64,000 nt of DNA, taken from contig NZ_CP132381.1 in assembly GCF_030758615.1 (NCBI RefSeq), forward strand, positions 310,001-374,000. Reading direction: 5' to 3'. Source of the stretch: Gilliamella apis. GTDB lineage: Bacteria; Pseudomonadota; Gammaproteobacteria; Enterobacterales; Orbaceae. The notes under the pieces were generated by a model. It was not told the origin of the DNA, searched no databases, and saw nothing but the letters and a program-made list of their open reading frames with translations. This document shows positions 1 through 64,000 of this stretch, piece after piece. Each line of letters starts with the position of its first letter. Position 1 is the stretch's first letter. Both the position numbers and the translations under genes were made by a program.

Positions 1-1
1 G

Positions 2-1384
2 CTATTTCTTTTCAAAAATAGTTCCTTTTTTGAACGGCGAATCTTTAAAGGTAAATTTGGTTAATAAAATATAACTAATTCCACCAACAACAAAACCGAC
101 AATCCATGTTAAGCTAACTTCATAAAATGCAGCCGCTGAGCCAATCAGCATTGCTAGAATCGCTGCAGGGTTAAAACCAGCAAATTGACCGTTATTATCA
201 TATAGCGTGTTTACATCAATTTTTTGTCGACGTAACAGATAATATTCCACCAATAAAATTGCCACAATTGGCCCTAAAAATGCCGAATAAATTAAGATAA
301 ATAAACCTAATCCTTTAGCTGACGTATCTTGAACTAACACCCATGGGAAAGAAGCAATAGCTAATAAACCCGTAATGGTTACCGCCACTTTATATTTCGC
401 TTTAGTTAATAAAGTAATTACATAAGCAGGTGGGATGATGTTAGCAACAATATTTACGGCAATGGTACCTAATACAATAAAGGATGAGACTACAATGGTA
501 ATATATGGATTATTTACTACAATGGCGAACGCTTTAACTGGATTCGAGTTACCGGTGACTGATGCTAACATTACACCAATAGTAATAATAAAGCCGTAAG
601 CGACAAAAATGGGTAAAAAATAGAGTAGGCCACGTTTGCGATTGCTAAAACCTGATTTTAGTTCTCGTGAATAATCAGCTGCACTAAGAAAAATTGCTGC
701 ATAATTACCCAAGAACATCATAATAAAGCCACAAAATGGTAGTCCCCAAGTTCCTTCGGCATTTACCCATTTATCGATAATAATATCTTGGTGATTGTTG
801 AGTAATAGAATAAAGACATAAACTAATGCACACAGAATCACCACTGAAATTAGGGTTTCGACCCATTTTATAGCATGGAATCCATATAGTGATAAGGCTA
901 TTTGGAAAAATTGTAAAATAAGGAAACAAATAAATACATTATCGAAATCACCATTAGATAATATTTTTACAATCTCATTGAGTGCCGTGGCACCGATCCA
1001 GCTTTGAAAACCATACCAAACAATAGCAGGAATACCGCGGAGCAATGAAGAAATAATCGCACCTTTTATGCCAAATGACATTCGCAATTGCACGACATAA
1101 GGAATACCTGATCGATATCCTAGACGATCATTAAAGACAAAAATTGTGGTAATGATTAATATTGCGATAAACGTTGCGGCAAACGTTTGGAAAATATTCA
1201 TGGTGGCGACACCAGCTACGACTAAGCTAGCACCTAAGGTCATATTACCCAAATTCATACCATCACCAATCCACATAAAGGCATAAGCCAAAGGATTCAT
1301 TGTTCTATCTTTGCTAGATTTGGGTAATAACGAACTATCAATCTGCAATGGTGTCGTCGATGACTGTGCTGTGTTATTCTTCAT
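2..1384 (-). CDS. NCS1-family purine/allantoin-type permease
   Basis: Predicted inner-membrane transporter of the NCS1 family (nucleobase/allantoin/hydantoin cation symporters), 460 aa, a usual length for the family. About twelve hydrophobic segments follow a hydrophilic N-terminus of roughly 35 residues, and the first segment contains the family-like GDGMNLGNMTLGAS stretch. It lies 49 nt downstream of the allantoinase gene on the same strand, so allantoin is the most likely substrate and the two probably form one operon. Related permeases carry uracil, cytosine or hydantoins, so the substrate is inferred from context. The stop codon is at the very edge of the window, so genes further downstream in the operon are not visible. 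Confidence 0.85.
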   Translation of the reverse strand: MKNNTAQSSTTPLQIDSSLLPKSSKDRTMNPLAYAFMWIGDGMNLGNMTLGASLVVAGVATMNIFQTFAATFIAILIITTIFVFNDRLGYRSGIPYVVQLRMSFGIKGAIISSLLRGIPAIVWYGFQSWIGATALNEIVKILSNGDFDNVFICFLILQFFQIALSLYGFHAIKWVETLISVVILCALVYVFILLLNNHQDIIIDKWVNAEGTWGLPFCGFIMMFLGNYAAIFLSAADYSRELKSGFSNRKRGLLYFLPIFVAYGFIITIGVMLASVTGNSNPVKAFAIVVNNPYITIVVSSFIVLGTIAVNIVANIIPPAYVITLLTKAKYKVAVTITGLLAIASFPWVLVQDTSAKGLGLFILIYSAFLGPIVAILLVEYYLLRRQKIDVNTLYDNNGQFAGFNPAAILAMLIGSAAAFYEVSLTWIVGFVVGGISYILLTKFTFKDSPFKKGTIFEKK

Positions 1385-1433
1385 TATTTTCCTTTCCTAC
1401 CTATTTTATTTTTTTATCGTTTTAATTTTATGA

Positions 1434-2801
1434 TTAACGTCGAATAAAACTACCTCTCGGCGTTGCATCAATACCAGAATCAATCTGATAAATGGTTTTT
1501 CCTCGTAATATGGTTTGCACAACTTGAGCACCAATTTGTCTACCCACATAAGGGCTAAATTTATTACGATATTCGAGATCTTGTGCAGTTAAAACATAGT
1601 CTGAATGAGGTTTTATAAAGATAATATCTGCGTCTTTACCAACTTGAATTGATCCCTTGGTTGGTAAGTTATATCTTTCGGCTGGATTTTTAGCGATGAT
1701 ATCGGCAAACTGTTTTAATGACATACCGCGTTTTTGAACGGCTTCATCAAACAAAATATCGACATTATTTTGCACACCTGAAATTCCTCCCCATGCATCA
1801 AACGCATTGGCTTTATCTTTTAAATCGTAGGTACATGGTGAATGGTCAGATACGGCGGTGATAATGTGGCCGGCAAAGAGATATTTCCACAAACCTTCTT
1901 GTGCTTGTTGATCACGGATTGGCGGAGAACATTTTGCAATTGGGCCAATTGCATCTAATTGATCTGTAGTGAAATAGAGGTAATGAATACAGGTTTCACA
2001 AGTGACATTAACACCTTCTTGACGTGCTTTTATTACTTCTTCAACTCCTTCTGGACAAGCTACATGGCAAATATGAATTGGGCAACCGGTTTGTTTGGCA
2101 AAAAAGATAGCTCGGCGAATAGCTTCTACTTCAGTGAATGCCGGACGAGTTGCTACGTATTGTGATAATTTGCTTTCCCCTCGTGCTTTGGCTTGTTGTC
2201 CCAAAATATCTGTGATTGCTGCATTTTCGGCATGAATAGCTAAAACTTTACCGGTTTTAGCTATTTGGCGCATCCCTTCCCATAATGCATAATCATTAAC
2301 ATTAGCGAAATCACCGTCAAGATTTGGGTCACCACAGGTTGCCATAAAGCATTTAAACGCAGCAACACCTTCTTGAACTTGTTCTTCTATACCATTATTA
2401 GTTAGGTTATAGGGAACTAATCCACCATATGAAGCAACGTCAACATATAATTTACCTTCACCAGCTGCATATTTGGTTCGCAATGTTTCACCGCTGGTGG
2501 TAGCAGGAAGTTGATTTAGTGGCATTTCGACAAAAGTTGTCACCCCACCTTTTGCACATGCTTTGGTTCCAGTAACATAACCTTCCCATTCATGGCGGAT
2601 ACCGCCAGGTTCGCTAATATGCACATGAATATCAACCATTCCCGGGCTGACAATTAAACCTTCAGCATCGATAATTTGCTCTGCTTGCTCCAAATTAGGG
2701 CCAATAGCAGCAATTTTGCCATTTTTTATTGCAATGTCGGTATTAGTCTCGCCTGATTCGAGAATAACAATACCATTTTTAATGATTAGATCGTACTGCA
2801 T
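1434..2801 (-). CDS. allB: Allantoinase (cyclic amidohydrolase)
   Basis: Hydrolyses allantoin to allantoate, the first step of ureide breakdown, in the cytoplasm. The 455-aa protein has the amidohydrolase metal-site pattern: HVHISEPGG near residue 60, the carboxylated-lysine segment FKCFMATCG near 150, AIHAEN near 190, HICHVA near 245 and SDHSP near 318. The length matches bacterial AllB. Dihydropyrimidinases and hydantoinases are close relatives, but the neighbouring NCS1 permease and the overall resemblance favour allantoinase. No allantoate amidohydrolase or ureidoglycolate gene is visible in the window, so the rest of the pathway must lie beyond the left edge or elsewhere. Confidence 0.88.
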   Translation of the reverse strand: MQYDLIIKNGIVILESGETNTDIAIKNGKIAAIGPNLEQAEQIIDAEGLIVSPGMVDIHVHISEPGGIRHEWEGYVTGTKACAKGGVTTFVEMPLNQLPATTSGETLRTKYAAGEGKLYVDVASYGGLVPYNLTNNGIEEQVQEGVAAFKCFMATCGDPNLDGDFANVNDYALWEGMRQIAKTGKVLAIHAENAAITDILGQQAKARGESKLSQYVATRPAFTEVEAIRRAIFFAKQTGCPIHICHVACPEGVEEVIKARQEGVNVTCETCIHYLYFTTDQLDAIGPIAKCSPPIRDQQAQEGLWKYLFAGHIITAVSDHSPCTYDLKDKANAFDAWGGISGVQNNVDILFDEAVQKRGMSLKQFADIIAKNPAERYNLPTKGSIQVGKDADIIFIKPHSDYVLTAQDLEYRNKFSPYVGRQIGAQVVQTILRGKTIYQIDSGIDATPRGSFIRR

Positions 2802-3146
2802 AAGCGTTTTCCCAAGTAAAGTGATAACAAATTAAACACATAATAATTCATATTATCAGTATTATTGGCATTATCAAATTATTCATAATAATCTTTTATT
2901 TATGCAATAAGCATGCCAATAATTGAACAGTTAACCGATAACCGGTCTAATCTAGTTTTTTCAATTGTTAGCGCACTAAAATGATCCATTTATATACCAA
3001 AGGTTGGTGTTTTTGCACCATTTTGGTTTGTTGGCGTGAGTGAACAAATATGGTTAGTCGAGTGGAAAGTTTAAATGATTTTCCTTACATTAAAATAACC
3101 GTTTGTATATAGGCTATCTTAATGTAAGGTTATTTATCGATATCTA
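2802..3146. other. Intergenic region upstream of allB
   Basis: No gene recognised in 345 bases. It should hold the leftward promoter for allB, but I see no convincing operator. At its right end lies an inverted repeat next to the 3' end of the oxidoreductase gene (listed separately). Confidence 0.5.
3083..3129 (-). terminator. Inverted repeat downstream of the oxidoreductase gene
   Basis: The 11-base arm CCTTACATTAA at 3083-3093 is the exact reverse complement of TTAATGTAAGG at 3119-3129, with a 25-nt loop. A nested alternative pairs AAATAACC with GGTTATTT. It lies just after the leftward oxidoreductase stop codon. There is no clear U-tract, so calling it a terminator is tentative. Confidence 0.4.
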
Positions 3147-3782
3147 TTATTCAGCGACAACAGTGAAACGTTGTTTGATATGTTGGGCTTTTTCTGCTTC
3201 ATCAATCATAGCGACCGCATAGTCAGCGTAGCTGATTTGACTTTTACCTTGGCTGTTAACTAAGAATTGCTCGCCACCAACAGTATAATGACCAGTTCTT
3301 GCTCCATCAGCAATAAACTCAATTGCTGGGCTTAAATAGGTCCATTGCACATCATCACAGGTTCTTAGTTGATCTAAAGCTTTCGCCATATTGTTGGCTA
3401 ATGGTTTAAATTCATCAGGGAAATCTGGTGAATCAACTAGACGAACGGTATGCTCTGGGTTGACGTATAAACTGCCGGCACCACCAACAACTAATAAACG
3501 GTTAGGTTTACCGCTTAAAATATCGGTTAAATGTTTAAGGCTAGTTTGATGTAATGGTAATGATTCAGGTGTCCAAGTACCAAATGCATCAATAATCACA
3601 TCAAATGGTTTCAAATCGTCATAAGTTAATTGAAATAGATCTTTAACTAATACTTTCGCTTTTGCGTCGCTATTTGAACTTGGTTTACGTACGATAGCTG
3701 TGACATCATGTCCTCGTGATAATGCTTCTTTAACCAATAGTTGTCCTGATTTACCATTTGCACCAATGACTGCAATTTTCAT
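3147..3782 (-). CDS. NAD(P)-binding oxidoreductase, NmrA/SDR-like
   Basis: Atypical short-chain dehydrogenase of 211 aa, probably cytoplasmic. The dinucleotide-binding motif GANGKSGQ sits at the extreme N-terminus and VVGGAGSLYV lies mid-protein, as in the family of NAD(P)H-binding flavin- or quinone-reductase-like proteins. I start it at the ATG at 3782 because AAGGAGAACA lies directly upstream and the first residues MKIAVIGANG are the expected first beta strand; an in-frame start 18 codons earlier would add a tail without a ribosome site. It is divergent from an HxlR regulator, a common arrangement in which the regulator controls the reductase in response to electrophiles or quinones. The substrate is unknown. 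Confidence 0.82.
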   Translation of the reverse strand: MKIAVIGANGKSGQLLVKEALSRGHDVTAIVRKPSSNSDAKAKVLVKDLFQLTYDDLKPFDVIIDAFGTWTPESLPLHQTSLKHLTDILSGKPNRLLVVGGAGSLYVNPEHTVRLVDSPDFPDEFKPLANNMAKALDQLRTCDDVQWTYLSPAIEFIADGARTGHYTVGGEQFLVNSQGKSQISYADYAVAMIDEAEKAQHIKQRFTVVAE

Positions 3783-3916
3783 CTTGTTCTCCTTAATACG
3801 ACTTAGATAAATTAATTTTTTTAGCTTAATATCCAAAGTTTCTATTGTAAAGTAGGTACCAAGTAGTAATATAGTTACCGTTTAGATACTATTGTTGAAA
3901 TTAAAGGAATTTTGTT

Positions 3917-4261
3917 ATGCAGGTGATTGAAAATTTACCGCCATGTCCTGTTGAAACTACTCTATTATTAATGGGTGACAAATGGAAAGTCCTAATTGTG
4001 CGAGATTTACTGACAGGTACCAAACGTTTTGGGGAACTGAAAAAATCACTAAATGGTATATCACAAAAAGTGCTTACTTCTCATCTACGTACTATGGAAA
4101 AAAATGGCCTAATCACCCGTAAAGTATACCCACAAGTGCCACCTAAAGTGGAATATACCTTAACTGAAGTTGGAGAAAGTTTAAAGCAAGTACACGATGC
4201 TATGTTAGATTGGGGGAGTATCTACAAATCAAAATATAGCACTAAAACGAGTAGGGTTTAA
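3917..4261 (+). CDS. HxlR-family winged-helix transcriptional regulator
   Basis: A 114-aa MarR-like/HxlR DNA-binding protein. The N-terminal CPVETTLLLMGDKWK segment is the HxlR hallmark: a conserved cysteine followed by the GDKW motif. FGELKKSLNGISQKVL and the wing region follow. The cysteine near residue 11 is the residue that senses reactive electrophiles or oxidants in characterised HxlR members such as QorR and HypR. It is transcribed away from the NAD(P)-binding reductase with 134 nt between the starts, so it most likely controls itself and that gene. An intrinsic terminator follows. Confidence 0.88.
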   Translation: MQVIENLPPCPVETTLLLMGDKWKVLIVRDLLTGTKRFGELKKSLNGISQKVLTSHLRTMEKNGLITRKVYPQVPPKVEYTLTEVGESLKQVHDAMLDWGSIYKSKYSTKTSRV

Positions 4262-4271
4262 GTTTACTCAG

Positions 4272-4296
4272 AAAAGGGGCTATTCTGCCCTTTTTT
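4272..4296 (+). terminator. Intrinsic terminator after the HxlR gene
   Basis: AAAAGGGGC, a TATTCT loop and GCCCTTTTTT form a GC-rich stem followed by a T-run, 10 nt after the stop codon. Confidence 0.8.
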
Positions 4297-4785
4297 AATA
4301 AATATGCTTGGCGCTTAGCTATCACATTTTTCCCAATCAAAATAAAATTCATCTGGGTTTAGTTCAGTCTTCGATGTGGTCTATTTATAGTAATCGCCAA
4401 TACCATGCCTGCGTAGGATTTGTTAAATACAATAAAGCTGAGATTCTATGCTATCGTCTTTCCTATAGCTAATGCTGTGGTTGATAAATCCAATATAATC
4501 AATGTAATGATTAAAAATTACTTATTGAGTCAATTTAAATTTTTAAATAATGGCAGTCATGAGAATAATTGACTTTGCTATCAAGATTTCGCAGTCGATA
4601 ACAATAAATCGATTACTAGCAATATATGCTGATGATTATAATAAAAACAAATTAAAACAATACACTAATGTTATTTTTGAATAATAGATTAAGTTGTTTT
4701 GCCACCGCATAATAAGCGTCAATATCGCTATTTTCTTTAATCTGTATTACTATGATTTAATTGATATTCATTCAACAAATTGATT
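4297..4785. other. Gene-free region before treR, possible gene relic
   Basis: About 490 bases without an intact gene. On the minus strand at 4315-4383 there is a short open stretch ending in NPDEFYFDWEKCDS and a stop. It looks like the C-terminal tail of a lost protein, but I cannot name a family. The remainder is AT-rich and contains the treR promoter region. Confidence 0.35.
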
Positions 4786-5748
4786 ATGAGTAAATCATCA
4801 ACTAATTTAACCATTAAAGATATAGCTAAATTAAGTGGCGTCAGTAAATCAACGGTTTCACGAGTGATTAATCATGATCCTATGGTGAAGGAATCAACTC
4901 GCAATAAAGTGATGGCAATTGTTGAACAATATCAATTCACTCCTTCTAAATCAGCAAGAGCAATGCGCGGTTATGGGAATAAGGTTATCGGTATTATTGT
5001 CACACGCCTTGATTCAATATCTGAAAATCATGCAGTGCAAAGTATGTTGCCGATTTTTTATGCTAATGGCTATGATCCTATAATTATCGAGAGTCAATTT
5101 AGTGCCGCAAAAGTCGCCGAACATCTGATGATGTTAAGAGAAAAACAAGCTGATGGTATTATTGTGTTTGCTTTTACGGGATTGGACAGTTCATTGTTAA
5201 CGGTTTGGCAACATAAATGTGTGGTGATTGCTAGGCCATTTTCAGCTTATTCTTGTATTTGTTATGATGATATTGGTGCAGTAAACAAAGCACTAACTTA
5301 CTTATATCAATCAGAAAAACATAAAAAAATAGGTTTTATTGGTGTTGATAAACAAGATCAAACTACCGGTGGTTTACGTTATCAGGCCTATATTGATTTT
5401 TGTACTGCCTATAAAATTCAACCCAACGCCGTACTTGGTAATTTAAGTTATTATTCTGGTTATGAGCTTGCCGAATCGGTGTTAGTTCATTCACCAACAG
5501 CGATAGTTTGTGCTACTGATTCGATTGCTTTAGGCTTAAATAAATTTTTATCGGAAAAAAATATTAATAATATTATTGTTATTAGTATCGGTAGTAGTGA
5601 GTTGTTAAATTTCTTATTTTCTCAAACGATAACGGTTGATCTTGGTTTCGATAAAGCTGGCATCTATGCGGCAAACGAGCTATTACTAATGTTAGAAAAA
5701 CAGGTAAACGCTAAAATTATTACTGTTCCATCCCAACTACTGAAATAA
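4786..5748 (+). CDS. treR: Trehalose operon repressor, LacI family
   Basis: A 320-aa LacI/GalR-family repressor. The N-terminal helix-turn-helix reads LTIKDIAKLSGVSKSTVSRV, as in TreR, followed by a periplasmic-binding-protein-like sensor domain. Enterobacterial TreR binds trehalose-6-phosphate as inducer and trehalose as anti-inducer. I chose the ATG at 4786 because it matches the usual N-terminus; an upstream in-frame TTG at 4780 has no better ribosome site. It is followed after 182 nt by treB and treC, with a palindromic operator between, so it should repress treBC. Confidence 0.88.
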   Translation: MSKSSTNLTIKDIAKLSGVSKSTVSRVINHDPMVKESTRNKVMAIVEQYQFTPSKSARAMRGYGNKVIGIIVTRLDSISENHAVQSMLPIFYANGYDPIIIESQFSAAKVAEHLMMLREKQADGIIVFAFTGLDSSLLTVWQHKCVVIARPFSAYSCICYDDIGAVNKALTYLYQSEKHKKIGFIGVDKQDQTTGGLRYQAYIDFCTAYKIQPNAVLGNLSYYSGYELAESVLVHSPTAIVCATDSIALGLNKFLSEKNINNIIVISIGSSELLNFLFSQTITVDLGFDKAGIYAANELLLMLEKQVNAKIITVPSQLLK

Positions 5749-5787
5749 CTCACTGTGTATAGCATTTAGTTGTGATTGTCTGAAAAT

Positions 5788-5803
5788 TGTGAGGTTTATC
5801 ACA
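5788..5803 (+). promoter_or_regulatory. CRP-binding site upstream of treB
   Basis: TGTGAGGTTTATCACA is a perfect TGTGA-N6-TCACA match. Its centre is about 135 nt before the treB start codon and 18 nt upstream of the TreR operator centre, as expected for glucose-repressed trehalose use. Confidence 0.8.
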
Positions 5804-5807
5804 AAAA

Positions 5808-5819
5808 GGGAACGTTCCC
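5808..5819 (+). promoter_or_regulatory. TreR operator
   Basis: GGGAACGTTCCC is a perfect 12-bp palindrome of the TreR type. It lies between treR and treB, immediately after the CRP site. A repressor bound here would block the treB promoter. Confidence 0.8.
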
Positions 5820-5930
5820 ATTTATTTAAATAGTCATTCCATTTATGCTTAATCTTTATCAAATTAGGATCGAAATGATTTAACTAAAAACCAAAATATT
5901 GGTTTAAATTGAAAATAAGGAGACTTAACA

Positions 5931-7358
5931 ATGGCGAAAGCACCTAAAGTTTCAACCGCATCAATTATGCAACTAATTGAGCTGGTTGGCGGAAAAGAAA
6001 ATATTGCCAGTGTCACCCATTGTTTAACTAGATTAAGATTTGCGCTTGCTGATCCGAAAATAGCCAATGTTGATGCTATTGAAGAATTACCTTTTGTCAA
6101 AGGCTGTTTTAATAATGCTGGGCAATTTCAAATTATTATTGGTACCAATGTCGATAGTTATTACAAATTATTGATTGAACAACTAAATATTGATGAAGCA
6201 ACCAAAGAACAAACCAAAGCCGCAGCTAAGCAAAATATGTCGTGGTTTGAACGGTTAATTTCAAACTTAGCTGAAATCTTTGTGCCATTGTTGCCAGCCT
6301 TAATTGCTGGTGGTTTATTACTTGGCTTGCGTAATGTGATTGGTGAAATGCCAACTATTGACGATAAACCTCTTACTGATACCTATCATTGGTTAGTACC
6401 GATTCATAGTTTCTTATGGTTACCTTGTGAAGCGATTTTCCATTTTCTACCGGTGGCTATTTGCTGGTCAACTGTTAAAAAAATGGGGGGATCGCCGGTT
6501 TTAGGTATTGTTTTAGGTATAACGTTAGTTTCACCACAATTGATGAATGCTTATAATTTGGGTAAGGTTATTCCTGAAGTATGGGATTTTGGTTGGTTTA
6601 CCATTGCCAAAGTGGGTTATCAAGCACAAGTTATACCATCAATTTTTGCTGGATTAGCATTAGGATGGATTGAAACACGCCTTCGTAAAATTATTCCTGA
6701 TTACTTAAATCTAGTGATTGTGCCAATCGTTGCCTTAATGCTATCAGTCGTCTTAGCTCACTTTGTTTTAGGGCCTATTGGACGCATGCTTGGTGATGGG
6801 ATTGCTTATGTGGTTAAGTATTTAATGACCGGTGATTATGCCTTTATTGGTTCAGCTATTTTTGGCTTCTTCTATGCTCCTTTGGTTATTACAGGTATTC
6901 ACCACACCACATTAGCCATCGATATGCAGATGACCGAAAGCATGGGTGGTACACCTATTTGGCCAATTATCGCTTTATCCAATATCGCCCAAGCATCAGC
7001 GGTGGTTGGTATCATCTTAATAAGTAAAAAACATAATGAACGAGAAGTCTCCATTCCTGCGGCAATATCTGGATATCTCGGTGTGACAGAGCCAGCGATG
7101 TACGGTATTAATTTACGCTATAAATTCCCAATGTACTGCGCCATGATTGGTGCCGCTTGTGCGGGATTAATCTGTGGTTTAAATGGCGTATTATCCAACG
7201 GTATCGGCGTGGGGGGATTACCAGGTATTTTATCGATAAAGCCAGTTTACTGGTTGATTTATGCATTGGCGATGTTAGTGGCGATTGTCGTTCCGATCTT
7301 ATTAACGATAGTGGTTTATAAGATAAAACAGAAAAAAGGCACGCTCAATGTCCAATAA
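5931..7358 (+). CDS. treB: PTS trehalose-specific EIIBC component
   Basis: Membrane permease that takes up trehalose and phosphorylates it to trehalose-6-phosphate. The 475-aa protein has an EIIB domain first, with the phospho-accepting cysteine in VTHCLTRLRF at about residue 31. A multi-span EIIC domain with an EIIC-type GVTEPAMYG segment near residue 385 follows. There is no EIIA domain, so phosphate must come from a separate EIIA-Glc (Crr), as in E. coli. AAGGAG lies just ahead of the ATG. It precedes treC by 78 nt and is probably co-transcribed with it. A CRP site and TreR operator lie upstream. Confidence 0.93.
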   Translation: MAKAPKVSTASIMQLIELVGGKENIASVTHCLTRLRFALADPKIANVDAIEELPFVKGCFNNAGQFQIIIGTNVDSYYKLLIEQLNIDEATKEQTKAAAKQNMSWFERLISNLAEIFVPLLPALIAGGLLLGLRNVIGEMPTIDDKPLTDTYHWLVPIHSFLWLPCEAIFHFLPVAICWSTVKKMGGSPVLGIVLGITLVSPQLMNAYNLGKVIPEVWDFGWFTIAKVGYQAQVIPSIFAGLALGWIETRLRKIIPDYLNLVIVPIVALMLSVVLAHFVLGPIGRMLGDGIAYVVKYLMTGDYAFIGSAIFGFFYAPLVITGIHHTTLAIDMQMTESMGGTPIWPIIALSNIAQASAVVGIILISKKHNEREVSIPAAISGYLGVTEPAMYGINLRYKFPMYCAMIGAACAGLICGLNGVLSNGIGVGGLPGILSIKPVYWLIYALAMLVAIVVPILLTIVVYKIKQKKGTLNVQ

Positions 7359-7436
7359 AAAATAGCGCGGGTGATTCACCCAACTTTACAGAAGAGTGAA
7401 TATTACAATTTACTGATTAAAAATAAAGAGCAAGTG

Positions 7437-9113
7437 ATGAATAAAATTGATATTCCGTGGTGGCAAAACGGCACCATTTACCAAATCTACCCAAAAAGTT
7501 TTCAAGCCAGCCAAGATAGTGCCACAGGCGATTTATTAGGCATCATTAGCCGATTAGATTATCTAAAAAAACTCGGCATTAGCGCAATTTGGTTAACGCC
7601 GATTTACCCATCACCGCAAATAGATAACGGCTACGATGTTGCCGATTATTACGATATCGATCCGGCTTATGGTTCAATGGCGGATTTTGAATTATTAGTC
7701 AAACAGGCGCATGAACGTGGCATCCGCATTATGATGGATATGGTGTTTAACCATACCTCAACCGAGCATCCATGGTTTAAATCAGCCTTAGATAAATCTA
7801 GCCCTTATCGCTCATTTTATATCTGGAAAGATGCTAAGGCGGACGGTAGCGAGCCCAATAATTGGCGCTCCAAGTTTGGTGGTAAAGCATGGCAATGGCA
7901 TGAACAATCTGGGCAATATTACTTACACCTATTTGCCAAAGAGCAAGCTGATCTTAATTGGGAAAATCCACAAGTTCGCAACGAAATTAAGAAAGTATGC
8001 CAATTTTGGGCAGATAAAGGCGTTGATGCATTAAGACTGGATGTGATTAATTTAGTCTCCAAACAACAGGATTTTGCTGATGACAACAATGGTGATGGTC
8101 GACGTTTCTATACCGATGGCCCCAAAATCCACGAGTTTTTACAAGAGATGAGTCGTGATGCCTTCCAACCTAATGATCTCAAAACTGTTGGTGAAATGTC
8201 TTCGACCTCATTAGCTAACTGTTTGCAATATGCCTCGTTAGACGGAAAAGAGCTCACTATGACTTTCAACTTTCATCATTTAAAAGTTGATTATCCAAAT
8301 GGCTATAAATGGGCATTAGCTAAACCAGATTTGCTTGAGTTAAAGAATATTATTGGTGATTGGCAAACTGGGATGCATGCTAAAGCATGGAATGCCATTT
8401 TTTGGTGTAATCATGACCAACCGAGAATTGTGTCACGCTTAGGTAATGAAAACCAATATCACCGTGAATCAGCGAAAATGCTTGCTATGTTACTATATGG
8501 ATTACAAGGTACGCCATATCTCTATCAAGGTGAAGAGATCGGCATGACCAATCCGCATTTTAATAGTATTAACCAATATCGTGATGTCGAAAGTTTAAAT
8601 ATCTACCAAGAAAAAATAGCTGAAGGGATGAATGAAGCGGAAATTTTAGCAATTTTAGCGAGTAAATCACGTGATAACAGTCGTACGCCTATGCAATGGG
8701 ATGATAGCTTAAATGCTGGTTTCACAACGGGAAAACCATGGATTGAGGTGGCAAATAATTATCGACAAATTAATGTCAAAGCCGCATTGGCTGATCAGAA
8801 TTCGATCTTTTACTGCTATCAAACATTAATTAAATTACGCAAAGAGCACCCAATATTTATTTTTGGTGATTATCAAGATTTAACCACCAATGTTGCTGAT
8901 TATTGGTGTTACTTGCGCCGCTACAATAATCAACAACTATTAGTGATAACCAATCTAACTGAACAACCTGTTAACTGGCAGTTACCAAAAAACTTACAAG
9001 GTAGTAATTGGCAAAGATTATTGAGTAATTATCAGCAAGCAACCGCATTCGACTCTGAAATCCAATTAAGACCATACGAAGCATTATATTTATTGGCTGG
9101 TGATGATAAATAA
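7437..9113 (+). CDS. treC: Trehalose-6-phosphate hydrolase (GH13)
   Basis: Cytoplasmic alpha-glucosidase that splits trehalose-6-phosphate into glucose and glucose-6-phosphate. The 558-aa protein has GH13 signatures in order: WWQNGTIYQIYPKSF at the N-terminus, DMVFNHTS near 100, DALRLDVIN with the nucleophile near 200, the acid/base region KTVGEM near 250 and CNHDQPR near 325. The ATG at 7437 fits known TreC N-termini; an earlier in-frame start 22 codons upstream would add a non-homologous tail. It completes the pathway begun by TreB and is followed by a strong terminator. Confidence 0.92.
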   Translation: MNKIDIPWWQNGTIYQIYPKSFQASQDSATGDLLGIISRLDYLKKLGISAIWLTPIYPSPQIDNGYDVADYYDIDPAYGSMADFELLVKQAHERGIRIMMDMVFNHTSTEHPWFKSALDKSSPYRSFYIWKDAKADGSEPNNWRSKFGGKAWQWHEQSGQYYLHLFAKEQADLNWENPQVRNEIKKVCQFWADKGVDALRLDVINLVSKQQDFADDNNGDGRRFYTDGPKIHEFLQEMSRDAFQPNDLKTVGEMSSTSLANCLQYASLDGKELTMTFNFHHLKVDYPNGYKWALAKPDLLELKNIIGDWQTGMHAKAWNAIFWCNHDQPRIVSRLGNENQYHRESAKMLAMLLYGLQGTPYLYQGEEIGMTNPHFNSINQYRDVESLNIYQEKIAEGMNEAEILAILASKSRDNSRTPMQWDDSLNAGFTTGKPWIEVANNYRQINVKAALADQNSIFYCYQTLIKLRKEHPIFIFGDYQDLTTNVADYWCYLRRYNNQQLLVITNLTEQPVNWQLPKNLQGSNWQRLLSNYQQATAFDSEIQLRPYEALYLLAGDDK

Positions 9114-9136
9114 TAAGCTTTAGTAAAAATGAATGT

Positions 9137-9170
9137 AAAAAAGCGCCGTTATTAAAATGAGCGCTTTTTT
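9137..9170 (+). terminator. Intrinsic terminator after treC
   Basis: An AAAAAAGCGC arm pairs with GCGCTTTTTT across a short AT-rich loop, followed by T-rich sequence. With its A-run and T-run it could act for both treC (rightward) and the convergent nucleotidyltransferase gene (leftward), whose stop codon is 9 nt away. Confidence 0.8.
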
Positions 9171-9178
9171 ATTAATCA

Positions 9179-10240
9179 TTATGATTGATATAAGTGATTA
9201 CGCATAGTTAGTAAAACCGCTAATGCTTTTTGGCGATTAGGTTGGTCAGGTAATCGCGATGACAATGATGCGGTTTCAATTTTTGCTAATAACGACTCAG
9301 CAAGTTGCATAATCTCATCATAGCTTAATTTACCTTGCTTAATGGCTAACAGTTCATCGCGATTAGATCGTTTATTGGTAATGGTTCCTTTTGTCATGAT
9401 TTCGTAGGCAACTTGCAATAACCGAATGGTATGCATCATGTTTTTAGCATCAAAATCATTGCCATTTTCAATATTATTTTTATAACGTTGTTGATTACGA
9501 TTGGCGACCCATTGCCAATACGCTTTATAGTCACGGCAATGCGATGAGAAGCCATCACGATTAAAACTCAAATAAGCCATCACAGGGGTATCGATTTTCA
9601 CCGAAGATAAACAGAGTTCCGTGGAATCTTCATGCTGAATAATGCCATGATAACCACAACTACCTGACGCATCATAGAAAAGGGCATATAAATCTCTACC
9701 ATGAGGTATATTAACTAAACCACAACACTGTTGCTGTAAACCATTTTGTGTTAACCAGTTGGTCATTGGATAAGTATGTTGCCCTTGAATAATATAACAA
9801 AAATCCAGTACTGTTTTTCGTTTAACTTCTACTGGGTTATTGATTTTTTTATTCAACCCTTTAGCTTTTTTTATTTGCGATATTGCATAGTGAGCAAATG
9901 TTTGTTCGGTTTGTTTAGATAAAAAAAGATTGAGGGTCAACTGCTGCATAATCGGATGTTGATATAAAATACATTCCGGGCTGGAAGCTAACACTTCTAA
10001 AATATTAGGGTTATTTTTAAGCAGTAATTCAACAAACCGGCCTAATTCATAATAGACAATATCATTTGAGGCATTACTAATTTGTGGAATGTATTCAAGT
10101 CCATAAAATTTTTCTTTTGGTAAGTAAAATACCCCTTTGATATCAGTATCGGATGTTTCAGTGGCTAATCCAAAAGCACGGCTACCACTGATAACCTCAA
10201 ATAAGATTAAATTTTGCCTTTTTAAATCATCAATTGTCAT
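9179..10240 (-). CDS. RlaP-type predicted nucleotidyltransferase
   Basis: A 353-aa protein of the DNA-polymerase-beta nucleotidyltransferase superfamily. The active-site pattern GSRAFGLATETSDTDIKG lies near residue 20: the GS motif followed by two aspartates that would bind metal. A helical C-terminal region follows. It resembles the RlaP family, which comparative genomics has linked to RtcB RNA-repair operons. It is the last gene of the leftward sigma54-promoted rtcB cluster and lies 14 nt after a second, shorter RlaP-like gene. Its substrate is unknown; nucleotide addition to damaged RNA ends is inferred only from context. Confidence 0.75.
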   Translation of the reverse strand: MTIDDLKRQNLILFEVISGSRAFGLATETSDTDIKGVFYLPKEKFYGLEYIPQISNASNDIVYYELGRFVELLLKNNPNILEVLASSPECILYQHPIMQQLTLNLFLSKQTEQTFAHYAISQIKKAKGLNKKINNPVEVKRKTVLDFCYIIQGQHTYPMTNWLTQNGLQQQCCGLVNIPHGRDLYALFYDASGSCGYHGIIQHEDSTELCLSSVKIDTPVMAYLSFNRDGFSSHCRDYKAYWQWVANRNQQRYKNNIENGNDFDAKNMMHTIRLLQVAYEIMTKGTITNKRSNRDELLAIKQGKLSYDEIMQLAESLLAKIETASLSSRLPDQPNRQKALAVLLTMRNHLYQS

Positions 10241-10254
10241 TTGATATTCTTTTC

Positions 10255-11022
10255 CTATTGCAAACTCATCAATGTTTTTATGAAAAATTGATCTAATTTA
10301 GCTGGTTTAAAATGCCGTTCTGTTATTGGTGCAACCTGTTGCAAAATATCATTCATCGATTGTTCAATAAATAGTAATATTTCAGGATCGATAGCGATAA
10401 GTTGTGATTCAGCCATGGTTGCTTTTTGCTCAATAATCTTATTGATTTTGTTACGTAAATTTTCGGGCAATAGCGTCAATAATGGTGCTATTGCCATCGG
10501 CGCGATTTGCTGTTTTTCTAAACACCATTTAGCACATAATAGTGGTCTTAACACATAAAATAACTTTTTGACACCAATTTGTTGCCCTTCACTACTTTGC
10601 CAAGCACTTTTCGCTATACCTAAATAGTGAAAAATATTACCGCGGGCATTAAAAAATTCTGCGCATAATTGCCATAATGGCTCAGCAATTGCAGCATTTT
10701 GCTGATAAATAATTGGTGACTGCAACCACTCAAATGGCGTAGTATTGGATTTGCGAATTAACTGTAACGTTTTTTTCAAATCCCACCCATGTAAATCCAA
10801 CTCATCGTCGATTGGAAAAGTCAGATGAGAAGCAGGATTATCAATTGATAAATATTTATCAATTGGATGAATATAAATAAAACGAACATCATAATCACTA
10901 TTTGGTGAGGGAAATCCCCATGCTCGGCTACCAGACTCACAGGCAAAAATGATATTGATGTTATATTGTTGTTCTAATTCAATAAGTTTTTCTTGTATAC
11001 GGTTTTGCATTTTCAATAACAT
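10255..11022 (-). CDS. Second RlaP-type predicted nucleotidyltransferase
   Basis: A 255-aa polymerase-beta-type nucleotidyltransferase, shorter than its downstream neighbour but built on the same plan. GSRAWGFPSPNSDYDVRF near residue 30 gives the GS motif and the paired metal-binding aspartates, and a third acidic residue is possible at DELDLHGWD. Two neighbouring RlaP-like proteins suggest a heterodimer or two substrate specificities. The first ATG sits almost on the AAGG ribosome site, so the ATG four codons later is also possible. It belongs to the leftward rtcB operon, 41 nt after the large repeat-like protein gene. Confidence 0.75.
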   Translation of the reverse strand: MLLKMQNRIQEKLIELEQQYNINIIFACESGSRAWGFPSPNSDYDVRFIYIHPIDKYLSIDNPASHLTFPIDDELDLHGWDLKKTLQLIRKSNTTPFEWLQSPIIYQQNAAIAEPLWQLCAEFFNARGNIFHYLGIAKSAWQSSEGQQIGVKKLFYVLRPLLCAKWCLEKQQIAPMAIAPLLTLLPENLRNKINKIIEQKATMAESQLIAIDPEILLFIEQSMNDILQQVAPITERHFKPAKLDQFFIKTLMSLQ

Positions 11023-11063
11023 CCTTATTAATTTTTATAATAACCATCAATTGAATAAAATTT

Positions 11064-12644
11064 TTAATCATTCATTTCAGCTATTAATGCGGTTAAATCT
11101 TCTTTAATCTCGTCATCAGGTTCGATGATTACCAATTCTTGTATTGCTGTTTTGATATTGTCTGACCATAATGACCGATCCCAAGTTTTTATAGCATTTA
11201 ATGCCATAGTTCGATGTCGTATTAGCGGGCTTTTTAAAGCGATTAATAATAAATCTTCACCAACCTCAGGAAAACGATTAAGTTCTTGTAATATCAGTAA
11301 TAATATATAATGTGCATCATCTTCGCCAAAGCCATCATCCAATGTAGGTCCGGTTGCGAGTTTAGCAAAATCATATTGTTGATTAGCTAATTGAATAACT
11401 TGTTGGATTCTTGATATTGAATCACTTTGCATTAAATCATTCCACTGATCACCATTATATTTTTTCTGATATTCAAATCGTGCTGGCCATGCATCAAAAC
11501 CATATTGAGAATAAAGTTCTGCTGCTAGCGAAAATTGATTCTCACTGTTAGCCGTTAGGTTTTCTTCAATCAATTCTAGCCATTTATCTTGTTGAATAAA
11601 CTGATTAGCTTTTTCGATTATTTCATCTTTTATTTGTTCTTGCCAGTTAGGCGTATTTTCATCTACCTCTTCAGCAACAAAATTATGTATTAATTTGACC
11701 GTTCGTAATATATTCAGATCGACTAAGTTTGGTTGTTTAAGTAGATGAGTTAAATAATTGGCACAAATTTGAGCACCAACATCATAACAATATATATCCT
11801 CAGCAGGCCCACCGTTAATTAAAGCTTCTAGAATTTCACCGATTGAGCTAATTAATTCATTATCAATACTCTCTTGCTCTAACACCTTATCTAATTCACC
11901 GGCTACTGCGCAGGTATAAGCAAGATATTCATTCATAATGCTATTTTGATAACCAGCTCTTAACAACCAATCTTTGCTTGCTGATGATAATGGATAGTTG
12001 GTTAACCGTTCGACGATTTGAATACGTCCCCAACCATCAACTTTTTGGGCTAGTTTCATTAAGGTATTTTCAATATCATTTTCAGATGATAATGTATTTT
12101 CTAATGCAATAGCAGAATATAAGCTAAACTCATTATGCATACCGAATAACATAAATAATTCGGTTTGTTCGGTGGTAAAACAGCCCAATATAGCAATACT
12201 AAATTTAATGATTTCACGATCAGGACTATTAATGGCTAACCAATAGACAAACTCATATAATTTATCAAAATCAACATCAATGTTCGGTATTGCTTCAGCT
12301 AAATCATCAATAAAGCTTAATGTACGTTCAGTGGTGACTAAATTATACAGTTGCTCGATATTTGATTGATTAGGTTGTATTGTTATTTGTTGAAGCAACA
12401 TTAGCATATTTTCTGCACAATTTTGTTCTGTTGATGCGCCGTGATGATTGATAACACCATCCATTGCTCCATCTGCCCATTTGAATTCGTTATTATCCAA
12501 AGATTCATCAGGGAGTGTTTGCGCTATATCTGGTAATTTATCAGCATTTTGATAAGGGAGTAAAAACTGATAAATACTGATTCTATTGTTATCCCATACT
12601 ATTGGAAATGGTTGCTCAGTTGTTGTGTTTAAATTCGTTGTCAT
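11064..12644 (-). CDS. Large acidic helical-repeat-like protein of the RNA-repair operon
   Basis: A 526-aa protein I do not recognise by family. It is rich in leucine, glutamate, aspartate and asparagine and built of many short amphipathic helices, which suggests a HEAT/ARM-like alpha-solenoid. No signal peptide, membrane span or catalytic motif is visible. It lies between rtcB (127 nt upstream) and the two RlaP-type genes on the same strand, so it is probably a member of the sigma54-controlled RNA-repair operon. An adaptor or scaffold role is plausible, but this rests on position and composition only. Confidence 0.65.
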   Translation of the reverse strand: MTTNLNTTTEQPFPIVWDNNRISIYQFLLPYQNADKLPDIAQTLPDESLDNNEFKWADGAMDGVINHHGASTEQNCAENMLMLLQQITIQPNQSNIEQLYNLVTTERTLSFIDDLAEAIPNIDVDFDKLYEFVYWLAINSPDREIIKFSIAILGCFTTEQTELFMLFGMHNEFSLYSAIALENTLSSENDIENTLMKLAQKVDGWGRIQIVERLTNYPLSSASKDWLLRAGYQNSIMNEYLAYTCAVAGELDKVLEQESIDNELISSIGEILEALINGGPAEDIYCYDVGAQICANYLTHLLKQPNLVDLNILRTVKLIHNFVAEEVDENTPNWQEQIKDEIIEKANQFIQQDKWLELIEENLTANSENQFSLAAELYSQYGFDAWPARFEYQKKYNGDQWNDLMQSDSISRIQQVIQLANQQYDFAKLATGPTLDDGFGEDDAHYILLLILQELNRFPEVGEDLLLIALKSPLIRHRTMALNAIKTWDRSLWSDNIKTAIQELVIIEPDDEIKEDLTALIAEMND

Positions 12645-12771
12645 TGTTTATCCTTAAAATATGTTATCGTTATCGTGAATGATTAATTGTTTATATCAAA
12701 ATGTTATAAGTAATCATTAGTTATCATATTATTACTGTCATGATCATCGAGGAAGTTATCCTCGATATCAT

Positions 12772-13992
12772 TTATCCTTTCACACAGACCACTTGTCGTA
12801 GTTGATGAACAATCTCAACTAATTCATTTTGTGCTGTCATTACAGCATCAATATCTTTATATGCCATTGGAATTTCATCAATAACATTGGCATCTTTACG
12901 ACATTCAACATGTGCAGTTGCTTTAATTTGATCTGCGATGGTAAATTTCTTTTTCGCTTCTGTGCGACTCATAACCCGTCCAGCACCATGAGAACAAGAG
13001 CAAAAGCTTTCTTCATTTCCCAGTCCGCGAACAATGTAGCTTTTCGCTCCCATTGATCCTGGAATAATCCCTAATTCCCCTTTACGGGCAGAAACTGCTC
13101 CTTTACGTGTAACAAAGATCTCTTCACCAAAATGATGCTCTTTTTGCACATAATTATGGTGACAGTTAATTGCCGACATATGTGTTGTAAATGGTTTAGT
13201 AATGATTTTACGCATAGCTAAAATCACATTGGTTATCATTGCTTCACGGTTAAGTCGAGCAAACTCTTGTGCCCAATGAACGGCATCGACATAATCCTGA
13301 AAATGTTCAGTACCTTCTTCTAAGTAAGCTAAATCTCTATCTGGTAGATTTTTTATATGGACTTCCATATCTTTTCTGGCCATCTCAATAAAAAAGCGAC
13401 CAATAGCATTACCGACACCTCGTGATCCACTATGCAACATGATCCAAACTCGGTCGGCTTCATCTAAACAGATTTCGATAAAATGGTTACCTGTACCAAG
13501 TGTTCCTAGATGTCGATAGTTATTGGTATTTTCCAAATGAGGATACTTGTCAATTAACTTTTGAAAACCTGGTAATAATTGTTGCCAATGTTGGTCGATC
13601 AAAGTCGGTGGATTATGCCAACTACCATTATCTTGTTTATGATTTTTTGGCGAGATACCATGTGGTACCGCTTTTTCTATTTCGGTTCTTAATGGTAATA
13701 AATTATCTGGTAAATCTGTTGCCATTAATGATGTTTGTACGGCTATCATCCCGCAACCAATATCCACACCGACGGCAGCAGGAATAATGGCGCCCATTGT
13801 TGGGATTACGCTACCAATAGTCGAACCTTTACCAACATGAACATCAGGCATTACAGCAATATGCTTAAAAATAAAAGGAAGTTGTGCTGTTTTGCTTAAT
13901 TGGTCTTTAGCTCCTTGATCAACTGGTACTCCTTCTGTCCACATCTTAATCGGTTTGGCATTTTCGGTTTGCAATAAATGATATTGAGTCAT
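12772..13992 (-). CDS. rtcB: RNA-splicing ligase RtcB
   Basis: GTP- and Mn-dependent RNA ligase that joins 2',3'-cyclic phosphate or 3'-phosphate ends to 5'-OH ends. The 406-aa protein has the family motifs: VGVDIGCGM near 75, GTLGTGNHF near 160, LHSGSRGVGN near 180, NCHHNYV near 275 and the guanylylated histidine region CSHGAGRVMSR near 330. The length matches E. coli RtcB. It is the first gene of a leftward operon with a sigma54 promoter about 110 nt upstream, divergent from its activator rtcR. No RNA 3'-phosphate cyclase gene (rtcA) is present in the cluster; nucleotidyltransferases occupy that place instead. Confidence 0.95.
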   Translation of the reverse strand: MTQYHLLQTENAKPIKMWTEGVPVDQGAKDQLSKTAQLPFIFKHIAVMPDVHVGKGSTIGSVIPTMGAIIPAAVGVDIGCGMIAVQTSLMATDLPDNLLPLRTEIEKAVPHGISPKNHKQDNGSWHNPPTLIDQHWQQLLPGFQKLIDKYPHLENTNNYRHLGTLGTGNHFIEICLDEADRVWIMLHSGSRGVGNAIGRFFIEMARKDMEVHIKNLPDRDLAYLEEGTEHFQDYVDAVHWAQEFARLNREAMITNVILAMRKIITKPFTTHMSAINCHHNYVQKEHHFGEEIFVTRKGAVSARKGELGIIPGSMGAKSYIVRGLGNEESFCSCSHGAGRVMSRTEAKKKFTIADQIKATAHVECRKDANVIDEIPMAYKDIDAVMTAQNELVEIVHQLRQVVCVKG

Positions 13993-14255
13993 TTTTAATT
14001 CCTTTTCTCTTTTTCATTTCATTTAACAAGTTATCACTTGTTGATAAGTTTAGTTTTATAAAAATATTTTTTATATCTTCATATTAATTATTGCGAAAAG
14101 CGTGCCAATTAATAAAAAAAGCTAAAATTATTTTTTAATTACATGTTTTTAAATGAAATAAATTTTTTTCTTCATTATTGATTAAAATTTACATGGTTTT
14201 TTTTAATGGTATTTTTTATAATTTTAGATATTAATTTATAAAAATAGATAAGTTT
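13993..14255. other. Divergent rtcB/rtcR control region
   Basis: 263 bases of very AT-rich DNA between the two start codons. It contains the leftward sigma54 promoter (listed separately). The AT-rich tracts on either side would be where upstream activator sites for RtcR and its own promoter lie, but I cannot define them. Confidence 0.5.
14092..14108 (-). promoter_or_regulatory. Sigma54 (-24/-12) promoter of the rtcB operon
   Basis: Read on the minus strand: TTGGCACGCTTTTCGCA. The GG and GC dinucleotides are separated by exactly 10 nt, as sigma54-RNA polymerase requires, and the -24 element TTGGCACG matches the consensus fully. It points into rtcB, and the divergent neighbour encodes RtcR, a sigma54 activator. 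Confidence 0.85.
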
Positions 14256-15875
14256 ATGAAAAAGAATGTGGTGTTTGGTTTTCTCGGAAATGTCCTTGAC
14301 CAACGAGGCAAAGGTAAACGACGATGGAAGCATTGGCGACCAACCATTGCTTTATGTCATCATGCCGATAAACCTATTACTCGTTTAGAATTACTTTATT
14401 ATCAAAATGATTATCATCTACTTTGTGAAATCATTAATGATATTAAACTGTTATCACCACAGACTGAAGTTAGACCAATAGTCATAGACATAGCAGATCC
14501 TTGGGATTTTGAGCAAGTTTATACTTGCTTATTTGATATTGCCGAAAAATATACCTTTGAGCCTGATAAAGAAGAATATTATGTTCACATTACTACTGGG
14601 ACACACGTTGCACAGATTTGCTGGTTTTTATTGACTGAATCACGTTACTTTCCGGCCAAATTGCTCCAAATGTCACCGCCACAACCAAAAGATATTAGCG
14701 CTAGCAATAATGAGTTAAATGACGATGACATATTGGCAATGACTCCTCGTGGCACAATGAATCAGATTGATTTGAATCTACATCGATATGATAAGATCCT
14801 GACTCGTTTCCAACACTATGCATCTCAGGCCACCGATCTTTTAAAATCGGGTATTGCAACCCGTAATCAGCGATTTAATCAGCTAATAGCCGAAATAGAA
14901 CAAGTTGCTAGTCGATCACATGCGCCGATTTTATTGTCTGGGCCAACTGGTGCGGGTAAATCATTTTTAGCTAAACAGATTTATTTACTCAAACACAATA
15001 ATCATCAAATTCAAGGGCAATTTGTTGAGATCAACTGTGCAACATTACGCGGTGATGGCGCAATGTCAACCTTGTTTGGTCACGTTAAAGGTGCTTTTAC
15101 TGGTGCCAATATTGCCCGCACCGGATTACTTAAAAGTGCCGATGGCGGCTTATTGTTTTTAGATGAAATTGGTGAATTAGGTCTTGATGAACAAGCAATG
15201 CTATTGAAAGCGATAGAGGAAAAACAATTTTATCCGTATGGCAGTGACAAACCGATTCAAAGCAATTTTCAATTAATTGCTGGTACCAATAAAGATCTCA
15301 AACAGGCTATAGCACAAGGTGAGTTTCGTGAAGATCTTTTTGCAAGAATTAATCTTTGGAGTTATCAATTACCAGGATTGGCGGAAAGAAAGGAAGATAT
15401 TGAACCCAATATAGATTTTGAGCTAGCCCGTTATGCCAAAGAATATGGCATTCTGCCACGATTCAATCAACAATCCCGTAATGCCTATCTGAAATTTGCC
15501 ACTTCTCCTCAAGTAAAATGGCAAGGCAATTTTCGTGAACTCAATAGTTCGATTACCCGTATGGCGACATTAGCACCACAAGCCAATATTACATTACAAC
15601 AAGTTGAGCAAGAAATCGGTCGTTTACAGCAAAATTGGCAGCAAACAACCAAAAGCTTTAACGATTTAATTCCAACTGAAATTGATGAATTTGATCGTTG
15701 CCAGTTAGAAAAAGTATTAGAAATATGCCAAAACAGTGCCTCCTTGTCTGAAGCAGGCCGAGCACTATTTGCTGTTTCAAGAAGCAAAAAACAGCGCAGT
15801 AACGATGCTGATCGCCTAAAAAAATACTTAGCTAAATTTGGCCTGAGTTGGGAAATAATACACAGTAATAATTGA
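14256..15875 (+). CDS. rtcR: RtcR, sigma54-dependent activator of RNA repair
   Basis: A 539-aa activator. The N-terminal RtcR domain (about 1-180), which belongs to the CARF fold and senses RNA-end ligands, is followed by an AAA+ sigma54-interaction domain. That domain shows the Walker A motif GPTGAGKS near 229, the sigma54-contacting loop GAFTGAN near 278 and the Walker B motif LLFLDEIGELG near 300. The C-terminus holds a Fis-type helix-turn-helix region. The length is normal for RtcR. It is divergent from rtcB and its sigma54 promoter. A second RtcB-family gene follows 150 nt downstream on the same strand. Confidence 0.93.
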   Translation: MKKNVVFGFLGNVLDQRGKGKRRWKHWRPTIALCHHADKPITRLELLYYQNDYHLLCEIINDIKLLSPQTEVRPIVIDIADPWDFEQVYTCLFDIAEKYTFEPDKEEYYVHITTGTHVAQICWFLLTESRYFPAKLLQMSPPQPKDISASNNELNDDDILAMTPRGTMNQIDLNLHRYDKILTRFQHYASQATDLLKSGIATRNQRFNQLIAEIEQVASRSHAPILLSGPTGAGKSFLAKQIYLLKHNNHQIQGQFVEINCATLRGDGAMSTLFGHVKGAFTGANIARTGLLKSADGGLLFLDEIGELGLDEQAMLLKAIEEKQFYPYGSDKPIQSNFQLIAGTNKDLKQAIAQGEFREDLFARINLWSYQLPGLAERKEDIEPNIDFELARYAKEYGILPRFNQQSRNAYLKFATSPQVKWQGNFRELNSSITRMATLAPQANITLQQVEQEIGRLQQNWQQTTKSFNDLIPTEIDEFDRCQLEKVLEICQNSASLSEAGRALFAVSRSKKQRSNDADRLKKYLAKFGLSWEIIHSNN

Positions 15876-15900
15876 TGATCTAATAAAAAAATGATTTATC

Positions 15901-16020
15901 AGTTTACTTTTTAATAAACTTTAGTCTAGAATACGGCCGCTTTCCTGAATAGTGCTGCTGCAGGAAACAGTAATTATCTTCTCAAATTGAGAGGACGGTA
16001 TTTTATTGTTTTCTAGGTGG
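15901..16020 (+). other. Structured leader of the second rtcB paralog
   Basis: Three hairpins are visible. AGTTTA/TAAACT (15901-15920) may end rtcR transcription. TTTCCTG (15941-15947) pairs with CAGGAAA (15961-15967). A 7- to 9-bp stem lies at 15979-15994. I looked for a tRNA-like Y RNA, as found near rtc genes in Salmonella, and did not find a convincing T-arm. AGGTGG at 16015-16020 is the ribosome-binding site for the next gene. Confidence 0.35.
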
Positions 16021-16025
16021 CTATT

Positions 16026-17423
16026 ATGTCTACATTTACCCGTTTACAAAAACGCTTATCCCGATGTGGGATTGAAACTCATTTTAATAATGATATTTAC
16101 ACATTTAATAAACAAGATATTACGGCACAAGTATTATTACCTAATCCGTTACCGTTAGAAGAAAAAGCGGTTGAGCAATTACTCGATTTTGCATCGGTAA
16201 CAATGCCCAATAGTGATGGCAAAGTTTGCGCTGCAAGGGCTACGCCAGACTTTCATCCTGGTACGATTGCACCAGTTGGAAGTATAGTTGCCACGACTCC
16301 TGATTTAATTATTCCTGCGGCGATAGGCACGGATATTAATTGTGGTATGCGCCTGTTTACTACAGGCTTAAGTCTTAATGAGGTGGATGAACAAAAATCA
16401 AAACTCATTGAGCAATTAAAACAGGTGTTATTGCATGATGAGCGCGATGTACCGGTTACCCCTACATCTTTTCAAGCGCTGTTTGATGAAGGTCTTACTG
16501 CTTGGTTAGGAACTTTACCGCAACAAGGTTTATGGAATAGTGTCAATTTTGATCGGCTCTCGCATGAGATTAGTAAAATTTCTGGCAATGATCTTCTTTC
16601 AGCCGATAGCCAGTATGCTCCCGAAGCCTTTTTTGAAAAACGAGCAATTATTCGTCCGGCAAGTTTAGGTACAGTCGGTTCAGGTAACCATTTTGTTGAA
16701 TTACAAATTGTTGATGAAATTATTGATCGCCATGTCGCTTATCAATTAGGTTTAAAGAAAGATGCTATTGTGGTTATGATCCATACTGGATCACGTGATG
16801 TCGGTTTTTATATTGGCAAGCGTTGGCAAGATAAAGCCAAAGCATTATGGCCGGTCGATCAAAAATACCCTAAATCAGGTTTATTTGCTTTGACAGACAA
16901 TCATGCTCAAGAGTATTTGCAAGCGATGGGTGTTGCTGCGCGTTATGCTTGGATAAACCGCATTGTGATCACAGAGCTGGTACGTAAAACCTTTAATACT
17001 CTCTTTAAGCAGGATGCGAGTCAATTATTGGTTGATATCTCACACAATGTCATTTTTCCTGAGAATGGCATGAATATTCATCGCAAAGGTGCAACACCCG
17101 CACATTTAGGTGAAATAGCATTGATACCAGGCTCTATGGGTGATTATTCTTATGTTGCAATAGGAAAAGGTCATCCTGATTGGTTATGGTCTTGCTCACA
17201 TGGCGCAGGACGAGCTGAAAAAAGGCAAACGATGCGCAGTAAAAAATTGGCCTCTGATAACGCCTTATTGCCATGGCAATGCGTTACTTTAAAACAAGAG
17301 CGATTATTTGAGGAAGCGCCTGCTGCATATAAACCGATTACGCCAGTCATTCAAGCACAAGAGAATGCCGGTTTAATCCAAACCGCAGTCAAACTTAAAC
17401 CGTGGATAACCTTTAAAGTATGA
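16026..17423 (+). CDS. RtcB2-type RNA ligase paralog (release-factor-H-coupled family)
   Basis: A 465-aa RtcB-family protein, clearly divergent from the RtcB at 12772-13992. Motifs: AAIGTDINCGM near 105, GTVGSGNHFVELQ near 215, HTGSRDVGF near 255, DISHNVIF near 335 and CSHGAGRAEK near 398. The length and the SHN in place of HHN point to the subfamily usually encoded beside prfH, a release factor used with RtcB2 to rescue ribosomes with cleaved 16S rRNA. I start at the ATG at 16026 because AGGTGG lies just upstream; a GTG at 16017 overlaps that site. No prfH gene follows. Confidence 0.85.
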   Translation: MSTFTRLQKRLSRCGIETHFNNDIYTFNKQDITAQVLLPNPLPLEEKAVEQLLDFASVTMPNSDGKVCAARATPDFHPGTIAPVGSIVATTPDLIIPAAIGTDINCGMRLFTTGLSLNEVDEQKSKLIEQLKQVLLHDERDVPVTPTSFQALFDEGLTAWLGTLPQQGLWNSVNFDRLSHEISKISGNDLLSADSQYAPEAFFEKRAIIRPASLGTVGSGNHFVELQIVDEIIDRHVAYQLGLKKDAIVVMIHTGSRDVGFYIGKRWQDKAKALWPVDQKYPKSGLFALTDNHAQEYLQAMGVAARYAWINRIVITELVRKTFNTLFKQDASQLLVDISHNVIFPENGMNIHRKGATPAHLGEIALIPGSMGDYSYVAIGKGHPDWLWSCSHGAGRAEKRQTMRSKKLASDNALLPWQCVTLKQERLFEEAPAAYKPITPVIQAQENAGLIQTAVKLKPWITFKV

Positions 17424-17431
17424 TGTAAAAA

Positions 17432-17461
17432 AGATGTCAGTTTCTCCAAAAACTGGCATCT
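17432..17461 (+). terminator. Hairpin downstream of the RtcB2 gene
   Basis: A 12-bp stem, AGATGTCAGTTT paired with AAACTGGCATCT with one G-T wobble and a 6-nt loop, begins 9 nt after the stop codon. No T-run follows immediately. Confidence 0.5.
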
Positions 17462-17473
17462 ATATAGCGAGTT

Positions 17474-17507
17474 AATAAAGATAATGATTGATGTCATTAT
17501 CTTTATT
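17474..17507. terminator. Perfect 14-bp hairpin, likely bidirectional terminator
   Basis: AATAAAGATAATGA (17474-17487) pairs exactly with TCATTATCTTTATT (17494-17507) across a 6-nt loop. It lies between the rightward RtcB2 gene and leftward remnants. Confidence 0.55.
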
Positions 17508-17543
17508 ATATTAGTTTTATCATTTCTGATTTGATTTGTTATT

Positions 17544-17636
17544 TTAATCAATCATCAATACCCCCGCAGCTAAGCTATCACCACGAGGATCGGTTGCACC
17601 CATTAATCTATGATTATCGGCAGCAATTAAAATAGC
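17544..17636 (-). pseudogene. Remnant of gamma-glutamyltransferase C-terminus
   Basis: The minus strand encodes a 30-residue tail, with stop, containing DNHRLMGATDPRGDSLAAG. This resembles the C-terminal strand of gamma-glutamyltranspeptidase-family enzymes, where GA-x-DPRG is typical. An in-frame stop lies directly upstream of the fragment and no further homologous sequence is evident. I read it as the last scrap of a deleted ggt-like gene. The family assignment is from memory of the motif, so it is moderate. Confidence 0.5.
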
Positions 17637-17694
17637 TCAACATAACCTTATTGTGTTTTATCGCATCTATTTTCTTATTAAGAAAAATTAAGAC

Positions 17695-17717
17695 GGTATA
17701 GACTCCTCAATATTTTT
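17695..17717 (+). repeat. Left imperfect direct repeat flanking the zinc-ribbon gene
   Basis: GGTATAGACTCCTCAATAT here resembles GGCATAGACTCCTTAATTA at 18475-18497 in the same orientation, with identical ATAGACTCCT cores. The pair brackets the 240-aa zinc-ribbon gene. Confidence 0.5.
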
Positions 17718-17733
17718 TACAAATATAATAATA

Positions 17734-18456
17734 TTATTTTGCTTTAATATGTGGACTATTGGCATTAATATCTAACCAAGTTTGACGATAACGCTGGCGT
17801 CGCTTTGTTCGGCAATAGTTAACTAAAAGTGTAAATCCTTGTTCTTCCATCAATGTAAAAAAATAGCGCTGCCATTTAGCTGCGGTATTGGCATTAATGC
17901 CTAATTGTTGCTGAATGGTTTTATATGTTTCACCTTGCAGCGATAAATCAATAAACGGCAACCATCGTTCATGGTGAGATAACTTATTAAGTTGATATTT
18001 TTTCAGTGGGTTAAAGGTTCTCCGACAGGTTTTACAACGAAAATTAAGCCGATGGCCAATGCGAATAGTATTCAAAGAGTGGCAATAATCGCAAGGCATG
18101 ACAGACGTCTTAAGTAGCCTAGTAAGCCACGATTTAAAAGCCTTAGCTTGCTGAAAAACTTCTGTTGGTTTTGCTTGAGCAAGGTTAAGAATCGCTTGAT
18201 AAAGTTCTGGTTCATATTGTGCTAACAATTGACGGATAACATTATCCCACCGCCGTGCTGCTCGCGCTGAAAGGTTAAACTTATCTGCAATAAAGCTATG
18301 TGGTTGATTGCTTAACGTCATTGGCGCAATATTTATGAACAATGAAGCTGGTTTAAAACGTCGACATAAAGGCGTTGTCGCCACCAAATCCGGCAACGCC
18401 AGCAAAAAACGCTCAGCGGCAAGATGTTGCTCAATTGGTAATAGAGAATGATACAT
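17734..18456 (-). CDS. Zinc-ribbon/HTH transposase-like protein (DUF746-like)
   Basis: A 240-aa protein with an IS1 InsA-like C-terminal half: a four-cysteine zinc ribbon (CDYC, then CKTC, residues about 123-142) followed by a helix-turn-helix region, ETYKTIQQQLGINANTAAKW, near 180. The N-terminal half is a helical segment that could bind DNA (NLSARAARRWDNVIRQL). No catalytic DDE domain is present and no second gene follows, so it is not a complete transposase. It may be a domesticated regulator or a mobile-element accessory. Imperfect direct repeats flank it. Confidence 0.55.
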   Translation of the reverse strand: MYHSLLPIEQHLAAERFLLALPDLVATTPLCRRFKPASLFINIAPMTLSNQPHSFIADKFNLSARAARRWDNVIRQLLAQYEPELYQAILNLAQAKPTEVFQQAKAFKSWLTRLLKTSVMPCDYCHSLNTIRIGHRLNFRCKTCRRTFNPLKKYQLNKLSHHERWLPFIDLSLQGETYKTIQQQLGINANTAAKWQRYFFTLMEEQGFTLLVNYCRTKRRQRYRQTWLDINANSPHIKAK

Positions 18457-18474
18457 GATCGTTGACCTTTTGAT

Positions 18475-18497
18475 GGCATAGACTCCTTAATTATTTA
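18475..18497 (+). repeat. Right imperfect direct repeat flanking the zinc-ribbon gene
   Basis: Matches the copy at 17695-17717 around the shared core ATAGACTCCT. It lies 18 nt upstream of the zinc-ribbon gene start and could be an operator instead of a mobile-element end. Confidence 0.5.
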
Positions 18498-18591
18498 AAA
18501 AAATATAGCAAATGAAATGTCTAGAAAGGTTTATAGGATAAGTGTAAATGAAAAATTTGTTGTTATTTTTTATGAAATATGATATAATTAA

Positions 18592-18641
18592 ACCTGTATA
18601 GCTGTGGTTATTTTATTAGGAAAAACCACAGCTATACAGGT
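18592..18641. repeat. Perfect 18-bp inverted repeat
   Basis: ACCTGTATAGCTGTGGTT (18592-18609) is the exact reverse complement of 18624-18641, with a 14-nt loop (18610-18623). No T-run follows on either strand, so it is not a typical terminator. It may be a MITE-like or protein-binding palindrome. Confidence 0.7.
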
Positions 18642-18807
18642 CAAAATTTTAACTAAGTTTAATTTCGAAAGATTTCTTGCTTTTTTAATTTTATTCTTCA
18701 TTTTTTACGATTCCTCTAATGGTGATTTTACTGAATTTATTAAATCAGTATTTAATGCTTTTATTATACCATATTTAATGGAAAAATTAAATAAAAACAA
18801 TAAATAA
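18604..18807 (+). CDS. Possible small membrane protein
   Basis: A 67-codon reading frame with one strongly hydrophobic segment (FLAFLILFFIFYD) followed by an amphipathic region and a basic tail, MEKLNKNNK. The only available start is a GTG inside the 18-bp inverted repeat. No good ribosome site is visible, so the true start is uncertain and the gene may be a relic. I recognise no family. Its AT-richness matches the membrane-protein gene that follows on the other strand. Confidence 0.3.
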   Translation: MVILLGKTTAIQVKILTKFNFERFLAFLILFFIFYDSSNGDFTEFIKSVFNAFIIPYLMEKLNKNNK

Positions 18808-18875
18808 GATATTTTTTCTATGTGCTCTTCAAATGTATTTTTAAATTGCAATCATTATAATTGCAATTTAAATAA

Positions 18876-19856
18876 TTATTTTTTATGAATATCAATTTCA
18901 GTATAATTAGATCCATTACAGAGATATGTGGTTAATTGCATATTACTTTCACCTTCTTTAAAATAGAATACACGAAATTCATTTTCATCAACTTTCAAGT
19001 ATCGAGCACTATCACTGGGAACTTTTTGTATAATTTTGTTATCGCATTTAAAATAATTCATTGTGTCAGCAACGTATGTTTTTTCAATAATAGTATTAAT
19101 AATATTATTTACATTATAAGTGATTAATTGAATTGGTAATATAATACTTATGAAAATAAAAATATAAGTTAAAAATGGTAATTTATATAAAATTTTTCTA
19201 TTTTTTGCTAAATCAGCCCAAAATATAATAATTAGCAGTAAAAACATACTTACTATTGTAATAAAGTAATACCAATATATCCCACGTGTTATAGTCGGAA
19301 TTTGTTCTGGGGGAACTGATATTATTTGCGAGACTAAAGAACGCCCAGAATTATTACTAAAGAAATCTAAAAAATTATATATAATAACTAAAAAACTGCT
19401 TTTAATCGCTACAGCCAAACTAGTAATTTTTTTATGATTTACATAAGATGCTATTATTAAGATAGCTGTAATGCATTGAAATATAAAAAAAACAAAAATA
19501 GTTAACCAGTTGAATTTTAATAATAATGCAATAAAAGCTAAAGTACCAAATAGTGTTCCCCAACCAGATAGAAAAAAAATAAAATGCAAAATTTTTTTTG
19601 ATTTTTTTTGGGGTAGTAAAAATGTAAATTTAAGCCATCTAATAGTTAATTGCTTTTGTTGATAACTTGCAAAACCAACATCATAAATTATCAGCATCAT
19701 AATTACTAATGTAATAGAAATTATAAATGTACAAATATCTAGTTGCATTTTATTAAAAATAAGAAAAATTATACCCACAATATAAAATAGAAATAACACG
19801 ATAAACAAAACAGGATATTTCTTAATATTTTTCTTAAGGTTGTGAAAAAAATTCAT
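18876..19856 (-). CDS. Unknown AT-rich multi-span membrane protein
   Basis: A 326-aa protein I do not recognise. About six or seven hydrophobic segments lie in the first 255 residues (e.g. YPVLFIVLFLFYIVGIIFLIF-like helices). A non-membrane C-terminal domain of about 70 residues follows, with two cysteines (FKCDN and LCNGS), probably periplasmic. No catalytic motif is seen. The gene is more AT-rich than its neighbours and stands alone between an inverted repeat and a frameshifted gene, which suggests horizontal origin. Purpose unknown. Confidence 0.6.
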   Translation of the reverse strand: MNFFHNLKKNIKKYPVLFIVLFLFYIVGIIFLIFNKMQLDICTFIISITLVIMMLIIYDVGFASYQQKQLTIRWLKFTFLLPQKKSKKILHFIFFLSGWGTLFGTLAFIALLLKFNWLTIFVFFIFQCITAILIIASYVNHKKITSLAVAIKSSFLVIIYNFLDFFSNNSGRSLVSQIISVPPEQIPTITRGIYWYYFITIVSMFLLLIIIFWADLAKNRKILYKLPFLTYIFIFISIILPIQLITYNVNNIINTIIEKTYVADTMNYFKCDNKIIQKVPSDSARYLKVDENEFRVFYFKEGESNMQLTTYLCNGSNYTEIDIHKK

Positions 19857-20076
19857 TGTTTTCCTTTTATTTTTTCATTGTTTAAAACTACTAATATCTT
19901 ATTTTCTTGTTACAAATCTTGATATATTTCTTATTAGTTCAATTAATGACATCTAAGCATAGATTAAAATATGCTAAATTTGATAAGGTGATAAGACAAT
20001 TATCAAATTGATTAAGTATAACAAACGCTATATTGAAGATACGTAAATTCAAAGGTTTAATATTAAACAGTGAAAC

Positions 20077-20539
20077 TTATTCCACTTCTTGCAATTTGCT
20101 GGTACTACAGATAAGTTTGGCTGTTGTGTGTTGATTTTCATCATTTGCATAAATCGCCCAGCAACTTTTCATCGATGGATTCGATTTTTTTTGCCAATTG
20201 GACTTCCTCACCATTATAGCTACATTTAACGTAGTTTCCATTTTCATCATAGGCTGAATTGATTTGCCATGTGAGGTCATGTTTTTTGCCATCAATAATG
20301 CCAATTTCAGGTTTTAATTCAAATAATTTAACTGGTTCATCGGAATAAACACCAAGACTAGTGAGTAGTAGGCTACGATTTTTGTTGATTGAAACTTGCC
20401 AACCCTCAGGAGTTGCTTCAAGTTCGGGATGATTGGATTTAATATTGATTCGGGTTGGGCAATCAATTTCGTAAGCAGTAGCAACCCCAATAGTTGCCAA
20501 CCACGCTGTTGCAATCAAACTAATTCGGTAACCTTTCAT
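20077..20539 (-). pseudogene. Frameshifted secreted protein, STY0301-like
   Basis: The N-terminus is a signal peptide (MKGYRISLIATAWLATIGVATA, cleaved near AYE), followed by a small domain with cysteines in EIDCP and VKCSY. The reading frame ends early at GDLCK, but the overlapping frame continues from the same point as KSCWAIYAND and runs to a stop at 20077 with LICS. Joined, they restore the usual small periplasmic STY0301-type pattern of two late cysteines. One extra base in the A-run near 20165 would explain the break. Function unknown; a sequencing error is possible. Confidence 0.55.
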
Positions 20540-20636
20540 CTCATCCATCCTGTTTACATGACATATTAATCTATTATTAGTGTTGTTAATTAATTATGCC
20601 AATAATCTAAATCAAATTATTTTTAAAATGCTGTTT

Positions 20637-21500
20637 TTATAATAATGGTGTTGCTCGATACTGTAAATCAGGTTTTTTCAGCCAGTCCTGTGAATCAATA
20701 ATCGCTAGTTCTCTAACCTCTTTTTGTTTGGTAACAGCTAATACATGATTCGCTGCATTGGCCGCTAGTTCAAACGCATTTAATTGTGATTTGCCATTGA
20801 TTAAATGAGCAGTGAACAAGCTACAGATTAAATCGCCAACGCCCAATGGACGATAAGGAAAATCATATAATGGACGGGCAAGGTGATAACTTTGCGATGG
20901 TGTGGCTAATATCATTTCAAACAATTCTGTGGTTTTGCCGGCATGGACTAAATTCTTAACTAAAATTGCTTGGATAGGTTGATGTTGCAGTTTTTTGATT
21001 GCCGTTTGTACATCGCTAAAGGTTTTAATTTCGATATTCGATAATATCTGTAATTCTAATAGATTCGGCGTAATATAGTCTGCATGTTTAATCGCTTGGT
21101 TAGTGAAAAAATCAATAATATTTTGCGGCAGCGAACTCCCTTTATTAATATCTCCGCCCATAACCGGATCGCACACATAAATGGCGTTAGGGTTATAATA
21201 TTTTATCTTTTTTACTGCTTCGATAATTTCTTCACCTTGTTCGGCAAGGCCGATGTAACCTGATATAACGGCATCAATTGATTTTAAAACGCCAATTTTT
21301 TCGAGACTATTTACGATCCGTGTAATTTGCTGAGCCCCCAGCACAATACCATCATAATCGGGATAAACCGTATTACTCGATAGTTGTACTGTGTGGATCG
21401 GCATGACTTCAACGCCTTGTAATTGCATGGCTAATGTGGCAACTTTGTTGCCTGCATAGCCATAAACAACATTAGATTGAATTGATAAAACGGTTTTCAT
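20637..21500 (-). CDS. pdxY: Pyridoxal kinase PdxY
   Basis: Phosphorylates pyridoxal to pyridoxal-5'-phosphate in the B6 salvage pathway. The 287-aa protein is of the ribokinase-like superfamily with PdxY features: SIQSNVVYGYAGN at the N-terminus, SGYIGLAEQGE near 80, CDPVMGGDINKG near 112, TPNLLELQIL near 143 and the ATP/anion-hole segment PLGVGDLICSLF near 222. The length equals E. coli PdxY. It lies 14 nt downstream of a transporter gene on the same strand, so they are probably co-transcribed. Confidence 0.92.
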   Translation of the reverse strand: MKTVLSIQSNVVYGYAGNKVATLAMQLQGVEVMPIHTVQLSSNTVYPDYDGIVLGAQQITRIVNSLEKIGVLKSIDAVISGYIGLAEQGEEIIEAVKKIKYYNPNAIYVCDPVMGGDINKGSSLPQNIIDFFTNQAIKHADYITPNLLELQILSNIEIKTFSDVQTAIKKLQHQPIQAILVKNLVHAGKTTELFEMILATPSQSYHLARPLYDFPYRPLGVGDLICSLFTAHLINGKSQLNAFELAANAANHVLAVTKQKEVRELAIIDSQDWLKKPDLQYRATPLL

Positions 21501-21514
21501 AAGTCGTTGCCTTT

Positions 21515-22795
21515 TTATTCATCATAATAGTGATAATGGCTTAAAAGATAGATGCTGATAATAGATAGCATTGCTAATCCACAATAAAATAGCGCTAATG
21601 GTAACCAATAAGTTTGGTAGGTAAAGATAATATAACCCCCGATCAATGGAATAAGGCTACCAAAAATAGCTGCGCAACCTTGATAGCTCATGGATAAGCC
21701 TGTATAGCGAATTCTAGCAGGGAAAATTCGGCTTAAATAACCCGCTATTACCCCATAGAAACCACTGTAACAAAGTACATTTAATGAAATACCAATAATA
21801 AAGCTAGTTTTTGTTCCTGCTTGAATAATGGGAAATAACAAAAATACGGATGCCATCGCTAATATTGCTGAAATAATTAAAAAGCGTGTTGCTGAAAACT
21901 TTTCTGAAAAATAAGAGATAAATGGTTGCGCAATAAAGTGTACCATTGCAATCCAAAATAGTGCATCAACGATGATGTTCTTCTCAACACCTAGAGCCAT
22001 TGTTGTATAACCAATCATTAGTGTATTAGAAAAAATACCACTAAATGACAGTACATTGGCGCATATGGCTAATACCAGTATTGGCGTTGCCCGTTTAAAC
22101 ACCTCAATAATTGGCACCGACTCTTTTTGTTTCAAGCTCGCTTGCTTTTTAGCTGATTCGATAAATACGGGTGACTCGGTTAAGGTAATTCTGGCAATAA
22201 TTCCAACAATTAATAAAACAAAACTGACTAAAAATGGGATCCGCCAATAACCGCTATCTATAAGTTTATCCGTAGGCAAGCTAATGATATAAGAAAAAAC
22301 TAATAATGCGAGAATATTACCTGCCGGACTCCCCCACTGAGCAAACGATGAGAAAAAGTTTTTTAAGCCTTTGGGAGCATGTTCATTAGCCATTAATACT
22401 GCGCCACCCCATTCACCACCGACAGCAATACCTTGTAAAATACGTAATCCAACTAACAGTATCGGTGCGATGATGCCTGCTTGTTGATAAGAGGGTAACA
22501 AACCAACACACGTTGTCGCAATGCCCATTAATAGCAAAGTAATAATTAGTGATTTTTTCCGTCCTAATCGATCGCCAATATGGCCAAAAATTATTGCGCC
22601 TAATGGTCGAGATAAAAAACCAACTGCAAATGAGGCAAACGCCCCTAAAACTTGCACAAATTGATTATCAGAAGGAAAGAAAAGTTGACCAAAAATTAAG
22701 ACTGATGCTAACGCATAGATATAAAAATCATACCATTCAATGGTAGTACCAATAAAAGCAGCAAAAGCAACTTTTTTAGCAGATGAATTGGACAT
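21515..22795 (-). CDS. MFS transporter, metabolite:H+ symporter (MHS) family
   Basis: A 426-aa inner-membrane protein with twelve predicted spans. The start AAFIGTTIEWYDFYIY is the characteristic opening of the MHS subfamily (ShiA, ProP, KgtP, CitA). The loop GHIGDRLGRKKSL and the mid-protein GGEWGGAVLMANEHAP are also MHS signatures. The substrate cannot be read from the sequence. The tight linkage to pdxY hints at a B6 vitamer or a related metabolite, but this is only contextual. Confidence 0.88.
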   Translation of the reverse strand: MSNSSAKKVAFAAFIGTTIEWYDFYIYALASVLIFGQLFFPSDNQFVQVLGAFASFAVGFLSRPLGAIIFGHIGDRLGRKKSLIITLLLMGIATTCVGLLPSYQQAGIIAPILLVGLRILQGIAVGGEWGGAVLMANEHAPKGLKNFFSSFAQWGSPAGNILALLVFSYIISLPTDKLIDSGYWRIPFLVSFVLLIVGIIARITLTESPVFIESAKKQASLKQKESVPIIEVFKRATPILVLAICANVLSFSGIFSNTLMIGYTTMALGVEKNIIVDALFWIAMVHFIAQPFISYFSEKFSATRFLIISAILAMASVFLLFPIIQAGTKTSFIIGISLNVLCYSGFYGVIAGYLSRIFPARIRYTGLSMSYQGCAAIFGSLIPLIGGYIIFTYQTYWLPLALFYCGLAMLSIISIYLLSHYHYYDE

Positions 22796-23188
22796 AGTTA
22801 GACCTTGCTAAGTCAATGACTAATGTAAATTTGTAAAGACAGAGAAACTAACACAAAACCATTAATATCACAATTTGTTATCTGATAAGATAAGAAAAAT
22901 TATGTAAAAAGATGGTTGTTCTAATTTGAATCATAATATTGTCATTTAAAGATAATTAGTGATTATTCATAGTGGATTATTTGGGTTATTTTATTAAATA
23001 AAGATCTCAATTGATTGCACAAAGCTGAAATTGAAGGCGCCTTAAAAATTAGCAAAAATATTAAAGTTTGCGGTTAATTAACGCATAGCAATGTAATTAT
23101 CTAAGTTATATAAAATAAGATATAGATCACATTTCTTAAATTTTAATTTGAAATAAATATTAGTTATATATACTATCGGATCCATTAA
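22796..23188. other. Region upstream of the bgl operon
   Basis: Gene-free, AT-rich. It must hold the bgl promoter. A half-consensus CRP site (TAAGATATAGATCACA near 23116-23131) fits catabolite control, but the left half is weak. No other structure is clear. Confidence 0.35.
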
Positions 23189-23219
23189 GGCATGTTACTG
23201 ATTTAATTCAGGCAGGACC
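23189..23219 (+). promoter_or_regulatory. RAT antiterminator target of the bgl leader
   Basis: GGCATGTTACTG, a short spacer and CAGGCAGGACC match the ribonucleic antiterminator of BglG/LicT-type regulators. The 3' end overlaps the left arm of the following terminator, so the two RNA structures are mutually exclusive. Confidence 0.85.
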
Positions 23220-23269
23220 AAAACAAAAACTTATCTAGAAGGTGAGTTTTTGTTTTGGTCTTTTTTTTT
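23216..23269 (+). terminator. Leader terminator of the bgl operon
   Basis: GACCAAAACAAAAAC (23216-23230) pairs with GTTTTTGTTTTGGTC (23246-23260), followed by nine T residues. It halts transcription 25 nt before bglF unless the antiterminator folds the RAT. Confidence 0.9.
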
Positions 23270-23293
23270 GGATCTTTTAGAGTGAGTGTATAT

Positions 23294-26609
<3,316 letters not shown>

Positions 26610-26614
26610 CCGTT

Positions 26615-27454
26615 ATGATAACATTTAAAGTTGATAAAATTTTAAATAACAGCCTAGTATTATCCAAAAATAGTGATAATAACGAGGTGATCCTGATGGG
26701 AAAAGGGATCGGTTTTAATGCTAAAGTTGGTGATCTGCTTGATGCTGAGCAGATTGAGAAATGTTTTGTTTTACAACAAATAACAGATATTCAAGGTTAT
26801 CTTAACTTAATTGAATCATTACCTGATGATTACATCGAGTTAACGAGATTTTTGTTAGACTATGCGAACAAAACATTACAAACGACTTTTAGAGAAACAC
26901 TCTTTTTTACCTTATTAGATCACCTCAATTATGCTATTGAAAGATATTATTCAGGAGTGGTTATTCAAAATCGCTTGTTATACGAAGTGAAAAGCTTTTA
27001 TCCTAAAGAGTTTGAAGTTGCAAAGTATGGCATAACCTATATAAACCAACGTCTTAATATTAGTTTACCTGAGGAGGAAGCAGGTAACATAGCCTTTCAT
27101 TTAGTTAACGGCCAATCACATCAACAAACTATGCAGCATACGTTATTGTCCGTTAAAATGTTGAAGGATATATTCAATATTATTCAATTTAATTTTGCAA
27201 TTCGAATAGATAAACAATCGTTAAATTATTCACGTTTTTTAACTCATATGCAGTTTTTTATTCAGCGTATTTTTGAGCAGAAGCAGCTACAATCTGATAA
27301 TGATTTTGTTTTTCAACAGGTGATTAGGCAATATCCAGATGAGTTTAAATGTGCAAATATCATTAAAAAATATTTAATTAATCAGCTCAATATCACGATT
27401 TCAAATGAAGAAATCCTCTATTTAATACTACATATCATTCGTATTGTACATTAA
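26615..27454 (+). CDS. BglG/LicT-family transcriptional antiterminator
   Basis: A 279-aa RNA-binding antiterminator. The N-terminal CAT domain (about 1-56, including LGSK-like VLSKNSDNNEVILMGKGIGF) binds the RAT in the leader at 23189. Two PRD domains follow, with conserved histidines in LLDHLNYAIER (PRD1), FHLVNGQ and LILHIIRI (PRD2), which would be regulated by BglF and HPr phosphorylation. It lies 5 nt after the phospho-beta-glucosidase gene. Here the antiterminator is the last gene of the operon; E. coli bgl has it first. Confidence 0.9.
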   Translation: MITFKVDKILNNSLVLSKNSDNNEVILMGKGIGFNAKVGDLLDAEQIEKCFVLQQITDIQGYLNLIESLPDDYIELTRFLLDYANKTLQTTFRETLFFTLLDHLNYAIERYYSGVVIQNRLLYEVKSFYPKEFEVAKYGITYINQRLNISLPEEEAGNIAFHLVNGQSHQQTMQHTLLSVKMLKDIFNIIQFNFAIRIDKQSLNYSRFLTHMQFFIQRIFEQKQLQSDNDFVFQQVIRQYPDEFKCANIIKKYLINQLNITISNEEILYLILHIIRIVH

Positions 27455-28157
27455 ATCAAGCAAACAAAAGTCAGCATTGATGTTTATATCGATAATTAAT
27501 ACCAAAATAGAAGATTATTGCAAATTGTGTAACTTTATCATTTGCTTTTAATATTCGATGGTTAATTATTCATTTGGATCTGTTTCAATATTCTGCAAAT
27601 ATGAAACAATCGGTAAATCAGCTTCAGCCCAATCAAGATGATTTAGTTCATTAATATCTAGCCAACAAATTTTATTATGTTCTAAACATATTGGATCATC
27701 AATTAGCTGACAAAGAAAATTTATTGAAAAATAGCTTTAAAAATGTTTTTCAATACTATCAAAGGATAAATAGCTATTTGCCTTTCGAATAATAATTAAA
27801 GAAGTTTTTTAAACAGTTTAAACAGGCTACCAAGAGGATAACGTTTTAACTTGATTAGATTTTACAGATAGAATGTTGTTAATATGATTTATCGGCGGTT
27901 ATTTTTTTAATACAGCAGTACTTTTAATGCGAATTGCTGGTCTTTTGTTTTTAGATTGATTGCTTAGTGTCATTGTTAATAGTCAGATTTAGTTAGTAGC
28001 GAATGTTATTAATTTGTTGGTTACCTGGTGTGTATAGGGTTTATTTAATCTTATTTTCACGGATAATTAGGATAAATAAACCCTTTATTATGGTTGTTCT
28101 TAGGTTGCTTTATAGCACGGTAAAATTTAAGTTATTATCATGACAAGTTCATTTCAC
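27455..28157. other. Gene-poor region with a decayed NUDIX gene
   Basis: About 700 bases between the bgl operon and the lyxose isomerase gene, both 3' ends. Apart from the NUDIX remnant at 27566-27736 I see no coding signal. The sequence looks like decaying DNA. Confidence 0.5.
27566..27736 (-). pseudogene. Remnant of a NUDIX hydrolase (MutT/NudG-like)
   Basis: The minus strand encodes a 56-residue tail with CLEHNKICWLDINELNHL and DWAEADLPIVSYL before a stop. EH-x-x-x-x-W and the closing ADLPIV are typical of the C-terminal half of 8-oxo-dGTP/CTP pyrophosphohydrolases. The NUDIX box itself is missing and a stop codon precedes the fragment, so the gene is truncated and dead. Confidence 0.65.
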
Positions 28158-28700
28158 TTATGTGATTTGGTCTTGGCAAACTCTATTGATATTTGGGTTG
28201 GTAAAAATATCAAATTCATCATAACTGGTTGATGAGAATTCACTTATTACAGCACCTTCAGGCCCAGCTTTAAACCAATGTTTAATATTGGGGTCGATGG
28301 TATATTGCTCACCGGGGAGTAATTCAATCTCTTGGCGAGCAGTATAGTATTGTTGATTACCACCCTGTGGTAAAGTACAAGATATACTGCCCTTATTTTC
28401 ACCTTCAACATATAAATATACTTTACCCCATCGACAACGAAATGTTTCTTGTTTTCCTCTGCTGTTGTTGATGTCAGGATGTCGATGTTCAGGGCAGGTT
28501 TGGTTAGGTAGTAATACCATTTCTTTGGCACAATATCGGTCAGTATTAATATAAATAATTAAATTTAAACCTTCATTTTCAATATTATTTAAACCGAAAT
28601 CAGCAAACTCAATATTATTTAACTCTTGTTCAGTTAGAATAAGTTGAGATTTTTTATATAACTCTTTGACATTATTCTTATAATCTTCACTAACTAACAT
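28158..28700 (-). CDS. D-lyxose/D-mannose ketol-isomerase family enzyme
   Basis: A cupin-fold sugar isomerase of 180 aa. The metal-binding residues are visible in LLPNQTCPEHRHP near 85 (two histidines), in the KQETFRCRWG glutamate near 105 and in a late histidine, NIKHWFKAGPEG, near 150. Characterised members, including one from a sugar-utilisation operon of E. coli O157:H7, interconvert D-lyxose/D-xylulose and D-mannose/D-fructose. I start at the ATG at 28700 because AGGTG precedes it. It lies 98 nt after the EIIC gene and closes the PTS operon. Confidence 0.85.
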   Translation of the reverse strand: MLVSEDYKNNVKELYKKSQLILTEQELNNIEFADFGLNNIENEGLNLIIYINTDRYCAKEMVLLPNQTCPEHRHPDINNSRGKQETFRCRWGKVYLYVEGENKGSISCTLPQGGNQQYYTARQEIELLPGEQYTIDPNIKHWFKAGPEGAVISEFSSTSYDEFDIFTNPNINRVCQDQIT

Positions 28701-28798
28701 AGTACACCTCATATAACTAAAACTAAGTCTATATTTAGTATTTAGATGGTTATGGTTTAATCGATAATGACCTCCATAACCATCCAATTTTTATAGAC

Positions 28799-29893
28799 TT
28801 AGCTGATTTTGATTGAATCTAAGTCAATATCTTTCTCGTCATCAATAGTGAGTTCATTGTTATCATCTAGATTGACTCGTTTTTTCAGTACAAATAATAT
28901 AATTGCGGTAGCAAGTGAGCCAGCCATTAAGGCAATAAACCATTGGATAGGATTGACCATTGTCACCATTGCAAATAGCCCACCAGCAGGTGCTGGTGTA
29001 GCACTACCACATGCCATACTAATTGCACCACCAACAGCACCACCGACACCAGTTGCTACTAAACATCTGAGTAAGTCATTAAAGATAATCGGATAACAAC
29101 CTTCTGTGATTTGGCAGACTCCCATTGGAAATGCTGCTTTTAATGTTTCAACTTCATTGTTGGTATAAATATTTTTAGAAAATATTTTTTGCATAAAGTA
29201 AGCGATTGTCATTCCAAAAGGCGTTACCATTGAGGCTAAAATCATAACTGCCATTGGTTCATAACCATTTGGACCTAATGAAAGTAAAAACATGACCACG
29301 GTTTTATTGATTGGGCCACCATAATCAATTCCTGAAAGAACACCAATAATTAATCCATATACAATTTTTTCACTCGTATTAAGATTTTTTAAGTAGTCCA
29401 TAAGTAATTCAGTGAATGCAGCAATTGGGGTGCCGACAACGTAGTACATTATGAGACCCATGGCAAACGCCGATAATAAAGGAATAATTAAAACCGGTCT
29501 TAGCCCTTCCGCCCAATGTGGTACTTTAATTTTTTCTCTGAGAAGTAAAGCAATATAACCAGCAATATAGCCACCGATAAAACCACCGATAAAGCCTGCG
29601 CCGATATTAATCGCAATTAGTCCAGTCAAAAAACCGGGAGCAATACCTGGTTTATCAGCGATTGAATAAGATATACCCGTAGATATCACCACCGGTAACA
29701 TTCCAAGAACCAGAACCCCCATAGTTGAAAGCGCATCAACTAATCGGAAATCATCATGGAAACTATTCATTACTTGCCCACCAAATAAACTACCTATAGC
29801 GAGACAAAAACCAGCACTGACAACAATGGGTATTAAATATGATATAGCTGTTAGAGCATGACGCTTTAACTCTATTAATTTGAACATCTTCAT
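28799..29893 (-). CDS. PTS fructose-type EIIC component
   Basis: Membrane channel of a fructose/mannitol-superfamily PTS. The 364-aa protein has about nine or ten hydrophobic spans, starting with ALTAISYLIPIVVSAGFCLA as in FruA-type EIIC domains. PGFLTGL, the glycine-rich GGFIGGYIAGY near 105 and GGPINKTV near 200 are further EIIC-Fru signatures. I start at the ATG at 29893, which has GAGGT at the right distance. It acts with separate EIIA and EIIB genes just upstream. The sugar is not known; the downstream isomerase suggests a rare hexose or pentose. Confidence 0.88.
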   Translation of the reverse strand: MKMFKLIELKRHALTAISYLIPIVVSAGFCLAIGSLFGGQVMNSFHDDFRLVDALSTMGVLVLGMLPVVISTGISYSIADKPGIAPGFLTGLIAINIGAGFIGGFIGGYIAGYIALLLREKIKVPHWAEGLRPVLIIPLLSAFAMGLIMYYVVGTPIAAFTELLMDYLKNLNTSEKIVYGLIIGVLSGIDYGGPINKTVVMFLLSLGPNGYEPMAVMILASMVTPFGMTIAYFMQKIFSKNIYTNNEVETLKAAFPMGVCQITEGCYPIIFNDLLRCLVATGVGGAVGGAISMACGSATPAPAGGLFAMVTMVNPIQWFIALMAGSLATAIILFVLKKRVNLDDNNELTIDDEKDIDLDSIKIS

Positions 29894-29913
29894 GTGCAAC
29901 CTCACCTGTAAGA

Positions 29914-30225
29914 TTATTGAGAAATAGCTTCTTCGATCTTCTTAATTAATTTATTGGGGGACTTTATGGCAATTTCTGTGGGGACCTCAATGATTTTTTT
30001 GTTGGCAAATCGTTCTCTTCCAGATACTTTTACATCAATAGCTAATATAACAATATCAGCACTTTCAATTAACTCATCGGGAATTTCATCTTGTACACCT
30101 ATCGTACCTTGAGTTTCAATATGTATGTTATGCCCAGCATTTTTGGCGGCAGTGATTAATTTTTCCTTTGCAATATAAGTATGTGCAATTCCTGCGGTAC
30201 AGGCAGCGATTCCAATAATATTCAT
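29914..30225 (-). CDS. PTS fructose-type EIIB component
   Basis: A 103-aa cytoplasmic phosphocarrier. The active-site cysteine is in the N-terminal ACTAGIAHTYIAKEKL (Cys9), the standard fructose-family EIIB loop. The rest, including VILAIDVKVSGRERF near 65, covers the complete single domain. It lies between the EIIA and EIIC genes with gaps of 47 and 20 nt, so the three form a full PTS permease split into separate chains. It receives phosphate from the EIIA and passes it to the sugar bound by the EIIC. Confidence 0.9.
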   Translation of the reverse strand: MNIIGIAACTAGIAHTYIAKEKLITAAKNAGHNIHIETQGTIGVQDEIPDELIESADIVILAIDVKVSGRERFANKKIIEVPTEIAIKSPNKLIKKIEEAISQ

Positions 30226-30272
30226 AGCCTTTGTCCTATTTTTATTACAATTCCTTGTTGATAAATTTGTTA

Positions 30273-30728
30273 TTAGTAACTAGTGAAAATTTGTTTAATT
30301 TCCTGACTATCATTTGCTTCTAACAATCTATCAATAACATCATCATTACCAAGTTTACCGGCTAGTTGTGCTAACAACATGAGATGTTCATTAGCACCGT
30401 CATTATTAGCGCTGACCGAAAATAAAAATATTAATTTAACTCCTTTATCATCAAGAGTTTCCCATTCAATTTCTTGGTTGAATTTCCCGATAGCAATACC
30501 ATTTCGTAGTACGCTATCGCTTTGACCATGAGGAATTGCAATATAATTACCTATACCTGTTGCTCCCAATGATTCTCTATAATAGATATCTTCCAGAAAT
30601 GAATTAATATCATTAATATAGCCAGCATTAAGTAGTTTCTCTGATAAAATCAGTAATGCTTCATTTTTATTTTTTGCATCAATATTTGTGGCAATGACTT
30701 GTTCATCTAAAATTTTATTTAATGACAT
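30273..30728 (-). CDS. PTS fructose-type EIIA component
   Basis: A 151-aa EIIA of the fructose/mannitol family (PTS_EIIA_2). The phospho-accepting histidine lies in AIPHGQSD near residue 66, preceded by RESLGATGIGNYI, the usual context. It takes phosphate from HPr and donates it to the EIIB gene product encoded next. It is the second gene of the leftward operon, 126 nt after the aldolase gene. A resemblance to nitrogen-PTS PtsN is only general; the linkage to EIIB and EIIC makes a sugar role clear. Confidence 0.9.
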   Translation of the reverse strand: MSLNKILDEQVIATNIDAKNKNEALLILSEKLLNAGYINDINSFLEDIYYRESLGATGIGNYIAIPHGQSDSVLRNGIAIGKFNQEIEWETLDDKGVKLIFLFSVSANNDGANEHLMLLAQLAGKLGNDDVIDRLLEANDSQEIKQIFTSY

Positions 30729-30854
30729 AAACTCTTCCTCTTATTAAATGTAATAATCCGTTGCTTGTTGCCGGTCGATAATTAACCGGCTTTTAGCTTA
30801 CATTTATTAATATGAACAAGCATTTAGCTATTTGTTCTTATGTAGTCTTAAAAC

Positions 30855-31727
30855 TTATCGATAATATAATGATGCTTTATTATCTGCTTTAAATAATTTA
30901 ATTTTTTGCTCTGCTACTTTTTGCGTTTCTAGCACGCAAGGAGGGAATAAAACATTAGGCTCTCTAATCTCGTTATTGCCTCCATTTAACATCTCGCGTA
31001 ATTTGTTAGCAAAACAGATTTTTATATCACTAGAGATGTTTATTTTGGCAATTCCTAAATCTAGCGAAGCAGCAAGTTCATCATCCGCATTACTAGAACC
31101 CCCATGAAGTACTAATGGGATTGAAACCAGCTTATAAATTTCTTCTAGAATATCTAAACGTAATTTAGGAACTAAGTGTTTTGGATAAATACCATGTGAT
31201 GTACCAATGGCTACCGCAAGAGAATCAATTTTTGTTTCTTCAACAAATTCTTTGGCTTTTAATGGATCGGTGTAAATAATTTCACTTGCTCCCCCTTCAA
31301 CGGTGGATCCAGTATCGCCAATGGTACCTAACTCTGCTTCCACTGACACACCAACGCTATGTGCTAGTTTTACGACTTCTTTAGTAATTCTAATATTTTC
31401 ATCAAATGGTTGATGTGAACTGTCAATCATTACTGATGTGAAGCCTAATTGAATGGCATGTGCAACTTGTTGCATGTTGGCACCATGATCTAAGTGAATA
31501 CAAACGGGTATTTTACTGTGGTTACATTCATAAATAACTTGACTGATAAAACTGTCTTTTAAGAAAGCAAGCTCATCGGGGTGAATTGCCATCATAAATG
31601 GTGCGTTTAAACGTTCTGCTGTTTCCATTACGGCAGTCAGTAATTGTCCGCTACCAGCATTGAACGCAGGGACGGAAAATTTATTTTTTCTTGCTATATC
31701 TAGCATTTCTTTACCAGTGATTAACAT
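30855..31727 (-). CDS. Class II fructose/tagatose-bisphosphate-type aldolase
   Basis: A 290-aa zinc-dependent aldolase of the GatY/KbaY/FbaA family. Visible motifs: VPAFNAGSGQ near 20, CIHLDHGANMQQ with the catalytic aspartate and zinc histidine near 80, SVEAELGTIG near 132, GTSHG near 175 and VLHGGSSN near 208. AAGGAG precedes the ATG at 31727, so I place the start there; an earlier in-frame ATG would add 28 basic residues. It heads the leftward PTS operon and probably cleaves a ketose-bisphosphate, or a ketose-1-phosphate after further phosphorylation, into triose units. Confidence 0.88.
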   Translation of the reverse strand: MLITGKEMLDIARKNKFSVPAFNAGSGQLLTAVMETAERLNAPFMMAIHPDELAFLKDSFISQVIYECNHSKIPVCIHLDHGANMQQVAHAIQLGFTSVMIDSSHQPFDENIRITKEVVKLAHSVGVSVEAELGTIGDTGSTVEGGASEIIYTDPLKAKEFVEETKIDSLAVAIGTSHGIYPKHLVPKLRLDILEEIYKLVSIPLVLHGGSSNADDELAASLDLGIAKINISSDIKICFANKLREMLNGGNNEIREPNVLFPPCVLETQKVAEQKIKLFKADNKASLYYR

Positions 31728-31910
31728 GAGCTGCTCCTTAAATTTGCTGTTATTAATACTTTCCTTTACTTTCTTTTCTTTTATTATTTTATCTTTTCTT
31801 ATTTGTGTCAATTATTTTTTTTATTTTCTTTTTGTTATTTGTTTTTTTGTTTTATTTTAATTTGTTTTTTGTGTATTATGCAGATAAATCAAAATATAAG
31901 GTGGCTAATT

Positions 31911-32675
31911 ATGTTTGCTGAAGAAAGACAACAGATTATTTTAAAGAAAGTAATAGAAAATAAATCGATTACTGTTAAAGAGTTAGCAGAGTTATTAGAT
32001 GTATCAATGCCTACAGTGCGTAGTGATATTGATATAATTTGTGCAAATTATCCAGATATAGAGCGAACGCATGGTGGGATTGTGTTATCGAATAAATTTA
32101 TACATCAAACCCCTTATGATGAAAGAAAAGCACTTAATCTAAAAGAAAAACAGAGCATTGCTAGTTTGGCTATATCTTTAATTAAACACAAAGATACAAT
32201 ACTGATTGATTCTAGTTCAACTAGTAATGAAATTGCGAATAAATTAGTCAATATTGATATTAAAATTACTATTATTACTACGGGTATCAATATTGCTGTT
32301 AAGCTAAAAGAAAACCCGAATTTGACGGTTATTATCATTGGCGGAGTTTTAAAACCAAAATCAAATACCATACAAAACTCTTTTGATGATAGCGTTATTA
32401 ATGCTTTTAATATTGATAAGTTTTTCTTTTCAGCATCAGGTGTTTCACTAAAAAACGGGTTCTCTGATTATAATTACAATGAAGTTGTCGACAAAAAAAG
32501 ATTTTTAGCTAAATGCCAACAATCTATTGCACTAATTGACTCAACCAAATTCAATATTGATTCAAAATCCAGTTTCGCACAATTAAAAGAAGTGGATTAT
32601 TTAATAACAACTCAAACTGTTGATAAAAAGGATATTGAGCGATATAAAAGGTCGATAAAAGTTCTAACTGCTTGA
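31911..32675 (+). CDS. DeoR-family transcriptional regulator
   Basis: A 254-aa sugar-responsive regulator. The N-terminal helix-turn-helix SITVKELAELLDVSMPTVRSD (about 21-41) and the following RTHGG motif are DeoR hallmarks. The C-terminal half is a DeoRC sugar-phosphate sensor (TILIDSSSTSNE, ALIDSTKF). AAGGTGG precedes the ATG at 31911. It is divergent from the aldolase-PTS operon with 183 nt between, and it heads a rightward epimerase-like and kinase gene set, so it most likely controls both arms. Confidence 0.9.
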   Translation: MFAEERQQIILKKVIENKSITVKELAELLDVSMPTVRSDIDIICANYPDIERTHGGIVLSNKFIHQTPYDERKALNLKEKQSIASLAISLIKHKDTILIDSSSTSNEIANKLVNIDIKITIITTGINIAVKLKENPNLTVIIIGGVLKPKSNTIQNSFDDSVINAFNIDKFFFSASGVSLKNGFSDYNYNEVVDKKRFLAKCQQSIALIDSTKFNIDSKSSFAQLKEVDYLITTQTVDKKDIERYKRSIKVLTA

Positions 32676-32692
32676 TGATAAAGGGGCCTATT

Positions 32693-33681
32693 ATGAGTTG
32701 GTTTAAAAATATGACGGCTAAAGAGTTGCTACAGTATGTTGGTGATATTAAACAAATTGCTGGGGCAACGAGTTCCATTTTAAATGATGGCCCTGGTTTT
32801 AATTCTCGTATTTGTGAGGTTAATACCGCAGCAGGGTTAAGTTTTACTGTATTACCTGATCGAGGAATGGATATTTCAGCATGTCGTTATAAAGGCATAC
32901 CCATTGCGCCAATATCAAAAGTAGGGATCAGAAATCCAGAAAGCGTGAATAATAGTGGATATGAGTTTTTAAAAAATTTTCATTGTGGTTTATTAACTAC
33001 TTGTGGATTAACGCATATTGGTCCGCCATCGGCTATTAATGGTTTACATGGCCCATTTTCTAATTTACGTACAGAAAATTTTTCTATTAATGAATTTTGG
33101 GATGATGATGATTATATTATTCAGTTGAAGGGTAAAATACGTCAAGCTGTGTTTTTTTCTGAAAATATTCAATTACAAAGAACAATAACTACTTCATTAA
33201 AATCTTCATCTTTTACTATCACTGACACAATCACTAACCAAGCATTTAGGCATGAAAATATTCAACTTTTATATCATATTAACTTTGGTTATCCACTATT
33301 ATCACCAGATACGACAATAAAGCTACCCACAGTAACCACGTTACCCCGAGATGAAGTCGCAGATAAGGGGTTGGCGCATTTTCTTGATGTATTACCGCCT
33401 CAAGCTATTTTCGATGAGCAGGTCTATTTTCATCGACCAAAACCAGAAAAAAAATGCCGTTTTAGGGTTGAAAATAAAACTATTGGTATTGCGCTGGACT
33501 GTCAATATGACTCAACTGAGCTCCCTTATCTGACACAGTGGAATCAATTTGGTCAAAATGAATATGTTCTCGGTATTGAACCTGGTTAGGATGGCCAATG
33601 AATAAGCCAGAGGGGGGATTGATTTTAGCACCATTAGAGAGTTTTACGACGTCGCTGCATTTTGATTTAAGTAATATATAA
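32693..33681 (+). pseudogene. DUF4432 aldose-epimerase-like protein, frameshifted near its end
   Basis: A galactose-mutarotase-fold protein of the DUF4432 family: VLPDRGMDISACRYKG near 45, GPPSAINGLHGPFSN near 110 and the closing GIEPG. The frame stops at TAG 33587-33589 directly after EPG. In another frame the expected C-terminus continues as WPMNKPEGGLILAP through FTTSLHFDLSNI to 33681, so one base seems to have been lost at about 33586-33591. The missing tail is only about 30 residues, so a truncated protein may still fold. It could convert the anomers of the sugar used by this locus. Confidence 0.65.
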
Positions 33682-33798
33682 TAAACAAAAATACTGTAAG
33701 GCATTTTAATAATTACTAGGATGAAAAATTTACATTTCAATTTGGTTAGTAGATAACCCTAATTGACTGTAATGAATAATATTTAATGGAGATAAATA

Positions 33799-34665
33799 AT
33801 GAAACGATATGGTAGTGTTGAGGCGGGAGGAACAAAGTTTATTTGTGCTGTTGGCAATGAAAATAATGAAATAATTATTAGCGAAACTATTCCAACCACA
33901 ACTTATGCAGAAACGATAAAAAAGGTCATTCTGTTTTTTAAACAAAATAGTGTTGATGCTTTAGCAATAGGCAGTTTTGGGCCGGTAGATCTTGATATTT
34001 CTAGTGACCAGTATGGATGCATACTGAATACTCCAAAACAAGGTTGGACTAATGTAAATATTGTTTTACCAATACAGAAAGAACTCAATATACCTATCTT
34101 TTTTACAACGGATGTTAACTCAAGCGCTTATGGTGAAATGTATTTAAACTCATGTAATAATTTGGTTTATTACACAATTGGCACTGGAATTGGAGGAAGC
34201 GCTATTCAAAATGGCGTATTTATAGGTGGCGTCGGTCACCCAGAAATGGGGCATCAATTAATAAAAAAACATTCGTTAGATGTCAATTTTAAAGGTGTTT
34301 GTCCATTACATGGTGATTGTTTAGAAGGGCTAGCATCAGGGCCAAGTATTGAAGCAAGAACGGGTAAAAAAGGCCAAGAATTGGATGCTAGTTCAGATGT
34401 TTGGGATATTCAAGCATACTATATTGCCCAAGCTATTTTAAATGCGACCTTAGTGATTAGACCTGAGTTAGTCATTGTTGGTGGTGGTGTGATGAGCCAA
34501 AATCATATGCTAGAACGAATAAAAACGCATTTTAAAAGATTATTAAATAATTATGTCACCATTGAAAATATTGATAAATATATAAAAACCCCGTCAGTTG
34601 AAAATAATGGTAGTGCAACAATTGGTAATTTTTTACTCGCCAAAAACTTATTAATTAAAAATTAA
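33799..34665 (+). CDS. ROK-family sugar kinase (fructokinase-like)
   Basis: A 288-aa cytoplasmic kinase. The N-terminal ATP-binding DxGxT-like motif reads VEAGGTKFICAVG. GTGIGGSAI near 128 and the sugar-site HPEMGHQ near 146 follow, then a zinc-binding set CPLHGDCLEGLASGP near 165, as in ROK fructokinases of the Mak/ScrK type. It probably phosphorylates fructose or the ketose made by the lyxose/mannose isomerase encoded in the divergent operon. It follows the DUF4432 gene by 117 nt. Confidence 0.88.
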   Translation: MKRYGSVEAGGTKFICAVGNENNEIIISETIPTTTYAETIKKVILFFKQNSVDALAIGSFGPVDLDISSDQYGCILNTPKQGWTNVNIVLPIQKELNIPIFFTTDVNSSAYGEMYLNSCNNLVYYTIGTGIGGSAIQNGVFIGGVGHPEMGHQLIKKHSLDVNFKGVCPLHGDCLEGLASGPSIEARTGKKGQELDASSDVWDIQAYYIAQAILNATLVIRPELVIVGGGVMSQNHMLERIKTHFKRLLNNYVTIENIDKYIKTPSVENNGSATIGNFLLAKNLLIKN

Positions 34666-34992
34666 TTTATTCGCATTATATATAATTAGGTTGTTATTTC
34701 TTCAGGAATAACAACCAACTAAGTAATATTGTCATCTTCTCCTTTAATTATCCACCTTCACTAGGCCACGACAAGCAATGTTATTAGATAAATTAGCTTT
34801 AAATGATTATACTGGTGAATTATACGCATCCTTAAATTGAGTATTTATAAACTTAGTTTAAATGAAATATTGTATGCTAAAACATGGAGCATTTGAGGAA
34901 ATTACAGCAACAATCTGATTTATTTATAGGATCTATTACTGTAACTATTATCAACATATCTAAAATTTATATCTTTGGATGAAACGAGTTGT
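34666..34992. other. Intergenic region with a 10-bp hairpin
   Basis: GGTTGTTATT (34689-34698) and AATAACAACC (34707-34716) form a 10-bp stem with an 8-nt loop. It is probably the kinase-gene terminator, although no T-run follows. The rest is AT-rich with no coding signal. Confidence 0.45.
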
Positions 34993-35940
34993 ATGCCAAA
35001 CAGAATAATTAATCCCAATAATAAGTTATATAAGGATGAGCAATTGAATCGTGACTATCCGGTTACGGATATTTCAGAAAACAACATAAGAGAACAAATG
35101 CCTGAAATATTCAACATATTATTAATTGATAGAACGACATCTACAGCTGATGAGATAAATAATATTATTTGGGCCAATGATAATTATAGCCAATATAACC
35201 ATACAGCCTATTCACCATCTGCTCAGATAAGACCTGAGTTAATCACAGGTAACATGGCAAAAATCATCATGCCTCGGGCGTTAAAACCGCGAGAGCAGCA
35301 AAAAGAACGAACTAAATCAAAAGCGGAAGTATTTACACCAATTTGGGTTGTGCAAAAACAAAATGATATTCTTGAGAAAGAATACGCTAATGATGATTTG
35401 GATACTTATATTAAGCGAAAATGGTTAGAAATATCATGTGGTGAAGCGCCGTATATGGTTACTCGCTATGATATGAATTCTGGGCAAATGATACCACTGC
35501 AAAAAAGAGTAGGTTTTGTTGATAGGAAACTAAAACGTATCAATGCTGAAATAAATGATAAAAAAGAATGGCAAAGATTCGCTATCAAAGCTTATCAAGC
35601 CAGTTATGGCTTTGAATGGAATGGCGACTCGCTTTTATTAGCTCGAGAGAATTTATTTTACACATGTTGTGATTATTATTTTGCTAAGTGGCAAGAAGAA
35701 CCATTATATGAATTTTTGAAAAATGTGGCTGAAGTGATTAGCTATAATTTATTCCAGATGGATGCTTTACAACAGATTATTCCTTTGTCAGAACAACAAG
35801 CCTCATTGTGTGACAATCAGTTAACTTCTTTTAGTCAAGAAAACAATGCACAACAATTGCTTAAAAACCACGGTAAGCGTGTAAAAATTATGAATTGGGA
35901 TATAGGGGAAATGATTTTTTTTGGCGAAGGAGATAGATAA
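34993..35940 (+). CDS. N-terminal part of a split N6-adenine DNA methyltransferase
   Basis: A 315-aa protein with the cofactor-binding half of a gamma-type adenine methyltransferase. KAEVFTPIWVVQKQN near 105 (motif X), LEISCGEAPYMVTRYD near 143 (motif I position) and YGFEWNGDSLLLARENL near 205 (motif II/III) are present. The catalytic NPPY is absent and is encoded by the next gene, which begins inside this stop codon (TAATG). Similar separate subunits exist in other restriction loci, so this may be a natural two-chain enzyme instead of a broken gene. I use the ATG at 34993; a TTG at 34975 is possible. Confidence 0.75.
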   Translation: MPNRIINPNNKLYKDEQLNRDYPVTDISENNIREQMPEIFNILLIDRTTSTADEINNIIWANDNYSQYNHTAYSPSAQIRPELITGNMAKIIMPRALKPREQQKERTKSKAEVFTPIWVVQKQNDILEKEYANDDLDTYIKRKWLEISCGEAPYMVTRYDMNSGQMIPLQKRVGFVDRKLKRINAEINDKKEWQRFAIKAYQASYGFEWNGDSLLLARENLFYTCCDYYFAKWQEEPLYEFLKNVAEVISYNLFQMDALQQIIPLSEQQASLCDNQLTSFSQENNAQQLLKNHGKRVKIMNWDIGEMIFFGEGDR

Positions 35941-36971
35941 TGAAATTCGATGTGGTTGTCGGTAATCCTCCCTATCAAGATATGAATGTCGGCGAAAATA
36001 ATCAAGCTGTTCCTATATATCATTATTTTTATGATTTAGCTGAAAAGGTCGCAAGTAAATACACGTTGATTTCGCCGGCTCGATTCTTGGCAAATCAAGG
36101 GGCAACACCGAAAAAGTGGAATCAGAAAATGCTGACTGACAAACATATCAATATTGAATATTTCAATGCTAAAAGTGATGAAGTTTTCCCAAATGTTGAT
36201 ATTAAAGGCGGTATCGTAATTATTTTTAAAGATAAAAATAAAATTTTTGGTGAAATTGATACTTTTATTCCTTTCAAGGAATTGCGATCTATATTTCATA
36301 AAGTTAAATCAATAACTAAAGAAAATATGAGTAATTTTGTGTATAGCCCCGATAGTTATCGATTTACAGATTGTTTGTTTATTGAAAATCCTTATTTGAT
36401 TGGCCGAACGGATAAGGCTCATGCAAAAGCTGTCGCCTCTAGTGTATTTAGTCGCTATCCAGAAATATTTTTTACCACCAAGCCAGATGATGGCGAGGAT
36501 TATATTCAAATCTACGGTCGCACAAAAGGTGCCCGTATATATTATTGGTTGAAAAGAAAATATATTGCTAATCATGCTAATTTAGATAAATGGAAAGTTT
36601 TTGTGCCAGGTGCTAATGGAACAGGGGCGTTTGGAGAGATATTGAGTACACCAGTTGTTGGATCTCCCGCAATCGGACATAACCAAACATTTGTCAGTCT
36701 AGGAGAATTTGATACTGAGTTTGAAGCTGAAGCATTACTTAAATACCTTAAGTCAAAATTTGCTCGTTCAATGCTAGGTATTATGAAAACAACCCAGAAT
36801 AATCAATCAAAGATCACATGGTCAAAAGTTCCGCTGCAAAATTTTACTAAAAATTCAGATATAGATTGGAGTAGATCTATTTCAGATGTCGATCAGCAAC
36901 TTTATATTAAATATAGTTTAGCTGAAAACGAAATTAACTTTATTGAAAGTAAGGTTAACCCCATGAACTAA
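35940..36971 (+). CDS. Catalytic part of a split N6-adenine DNA methyltransferase (Eco57I-like)
   Basis: A 343-aa protein beginning MKFDVVVGNPPYQDMN, with the catalytic NPPY motif (motif IV) near residue 10. ISPARFLANQGATPK near 44 and PNVDIKGGIVIIF near 83 follow, as in Eco57I-family methylases, and the C-terminal half is probably the DNA-recognition domain. AAGGAG in the end of the preceding gene serves as its ribosome site, and the stop and start overlap by one base, so the two chains should be made in equal amounts. Together they would methylate adenine to protect against the endonuclease encoded next. Confidence 0.8.
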   Translation: MKFDVVVGNPPYQDMNVGENNQAVPIYHYFYDLAEKVASKYTLISPARFLANQGATPKKWNQKMLTDKHINIEYFNAKSDEVFPNVDIKGGIVIIFKDKNKIFGEIDTFIPFKELRSIFHKVKSITKENMSNFVYSPDSYRFTDCLFIENPYLIGRTDKAHAKAVASSVFSRYPEIFFTTKPDDGEDYIQIYGRTKGARIYYWLKRKYIANHANLDKWKVFVPGANGTGAFGEILSTPVVGSPAIGHNQTFVSLGEFDTEFEAEALLKYLKSKFARSMLGIMKTTQNNQSKITWSKVPLQNFTKNSDIDWSRSISDVDQQLYIKYSLAENEINFIESKVNPMN

Positions 36972-36986
36972 CTAAGTAAATTTGCA

Positions 36987-37922
36987 ATGGTTAATATAAT
37001 AGAAACCAATCGATTTAAATTTTTTAATGTTGATGAAAATATTGTTATTTTTACTTATCAGGATGATTTAGAAAAATTAAACTTAAATTTAGAGAAAATT
37101 GCTAAAAACACGCAAAATACTTGGCAACCAAACAGAAATCAAAAAGAGATAGATAAAAATACCCTACAAGGGAAAATTGTTGAGGAGTTATTTATTGATT
37201 TGATTGAGTACCAAAATTGTCAAAATGATAATATGAGACAATTATCATATACGGCTTATGACCAATTTAGGACTGATTTATTTAAAAAACATGCTCCTTT
37301 TGATGGTCTTATCTATGAAAAAAATAATCCCAATATCGCACTTGTTAAGCAAAAAATAACGGAAACAATTCTTGCCAGCCATTATGGTATGTTAACTGAT
37401 GATACTATTGAGTTTTGCCGAGCAAATAACGTTTATTTGGTAGAGATAAAGTCATCAAAGATCCCTAATAATATCTATTTATCAAAAAGTTGTAATTTAC
37501 GAAAATATACTTCTCATCAAGCATTAATTAATCGTCTTAGACAACTAGATCTATTTAAATATCCTAAGTTCAATAGAAAAAATGGTGATATTATTCATAA
37601 CACTTGCGATTATTTAGCTTGGATTAAAAATAATATTATTTCTATGTCACAAAAATCAGACAGTGAAATAATCGATGCCGAAATAAATTCGTCTTTAGAT
37701 ATATACACCAGAATTTTTATCAATGACAAAGTAACAACAGATGATGGCAAAAAAGTCTTTATCGGTTATCTATTGGGATATGTTTTAGGGTATCAGTTTT
37801 ATGAAAATCTTAAAATTATGAACTTTGCTTCTAAAAAATCTAGCAAAGCGATTTATGTCACTTATCCAATCTCAAATACAACAAGTTTTAACCGCTTATT
37901 TGATGATAAAAGGCTGTGGTAA
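36987..37922 (+). CDS. Predicted type II restriction endonuclease, PD-(D/E)XK type
   Basis: A 311-aa protein 15 nt after the methyltransferase gene. APFDGLIYEKN near 110 followed by VYLVEIKSSK near 150 gives the D-(E)-x-K catalytic arrangement of PD-(D/E)XK nucleases. No other domain or membrane span is visible. The position after a split methyltransferase makes it the likely restriction partner. Its recognition sequence cannot be read. It lies just outside the left direct repeat of the tRNA-Phe island. Confidence 0.75.
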   Translation: MVNIIETNRFKFFNVDENIVIFTYQDDLEKLNLNLEKIAKNTQNTWQPNRNQKEIDKNTLQGKIVEELFIDLIEYQNCQNDNMRQLSYTAYDQFRTDLFKKHAPFDGLIYEKNNPNIALVKQKITETILASHYGMLTDDTIEFCRANNVYLVEIKSSKIPNNIYLSKSCNLRKYTSHQALINRLRQLDLFKYPKFNRKNGDIIHNTCDYLAWIKNNIISMSQKSDSEIIDAEINSSLDIYTRIFINDKVTTDDGKKVFIGYLLGYVLGYQFYENLKIMNFASKKSSKAIYVTYPISNTTSFNRLFDDKRLW

Positions 37923-38226
37923 ATACAACAAATTATAGTCAAAATCCCTAAAATTTTGATGTCATGTTACTTATGATACCGTTTGAATCCTTAACGTCTC
38001 GACAATGAAAACAGAGTAATAGAATTAACTACATATGCATCAATATTGCCTATTATTTATATCACTACAATCTTATTGGATTTAACTTTTTAGTTAATAG
38101 TGTTAAATAATCACTATTGTTGATTATTTAGTCAGTTAGAAACCTCAATGCTTATCGTCAAGATTATAAGCGTCTTGATAAAGTTTTAACTGATTAAATT
38201 GGTTAACAATATTTATAGATACACGT
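37923..38226. other. Junction between the restriction locus and the island
   Basis: About 300 bases without coding signal. It contains the end of the restriction locus and the left flank of the island repeat. Confidence 0.4.
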
Positions 38227-38410
38227 CATTATCGAACCAAATGTATCCGGGGTTGTATCCGATTTTGCACTTGATATGGGGTAATCTCAGTTGACATCGG
38301 TTGACAAAGAAAATCGCTTGAAAGGTAGCTTGGAAAAGGCTTTAGACATAAAAAAAACTGCTAGAAGCAGGTCTTAAAATTTGGTGATTGGTGCCCGGAC
38401 GCGGAATCGA
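38227..38410. repeat. Left att-like direct repeat of the tRNA-Phe island
   Basis: This 184-bp segment aligns without gaps to 59125-59308 with about 13 mismatches by my reading. The last 46 bases (38365-38410) are identical and include the 3' end of tRNA-Phe (minus strand). After position 38410 the tRNA similarity stops abruptly. It is the far attachment site of an integrated element. Confidence 0.85.
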
Positions 38411-38721
38411 AGATACAGCTTAAAGTATTGGTATTATTGGGTTGGGGGATGTATCCGTGTTTTTATCCATGATTATACTTATTTGCTTTAATTCACACTT
38501 CATCCATCACTTTTATGATTATTAAATAGTTACTAATTATAATGTCAGTTATATTCTAAGGGTACATACTTTTTGATATAAAATATAATGTAAATTTGTT
38601 TATTAGCACAAGTTAATGCTTATAATTGGCACAGATTTAGTACCATAGCATGCCATATAACACAGCTTAGTCTTCAGGAATTATTTACTAGTTTTTGTCT
38701 TATTCTTAACTAATTTAATTA
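38411..38721. other. Inner flank of the left att site
   Basis: No gene. ATGTATCCGTGTTTTTATCC near 38449-38468 partly repeats the double TATCC motif inside the att repeat (38241-38260). This could be an integrase arm-site arrangement, but the resemblance is short. Confidence 0.35.
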
Positions 38722-40566
38722 TTAGAGTTGAATACCGTATTTATTTTCAATAAATAGATCTAACTTTTTTTGATTCTTTTCTTTTAAAATATAATTAATT
38801 TCTTCATCTGAGAAATTGTAGATTCCAAAATTATTAATATAGTTTCCATTTAATGAATAATAATCAGAAGAATAGGGTTTACTTGTTGTTTTGATATAGT
38901 ACCAAAATAGTCTTGATTCGATAATACGTTTTATAAGTAACAGTTCTTTTTTAGTATGTCCGACTATTGCTATTCCATTATAGAATAAAAGATCTTTATC
39001 GGTTGAGATAATACTGCTTGGTGTCTTATTAGACATTTTAGGGAGGAATAATTTATTACCAATTACATTTAGTGACTGTGTTCTACCAAACGCAAACCAA
39101 TCCTCATATTTACCTGAACCTTTATCTCTTTTAGCAAGAATATCTTTTTTACTCAAAAGGTATCGATAAGCTTCTGGATATTTTGTCTTCAATATACTTT
39201 CTTTAATTAATTTTGCACTAGAGTGTGTATCTCTATTATAGGGAAATATTATTTTTTCTTCTAAGTCTTTTAATGAATATGAGCTACTTAATTTATTTGA
39301 ATTAATAATACTTTTACATAATTCTTTTTCTATTTTGTAATCTTTATCTTTATTAAAATAATAATATTTTTCATCTTCATAAATTGGTTTAAATATATAT
39401 ATATCATTTTTTAATGTTGCTAAACCATGACTAGTTTTATATTTTTCACCAAAAGGGCTTCCTATTTCTTCAATCTTAGAGATTATATCTGTATCTTTCA
39501 AATTCCATCCTTTTTTAGAATTTAAGAGAGAGTATTTTATTTTATTGAATTGTTTTTTATCATTTAAATTATTACTTTCTGATTTGTAATATTCTAAATA
39601 GCTAGAAATTTTATTTTTAATAAAACATATACATGTATAAGTATTTCTAGATCGAAAAATTTGTTCACAGCCAAAATCAATAATTTGAAAGTTCAATTGT
39701 TTATTTTGGAAATATTCACGTAATGCACGCCCATTCAAACTTTTGAAAAAAGTATTCATTGTTATATAACCAAGAATGCCTTCTGATGCTAAATTTTCGA
39801 TCGCAATTTGAAAGAAAGGTATATATAAATCAGAATTTCCTGTGGAGCTTACTGACCAGTTTTTTAATAATTTTTTAGTTTCAATATTTAAGTTACGGGC
39901 ACAAACATAGGGGGGATTTCCTAAAATAATATTAAAACCAGAAAAATCACTAATATAGTCATTCCAATTAAATATTAATGCATCACCAACAAATAAATTA
40001 AATTTGAATTCAGGTATATCTTCACCATTTATTAATGCTAAAAGAGAAAGTAATAATTTTGTTCTTTGTATTGAATATTCTTGAATATCTAAACCAAAAA
40101 TATTTTTTTCAAAAATATTTTTATAGGTTTCATTAGTTAATTTTTTTAAATTTTGTGCTGCATTAAACAAAAAACCTCCACAACCACAAGATATATCAGC
40201 TATTTTTATAGTGGAAATATCTTTTCTTTTTTTAAGGACTGTATTGGTAATGTATGTTCGAATATTTTTGGGTGTATATACTGCACCGTTAACAATTCTA
40301 TCTGAAGGAGATATGACATATTCAAAAAGCTTGATTAGTTCTTCAAAATTAAATTCATGAATTTCATTATTAATTAAATCTAGGAAAGTATTAAATAATT
40401 TATTATTTGTTTTTTTCATTGATGTAATTAAATAGGATTTTATTAATTTATTATTTTTTAGTGAAATATTATTTTTATAAATGAATGCTGAGATGATTAG
40501 TTGATCAACCTCAAAAGGTTTCGTTATTTTATTATGTTTGAAATATGTGATTACTTTATTTTTCAT
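38722..40566 (-). CDS. N6-adenine DNA methyltransferase, Eco57I/TaqI-like
   Basis: A 614-aa adenine methyltransferase in one chain. GAVYTPKNIRTYI near 97 (motif X), IADISCGCGGFLFNA near 123 (motif I), FGLDIQEYSIQRTKLLL near 158, and the catalytic NIILGNPPYVCAR near 212 are present. A long C-terminal target-recognition region of the TaqI-C type follows. It is the last gene of a leftward locus with an HNH nuclease, a receiver protein and a dual-ATPase kinase-like protein; a gap of 135 nt separates it from the HNH gene. It may modify host DNA to protect it from the HNH enzyme. It is strongly AT-rich. Confidence 0.82.
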   Translation of the reverse strand: MKNKVITYFKHNKITKPFEVDQLIISAFIYKNNISLKNNKLIKSYLITSMKKTNNKLFNTFLDLINNEIHEFNFEELIKLFEYVISPSDRIVNGAVYTPKNIRTYITNTVLKKRKDISTIKIADISCGCGGFLFNAAQNLKKLTNETYKNIFEKNIFGLDIQEYSIQRTKLLLSLLALINGEDIPEFKFNLFVGDALIFNWNDYISDFSGFNIILGNPPYVCARNLNIETKKLLKNWSVSSTGNSDLYIPFFQIAIENLASEGILGYITMNTFFKSLNGRALREYFQNKQLNFQIIDFGCEQIFRSRNTYTCICFIKNKISSYLEYYKSESNNLNDKKQFNKIKYSLLNSKKGWNLKDTDIISKIEEIGSPFGEKYKTSHGLATLKNDIYIFKPIYEDEKYYYFNKDKDYKIEKELCKSIINSNKLSSSYSLKDLEEKIIFPYNRDTHSSAKLIKESILKTKYPEAYRYLLSKKDILAKRDKGSGKYEDWFAFGRTQSLNVIGNKLFLPKMSNKTPSSIISTDKDLLFYNGIAIVGHTKKELLLIKRIIESRLFWYYIKTTSKPYSSDYYSLNGNYINNFGIYNFSDEEINYILKEKNQKKLDLFIENKYGIQL

Positions 40567-40701
40567 GAGTAAATTAATAATTAAAATATATTTATGAAAT
40601 AAAATATTACTAGTATGTTATAAAACAATAACTTTTTTTCAAAAAATTTTCATAAGTTATCTATGTACTAAATAATAGTTTATCGCAATTATTGTATCCA
40701 T

Positions 40702-41307
40702 TTATAGTTGTTCTTTGTGTTCTTTTAAAGTAGAAAAGCTTTTATTAAGTTTCTTTGATATAATATAGAATTCCTTAAAGGATTCATTATCCATTTGTTG
40801 TTCTATTTTTTTTTCTAAGACAATTAGTTTTTCCTGTAATTGTTCTACTAACCATATTATATCTATCGGCCGTACATTAAATTTAAAATGTGAAACCATA
40901 TAATTACCAACTTCAGTATTAGCGATAATACTTCCATTTTCATCTCTGGATAAATGAACATCATAATCAGACGATGCTGGATCTACATATCCTTGTATAT
41001 TATTGTGATGCGATGTGAATGATTTTGATGGCCAATCATTCGATTTGTTTCTGTTACAAACTGAACAAGAATAAACTAGATTTTCATATTTATAGGTTAA
41101 CTCATCTTTACCATTTTCTTTACAGAAAGATAGAGGTATAAAATGATCTATTTGGCTTTGGCAAGATATATATTCGAAGTTCTTACCACAATACCCACAA
41201 ATATTTTTAAAGTCTTCAATTAATATAGATCTATAATTTCTATAATCTTTCAGTAAAGAATAATTAGTTCTTCTTGTTATTATTCTATTTCCATGAACTC
41301 TTGCCAT
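40702..41307 (-). CDS. HNH endonuclease
   Basis: A 201-aa nuclease. A zinc-finger HNH motif is visible: CGYCGKNF near 37, the catalytic SQIDHFIPLSF near 51, an asparagine in YENLVYSC near 75 and the second cysteine pair in CSVCNRNKS near 80. The C-terminal third is a coiled-coil-like helix (EQLQEKLIVLEKKIEQQ). Its start lies 3 nt after the stop of the receiver-domain gene, so the two are translationally coupled. It is the likely effector of the locus. Retron or McrA-type HNH proteins are distant alternatives. Confidence 0.8.
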   Translation of the reverse strand: MARVHGNRIITRRTNYSLLKDYRNYRSILIEDFKNICGYCGKNFEYISCQSQIDHFIPLSFCKENGKDELTYKYENLVYSCSVCNRNKSNDWPSKSFTSHHNNIQGYVDPASSDYDVHLSRDENGSIIANTEVGNYMVSHFKFNVRPIDIIWLVEQLQEKLIVLEKKIEQQMDNESFKEFYIISKKLNKSFSTLKEHKEQL

Positions 41308-41310
41308 AAT

Positions 41311-41955
41311 TTATTTTTTTATCAGATTTTTTTCGATTTTGCTTAGAATAAATAGCATATCTTGTATATTTCTTTTTGTATCTTTGTATAACAATATATC
41401 TGGAATGTCATCAACGTAATTATAAGCTCTTAAAACTCTATATAATGAGTAAAATCTAAATTCTTCATCAGCTGTTATTTCATTTTTTGAATATTTCGAA
41501 TATAAAATGTTATATTCTTCTAAGGATAGTGTTAATCGTTTTATAAAACATTCTGCACCATTTTCTATAAATTTTACGAATTCTATAAATTCTTGTGAGT
41601 CACTTTCTTTAAGAATAATATTTTTATCTCTAATATATATGCTTGGAACAAGCTTTTCACTAATTCCATTTTCAACATAATTGGTAAATAAAATACAAGG
41701 AAAAGATGGTAGGATTTCGTTTAATTCTTTAATAATTTTGGTGCCTAAATTTTTAGAAGGGAAATTCATAAGATCATAATCGACTAATAAACATAATAAT
41801 TGTTTTGATAGAATAAAATTAATTACTATTTCAATATTAGTTATATTGTTAATATCTTCTAATGTAATAAGTTCAATATTATTTTTCTTAAAACTTCTAT
41901 GCATATTTTGTTGAATATCACTATAATCATCATCCAAGAAACCCAGCTTTATCAT
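41311..41955 (-). CDS. Receiver-domain protein with unknown C-terminal domain
   Basis: A 214-aa protein with a response-regulator receiver pattern in residues 1-125: acidic cluster FLDDDYSD near 6-13, the phospho-acceptor aspartate in CLLVDYDLM near 59, the threonine in ILFTNY near 92 and the lysine in NIILKES near 116. The C-terminal 90 residues are helical and match no output domain I know; there is no DNA-binding motif. It overlaps the preceding kinase-like gene by 4 nt (ATGA) and is followed by the HNH gene, so it probably relays a signal between them. Confidence 0.72.
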   Translation of the reverse strand: MIKLGFLDDDYSDIQQNMHRSFKKNNIELITLEDINNITNIEIVINFILSKQLLCLLVDYDLMNFPSKNLGTKIIKELNEILPSFPCILFTNYVENGISEKLVPSIYIRDKNIILKESDSQEFIEFVKFIENGAECFIKRLTLSLEEYNILYSKYSKNEITADEEFRFYSLYRVLRAYNYVDDIPDILLYKDTKRNIQDMLFILSKIEKNLIKK

Positions 41956-44183
41956 ATTTCTCTTCCTTTAAAATAAATCTCAATTATAAAACCATCGTTG
42001 CTTGTTTTGTTTTTCGATAGATCAACGTACCCTTTATATTCGGAAATTATATTTTTTACTATCCACAATCCTAAGCCAGTTCCTATAATTTCATCATTAG
42101 CATCTCTTTTATCTGTTACTCCATATTCCAAAATTTTATCAGGATTTTTTTTAAAACTTTCAAGTAATCCAGAACCATTATCTTTGTATTTAATGAAATT
42201 ATATTCACCATTATTACCTATTTTAATATTGATTTCTTTGTTACTAATATTATTTGTTTTAAACATAAATACACTATTAGTGATTAGATTATTTATAATA
42301 CTCTCGAAATCATATGAAAAACATCTAATCTCAATTTCTTGATTTGGATCAAATATAAATTCAATATTCTTATTGATATTTTTCCATGTTGTAATCGACG
42401 AATTAATAATTTGGCTTAGCTTTAGTAATTTCATTTTTCTTTTGTCTTTTTTTATAGATTCTAATGAAACGCTAAACCAAGAGTTAAAACTTTCATGTAA
42501 TGGTCTTATTTTGGCTAATTCTTTTAAAGCATTCTCAACATCATTGTCTTCTTTTAATAATTCATAAGCTTCTTTTACTCCCAAATTAAGTTTCATTGTC
42601 AAAGTTTTTATTTCATGAATATATGTATTTACCACTATTCCTGTTGTAGCCAGAGCTCTTAGGAGCCCCATTTCTTCTTCAAGTTCTATTATTTTTTCAG
42701 ATTGATAATCTAAGGCTTCTTTTACCTGTTTTGCATCTATTTTCGGTGATTCATTTTGTGATTTATTTTGAAAAGTTTGTTCTATTTCATCTTTTAATCT
42801 ATTTAATTTTTTTCCACGCTCATTAATATTTTCATCACGAATATTGAGTTTTCTAATAACATATTGTCTATCTTCTTCAATAAATTTAATTATAGAAATA
42901 ATGAACTCTTTGAAGATTATAAATTCAGGTGTTTCAATTATCCCTTCTCTACTAGATTTATCAGGTAAATTTTTATTTTCTCTTGAAAGGTAAATTTGAC
43001 CACTAATTTGATTATTGTGAACTTTCCATGAACCTGATTTATGCGATGGTGATGCCGGTGAGCGAGCTCTACGAGCTGATAAATCTAACCAATCGAATTC
43101 AGGGGAACCTTTGAATCCATAAGGTCGAACAATAAAATTATCTCTATATATTTTTATTCCTGTAATATCTTTTAGATCTCCTTTTCTTCTAGAAAAGTCC
43201 TTATAAAAATATTTTGCTTCGTTTTTATCTTGCGTAACTATTTTATAAAAATATATTTCACCTGTTATTTTTCCCAAATCATAATTTTTCTGTGTTCTGG
43301 GAAGTAACTCTTTTATATTAGTGTTAATTAATTTAGGTATACCCTTGAAATAATTTAAATCATCTTTATTGAATTTAGCTTCATCACTAATTTCTTTTAA
43401 ATTTGCACCAAAATCAAATTCATTACGGTAAAGTGTAATGTCACAATTTCCATTTGTTTCAAGTTCGAAAAACACCTTATAATCATATGAATCAATAAAA
43501 GCTGAATCTATTTTGGCTTTTTCTTTAATTGTATCTTCCTTAAATAAGTATATTTGAAATCCATGGGTATTTGGTGGTAAAAGTTTAGAAAGGGAAAGAA
43601 TAATTTTATCAATTAGTGCATTGGACCAATTATCTCTAAGTTGTGTTAATTTAAAACAAGTTCCTTTGCCAGATAATTTTTCCTTAATTAAGTCAATGAC
43701 ATTTTTATTTAATATTGAAGAGCAAAATTCAAAGTGAGATGTTTTAACATATTCGATATCAGCATAAACATCAGTTATCTTATCAATAGAAGAAAAAAGA
43801 TCCCAATTAATTGACCAAATAAAGTTGCTAGAATCACCTATACTATGCATAGTGCAACTACTTGCTATCCTATCAAGAGCAAAACGTCCGATTCCTTTTT
43901 CGCCTGTTTGAATTCGACCACAATTAGTAACATAATTAGTAATTTTTGATGAGTAACCTATTGTCATCCAATGAGCAGTTAAAATTTGTGGTGTCATTCC
44001 AACCCCATTATCCATTATCCATAAACTTTGAGTAGACTCTTCATAGTAAATTATGCAAATTGGTGCATCAGCATCATATGAATTTTTAACTAATTCACTG
44101 ATGGCACCTTCTAGATTAGATATATTTTCTCGACCAATTAGTCTTGCTGTTTTTGCACTTACATTAAATGGTATTTTAGGCAT
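41952..44183 (-). CDS. Dual GHKL-ATPase protein with histidine-kinase-like C-terminus
   Basis: A 743-aa soluble protein with two GHKL ATPase modules. The N-terminal one is Hsp90/MutL/MORC-like: AISELVKNSYDADA near 26-40, MDNGVGMT near 57 and GEKGIGRFALD near 93. The C-terminal one is kinase-like: a DHp-type H-box VNTYIHEIKTL near 515, an N-box INNLITNS near 634, KDNGSGL near 672 and GTGLGLWIVKNI near 708. No membrane span or standard sensor domain is present. It is the first gene of the locus and overlaps the receiver gene. It is presumably the sensor and phosphodonor of a two-component-like defence module. Confidence 0.75.
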   Translation of the reverse strand: MPKIPFNVSAKTARLIGRENISNLEGAISELVKNSYDADAPICIIYYEESTQSLWIMDNGVGMTPQILTAHWMTIGYSSKITNYVTNCGRIQTGEKGIGRFALDRIASSCTMHSIGDSSNFIWSINWDLFSSIDKITDVYADIEYVKTSHFEFCSSILNKNVIDLIKEKLSGKGTCFKLTQLRDNWSNALIDKIILSLSKLLPPNTHGFQIYLFKEDTIKEKAKIDSAFIDSYDYKVFFELETNGNCDITLYRNEFDFGANLKEISDEAKFNKDDLNYFKGIPKLINTNIKELLPRTQKNYDLGKITGEIYFYKIVTQDKNEAKYFYKDFSRRKGDLKDITGIKIYRDNFIVRPYGFKGSPEFDWLDLSARRARSPASPSHKSGSWKVHNNQISGQIYLSRENKNLPDKSSREGIIETPEFIIFKEFIISIIKFIEEDRQYVIRKLNIRDENINERGKKLNRLKDEIEQTFQNKSQNESPKIDAKQVKEALDYQSEKIIELEEEMGLLRALATTGIVVNTYIHEIKTLTMKLNLGVKEAYELLKEDNDVENALKELAKIRPLHESFNSWFSVSLESIKKDKRKMKLLKLSQIINSSITTWKNINKNIEFIFDPNQEIEIRCFSYDFESIINNLITNSVFMFKTNNISNKEINIKIGNNGEYNFIKYKDNGSGLLESFKKNPDKILEYGVTDKRDANDEIIGTGLGLWIVKNIISEYKGYVDLSKNKTSNDGFIIEIYFKGREI

Positions 44184-44591
44184 AAAAGATCTCGTATTTA
44201 GAAAAATACTAAAAAAATTTTTCAGCTATTTTCATTCTATGGAAACTCATCTAAAGTTTATTTTATTTTTAAATAGATAGGAAGCATCAATTTCTATATT
44301 TATAAATATGGGAATTAATATTTAATTAATTATTTTATGTAATAAAATATCTAACTTTATTTTTATTAGGATCAAAATAATATTCCCTATATGTTTCATG
44401 GGGGATCATTAACATAATTTGGGCAGAATAAATGATAAAAGTTTTGATATACTTCCATTGTTTAATATGTCAACTAAAGGAAAAAGTCCAATTTCTTTTC
44501 ATTATCTACGTTAGTTTGTGGTGACAATTTTTCCAGTTTTATATACTTGTTATAAATTAAAGCTAAACTCAAAAATATAATCATTAATAAT
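44184..44591. other. Intergenic region upstream of the kinase-like gene
   Basis: About 400 AT-rich bases with no coding signal. It holds the leftward promoter of the four-gene locus and the 3' flank of ardA. Confidence 0.4.
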
Positions 44592-44628
44592 TACCCTAAT
44601 AAAGCTTTAAATAAGCTTTATTAGGGTA
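44592..44628 (-). terminator. Perfect 16-bp hairpin after ardA
   Basis: TACCCTAATAAAGCTT (44592-44607) and its exact complement (44613-44628) flank a 5-nt loop, beginning 4 nt after the ardA stop codon. Probably a terminator that isolates ardA from the defence locus. Confidence 0.7.
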
Positions 44629-44632
44629 TTAA

Positions 44633-45310
44633 CTAATCATCAAAATCATTTGGTTCTGTCAAAACACAATACTCTTCAGGAATACTTTCACCATCGTAAT
44701 CGGAACTAAAAGTTTCACCTGTATAATAGATGTAATTACCAGAATAAAATGTGCCATTTTGTTCGAGCGTAATATCATGACCGTAGCGTTCATAATCAAA
44801 GTAGTTACTTAAATTGCCTAGCTCTTTTAAACTATAACAGCCACTTTCTGCAATCCAATAAAAACCTAAATCATATTCATCAGAAATATTGGACAAGGAT
44901 TGAAAGCAATCTAAGTTATCAGATAAATTAATTAAGTCAGTAATAGAATTAACATAGTCTCCAACATCAATAACTGCTTCATAAATTTCCATTTCATCAT
45001 GACTTAATTCGTCAAGTTTACAGGCTAAATAGTTTAATTCATCAAGATTACTATGTTCTGATATATAATTTGATACACCATAGACAGTCGATTCATAATC
45101 TGTTAAGAAATACTCATCATAGTTAATACCATCAATTCCAATTCTTTGAAAGCATTGTTTTACTTGTTCAGATGTTGTTGGCAAGGCAAGCCATTCGCCC
45201 ACTAACTCACCTTCGTTATATTTTCCTAAATTGGTTACAAATACTGAGATCGTACCCGAACCCACCGCAGTGGATTCAGGGTATGACGATACATTCGGTA
45301 ATGTTTGCAT
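44633..45310 (-). CDS. ardA: Antirestriction protein ArdA
   Basis: A 225-aa, strongly acidic DNA mimic. The N-terminal ISVFVTNLGKYNEGELVGEW and the following TSEQVKQCFQRIG segment are diagnostic of ArdA. Acidic residues dominate the rest (DELSHDEMEIYEAV, SIPEEYCVLTEPNDFDD). ArdA proteins occupy type I restriction enzymes by mimicking bent DNA and are carried by mobile elements to survive entry into a new host. I start at the ATG at 45310, at a good distance from AAGGAG. It follows the integrase gene by 72 nt on the same strand. Confidence 0.9.
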   Translation of the reverse strand: MQTLPNVSSYPESTAVGSGTISVFVTNLGKYNEGELVGEWLALPTTSEQVKQCFQRIGIDGINYDEYFLTDYESTVYGVSNYISEHSNLDELNYLACKLDELSHDEMEIYEAVIDVGDYVNSITDLINLSDNLDCFQSLSNISDEYDLGFYWIAESGCYSLKELGNLSNYFDYERYGHDITLEQNGTFYSGNYIYYTGETFSSDYDGESIPEEYCVLTEPNDFDD

Positions 45311-45382
45311 AAACATCTCCTTAAATTTTTAGATATTAAAATAATTGATTTTTGAAAAGAGAATTAAATAGTAGAGTGCTTT

Positions 45383-46630
45383 TTAAGCAGTTTTGAATTC
45401 ATAAGGCATGACATATTCAGTTCGGATTGAATCTAAGTAATCAGCCCACCACTGAACCATTTTTGTTCGTTCAATAATGTGCTGTGCTTTATGAATATAA
45501 GCAGCCCTTACACCATTACGTTCTTGATGACTCATCTGGCGTTCCACAGCATCTCGTGACCAGAGATTAGATTCAACCAAAGCACTACAGGCCATTGTTC
45601 TAAACCCATGCCCACAAAGTTCTGTTTTGGTATCATAGCCAATAGAACGTAATGCTTTGTTTATTGTGTTTTCGCTCATTGGCTTTCTTGCTGAGTGATC
45701 CCCAATAAATACTAGTTCGTACATGCCACTAATTTCATGAATCTGTTTTAAGATTTCAATTGCTTGATCACTTAGTGGAATTAAATGAGGTGTTCTCATT
45801 TTGGAACCTCGTTGAGAATGAGGTACACCATCAATTTCTTCCCTTTCAGCAGGAATAGTCCAAATCTTTTTATCGAAATCAATTTCTAACCAACGAGCAA
45901 ACCGTAGCTCACTAGAACGAATAAATATAAGTAGAGAGAGTTTTATTGCTAATTTGGTTAACTCTCGTCCTTTAAAATTATCAATGCGTTCTAAAAGTTC
46001 AGGTATTTTTTCGAGTTCAAGTGCAGGCCGATGATTCACTTTTACTTTACTCACTACCCCTTTTAGATCTTGAGCAGGATTATAAGAGATGTAACCATTT
46101 TGCACTGCATAGCGCATTATTGCTGAAGTACGTTGCTGTAATCGGCTAGCGACTTCAAACCGACCATTTTCTTCAACAGCTTTAATTGGAACAATTAACT
46201 GACGGGTAGTTAATGCTGAAATAGAATAAGCTCCAATTTTAGGAAATAAATACAATTCTAATGTTCGTAGTACTTTTGCTCTATGTGGCTCAGACCAAGT
46301 TTTGTTATTGCTACACCATTTACGTGCAACTTGCTCAAAAGTAACTTGTATTTCATCTTCAAACTGTTTTGCTTTCTTTTCTACCTGCGGGTCAATATTT
46401 CTAGCTAGTAATGATTTGGCTTCATTTCGTATCTTTCTAGCTTCGCTTAATAAAACATTAGGATATTGGCCTATAGACATTAATTTTTCTTTACCATTGA
46501 AATAATAGCGAAAACGCCAATATTTAGAACCATTTGAATGAACAAGTAAGAATAAACCATCACCATCAGAAAGTTTATATTGTTTATTGTATGGTTTGGC
46601 GGATTTGATTTTTAAATCTGTCAAGGACAT
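45383..46630 (-). CDS. P4-type tyrosine integrase of the island
   Basis: A 415-aa site-specific recombinase. The N-terminal domain (MSLTDLKIKSAKPYNKQYKL) is the DUF4102-type arm-binding domain typical of P4-like integrases that use tRNA genes. The catalytic set is visible: arginine in FIRSSELRFARW near 232, HGFRTMACS (H-x-x-R) near 342, histidine in QMSHQER near 366 and the nucleophilic tyrosine in RAAYIHKA near 375. The protein is complete. It probably inserted this element at tRNA-Phe. It lies in the middle of the island and not at an end, which is unusual. Confidence 0.92.
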   Translation of the reverse strand: MSLTDLKIKSAKPYNKQYKLSDGDGLFLLVHSNGSKYWRFRYYFNGKEKLMSIGQYPNVLLSEARKIRNEAKSLLARNIDPQVEKKAKQFEDEIQVTFEQVARKWCSNNKTWSEPHRAKVLRTLELYLFPKIGAYSISALTTRQLIVPIKAVEENGRFEVASRLQQRTSAIMRYAVQNGYISYNPAQDLKGVVSKVKVNHRPALELEKIPELLERIDNFKGRELTKLAIKLSLLIFIRSSELRFARWLEIDFDKKIWTIPAEREEIDGVPHSQRGSKMRTPHLIPLSDQAIEILKQIHEISGMYELVFIGDHSARKPMSENTINKALRSIGYDTKTELCGHGFRTMACSALVESNLWSRDAVERQMSHQERNGVRAAYIHKAQHIIERTKMVQWWADYLDSIRTEYVMPYEFKTA

Positions 46631-46661
46631 AACGAATTCCTCAATTATAAAAATTTAGATA

Positions 46662-46693
46662 TAAAAAAAGCCACATATTTGACTATGTGGCTT
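46662..46693 (-). terminator. Intrinsic terminator after the AlpA-like gene
   Basis: Read leftward: an AAGCCACATA stem pairs with TATGTGGCTT and is followed by a T-run. It lies between the AlpA-like gene and the integrase gene. Confidence 0.8.
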
Positions 46694-46713
46694 GGGTGAT
46701 AGAAATTTAACTG

Positions 46714-46923
46714 TTAATTAGTTTTAGTCTTTATCCATGCTTCAACTTCTTTTAGGCGCCAACGCGAGGATCTTCCTAGTTTTATAGGGAGTGGAAATTT
46801 ATTCTGCTTTATCAAAGCATAAAACCATTTATCAGTCATGCCTGTAAGTGTGGTGATATATTTCATATCAACTAGGTAATCAGGATGTATTTGTGCATCC
46901 AAAGGGGGTAAGAATGTTGACAT
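46714..46923 (-). CDS. AlpA-family phage regulator/excisionase-like
   Basis: A 69-aa MerR-like winged-helix protein. YITTLTGMTDKWFYALIKQNKFPLPIKLG and the arginine-rich SSRWRLKEVEAWI are the AlpA signature, which recognises DNA through a short helix-turn-helix. AlpA controls the integrase or excision of P4-like elements. It sits upstream of the integrase gene on the same strand, with an intrinsic terminator between them, so the two may have separate promoters. No other phage regulatory gene is visible nearby. Confidence 0.88.
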   Translation of the reverse strand: MSTFLPPLDAQIHPDYLVDMKYITTLTGMTDKWFYALIKQNKFPLPIKLGRSSRWRLKEVEAWIKTKTN

Positions 46924-47761
46924 TGTTGTACCTCTATTGAGTGATGTGGGTTAATTACATTCAATAGATAGGTATCAACAATATTTTTTTACTATTTGAT
47001 AATACATTCCTTATATCTACATTGATTAGATCCTTATTTTTTTAAGTTAGAATTAATATTATTCAAAATTTGATAAAGAGGATCATTATATACTGAGTCT
47101 ATATATTGATCTGAATAAGTAGCACTAAAACAATGATTAGCCAGTTTAGGATCTGAAAGTACCTTTGGAAATGAGTTAGTTTCTATAATTAATTCACAGC
47201 TGGTTAATACTGGTTCTTGTTTCCCTACTAAAGACCAACGTATTTTTTGGTCATAACTTTTGATTTTTAGTATGACAAGAGAATTGTTATAAATACTAAA
47301 ATTAACTTAACAGTATTGACTGTTAAGTTAAGTGCACTTTAAACCTAAAATTCAATAAAATAACCTCATTTAATAAAAAATCACTCATAGCAAAATCTGT
47401 CAATTTTAGTTTTATGGCTATGTTATCTTCATAATAAATCCAATAAATTCAATAAAGTAAACTCAAATTAAGCATTGGAAATTAATAACTGAAACTCCAT
47501 CGTAAACTAATTTGGTGAGAACTTGCTCACAAATAATTGGATACATTATTAAATACATTGAATTAAAAATAAAATTTATATAATTTAATAATGACTAAGT
47601 AATTGGGTCAATAATTCTCATATTACTTAGTGTTAGGAGATTAAAAATATTAGATGGAAGCATGTTCTTTTAGGAAAACACCTCATAGATAGGCAATTAA
47701 ATTTCTCAGAATATATTTTTCTAAATATCTAAATCTATCACCATCAACTAGGAGATAATTT
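46924..47761. other. Gene-poor region between integrase and tartrate modules
   Basis: About 840 bases. The only coding signal is the start-less fragment at 47034-47306. The rest is AT-rich, and the promoter of ttdA must lie near its right end. Confidence 0.5.
47034..47306 (-). pseudogene. Start-less reading frame of about 90 codons, unidentified
   Basis: An open minus-strand frame encodes SYDQKIRWSLVGKQEP, CELIIETNSFPKVLSD and later YNDPLYQILNNIN before a stop. Its codon use is gene-like, but no ATG, GTG or ribosome site opens it and an upstream stop bounds it. It looks like the C-terminus of a truncated gene. I cannot name the family. Confidence 0.35.
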
Positions 47762-48664
47762 ATGTCAGATAAAGATAAACTTGTGACTAATATGACCGAA
47801 ATAATGAGCAAGTTTGTAGCCCTTGTAGGTAAGAAATTACCTGACGATGTTGAAAATAAACTTCAAGATCTAAGCAAAAAGGAGACAAGTCAATTAGCAA
47901 AAGTCATCTATAGCACTATGCAGGAAAATCAAAATCTTGCGATGAAATTGAATCGGCCGTGTTGCCAAGATACGGGCGTTTTACAGTTTTCGGTAAGATG
48001 TGGTACGAATTTTCCTCTTATTGGTGAATTAGAAAACATTTTAACTAATGCAGTATTTCAAGCCACAATTACCGCCCCTCTTAGACACAACTGTGTTGAA
48101 ACATTTGATGAAAAAAATACTGGCAAAAATATAGGTACAAATGCGCCTTATATTTTTTGGGATATTATTCCTGATAGTGATGTCGTTGAAATTGATACTT
48201 ACATGGCTGGAGGCGGATGTACTTTGCCAGGTAAAGCAATGGTACTCATGCCTGGTGCTGGTTATGAAGGGGTAACTAAATTTGTTTTAGATGTAATGAC
48301 CAGCTATGGATTAAATGCTTGTCCTCCGCTACTTGTTGGTGTTGGTGTGGCTACTTCAGTAGAAACAGCAGCACTTTTTTCCAAAAAAGCGCTTATGCGC
48401 CCAATCGGTTCTCGAAATGCCAATGAAAAAGCCGCTAAATTTGAACAGCTGCTTGAAGATGGCATAAATAAAATAGGATTAGGTCCTCAAGGTATGTCTG
48501 GTAAATATTCAGTTATGGGAGTCCATGTTGAAAATGGTGCACGTCATCCATCGGCGATTGGTGTGGCAGTAAATGTTGGTTGTTGGTCTCACCGTAGAGG
48601 AACAATTGTATTTGATAAAGAGTTGAATTACCAAACGATAAGTCACAAAGGAGTAACACTATGA
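47762..48664 (+). CDS. ttdA: L(+)-tartrate dehydratase alpha subunit
   Basis: The catalytic subunit of the iron-sulfur enzyme that dehydrates L-tartrate to oxaloacetate. At 300 aa it closely resembles E. coli TtdA: cluster cysteines in NRPCCQDTG near 64-68, [10 protein letters not shown] near 153 and NACPPLLVG near 188. [11 protein letters not shown] near 101 is also shared. TtdA-like rather than fumarase-like features run along the whole length. AGGAGA precedes the ATG. The stop overlaps the ttdB start (ATGA). Oxygen-labile, so it points to growth in a low-oxygen niche. Confidence 0.9.
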
Positions 48665-49275
48665 GCCAAAAGAAAATATTAACCACCCCAATAAAATCTG
48701 AGGATTTAGAAGGAATTAAAGCTGGGGATATCGTTTACCTAACTGGCTATATTGTAACTTGTCGTGATGTGGCTCACCGTCGATTAATTGAACAAGGATT
48801 AGATTTACCGGTTGATATAAATGGTGGTGCAATTTTTCATGCAGGACCAATAGTTAAAGCATTATCTGATAATGAATTTCAAATGATATCTATTGGACCA
48901 ACAACCTCCATGAGAATGGAAAAATTTGAAAAAGAATTTATTGAACAAACAGGCGTGAAATTAATAGTTGGTAAAGGTGGAATGGGGCCAAATACTGAAG
49001 AGGGTTGTAAAAAATATAAAGCAATTCATGTCGTTTTCCCGGCTGGATGTGCTGTTGTTGCTGCAACACAAGTTGAAAAAATAGTTGATGCTAAATGGCG
49101 AGATCTTGGTATGCCTGAAACATTGTGGGTATGTAAAGTAAAAGAATTAGGTCCTTTGATTGTATCAATTGATACCGAAGGGAATAACTTATTTGAAAAT
49201 AACAAAATCATTTTCAATCAACGCAAGGAAGAAGTTTATCAAGAAATTATTCCGCAAGTCAGGTTTATTAAATAA
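48661..49275 (+). CDS. ttdB: L(+)-tartrate dehydratase beta subunit
   Basis: Second subunit of tartrate dehydratase, 204 aa. The start [13 protein letters not shown], the segment FHAGPIV near 60, [11 protein letters not shown] near 78 and [20 protein letters not shown] near 103 all follow E. coli TtdB. It is translationally coupled to ttdA through a 4-nt overlap. The alpha-beta pair is shared with two-subunit class I fumarases, but the resemblance and the neighbouring anion transporter favour tartrate. The product oxaloacetate would feed into the neighbouring FAH-family enzyme or central metabolism. Confidence 0.9.
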
Positions 49276-49320
49276 CGGTAACTATCCATAAGTAACATCA
49301 AAATTATGAAGGTTAACGTT

Positions 49321-49380
49321 ATGTTGGAAGTTTTAATAAAAGACAAAAAATTTGTCTTTAGTGAGAAGGATGAAATGTAA
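49321..49380 (+). other. Possible 19-codon leader reading frame
   Basis: ATG at 49321 opens a 19-codon frame whose TAA overlaps the transporter ATG (TAATG). It also contains a 9-bp hairpin, AAAGACAAA/TTTGTCTTT (49339-49359). It could couple translation of the transporter, but may be chance. Confidence 0.25.
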
Positions 49381-50663
49381 TGAAACAAAATTTAGAGCAA
49401 ACAGCATTAAGAAAAATCACATTACGAATAGTTCCTTATGTCATGCTAGTCTATTTCATTGGTTTTTTCGATAGAATAAATATTGGTTTTGCTGCTTTAA
49501 CGATGAATCAGGAGTTGGGATTTTCTGATGCCGTTTTTGGACTTGGGGCTGGACTTTTTTTTCTTGGTTATTTTATTACTGATGTCCCATCTAATATTAT
49601 TTTGCAAAAGGTGGGGCCTCGTATTTGGTTAGCTAGAATATTGCTAAGTTGGGCTGTAATCACAGCATGTATGATTTATGTTGAAACAGTTACTGGTTTT
49701 TATATTATTCGTTTTTTATTGGGAGTAGCTGAGGCAGGCTCTTTTTCTGGAATCATATTGTATTTATCCACATGGTTTCCAATAAAGAAACGCGCTCAAA
49801 TGATAGCATTCTTTATGGCTGCGGCACCAATTTCAGCCATGATTGGTTCACCTTTAGCCGGAATTATTATGAGTTTACACGGCGCATTTGGATTTAAAGG
49901 ATGGCAATTAATGTTTTTAATGTGTACGATTGCTGCCACGGTAATGGGGATATTTACATTATTTTATGTTAATGACAAACCAGAAAAAAATAGCTGGCTA
50001 ACAGAAGACGAAACTAAATGGTTAGTCGATACTCTTGCAAAAGAGAAACAAGGGGAAAAAGCAGTAATAAAAACCAGTATATGGAAAGGATTAACTGATA
50101 TTAGGGTATTAACCTTAGCGATTGTTTATTTTGGTACTTCTGCTGGACTTTATTCGATCAATATTTGGTCTCCAATGTTTTTTAAATCTTTTGGCTTATC
50201 CACAATTCAAGTCGGTTATATTAATTCCATACCACCGGCATTAGCTGCAATCACGATGATCCTGTGGGCGAAACATTCGGATAAAACAAATGAACGAACC
50301 TGGCATGTTATTTGTGCGTGTTTACTTGCCTGCGTTGGTTTCATTATTGCCGGCCTCGCTACAGCGTTAATTATTGCAACCTTTGCCTTAGTTATGGCTA
50401 ATATTGGTATATCATCTTGCAAACCACCATTGTGGAGTATTCCATCTCAATTTTTAAATGGACCAGCTATTGCTGCCGGATTAGCGGCGATAAATGCCAT
50501 AGGTAATTTAGGCGGATTTGCTGGACCGGCATTAATTGGTTGGTTAAAACAGGTGACTGGTGATTTTTCTTATGCACTTTATTTTGTTGCCGGAATGTTA
50601 ATGATTTCAGCCTTTTTAACGTTAATTATTGGTATCAATAATAAAAAACGACAAGCTCAATAA
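49380..50663 (+). CDS. MFS anion transporter, tartrate-type (ACS family)
   Basis: A 427-aa inner-membrane symporter with twelve predicted spans. PYVMLVYFIGFFDRINIGFAA at the N-terminus, the mid-protein LGVAEAGSFSGIILYLSTWFP and the NACGW-like late loop identify the anion:cation symporter family, which includes tartrate transporter TtuB and glucarate/phthalate transporters. Linkage to ttdAB makes L-tartrate the likely substrate. E. coli uses an unrelated DASS-type exchanger (TtdT) for the same purpose, so this locus pairs ttdAB with a different importer. Confidence 0.85.
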   Translation: MKQNLEQTALRKITLRIVPYVMLVYFIGFFDRINIGFAALTMNQELGFSDAVFGLGAGLFFLGYFITDVPSNIILQKVGPRIWLARILLSWAVITACMIYVETVTGFYIIRFLLGVAEAGSFSGIILYLSTWFPIKKRAQMIAFFMAAAPISAMIGSPLAGIIMSLHGAFGFKGWQLMFLMCTIAATVMGIFTLFYVNDKPEKNSWLTEDETKWLVDTLAKEKQGEKAVIKTSIWKGLTDIRVLTLAIVYFGTSAGLYSINIWSPMFFKSFGLSTIQVGYINSIPPALAAITMILWAKHSDKTNERTWHVICACLLACVGFIIAGLATALIIATFALVMANIGISSCKPPLWSIPSQFLNGPAIAAGLAAINAIGNLGGFAGPALIGWLKQVTGDFSYALYFVAGMLMISAFLTLIIGINNKKRQAQ

Positions 50664-50692
50664 CAAAATTGTTATATGAATTTAAATAAAAA

Positions 50693-50715
50693 TGCCACTT
50701 TAGTCAGAAGTGGCA
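50693..50715 (+). terminator. Hairpin after the transporter gene
   Basis: TGCCACTT (50693-50700) pairs with AAGTGGCA (50708-50715) with a 7-nt loop, 30 nt after the transporter stop and 26 nt before the next start. No strong T-run, so it may be a leaky terminator or an mRNA-stabilising stem. Confidence 0.45.
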
Positions 50716-50740
50716 ATTAAATTTGAAAAAGGAATTTATT

Positions 50741-51583
50741 ATGAAGCTATTAAGCTTTTTGTCACCACTAACACATGAAAAAACATGGGGTTGTGTTAAA
50801 AATGACAATGTATATGACTTGAAAAAACAGTTAGGTGACAACTATCCAGATCTAAAATCAGCCATTTCTAACAATATTTTAAGTGAATTAAAACAATTAA
50901 AATTGGAGTATCCAGATTATCCGCTGAATGAAATTCATTTTTTACCTGTTATTGATAATCCAAATAAAATAATTTGTGTGGGGATGAATTATCCAGAAAA
51001 AAGAAAGGAATTTGAACAATCTACCAATGCCCCAACACTTTTTATTCGATTCCCTGATTCGCTTGTTGCACATAATGAATTCATGCATAAACCCAATTCA
51101 ACAAATGAATTTGATTATGAAGGTGAATTAGCAGTAATTATTGGTAAAACGACCAGTAACGTTTCAAAAGAAATAGCTCTAGAGCATGTTGCTGGTTATA
51201 GCTGTTTTATGGATGGTTCCGTCAGAGATATGCAATATACTTGGTTTACTTCAGGTAAAAATTGGCCAAAAACGGGGGGGTTTGGGCCTTGGCTAGTCAC
51301 ATCTGATGAAATTACTGATCCGCAAAAACTGCACATTACAACTTCATTAAATGGACTCCAAGTTCAAAGTGAATCTACAGGAAATATGATCTACTCTATT
51401 TCTTATTTAATTGAGTACATCTCAAGATTCAGTAAACTTGAAGCCGGTGATGTTATCATAACTGGTTCACCAGGAGGCGTTGGCAAAAAAAGAACCCCCC
51501 CACTGTTTATGAAAGAAGGAGATATTATTGAAGTTGAAATTAGTCAAATTGGTAAATTAAAAAATAAAATTTTGGACTGTTAA
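50741..51583 (+). CDS. Fumarylacetoacetate hydrolase (FAH)-family enzyme
   Basis: A 280-aa cytoplasmic enzyme. The metal-binding carboxylates are visible in NEFDYEGELAVIIGK near 126-130 (two glutamates) and CFMDGSVRDMQ near 160 (aspartate), with SGKNWPKTGGFGPW and ITGSPGGVG in the usual positions. FAH-family members act as acylpyruvate hydrolases, oxaloacetate decarboxylases or oxaloacetate tautomerases. Because the upstream dehydratase makes oxaloacetate, a role in handling that product is attractive. AAGGAA precedes the ATG at 50741; an earlier TTG is less likely. Confidence 0.85.
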   Translation: MKLLSFLSPLTHEKTWGCVKNDNVYDLKKQLGDNYPDLKSAISNNILSELKQLKLEYPDYPLNEIHFLPVIDNPNKIICVGMNYPEKRKEFEQSTNAPTLFIRFPDSLVAHNEFMHKPNSTNEFDYEGELAVIIGKTTSNVSKEIALEHVAGYSCFMDGSVRDMQYTWFTSGKNWPKTGGFGPWLVTSDEITDPQKLHITTSLNGLQVQSESTGNMIYSISYLIEYISRFSKLEAGDVIITGSPGGVGKKRTPPLFMKEGDIIEVEISQIGKLKNKILDC

Positions 51584-51625
51584 CCTAAACTTCTGTTTTT
51601 CCTTACTTATGTAAAAAATTAAAAC

Positions 51626-52267
51626 TTAAAAACGTGTTAGCATATCTTCCATGCTGCGAATGATATGCTGATACATAAGATTTTTTGCCAATTCTGCATC
51701 ATATTCAATCATTGCATTCAAAATATTACCGTGTTCTTTAGATGAAAGAATAGCGTATTCTTGTTCAGAAATATTCGAACCTAATGATAATCCATTCCAC
51801 ATTTCCGATAAGATAGAATTAATTTTATTATTGCCACATGCGGCCCAAATTGCCATATGAAACGCTTGATTATAATTGGTATAATCAACGTAATTATCAT
51901 TTTCAATAGCATTTTTTCCACATTGATAAGCATCAATAATTTCAGATAGATCGGCTTTATTTTGGCAAACTTCAGCGACAGCTTCGCGTTCTAAAACTGC
52001 GCGAGTCACATAGTGATCTTTGATAAATTTCTTAGTAATTCCTAAAACTTCTGCCCCTTTATTATGGCGCAATTTAATAAAACCATCTCTAGCCAAAATC
52101 TGAAAAGCTTCTCTGACTGGGGTATTTGAAACTTCCAATTGCGATGCAACACCATCAAGCGTCACAATTGTGCCTTCTTGTATCTCTCTGGTTAAAATGG
52201 CTTTGCGTAAAACCGAAGCTATTCGTTCTCTCATTGGTAGTAACTTCAGTGGTTGCAATTGATTCAT
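51626..52267 (-). CDS. GntR-family regulator with FCD domain (first of a pair)
   Basis: A 213-aa FadR-subfamily regulator. The winged helix lies at 15-75 with GTIVTLDGVASQLEVSNTPVREAFQILARDGFI. The FCD effector domain follows, with conserved metal-binding histidines such as FHMAIWAACGN near 128 and the late HIIRSMED. It probably senses a carboxylate, fitting the tartrate genes transcribed toward it. It is convergent with the FAH gene and only 5 nt downstream of another GntR gene. Confidence 0.85.
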   Translation of the reverse strand: MNQLQPLKLLPMRERIASVLRKAILTREIQEGTIVTLDGVASQLEVSNTPVREAFQILARDGFIKLRHNKGAEVLGITKKFIKDHYVTRAVLEREAVAEVCQNKADLSEIIDAYQCGKNAIENDNYVDYTNYNQAFHMAIWAACGNNKINSILSEMWNGLSLGSNISEQEYAILSSKEHGNILNAMIEYDAELAKNLMYQHIIRSMEDMLTRF

Positions 52268-52272
52268 CTAGG

Positions 52273-52869
52273 TTAACTCCTATTTAACTTTTTTGTTAAA
52301 CTATCAGCTAATGAAAAATAATATTTGTATACAAATTTGGCTATTGCTTTTAATTCATGTGTCTGAATTGATGTTATTAAACTATTATGTAAATCTTCAT
52401 CACTAGATTTTTTTTCAATATTATCCCAAACATATTGTGGATAACCCACTAATAATCTTGAATAATTTTCTTTAATAAAATAATTGTCGATTTCGATTAA
52501 TAAAACTTGTCGAAATTGTTTGGCATCTGCAACAAGTATATTTCTTATATCTTTTTTTGAATTTAACAATATTTTGATAATTTGGATCTCAACCGATGCG
52601 ATTAATTCAAAAATATCTTTTAACAAATCAATCTTCGGACCTACTACTAATACGTGTCGATTAGGTAATCGCGATAAAAATCCTTCTAATTCTAATATAA
52701 GAAACGCTTCTCTAACGGGAATCCTAGATGTATTAAGATATTGGGCTATCTGTTCTTGAGTGAGCTGTTCACCATTTTTGAACCTACCAGATATGATCTC
52801 CTGCCGCAATATCTTTGCTATTCGATCTTTGGTTTGAGTGTTATCCAGCTTTGGTAAAATATTATCCAT
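52273..52869 (-). CDS. GntR-family regulator (second of a pair)
   Basis: A 198-aa GntR protein. The DNA-binding segment is clear: FKNGEQLTQEQIAQYLNTSRIPVREAFLILELEGFL near 31-66. The C-terminal half is a shorter, degenerate FCD-like helical domain with few of the usual histidines, so it may not bind a metal or the same ligand. It precedes the other GntR gene by 5 nt. Two tandem regulators may form a heteromer or control the tartrate module in opposite ways. Confidence 0.8.
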   Translation of the reverse strand: MDNILPKLDNTQTKDRIAKILRQEIISGRFKNGEQLTQEQIAQYLNTSRIPVREAFLILELEGFLSRLPNRHVLVVGPKIDLLKDIFELIASVEIQIIKILLNSKKDIRNILVADAKQFRQVLLIEIDNYFIKENYSRLLVGYPQYVWDNIEKKSSDEDLHNSLITSIQTHELKAIAKFVYKYYFSLADSLTKKLNRS

Positions 52870-53360
52870 TATATTATCGGTTTCAAATAAAATTAGAACA
52901 GAGATTATTCCTTAGATTATCTGTTAGTACAAGCCTTCAAATTCTAAAATAATTTTTAAAAAGTATAAATATAAGATTATTTTTACAATTAAATATAATT
53001 AAAAAATCATATTTAATTAAATTATTAAAAATACTTAATCAATCTCAAGTTACGTTAAAAATAACCAAATATGCTTTTATTATATATGTTTCATTATTTA
53101 TGGCGTTATTTATAAATTTAAAGTAATAAGTTAAATAGTTTACTTAGTAGTTATTAATATATTTATTTTGAAATGCAAGAATAAACTTTATTGTTACTAA
53201 AAAGTGTGGATAACGATAATTAACTATAATGGAGAGAATAACTGATACAAGTTTGTATAGACAGAGAAACTAACACAAAAATAATAGTATAAAAACTAAA
53301 GTCAAATAATAATTTGAACAATAGTTTTTATTAATTAATAGAACAATAATATTGCTAAAG
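52870..53360. other. AT-rich gap between regulator and restriction loci
   Basis: About 490 bases, extremely AT-rich, no coding signal and no clear repeat. The promoter of the GntR pair should lie at its left end. Confidence 0.45.
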
Positions 53361-54824
53361 TTAATTTAAATCATACTTTATAGGTTTTGGAAATAGTAAC
53401 TCTAAATTGCGTTTATCTATTTTAAACAATGGTCCTTTTTCTGAAACACGATTATTTTTGGCATTTCTTTTAATTAGGTGATCCATTGTAATTACTCCAT
53501 TCTCAATTAAAGGCATTAATTGATTTAATAATGGCATTTTAGTATGAATTACTGATTTGAGATTAAAATACTCTTCACCATTTATAAAAGTGCTCTCGGC
53601 TTCAATCCAGAATGTTTCTGAATGTTTTTCATGTAATCTAGAACGTAATGTTGAACCATTCCAAATCGCTACATCTTGTTTTTTTATTTCACAACCTTTT
53701 GGAGAAATATATTCGTGTATTTCGCATAATAAATCATCTCGTATTTCAAATTTTAAACCTTGACTATTTTTTTGCTGAGTACTTAATGTGCAGTATAGTT
53801 TAAAATCTTTTTCCCTTTGGTAGCCATATTTATCTAAGATTTCGGCACTGCTTTTACAATGACTATTTGACCAATTAGCCACTTGAGCAAAAAGTGTAGT
53901 ACGAGTTTTATTTTTATTTCCTCTACCGGATTTTAGTTCAATACCTTTATAATCAGGTTGTTTACTTGAGTTAGGTGGGATGCCAAGCGCACATTCAATT
54001 GACATTCCTATAGTAGTATCACCATGTCCGATCGCTTTTATAGGCTTTTTCGCGAGTTCCTTTAACTTAGCTAATAATTCATCTGCAATGGTATTTGTCT
54101 GTTTTGTATATTCACAAATAAAGCCATTAATTTTACTTTTAAATTCTTGTAATTCATTATCTAGATTAATTTTACTTAGGTTTAGTAAGTAAGGAACTTG
54201 ATTAAAAATAATGATAGCAATTTGATCACCGGCCTCAGCAAAAGTACCTAAAGCAGTAAACCACATTCTTGGGTCACCTTTTTTCGTCACTGGTCGATAT
54301 AAACTCATTTTGGTTTCACGAACAGTCGAGGAAGATAAAAAGAACGCTGTAGATATTTTCTTATAATCTATTCCTTGTTGCTGTTTAGAGTAGTCATGAA
54401 ACTTTGCGAGTTCAAAATGGGTTCTCACTGGTTGTGTTGCATCAAGAATTGATTTTTTCAATCCTGTTTTTGTTGGTTCAAAAATAGAATAATCAATAGA
54501 ATGGAAAGCCAATGTTTTTTTGTTCTGTAATACATTAAGTTTGATCTCTGATGAAAGTTCATCTTTACGCTCTTCAGCTAATAATTCATAATCGTCTTCA
54601 TCAAGCTCAATATCATCACTTTCAACAAAAGTTGTTGAAACTTTAGCTGTTGGCGTTTTTATCTTTTGAGTTTTATCGAACTCTCTAAGTAAAGCGGTCC
54701 AATTGGAGTGGCCTTCTTGTTTTGCTATTTCATCTAATGCTCTTGCACTAATAATATTTTTTTGTTTTTTAAGTATCTTGGCTTGTTTTTTTAAGCGAGC
54801 AATATAAGGATGTTCTTTAGGCAT
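53361..54824 (-). CDS. MvaI/BcnI-like type II restriction endonuclease with N-terminal accessory domain
   Basis: A 487-aa protein in two parts. Residues 1-45 (YIARLKKQAKILKKQ, ARALDEIAKQEGHSNWTALL) are a small helical domain also found in glyoxalase-superfamily-like proteins. The C-terminal 300 residues are of the MvaI/BcnI restriction endonuclease family: GHGDTTIGMSIECALGIPPNS near 268 and the catalytic PDYKGIELKSGRG (D-E-x-K) near 294. MvaI cuts CCWGG. I start at the ATG at 54824 after GAGGGG. It is divergent from a C5-cytosine methyltransferase, its likely partner. The extra N-terminal region is unusual for this family. Confidence 0.82.
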   Translation of the reverse strand: MPKEHPYIARLKKQAKILKKQKNIISARALDEIAKQEGHSNWTALLREFDKTQKIKTPTAKVSTTFVESDDIELDEDDYELLAEERKDELSSEIKLNVLQNKKTLAFHSIDYSIFEPTKTGLKKSILDATQPVRTHFELAKFHDYSKQQQGIDYKKISTAFFLSSSTVRETKMSLYRPVTKKGDPRMWFTALGTFAEAGDQIAIIIFNQVPYLLNLSKINLDNELQEFKSKINGFICEYTKQTNTIADELLAKLKELAKKPIKAIGHGDTTIGMSIECALGIPPNSSKQPDYKGIELKSGRGNKNKTRTTLFAQVANWSNSHCKSSAEILDKYGYQREKDFKLYCTLSTQQKNSQGLKFEIRDDLLCEIHEYISPKGCEIKKQDVAIWNGSTLRSRLHEKHSETFWIEAESTFINGEEYFNLKSVIHTKMPLLNQLMPLIENGVITMDHLIKRNAKNNRVSEKGPLFKIDKRNLELLFPKPIKYDLN

Positions 54825-54832
54825 GTTTTCCC

Positions 54833-54925
54833 CTCTGTAATAAAAATTTTCAAAGAAATACATGCACTAAACTTACTGCCCACAAATAAGTTAAAAGTGC
54901 AAACGAAAAAATTTTTATTACAGAG
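54833..54925. promoter_or_regulatory. 18-bp inverted repeat in the restriction/methylase divergent region
   Basis: CTCTGTAATAAAAATTTT (54833-54850) is the exact reverse complement of 54908-54925, separated by 57 nt. Each copy ends just before a GAGGGG- or GAGAGG-type ribosome site, one for the endonuclease gene and one for the mini-frame at 54933. It may be a binding site for a repressor or a duplicated leader. Confidence 0.55.
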
Positions 54926-54932
54926 AGGACGA

Positions 54933-54971
54933 ATGAGTCTTTACGAGCGTGGGCTGGCGGCTTCTCTCTAA
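54933..54971 (+). other. 12-codon mini reading frame with a good ribosome site
   Basis: GAGAGGACGA precedes an ATG that opens MSLYERGLAASL and a stop. The stretch is clearly more GC-rich than its surroundings. It lies 118 nt upstream of the methyltransferase gene and could be a regulatory leader peptide or a remnant of a C-protein gene. Not a secure gene. Confidence 0.3.
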
Positions 54972-55088
54972 GCCTTGTTTTTAAGAATATCGAGATAACT
55001 CGCAAAAGTCAAATTCTATATTGTTAAGCCCTGGACTTTTGTTCTTTTCTAGTTTAGAATTCACCCCTAATATATTTTTATCTAGGTA

Positions 55089-56699
55089 TTGCAATTGAAG
55101 TCTCAAAAAAAGTTTAATCATATTGAATTATTTGCCGGATGCGGAGGTCTATCATTAGGCTTAGATAAAGCTGGGTTTAAACTCACGCTGGCTAATGAGC
55201 TATCGCCAATGGCAGCAGAAACATTTGCTTATAACTTTTTTAATGAAAACTTTGAACAACTAGCAAAAAAAAATAAAAAGCCTAAAAAAGCCTTCTGGCT
55301 TTCAAGTCAATTTGATACCTTAACTGAACGCTTGAGAGAGAATCCTTTTAATTATCCCTCTCTTCATAAAGGGTTCAGTGACATCCCAAATAATAAAAAG
55401 CAATTAGAAAACTCCCTTATCATTGGTAATATCATTGAATTAAATCATTTGATTGAACAAGATAACGAGCTTTTACTCGCATTAAAATCAGCATTTAATA
55501 ATACTGAGGTTGATTTAATCTCTGGTGGTCCTCCATGCCAAAGCTTTAGTATGGCTGGTTTACGTGAGAAAGATAGTGACAAAAATACCCTTCCTTGGGA
55601 ATTTGCTAACTTTGTTGCCAAAATTCAACCTAAAATTGTTTTACTTGAAAATGTCACAGGTATTTTACGTGCATTTAAGGATAAAGATGGTTCTCTATAT
55701 CACGCTTGGTTTGAAGTCGCTAAAGTATTCGCTACCCAAAAATACATTCCACTTTGCCTACATGTAAATGCAAGATTTGCAGGTGTACCACAAAACCGAC
55801 CACGCTTTATCATGTTAGCTATACGTCATGATGTTTTCCTAAAATTGACACCATTTTTTAAAAAAGGAAGTGCAGAAGAAACATTATTTGCACCTTCTCT
55901 TAATTTTTATACTTTAGTTCAAAAAAACGTCAAAAAAGTAGCTTGGGGTTCTCTCCCATATTTTGATGTATCAATTGAAGAACATTTTAATTTATTTAAA
56001 AATTCTTTTTTAAAACACTTGGTTAATCAAAAGGAAGTTAATGTGAAATCAGCTATTGATGATCTTAAAATAAATAATCCATCGTATCCTTCCCTTTTTG
56101 TTAGGAATTTAAATGATAAATTTAAAAATATTTTAGCAACAAGAAAAGAAATTTATAATCATGACTTACGTAATAATAGTCAGCTCGTAAAATGCCGATT
56201 TCGTATTTACCAGATATTACAGCAATGTGATAGGCGTGATATTACAAATGCTGTATTTGATATTTTAAAAGGTAAAGAAGATAGGTTGCCTGAAGATATT
56301 TGGAATGTACTGAAAAAATTTGAATATCTACAAGACGATAACCAGATGAAAGTATTTGAACACAAAATTGAGTTTGAAGAATTTTTAAAATTACATCCAA
56401 CCAAAAAGCAAACCCAAAAAGCTTTAAATAAAGATTGTCCTGCTCCAGCCGCACTTTCTATTCCAGATGATGCTTGTCATTATGATGAAAAAGAATTGCG
56501 AGTTTTGACTGTTAGAGAAATGGCAAGAATACAATCATTTCCAGATAACTTTGTGTTTCGCTCTAAAATTACAACTGGTGGACAGATGCGAAAATTTGAG
56601 GTGCCCCAATATACTCAAGTAGGAAATGCTGTCCCTCCACTACTTGGTTTGGCGTTAGGAAAATCTGTTACTGAGTTATTAAGATTACTCGAAAAATGA
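55089..56699 (+). CDS. DNA (cytosine-5) methyltransferase
   Basis: A 536-aa C5-cytosine methyltransferase with all core motifs: ELFAGCGGLSLGL (motif I) near 15, SGGPPCQSFSMAG (motif IV with the catalytic cysteine) near 148, ENVTG (VI) near 190, QNRPRF (VIII) near 233, REMARIQSFP (IX) near 476 and QVGNAVPPLLG (X) near 515. The long segment between VIII and IX is the target-recognition domain. No ATG opens the frame; TTG at 55089 or at 55095, the latter better spaced from AGG, is the probable start. It is divergent from the MvaI-like endonuclease and should protect its site. Confidence 0.88.
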   Translation: MQLKSQKKFNHIELFAGCGGLSLGLDKAGFKLTLANELSPMAAETFAYNFFNENFEQLAKKNKKPKKAFWLSSQFDTLTERLRENPFNYPSLHKGFSDIPNNKKQLENSLIIGNIIELNHLIEQDNELLLALKSAFNNTEVDLISGGPPCQSFSMAGLREKDSDKNTLPWEFANFVAKIQPKIVLLENVTGILRAFKDKDGSLYHAWFEVAKVFATQKYIPLCLHVNARFAGVPQNRPRFIMLAIRHDVFLKLTPFFKKGSAEETLFAPSLNFYTLVQKNVKKVAWGSLPYFDVSIEEHFNLFKNSFLKHLVNQKEVNVKSAIDDLKINNPSYPSLFVRNLNDKFKNILATRKEIYNHDLRNNSQLVKCRFRIYQILQQCDRRDITNAVFDILKGKEDRLPEDIWNVLKKFEYLQDDNQMKVFEHKIEFEEFLKLHPTKKQTQKALNKDCPAPAALSIPDDACHYDEKELRVLTVREMARIQSFPDNFVFRSKITTGGQMRKFEVPQYTQVGNAVPPLLGLALGKSVTELLRLLEK

Positions 56700-57092
56700 G
56701 TTAATACTATCATTTTAGCAGTTTAAATCTGCATAATATAAAAAACATATTCTGAATTATGAGCAATAAAATTTTACCCTTTTCAAACATAATTCAGAAC
56801 TTTCATTTCTACTAGTTAGAAATGAATTATTTGACGAAAATTCAAGTGATTTTGTAACATACTCATCCTCTAACTTACCGAAATCAAATCCTTCAGATTT
56901 CTGAGTTGTATGTCCAATTAATTTAACAATGGCTTGGTTTAAGCAAGAAAAATAGTTTAATTTTGTATTTGTTTACAACTTGGAATGTTATTGTTTATCA
57001 ATATGAATATTTTTTCCAAGACTCATTTTTGAACTGGATTTTATTCCTTATTCCTAAAAGATCATTGGTTTTTATATTTTTTTTATAATTAA
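56700..57092. other. Gene-poor gap with a possible recombinase relic
   Basis: About 390 bases. Only the start-less minus-strand fragment at 56757-56972 shows a coding character; otherwise nothing is seen. Confidence 0.4.
56757..56972 (-). pseudogene. Start-less 71-codon fragment, integrase-like tail
   Basis: The minus strand reads TNTKLNYFSCLNQAIVKLIG, then HTTQKSEGFDFGKLED and on to a stop. LIGHTT resembles the C-terminal LLGH-S/T motif of tyrosine recombinases, but the rest does not obviously match. Stops bound it upstream and there is no start. Very tentative. Confidence 0.25.
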
Positions 57093-58052
57093 TTATGTTT
57101 TAGGTTCAACAATCAAAAAGAAATTCTTCAACTGATTAATTTCAATCTGATAACTCTTATAACCTTTCCCATTCTCATATAATTCAATTTTGTCAGGAAT
57201 AAAATAGACCGTAATATAACGAATATCATCTCTGCTAAGTTCCATATCAAAGTAACGACGATAACGATATTTTTCCATTTTCTCTTTTGAGATATACAAA
57301 ATAACATCACAGTCATTAATTTTATCGTAAAAGGTCATACGAAAACCTAGTCCATAACGCTTAAAATCAGGTTTGACACCACCATACATAACACCAAAAT
57401 GCTCAGTATTCCAAGCATAATTAAAACGTTTAAAATAGTTACATAATTTTAATTTTCCTATTCCTACAACATTAAGTTTTAATTGTTCGAATTCTTTTTT
57501 GGGTAACTTATTCTTTGCTTCCCTCCAAGTCTCAATTAAACGACTAAGTTGGTTAGTTCTTCTACAACCTGATTTTGAGGAATCATTTTTTGTATTATTG
57601 TTCAAAATAGTATTTTGTTGTTCGGGAAATCGAGGAGTTGATGAAATGAAAGAATCTTCATTTTTTATATCATCAGAATCTTCCGTTGGGTCAAAAACAT
57701 CAATCAGGTCAGATAACTTTTGACGAATTTGCCTTAATTTAGCTTCTTCCTCTGTTTCATTAGGTAGTCGACCTTGTTGATTTTCTTTTAAAGTATCAAT
57801 AACCCAAGCACAATTAGGTAAGTGTTCATCTTGTTTGCGAAAATGCGGGATCTTATATTTTTTAGATTCTTCTGCACTATAGTGATAGTTAACCCCAATA
57901 ACTCTAACCTTATTAGCAAAGCAATCAGGACTTGAACAATAGAAATGATACCTTGATGGATGATCTTCAGATAAATATTCAAGCCGAGCTTGATCAATTG
58001 ACACTTCATGTCCAAGTTGAACACAATATGCCGAAAGAATTCTTATTTTCAT
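57093..58052 (-). CDS. Unknown protein paired with the phosphorothioate-type HNH nuclease
   Basis: A 319-aa protein I do not recognise. The N-terminal 90 residues contain cysteines and histidines (FYCSSPDCFANKV, PHFRKQDEHLPNCAW) spaced like a zinc-binding module reminiscent of CoiA or Competence-type N-termini. An acidic, low-complexity linker (about 120-165) follows, and then a C-terminal globular domain with tyrosine-rich strands (ISKEKMEKYRYRRYFDMEL). Its start lies 20 nt after the stop of the HNH gene, so the two are probably co-expressed. A nuclease or DNA-binding helper role is only a guess. Confidence 0.55.
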   Translation of the reverse strand: MKIRILSAYCVQLGHEVSIDQARLEYLSEDHPSRYHFYCSSPDCFANKVRVIGVNYHYSAEESKKYKIPHFRKQDEHLPNCAWVIDTLKENQQGRLPNETEEEAKLRQIRQKLSDLIDVFDPTEDSDDIKNEDSFISSTPRFPEQQNTILNNNTKNDSSKSGCRRTNQLSRLIETWREAKNKLPKKEFEQLKLNVVGIGKLKLCNYFKRFNYAWNTEHFGVMYGGVKPDFKRYGLGFRMTFYDKINDCDVILYISKEKMEKYRYRRYFDMELSRDDIRYITVYFIPDKIELYENGKGYKSYQIEINQLKNFFLIVEPKT

Positions 58053-58072
58053 ATTTTTCCACTCTATAATAC

Positions 58073-58945
58073 TTACGTTCTAAACACTTCTCTAACATGC
58101 CATTCAATAAATCTGTCATGTAAATAATCGTTTTTCATTCTGGGTAGTAAGATGTTTTTGCCGTCGAAATCCCAAAATAGTTTTTCAACTATGTGGTTTC
58201 CATTTACGCCGCTTGATACTTTGATTTTTAGATTACAATCAAGCCCGATAGCGCCCATATCGAAGGCGGAATGATGTAATGAACATAGTGCTAAGCCATT
58301 ATTTACAATGCATGGTCCGCCGTGTTGTTTCCATTTTACGTGAGCAGCTTCAAGGCCGATTGATACTGAGTCATGCCTTAAATCGTAACCGCAGATGGCA
58401 CATTGATAGTTGTATGCTCGTAATACGATTTGTCTGAATTTAGGATCTCGGTATTTATTGGATTCCATTAGATTGAAACCCAATCGGTTAATTAAGTTTT
58501 CTTGCACACTTTCAGTAAAATGCTGGCTTAAAATTTGTCCTGCTAATTGATCAATAATGGTAGGATTTGTTTTTATCAGTCGATACGTTTGTTCATCAAA
58601 GCCACCGAGTACTTGGTGAGAAGCAAGGGTTTTGCTAGTTGGTTCTTTACTTGGCAAAATTGGATTAGTGCAGTTTTCAAAATTAATCAGTTGCCAAAAA
58701 CCATCATTTTTCAGACGCCAAAAAGGCATATTGGGATAATAGTGTTTACGTTGAGGGCCAAAGCGAGCGAGTAAATCGTGTAAAGGTTTTTCAATTTCTT
58801 TTTCATAATCAAACAAGCGATCATGACCTTGCTTATATTGTGCTAATACATAAAGTAGCAATAAAGGTTTATGTGGAGCTCGTTGATCGCCTTTTTTCCA
58901 AATAGTGATATCGGTAATTTGTTGTTGTAATTGTTTAATATCCAT
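58073..58945 (-). CDS. Phosphorothioate-DNA-type HNH restriction endonuclease
   Basis: A 290-aa protein with an N-terminal sulfur-binding-like domain (ITIWKKGDQRAPHKPLLLLY near 13-33; ARFGPQRKHYYPNMPFWRL near 62) followed by a C-terminal HNH nuclease (CAICGYDLRHDSV, LEAAHVKWKQHGG, NNGLALCSLHHSAFD, residues about 185-235). The layout matches ScoMcrA-like enzymes that cleave phosphorothioated DNA. No dnd modification genes are in the window, so it would act against foreign sulfur-modified DNA. The ATG at 58945 is chosen over an adjacent TTG. A CRP-type palindrome lies about 60 nt upstream. Confidence 0.8.
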   Translation of the reverse strand: MDIKQLQQQITDITIWKKGDQRAPHKPLLLLYVLAQYKQGHDRLFDYEKEIEKPLHDLLARFGPQRKHYYPNMPFWRLKNDGFWQLINFENCTNPILPSKEPTSKTLASHQVLGGFDEQTYRLIKTNPTIIDQLAGQILSQHFTESVQENLINRLGFNLMESNKYRDPKFRQIVLRAYNYQCAICGYDLRHDSVSIGLEAAHVKWKQHGGPCIVNNGLALCSLHHSAFDMGAIGLDCNLKIKVSSGVNGNHIVEKLFWDFDGKNILLPRMKNDYLHDRFIEWHVREVFRT

Positions 58946-59001
58946 CAATACTCAAAATAAAGGTAATAAGTAGAAAAATATTACAAATATCACATTCTTT
59001 T

Positions 59002-59017
59002 TGTGATCTACCTCACA
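59002..59017 (-). promoter_or_regulatory. CRP-consensus palindrome upstream of the HNH nuclease gene
   Basis: TGTGATCTACCTCACA fits TGTGA-N6-TCACA perfectly, centred about 65 nt before the start codon. A further TCACATTC half-site lies to its left (58990-58997). It suggests cAMP control of a restriction gene, which would be unusual. Confidence 0.6.
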
Positions 59018-59124
59018 AAATTTTGAGTTGGTGTGAAAAAATATTAATCATAAATGGTAGCGCTCAAGCAATTTCTCTTAAGCATTACAAATAAAGGCTT
59101 TAAAGCCATTTTATGGATACTCGC

Positions 59125-59308
59125 CATTATCGAACCAAATATATCCGGGTTTGTATCCGATTTTGCACTTGATATGGGGTAATCTCAGTTGATGCCGGTT
59201 GACAAACAAAATCCCTTGAAAGGCTGATTTGAAAAGGCTTTAGACATAAAAAAACCTGCTATAAGCAGGTCTTAAAATTTGGTGATTGGTGCCCGGACGC
59301 GGAATCGA
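59125..59308. repeat. Right att-like direct repeat of the tRNA-Phe island
   Basis: 184 bp matching 38227-38410 with about 13 mismatches. It contains the tRNA-Phe terminator stem CCTGCT/AGCAGG and ends inside the tRNA. This copy keeps the intact tRNA, so the island lies between this site and the left repeat. Confidence 0.85.
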
Positions 59309-59362
59309 ACCACGGACACGGGGATTTTCAATCCCCTGCTCTACCGACTGAGCTATCCGGGC
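59287..59362 (-). tRNA. tRNA-Phe (GAA)
   Basis: A 76-nt tRNA on the minus strand. The 5' arm GCCCGGA pairs with TCCGGGC, the D-loop contains AGTCGGTAGAG, the anticodon loop reads TTGAAAA with anticodon GAA, and the T-loop reads GGTTCGATTCC. The discriminator A and the encoded CCA are at 59290-59287. It is intact and is the integration target of the island. Confidence 0.97.
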
Positions 59363-59521
59363 AACAATGGAGCTGTATTAAACACGATTAGAGATTATTC
59401 GTCAATCCTTTTTGTAAGATATTTTTAAAAATATATACTGTTTGGTTGAAATTTAGCTAATTGTCACCATTTTAATAACTAATTGAAAATAATGTCGCTC
59501 TATATTTAGAGGAATTTTTGT

Positions 59522-59962
59522 ATGCGAGTTATTGGTTTTATTATATTTTTTATTTATGTTTATTGTGAGATTAGTTTTTTTATCGCAATTGCTAATTCAG
59601 TGGGGGTATTGCTTGCATTAATCGGAATTATTGCTACCTCGATTATTGGTTTTTCATTAATTAAAAAGCAAGGGTTAAAAAATTTAAGCCTTATGCAACA
59701 AAAGATTGCTAATCAACAAAACCCAAAAGAAGAAATTATTAACAGTGTTTCGCTATTATTTGCTGGTTTTTTCTTATTTATTCCAGGTTTTCTAACGGAT
59801 ATCTTAGGGGGGATTTTATTAATTCCATATGTTCAGGAATATATTGTGCGCTTTATTGTTAAAAAACTTCCTACTAAAGTTTATTCATTTTCTTCTAGTC
59901 GCAATGTACAAGTAAATAATGATGTGATAGAAGGAGAATTTGAACGGAAGGATGATGAATAA
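59522..59962 (+). CDS. fxsA: FxsA membrane protein
   Basis: A 146-aa inner-membrane protein of the FxsA family, whose E. coli member relieves F-plasmid exclusion of phage T7. Spans at VIGFIIFFIYVYCEISFFIAI and ALIGIIATSIIGFSLI are followed by NLSLMQQKIANQQNPKEE. Two further hydrophobic segments (LLFAGFFLFIPGFLTDILGG) and a basic-acidic tail complete the fold. Its position upstream of groES on the same strand is the standard gammaproteobacterial arrangement, supporting the name and the class of organism. It is not a stress gene itself; groES has its own heat-shock promoter after it. Confidence 0.9.
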   Translation: MRVIGFIIFFIYVYCEISFFIAIANSVGVLLALIGIIATSIIGFSLIKKQGLKNLSLMQQKIANQQNPKEEIINSVSLLFAGFFLFIPGFLTDILGGILLIPYVQEYIVRFIVKKLPTKVYSFSSSRNVQVNNDVIEGEFERKDDE

Positions 59963-59995
59963 TTAATCAATTAGAAAATTTTTTTATTTTATTCT

Positions 59996-60024
59996 CTTGA
60001 AGAATATAAATTAATCCCCATCTA
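59996..60024 (+). promoter_or_regulatory. Sigma32 heat-shock promoter of groESL
   Basis: The -35 element CTTGAA (59996-60001), a 14-nt spacer and the -10 element CCCCATCTA (60016-60024) match the RpoH consensus almost exactly. It lies about 85 nt before groES. Confidence 0.88.
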
Positions 60025-60108
60025 TTATGCACTATATGATACATATCATAATTTTATGATTTATTGTTAATAATTACTTAAGTAAAAATTAGTGCTAGGA
60101 GATAACTA

Positions 60109-60402
60109 ATGAAAATTCGTCCATTGCATGATCGTGTGATCATTAAACGCAAAGAAGTAGAATCAAAATCAGCTGGCGGTATTGTGTTAACTGGCTCAGC
60201 AGCAGGTAAATCAACACGTGGTGAAGTTTTAGCTGTTGGTAATGGTCGCATTTTAGAAAATGGTCAAGTTCAACCATTAGATGTTAAAGTTGGTGATATC
60301 GTAATTTTCAATGAAGGATATGGCGTTAAAACAGAAAAAATTGATAACGAAGAAGTGCTTATCTTATCAGAAAGCGATATTTTAGCCATTGTTCAAGAAT
60401 AA
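60109..60402 (+). CDS. groES: Co-chaperonin GroES
   Basis: The 97-aa lid of the chaperonin. [27 protein letters not shown] contains the conserved first strand and the mobile loop (GGIVL) that docks to GroEL, and [24 protein letters not shown] completes the core. AGGAG lies before the ATG. It is followed by groEL after 47 nt, forming the classic heat-shock operon under the sigma32 promoter upstream. Complete and normal in length. Confidence 0.97.
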
Positions 60403-60413
60403 CTGGCAGATAA

Positions 60414-62096
<1,683 letters not shown>

Positions 62097-62120
62097 TTCC
62101 CCTATTTAGCCCGTCAAAAT

Positions 62121-62153
62121 AAAAAACCACTCCAATATGTGAGTGGTTTTTTT
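62121..62153 (+). terminator. Intrinsic terminator after groEL
   Basis: AAAAAACCACTC and GAGTGGTTTTTT form a strong stem with an 8-nt loop and a T-run, 24 nt after the stop codon. The A-run side could also terminate the convergent mntP gene. Confidence 0.88.
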
Positions 62154-62183
62154 ATATTTAAATTTGTTTAATAAAGAATAAAA

Positions 62184-62762
62184 TTATATAGCGAGATGTT
62201 GGTACAATGTGATTGAACCGATGACAATAAGAACGATGCCACCGATAAATGATGCTTGTTTACCAATTAAACAGCCAATTTTTTTACCTAGCAATAAGCC
62301 CAATGTAACCATGATACAGGTTGCAAGTCCAATCATGGTGGCGGCAATATAAATATTAACGCTGGCAAGTGCTAATCCGACACCAACAGCAAATGCATCA
62401 ATACTTGTTGAAATCGCAGTAAGAACTAATAGTAGAAATGATTTTTTCGATGAAGGAAGTGGTTTTGCATCACAGTTGTCATCGTTATCTTCTTTAAAAC
62501 TATGATAGATCATGTTTAGACCTAACAATAGCATGACGGTAAAAACAATCCAATGATCCCATCTTTCAATATATTGTAGGGCAATATAGCCAATTAACCA
62601 GCCTAGTAATGGCGTGATGGCTTCAACAAAACCAAATAAGATCCCCACTTTTAATGCGCCTAAAAACGGCGTTGATTTTAGTGATACGCCACGACAAATC
62701 GCTACCGCAAAGGCATCTGTAGACATGGCTAATGCTAGCAGTAAAATAGCCAAAAAACTCAT
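62184..62762 (-). CDS. mntP: Manganese efflux pump MntP
   Basis: A 192-aa inner-membrane Mn2+ exporter with six predicted spans in two related halves. Conserved metal-coordinating aspartates are in MSTDAFAVAI near 15 and STSIDAFAVGVG near 118, and the GLNMIYHSF loop and GKKIGCLIGKQA are also typical. The length is as for E. coli MntP (188 aa). I looked for a yybP-ykoY-type Mn riboswitch ahead of it, but only about 50 nt separate it from the next gene, so none is visible. Confidence 0.92.
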   Translation of the reverse strand: MSFLAILLLALAMSTDAFAVAICRGVSLKSTPFLGALKVGILFGFVEAITPLLGWLIGYIALQYIERWDHWIVFTVMLLLGLNMIYHSFKEDNDDNCDAKPLPSSKKSFLLLVLTAISTSIDAFAVGVGLALASVNIYIAATMIGLATCIMVTLGLLLGKKIGCLIGKQASFIGGIVLIVIGSITLYQHLAI

Positions 62763-62813
62763 GATATATACTCTTGCTTCCAGTGATGTTAATTTTAATT
62801 TTGTATTTATAAT

Positions 62814-63428
62814 TTATTTTTTTGATACTAAAAATAGATAGTTAGCTATCTTGTTGTCGCCTTTATTTTTATAAAGTTCGGCTGTTTTTGCTACATTACT
62901 TCGACGACTGGCATCATATGCAAAAAGTTGTTTAAACATTAGATCTGCCGTTTTCTTATCGCCGTTTTGGATAGCACAATAACCATATTGCTCATAGGTA
63001 TCTGCTTTCCAGCGGTGCCGATCTAGTTCTAGACTTTTGGCAAATTGTTGTTTCGCTTCTTGGTAACGATCTCTACCACATAAAAAGGAACCATAGTGCA
63101 CACGATATAAACCATTACCTGGTTGCATTAATGTGATTCGTTTATAAATCATCTCTGCTTCATTATATTCACCAACATGTTGATCAAACATTGCCATTGC
63201 TAGCATGATTTGAGGATTATTGGGTGAATATTGAGCGGCCAATTTTAGATTATAATGTGCCGCTTTAACGTTATCTTCAGATTCATTGGCTTTGGCTAAA
63301 TAACCTAAGCCTAATCGCATTCTTGCTAACGCAGCGGTTTCTGGATCAAAATCCTCACGACCATTCATTTGACAGCCTGTTAGCATTAGCATGACCAAAC
63401 TGCTTAATGCTATTAATACGTTTTTCAT
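62814..63428 (-). CDS. Type IV pilus biogenesis lipoprotein PilW/PilF-like
   Basis: A 204-aa outer-membrane lipoprotein. The signal peptide MKNVLIALSSLVMLMLTGC ends in a lipobox with Cys19. The mature part consists of TPR repeats (e.g. RMRLGLGYLAKANES, YEQYGYCAIQNGDKKTADLMF). In the family it supports assembly of PilQ secretin. GAGGAG precedes the ATG at 63428, so I reject the in-frame start 13 codons upstream. The gene lies 20 nt after rlmN, a standard gammaproteobacterial order. Confidence 0.88.
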   Translation of the reverse strand: MKNVLIALSSLVMLMLTGCQMNGREDFDPETAALARMRLGLGYLAKANESEDNVKAAHYNLKLAAQYSPNNPQIMLAMAMFDQHVGEYNEAEMIYKRITLMQPGNGLYRVHYGSFLCGRDRYQEAKQQFAKSLELDRHRWKADTYEQYGYCAIQNGDKKTADLMFKQLFAYDASRRSNVAKTAELYKNKGDNKIANYLFLVSKK

Positions 63429-63447
63429 GTACAACTCCTCGGTTGTT

Positions 63448-64000
63448 TTAGGCTGTTTGTTGAACAAGATTTTGCTTTTTATAAAGCGTTCGTTTGGTAC
63501 GATCTACAACTTCGCCAGCAAGTTGACCACAAGCAGCATCAATATCATCGCCACGAGTCTTCCGAACGATAACCGTAAATCCATAACCCATTAATGTTTT
63601 CATAAACCGATCAATTCGGGTGTTTGAACAACGCGCATAAGGCGCACCAGGGAAAGGATTCCATGGAATTAAATTGATTTTACTTGGTACATTTTTCAGG
63701 AATTTAGCCAGCTCATGGGCATGTTCAACACTATCATTGATCTGGTTGAGTAATACATATTCGATGGTCACTTTACCATGATTAGCATTCGAGGTTGAAA
63801 GATAACGTAAAATTGAATCACGTAACATTGCCATATTATATTTTTGGTTAATTGGCATAATCTCGCTACGAATTTCATCATTTGGTGCATGTAATGAAAT
63901 AGCTAATGCTACATCAATCATGCCAGCTAATTTATCTAAGGCGGGTACGACACCAGAAGTAGAAAGCGTCACGCGTCTTTTGGATAAACCATAACCAAAA
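63448..64000 (-). CDS. rlmN: 23S rRNA/tRNA adenine-C2 methyltransferase RlmN (3' part only)
   Basis: C-terminal part of the radical-SAM enzyme that methylates A2503 of 23S rRNA and A37 of some tRNAs. Visible: [52 protein letters not shown] and [14 protein letters not shown], then the catalytic [17 protein letters not shown] with the conserved cysteine near the end. The 5' half, with the radical-SAM CxxxCxxC motif, lies beyond the right edge, so only 184 codons are present here. It is upstream of pilW in the same operon. Confidence 0.93.

Follow-up and report, generated by a model that had tools for sequence, protein, structure and literature searches.

Four leftward open reading frames, here called K, R, H and M, are found in the window, that is, in the whole stretch of 64,000 nucleotides that was analysed, at the positions called in the first-pass annotation of this DNA (Table 1). 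On the minus strand, the start of R overlaps K by 4 nt, H begins 3 nt past R, and M follows H after 135 nt. The tight coupling noted earlier is thus confirmed for K, R and H. The genes had also been placed on a mobile island, and a 200-bp direct repeat that bears the 3′ end of tRNA-Phe agrees with this. The operon lies within this tRNA-Phe island, and a relative has a type III restriction-modification (R-M) pair at the same site. When compared with plasmids, the 12-kb stretch 34700-46700 gave no near-identity match.

Table 1. Features of the K-R-H-M locus and its island, in window positions
Feature	Position	Strand	Basis
K, 743-aa dual-GHKL kinase	41952..44183	-	Pfam, fold and sequence matches
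K Glu30, predicted motif I Glu of N-terminal GHKL ATPase	44094..44096	-	Glu in 80/80 ungapped of 83 rows
K His523, predicted phospho-accepting His of DHp helix	42615..42617	-	His in 81/81 ungapped of 83 rows
R, 214-aa receiver with helical tail	41311..41955	-	Structure model; without Pfam match
R Asp59, predicted phosphorylation site	41779..41781	-	Asp in 72/72 rows
H, 201-aa HNH endonuclease	40702..41307	-	PF01844, 4.1e-9
M, 614-aa Eco57I-type methyltransferase	38722..40566	-	PF07669, 2.5e-28; NPPY
Terminator-like hairpin between ardA and K	44592..44628	-	16-pair stem; consensus match only
ArdA antirestriction protein of island	44633..45316	-	PF07275, 4.9e-36
Tyrosine-recombinase integrase of island	45383..46630	-	PF00589, PF13356, PF22022
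Island direct repeat, left copy; ends in 25 bp of tRNA-Phe 3′ end	38212..38411		92% to right copy over 200 bp
Island direct repeat, right copy; runs into tRNA-Phe (59287-59362)	59110..59309		Repeat comparison

Pfam, fold and sequence matches all agree with the make-up first proposed for K, namely a MORC/Hsp90-like ATPase at the N-terminus and a complete DHp/HATPase module at the C-terminus. HATPase_c_3 is matched at residues 24-131 (1.9e-15) and HATPase_c at 626-738 (7.4e-12), and the order of domains is MORC/Hsp90-like ATPase, S5-like middle domain, coiled coil, DHp and HATPase_c. The fold matches are to MORC2/MORC3 and Hsp90 (TM 0.34-0.54 over the target), and the C-terminal part matches DHp-CA histidine-kinase chains by sequence. 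The H, N, G1 and G2 boxes of two-component kinases are all present in the window's K (YIHEI, NLITN, DNGSG and GTGLG). The residue that follows the predicted phospho-accepting His523 is Glu in 63 rows and Asp in 18; conservation counts for K, R and H include the window, and those for R also include one further locus (L076). Among 79 homologues ungapped at the G1-box Asp of the ATP site, 16 have Asn there, and consequently some members may not autophosphorylate.

R matches no Pfam family at E<=0.1 and is recognized from its structure model (pLDDT 92.7), in which a receiver domain of about residues 1-120 is followed by a helical C-terminal tail (121-213). The solved structures that match this model are largely receivers, for instance DivK (TM 0.74 over the target), with only 2 of 1398 matches reaching E 0.001. 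No DNA-binding output is seen in the model, as had been proposed, and a transcriptional output of R was rejected for this reason. R had also been credited with all the residues of a receiver. In the window these are indeed present, with the acidic pair D8/D9, the phospho-acceptor D59, T91 and K111, the set that defines a two-component receiver, but the Lys is not general: the basic residue after beta5 is Lys in 38 of 72 rows, Arg in 24, and Phe, Tyr or Ser in 10. T91 is kept in 71 of 72 rows.

The HNH domain of H contains two CxxC pairs and His55. Residues C37, H55, N76, C81, N85 and K88 are found in all 72 rows, and C40 and C84 in 69. Its best PADLOC match is a PtuB model (1.8e-15), and it scores 26.5 bits against the NCBIfam PtuB model, far under the 150-bit cut-off. 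No target-recognition domain was recognized in H. M, in turn, is a predicted N6-adenine methyltransferase with the catalytic motif expected of a type II R-M enzyme (NPPY at 217-220), and it is related to solved adenine methyltransferases that include BseCI.

Rare co-occurrence of the four genes had been named as an outcome that would speak against their forming a system, and this outcome was not seen. In a search seeded on the kinase alone, the best 80 of 169 relatives from genome contigs gave 79 loci which, with three loci from the genus, made 82; K-R-H is complete in 70 of them, with neighbors mostly overlapping or within 30 nt. Since this gene order is conserved, chance adjacency of K, R and H was rejected. 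The 12 loci without a full K-R-H comprise four with a contig edge (L056, L062, L066) or a split kinase (L068, where R and H are present) and eight distant kinases with other partners or none (L071, L074, L076-L081). The four-gene cluster recurs in genomes labelled as six phyla, the phylum names being taken from record titles. A phylum-wide profile search matched mainly the C-terminal kinase part alone, and no prevalence was derived from it. Kinase identity above that of any locus, 55-56%, is found among protein matches (P0002). In plasmids, the kinase occurs in 4 of 72,556 records (E 1e-30), and both annotated loci inspected of these four have the same gene order. No carrier of this kinase was found among 50,697 records of named phages (E 1e-10).

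Two of the 70 loci have cut kinases (L073 and L075) and were left out of the distance work, which leaves 68. In 62 of these 68, where the kinase has at least 600 aa, an Eco57I-type methyltransferase lies beside the K-R-H trio, and these 62 plus the window make up the 63 rows compared. The six loci without a methyltransferase ORF of at least 400 aa are L030, in which the methyltransferase is split, L055, L072, and L082-L084, which are short loci that end inside a methyltransferase-like ORF. One small opposite-strand ORF call stands between H and M in L051. Nevertheless, the idea that the methyltransferase is a fixed member of the system did not hold: M has been swapped between lineages, and other methyltransferase families appear in its place. 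The K of the window clusters with kinases of Lachnospiraceae (SH-aLRT 99), to which its trio is also closest, whereas its M is closest to two Bacteroidia loci, with 43% and 48% identity against 14-29% for the other sets among the 50 of 63 rows listed. The distance correlations, from which relatedness was not removed, are 0.94 for K-R and K-H and 0.62 for K-M. K, R and H have diverged jointly. A plain type II R-M pair beside an unrelated two-component system was rejected for the core, because M is exchanged while K-R-H is constant.

In a tree of 160 kinases, those of K-R-H loci group together. The support for the exact split is 0.287 and becomes 0.885 when L076, which has a kinase and a receiver and no HNH gene, is added. 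When 87 trios were scanned for mutual information (effective n about 72, confounded by relatedness), the interface between DHp and receiver did not stand out. Of its top 50 inter-protein pairs, 43 join H and K, and 33 of these fall on the N-terminal or middle domains of K, with the same confounding by relatedness. Related kinases are also found in viral contigs, where the next ORF carries a receiver signature in 63 of 76 loci as compared with 1 of 337 control ORFs, using a hand-written pattern that misses receivers with other spacing. Three of these viral loci have an MBL-fold or MBL-motif protein at the HNH position, which may act as the cutter there. No Pfam match was obtained for the ORFs that follow the receiver in L179, L189, L207 and L213. 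The receiver-like protein of many related loci has a length of 300-620 aa, and therefore likely contains an extra domain of its own.

Detocs had been named as a known defence system of the two-component type. In Detocs, a soluble histidine kinase reportedly acts together with receivers against phages, a pairing of proteins that is also seen here; its effector is said to be a phosphorylase fused to a receiver, accompanied by a decoy receiver, with neither a nuclease nor a methyltransferase. Membership in Detocs was rejected, as R consists of a receiver and helices only and Pfam finds no phosphorylase domain in the four genes. Closer precedents were instead found in the accessible text of two papers, from 2021 (PMC8011034) and 2008 (PMC2292703). 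In the first, Bellieny-Rabelo et al. describe kinases with HATPase_c_3, HEF_HK and HATPase_c whose neighbors are receiver-like proteins and R-M genes, HNH among them; C5 methylases dominate in their set, and of the endonuclease domains HNH_2 occurs most often (PMC8011034). K shares with these kinases a soluble nature, the layout of HATPase_c_3, a DHp-like region (with the core His in K) and HATPase_c, and the receiver-like and R-M neighbors, as far as that text describes them. The association of a dual-GHKL kinase and a receiver with R-M genes is already in print (PF19191/PF19192, 2021), and the window's K and R match neither family. Membership of K in HEF_HK was rejected because there is no PF19191 match at E<=0.1, though the model hits L107-L109; likewise, R was rejected as a Response_reg_2 protein for lack of a PF19192 match at E<=0.1, though L107 and L108 do match. 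The kinases of L107-L109, three of five HEF_HK loci, match the K profile (4e-78 to 7e-102) and are placed apart from the K-R-H kinases in the tree, and those of L110 and L111 do not match the profile. Unlike the window, L107 and L108 each pair a C5 methyltransferase with a Response_reg_2 protein, which has 555 aa in L107 and 617 aa in L108; neither kind of protein was identified in the ORFs scanned for L109.

In the second paper, Iyer et al. report paraMORC1 GHKL proteins together with HNH genes in operons that are predicted to be of the R-M type (PMC2292703). As described there, these proteins resemble K in their GHKL and S5 ATPase parts, a conserved C-terminal extension and HNH neighbors; in contrast to the window, the words "receiver" and "response regulator" have 0 occurrences in the 2008 main text. 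The HNH protein PtuB of Septu and retron Ec78 also resembles H, and its partner there is the ATPase PtuA, while here the partners are K and R. Septu was rejected, as a scan of nine ORFs revealed no PtuA-type gene; matches to PtuA models fall on the HNH protein itself (among the best 25 of 56 families for H). In the main texts of the open-access literature, supplements aside, no paper was recognized as describing the K-R-H-M cluster. In a DefensePredictor legend, HATPase and REC are among the abbreviations used for predicted systems, and the genes of these systems cannot be read from it (PMC13092281).

The most economical reading of these observations is a phosphorelay-gated nuclease with self-methylation. 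K-R-H-M is a conserved cluster and likely an anti-phage R-M system, in which K would phosphorylate R, phospho-R would switch on H, and M would mark self DNA, an account to which we give about an even chance. Defence, phosphotransfer from K to R and licensing of the nuclease are what we infer. In such a scheme, the MORC/Hsp90-like N-terminal clamp of K would close with ATP on foreign or unmodified DNA, and its closure would drive autophosphorylation at His523. From there the phosphate would reach R at Asp59, phosphorylated R may release or recruit H by its helical tail, and H would cut DNA from which the cell's own is set apart by the marks of M. Some observations count against this account. 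Among them are the Asn in the G1 box of some kinases, the variable Lys of R, and the covariation scan, confounded by relatedness, which did not favor the contact of DHp and receiver. Given the spacing between H and M, their co-transcription is putative, and in a classical type II R-M pair one would not expect M to be exchanged while H stays. As H has no recognized target-recognition domain, the account leaves the sequence specificity of cutting unexplained. The tree support for the exact K-R-H split is weak, although the mechanism does not rest on the tree.

Another explanation, which seems rather unlikely, is that K, R and H work as a single machine bound to DNA, with the clamp of K controlling H directly and the kinase and receiver parts serving as an allosteric or structural switch with no phosphate transfer. 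The MORC/Hsp90 fold of K, the loss of the G1-box Asp in some members and the covariation of H with the N-terminal and middle domains of K, the strongest between the proteins but confounded by relatedness, would all fit with this. A further parallel, for this explanation and for the phosphorelay-gated nuclease alike, is VcSduA, a Shedu protein with a GHKL N-terminus, in which the GHKL ATPase and the nuclease are both needed for phage defence according to the accessible text (PMC12137116). VcSduA differs, however, in being a single protein with a PD-(D/E)xK nuclease, and that text mentions no kinase, receiver or methyltransferase partner (PMC12137116). Against a purely structural role, His523 and Asp59 do not vary, not even in members with Asn in place of the G1-box Asp, and the acidic pair and T91 of R are also conserved.

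Abortive infection appears less probable still. Here, phospho-R would unleash H as a non-specific nuclease, infected cells would be killed or arrested, and M would be loosely linked. The likeness of H to PtuB models, which represent the effectors of Septu and retron Ec78, together with its lack of a recognized target-recognition domain and the exchangeability of M, points this way; nevertheless, the methyltransferase that adjoins the trio in most loci argues for self-protection. Finally, two-component pairs mostly target transcription and R-M systems often require timing control, so K and R might control the expression of an ordinary type II pair of HNH and methyltransferase, for instance after island transfer, but this is quite improbable in view of the R model without a DNA-binding domain, the fixed K-R-H order with a swapped M, and the large receiver-like proteins of related loci.

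Returning to the phosphorelay-gated nuclease, it is possible, if somewhat doubtful, that it represents a wider class of mobile restriction systems gated by a His-Asp phosphorelay. These would combine a MORC clamp-kinase and a receiver with interchangeable cutters (HNH, MBL-fold or receiver-fused domains) and interchangeable methyltransferases (Eco57I types and C5). If so, restriction would be switched by protein phosphorylation and not by target sequence alone.

Restriction enzymes are usually regarded as controlled by the target site alone. If a complete kinase-receiver pair stands between the sensing of DNA and its cutting, with nuclease and methyltransferase interchangeable, restriction would gain a phosphorylation checkpoint. 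This would also supply a mechanism for the putative association of kinases, receivers and R-M genes described in the accessible text of the 2021 paper (PMC8011034), and the cluster would offer a bacterial setting for asking what MORC-type DNA clamps sense.

The four leftward reading frames that the first-pass annotation had proposed as a defence system, encoding a kinase (K), a receiver protein (R), an HNH endonuclease (H) and an Eco57I-type methyltransferase (M), are all present in the window, with the 4-nt overlap between K and R and the 3-nt gap between R and H that it had described. The gap between H and M is 135 nt. Terminator-like hairpins, recognized by consensus match only, lie between ardA and K and downstream of M, within the left copy of a direct repeat.

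Features of the window discussed in the text
Feature	Position	Strand	Length	Pfam match
K	41952-44183	leftward	743 aa	HATPase_c_3 + HATPase_c
R	41311-41955	leftward	214 aa	no match
H	40702-41307	leftward	201 aa	HNH
M	38722-40566	leftward	614 aa	Eco57I
Direct repeat, left copy	38212-38411		200 bp	
Direct repeat, right copy	59110-59309		200 bp	
tRNA-Phe	59287-59362			
Split methyltransferase and following protein	34975-37922		321 + 343 aa; 311 aa	no match for the 311-aa protein
Right island part	47271-53163			

A locus search seeded with the kinase alone, at one genome per species, gave 79 loci (from the best 80 of 169 relatives), and three further loci from the same genus brought the total to 82. 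The order K-R-H is kept in 70 of these, the genes mostly overlapping or at most 30 nt apart. Of the 12 exceptions, three lie at contig edges, one has a split kinase with R and H retained, and eight are distant kinases whose partners differ or are absent. Record titles of the tree rows name Bacillota, Bacteroidota, Melainabacteria, Pseudomonadota, Cloacimonadota and Nomurabacteria, the last two each represented by a single MAG. Among 160 kinases placed in one tree, the 87 from K-R-H loci cluster with three contig-edge loci (support 0.287), and the next branch, which adds a locus with kinase and receiver and no HNH gene (L076), has support 0.885.

An Eco57I-type methyltransferase adjoins K-R-H in 62 of the 68 loci whose kinase has at least 600 aa, and Pfam confirmed ten such partners. 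It is located upstream in 36 loci. In a further 24 it is of the type found at locus L045, which lies downstream of the trio in 23 and upstream in L031; the two remaining loci have a downstream gene of the window's type. Across 63 sets, pairwise distances of K correlate at 0.94 with those of R, 0.94 with H and 0.62 with M; these values still contain relatedness, and only the contrast between R or H and M is meaningful. The window's K groups with Lachnospiraceae (SH-aLRT 99; 50% identity), whereas its M is closest to those of two Bacteroidia loci, L023 and L041 (43% and 48% identity), whose kinases are merely 34% and 31% identical to K; identity of M to the remaining sets is 14-29% among the 50 of 63 rows listed. 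Judging by these sequences, M is swapped between lineages, while K-R-H is retained as a unit.

The predicted structure of K (43 rows; pLDDT 82.1, with its minimum in a coil near 473-480) resembles the ATPases of MORC2, MORC3, SMCHD1 and Hsp90, with 825 matches at E<=0.001 and TM-scores of 0.34-0.54 over the target among the 50 matches listed. Among 60 of the 69 solved chains matching the K profile, histidine-kinase DHp-HATPase modules (ZraS, 2c2a, 3dge) align from about profile position 517, and one MutL chain aligns at the N-terminus. Thus, from model and profile together, K reads as a fusion of a MORC-like ATPase with a complete histidine-kinase core. The R model (34 rows; pLDDT 92.7) shows a five-stranded receiver, after which a long helical hairpin occupies 121-213. 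Solved structures that match it are largely receivers, DivK and RR468 among them, at TM-scores of at least 0.7 over the target, although E 0.001 is reached by just 2 of the 1398 matches.

In R, Asp59 is Asp in 72/72 alignment rows, T91 is Thr in 71/72, the acidic pair is acidic in 72/72 (D8) and 71/72 (D9), and the basic position following beta5 has Lys in 38 of 72 rows and Arg in 24. C37, H55, N76, C81, N85 and K88 of H are kept in 72/72 rows. Among ungapped rows of K, His523 is invariant (81/81), as are Glu30 of the N-terminal ATPase (80/80) and the N-box and G2-box residues N632, N636, G701, G703 and G705.

In the most economical model, the K clamp would close on foreign DNA, closure would trigger autophosphorylation at His523, the phosphate would pass to Asp59 of R, and phosphorylated R would activate H, with M providing protection; the steps from sensing onward are inferred. 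A possible alternative is that the clamp acts directly, with K controlling H without phosphotransfer. Asn replaces the G1-box Asp668 of the kinase ATP site in 16 of the 79 ungapped rows (15 from records titled Bacillota, one a Bacteroidales MAG; loci L029, L030, L032-L040, L042, L065, L070, L073 and L075), which counts against a universal kinase reading, although the DHp histidine is still invariant. A covariation scan of 87 K/R/H trios, confounded by relatedness, did not separate the two models and leaned to H paired with the N-terminal half of K.

Relatives of K also occur with other partners. The kinase profile also matched 107 viral contigs; among the best 80 of them, K-R-H is present in 18, a larger partner in 52 and another small partner in 6; of the other 4, three have no near partner or stop at K, and one lacks a kinase call. 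Of the 76 readable viral loci, 63 have a receiver signature in the ORF that follows K, against 1 of 337 control ORFs. Downstream of the kinase at L166, L169 and L171 come an ORF of receiver size and then an HxDxDH-motif protein; at L166 (8063-9753), the scan of these two gave a weak match to a receiver (1.2e-3) and a match to Lactamase_B (3.6e-10), and an N6-type methyltransferase lies upstream. With an MBL-fold protein (L166) or a protein bearing the MBL motif (L169, L171) where HNH would otherwise stand, these loci show an apparent effector swap. Six further loci (L179, 6461-7213; L175, L186, L187, L203, L204) have a 244-252-aa ORF after a 365-410-aa ORF, the pair adjoining an Eco57I-type methyltransferase and the kinase. 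The shorter ORF had no Pfam match in L179, the sole one scanned, and these ORFs are a candidate new effector family. Four distant genome loci that were scanned pair the kinase with a receiver-matching protein of 362-392 aa; a C5 methyltransferase lies upstream in L079 and L081, and L080 has none. The 363-392-aa receiver proteins of L081 (10091-11182), L079 (5829-6971) and L077 (2821-3999) have in common a C-terminal domain that bears an LTPSCD/LWPTCD-like motif and lacks a Pfam assignment; the protein of L081 also weakly matches the PADLOC candidate PDC-M60B (8e-6).

The window's cluster lies on an island between repeat copies that are 92% identical; the right copy continues into tRNA-Phe and the left terminates in 25 bp of the tRNA-Phe 3′ end. 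The related genome G033 is 99.3% identical over 32203-38111 and resumes at 59220 (98.3%). Its intervening DNA encodes a type III R-M pair (PF04851/PF19778 and PF01555/PF18273) and includes an ardA-like fragment of 262 bp. This site resembles a defence hotspot. The right island part, with fumarate hydratase and an MFS transporter, has a 99% identical counterpart on a separate contig of genome G032, and thus the island looks composite. Just outside it, within the stretch 99.3% identical in G033, lies a split Eco57I-type methyltransferase with NPPY in its second part; the protein that follows is plausibly its restriction enzyme partner. Four plasmid carriers of the kinase were found, and the two annotated ones inspected both read sensor histidine kinase, hypothetical, HNH, N-6 DNA methylase in this order.

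Parts of this arrangement have been published. The pairing of paraMORC1 with HNH was reported in 2008 (PMC2292703), and in 2021 kinases built like K were described, as HEF_HK/Response_reg_2, with receiver-like proteins and R-M genes as neighbours (PMC8011034). Neither of these two Pfam models is matched by the window's K or R. The kinase is related to K in three of five HEF_HK loci fetched, and two of these three have receiver proteins much larger than R and C5 methyltransferases. With the kinase layout shared and these differences in view, the window's cluster is filed, from sequence comparison, as a previously undescribed variant of the published kinase/receiver/R-M association, whose function is predicted.
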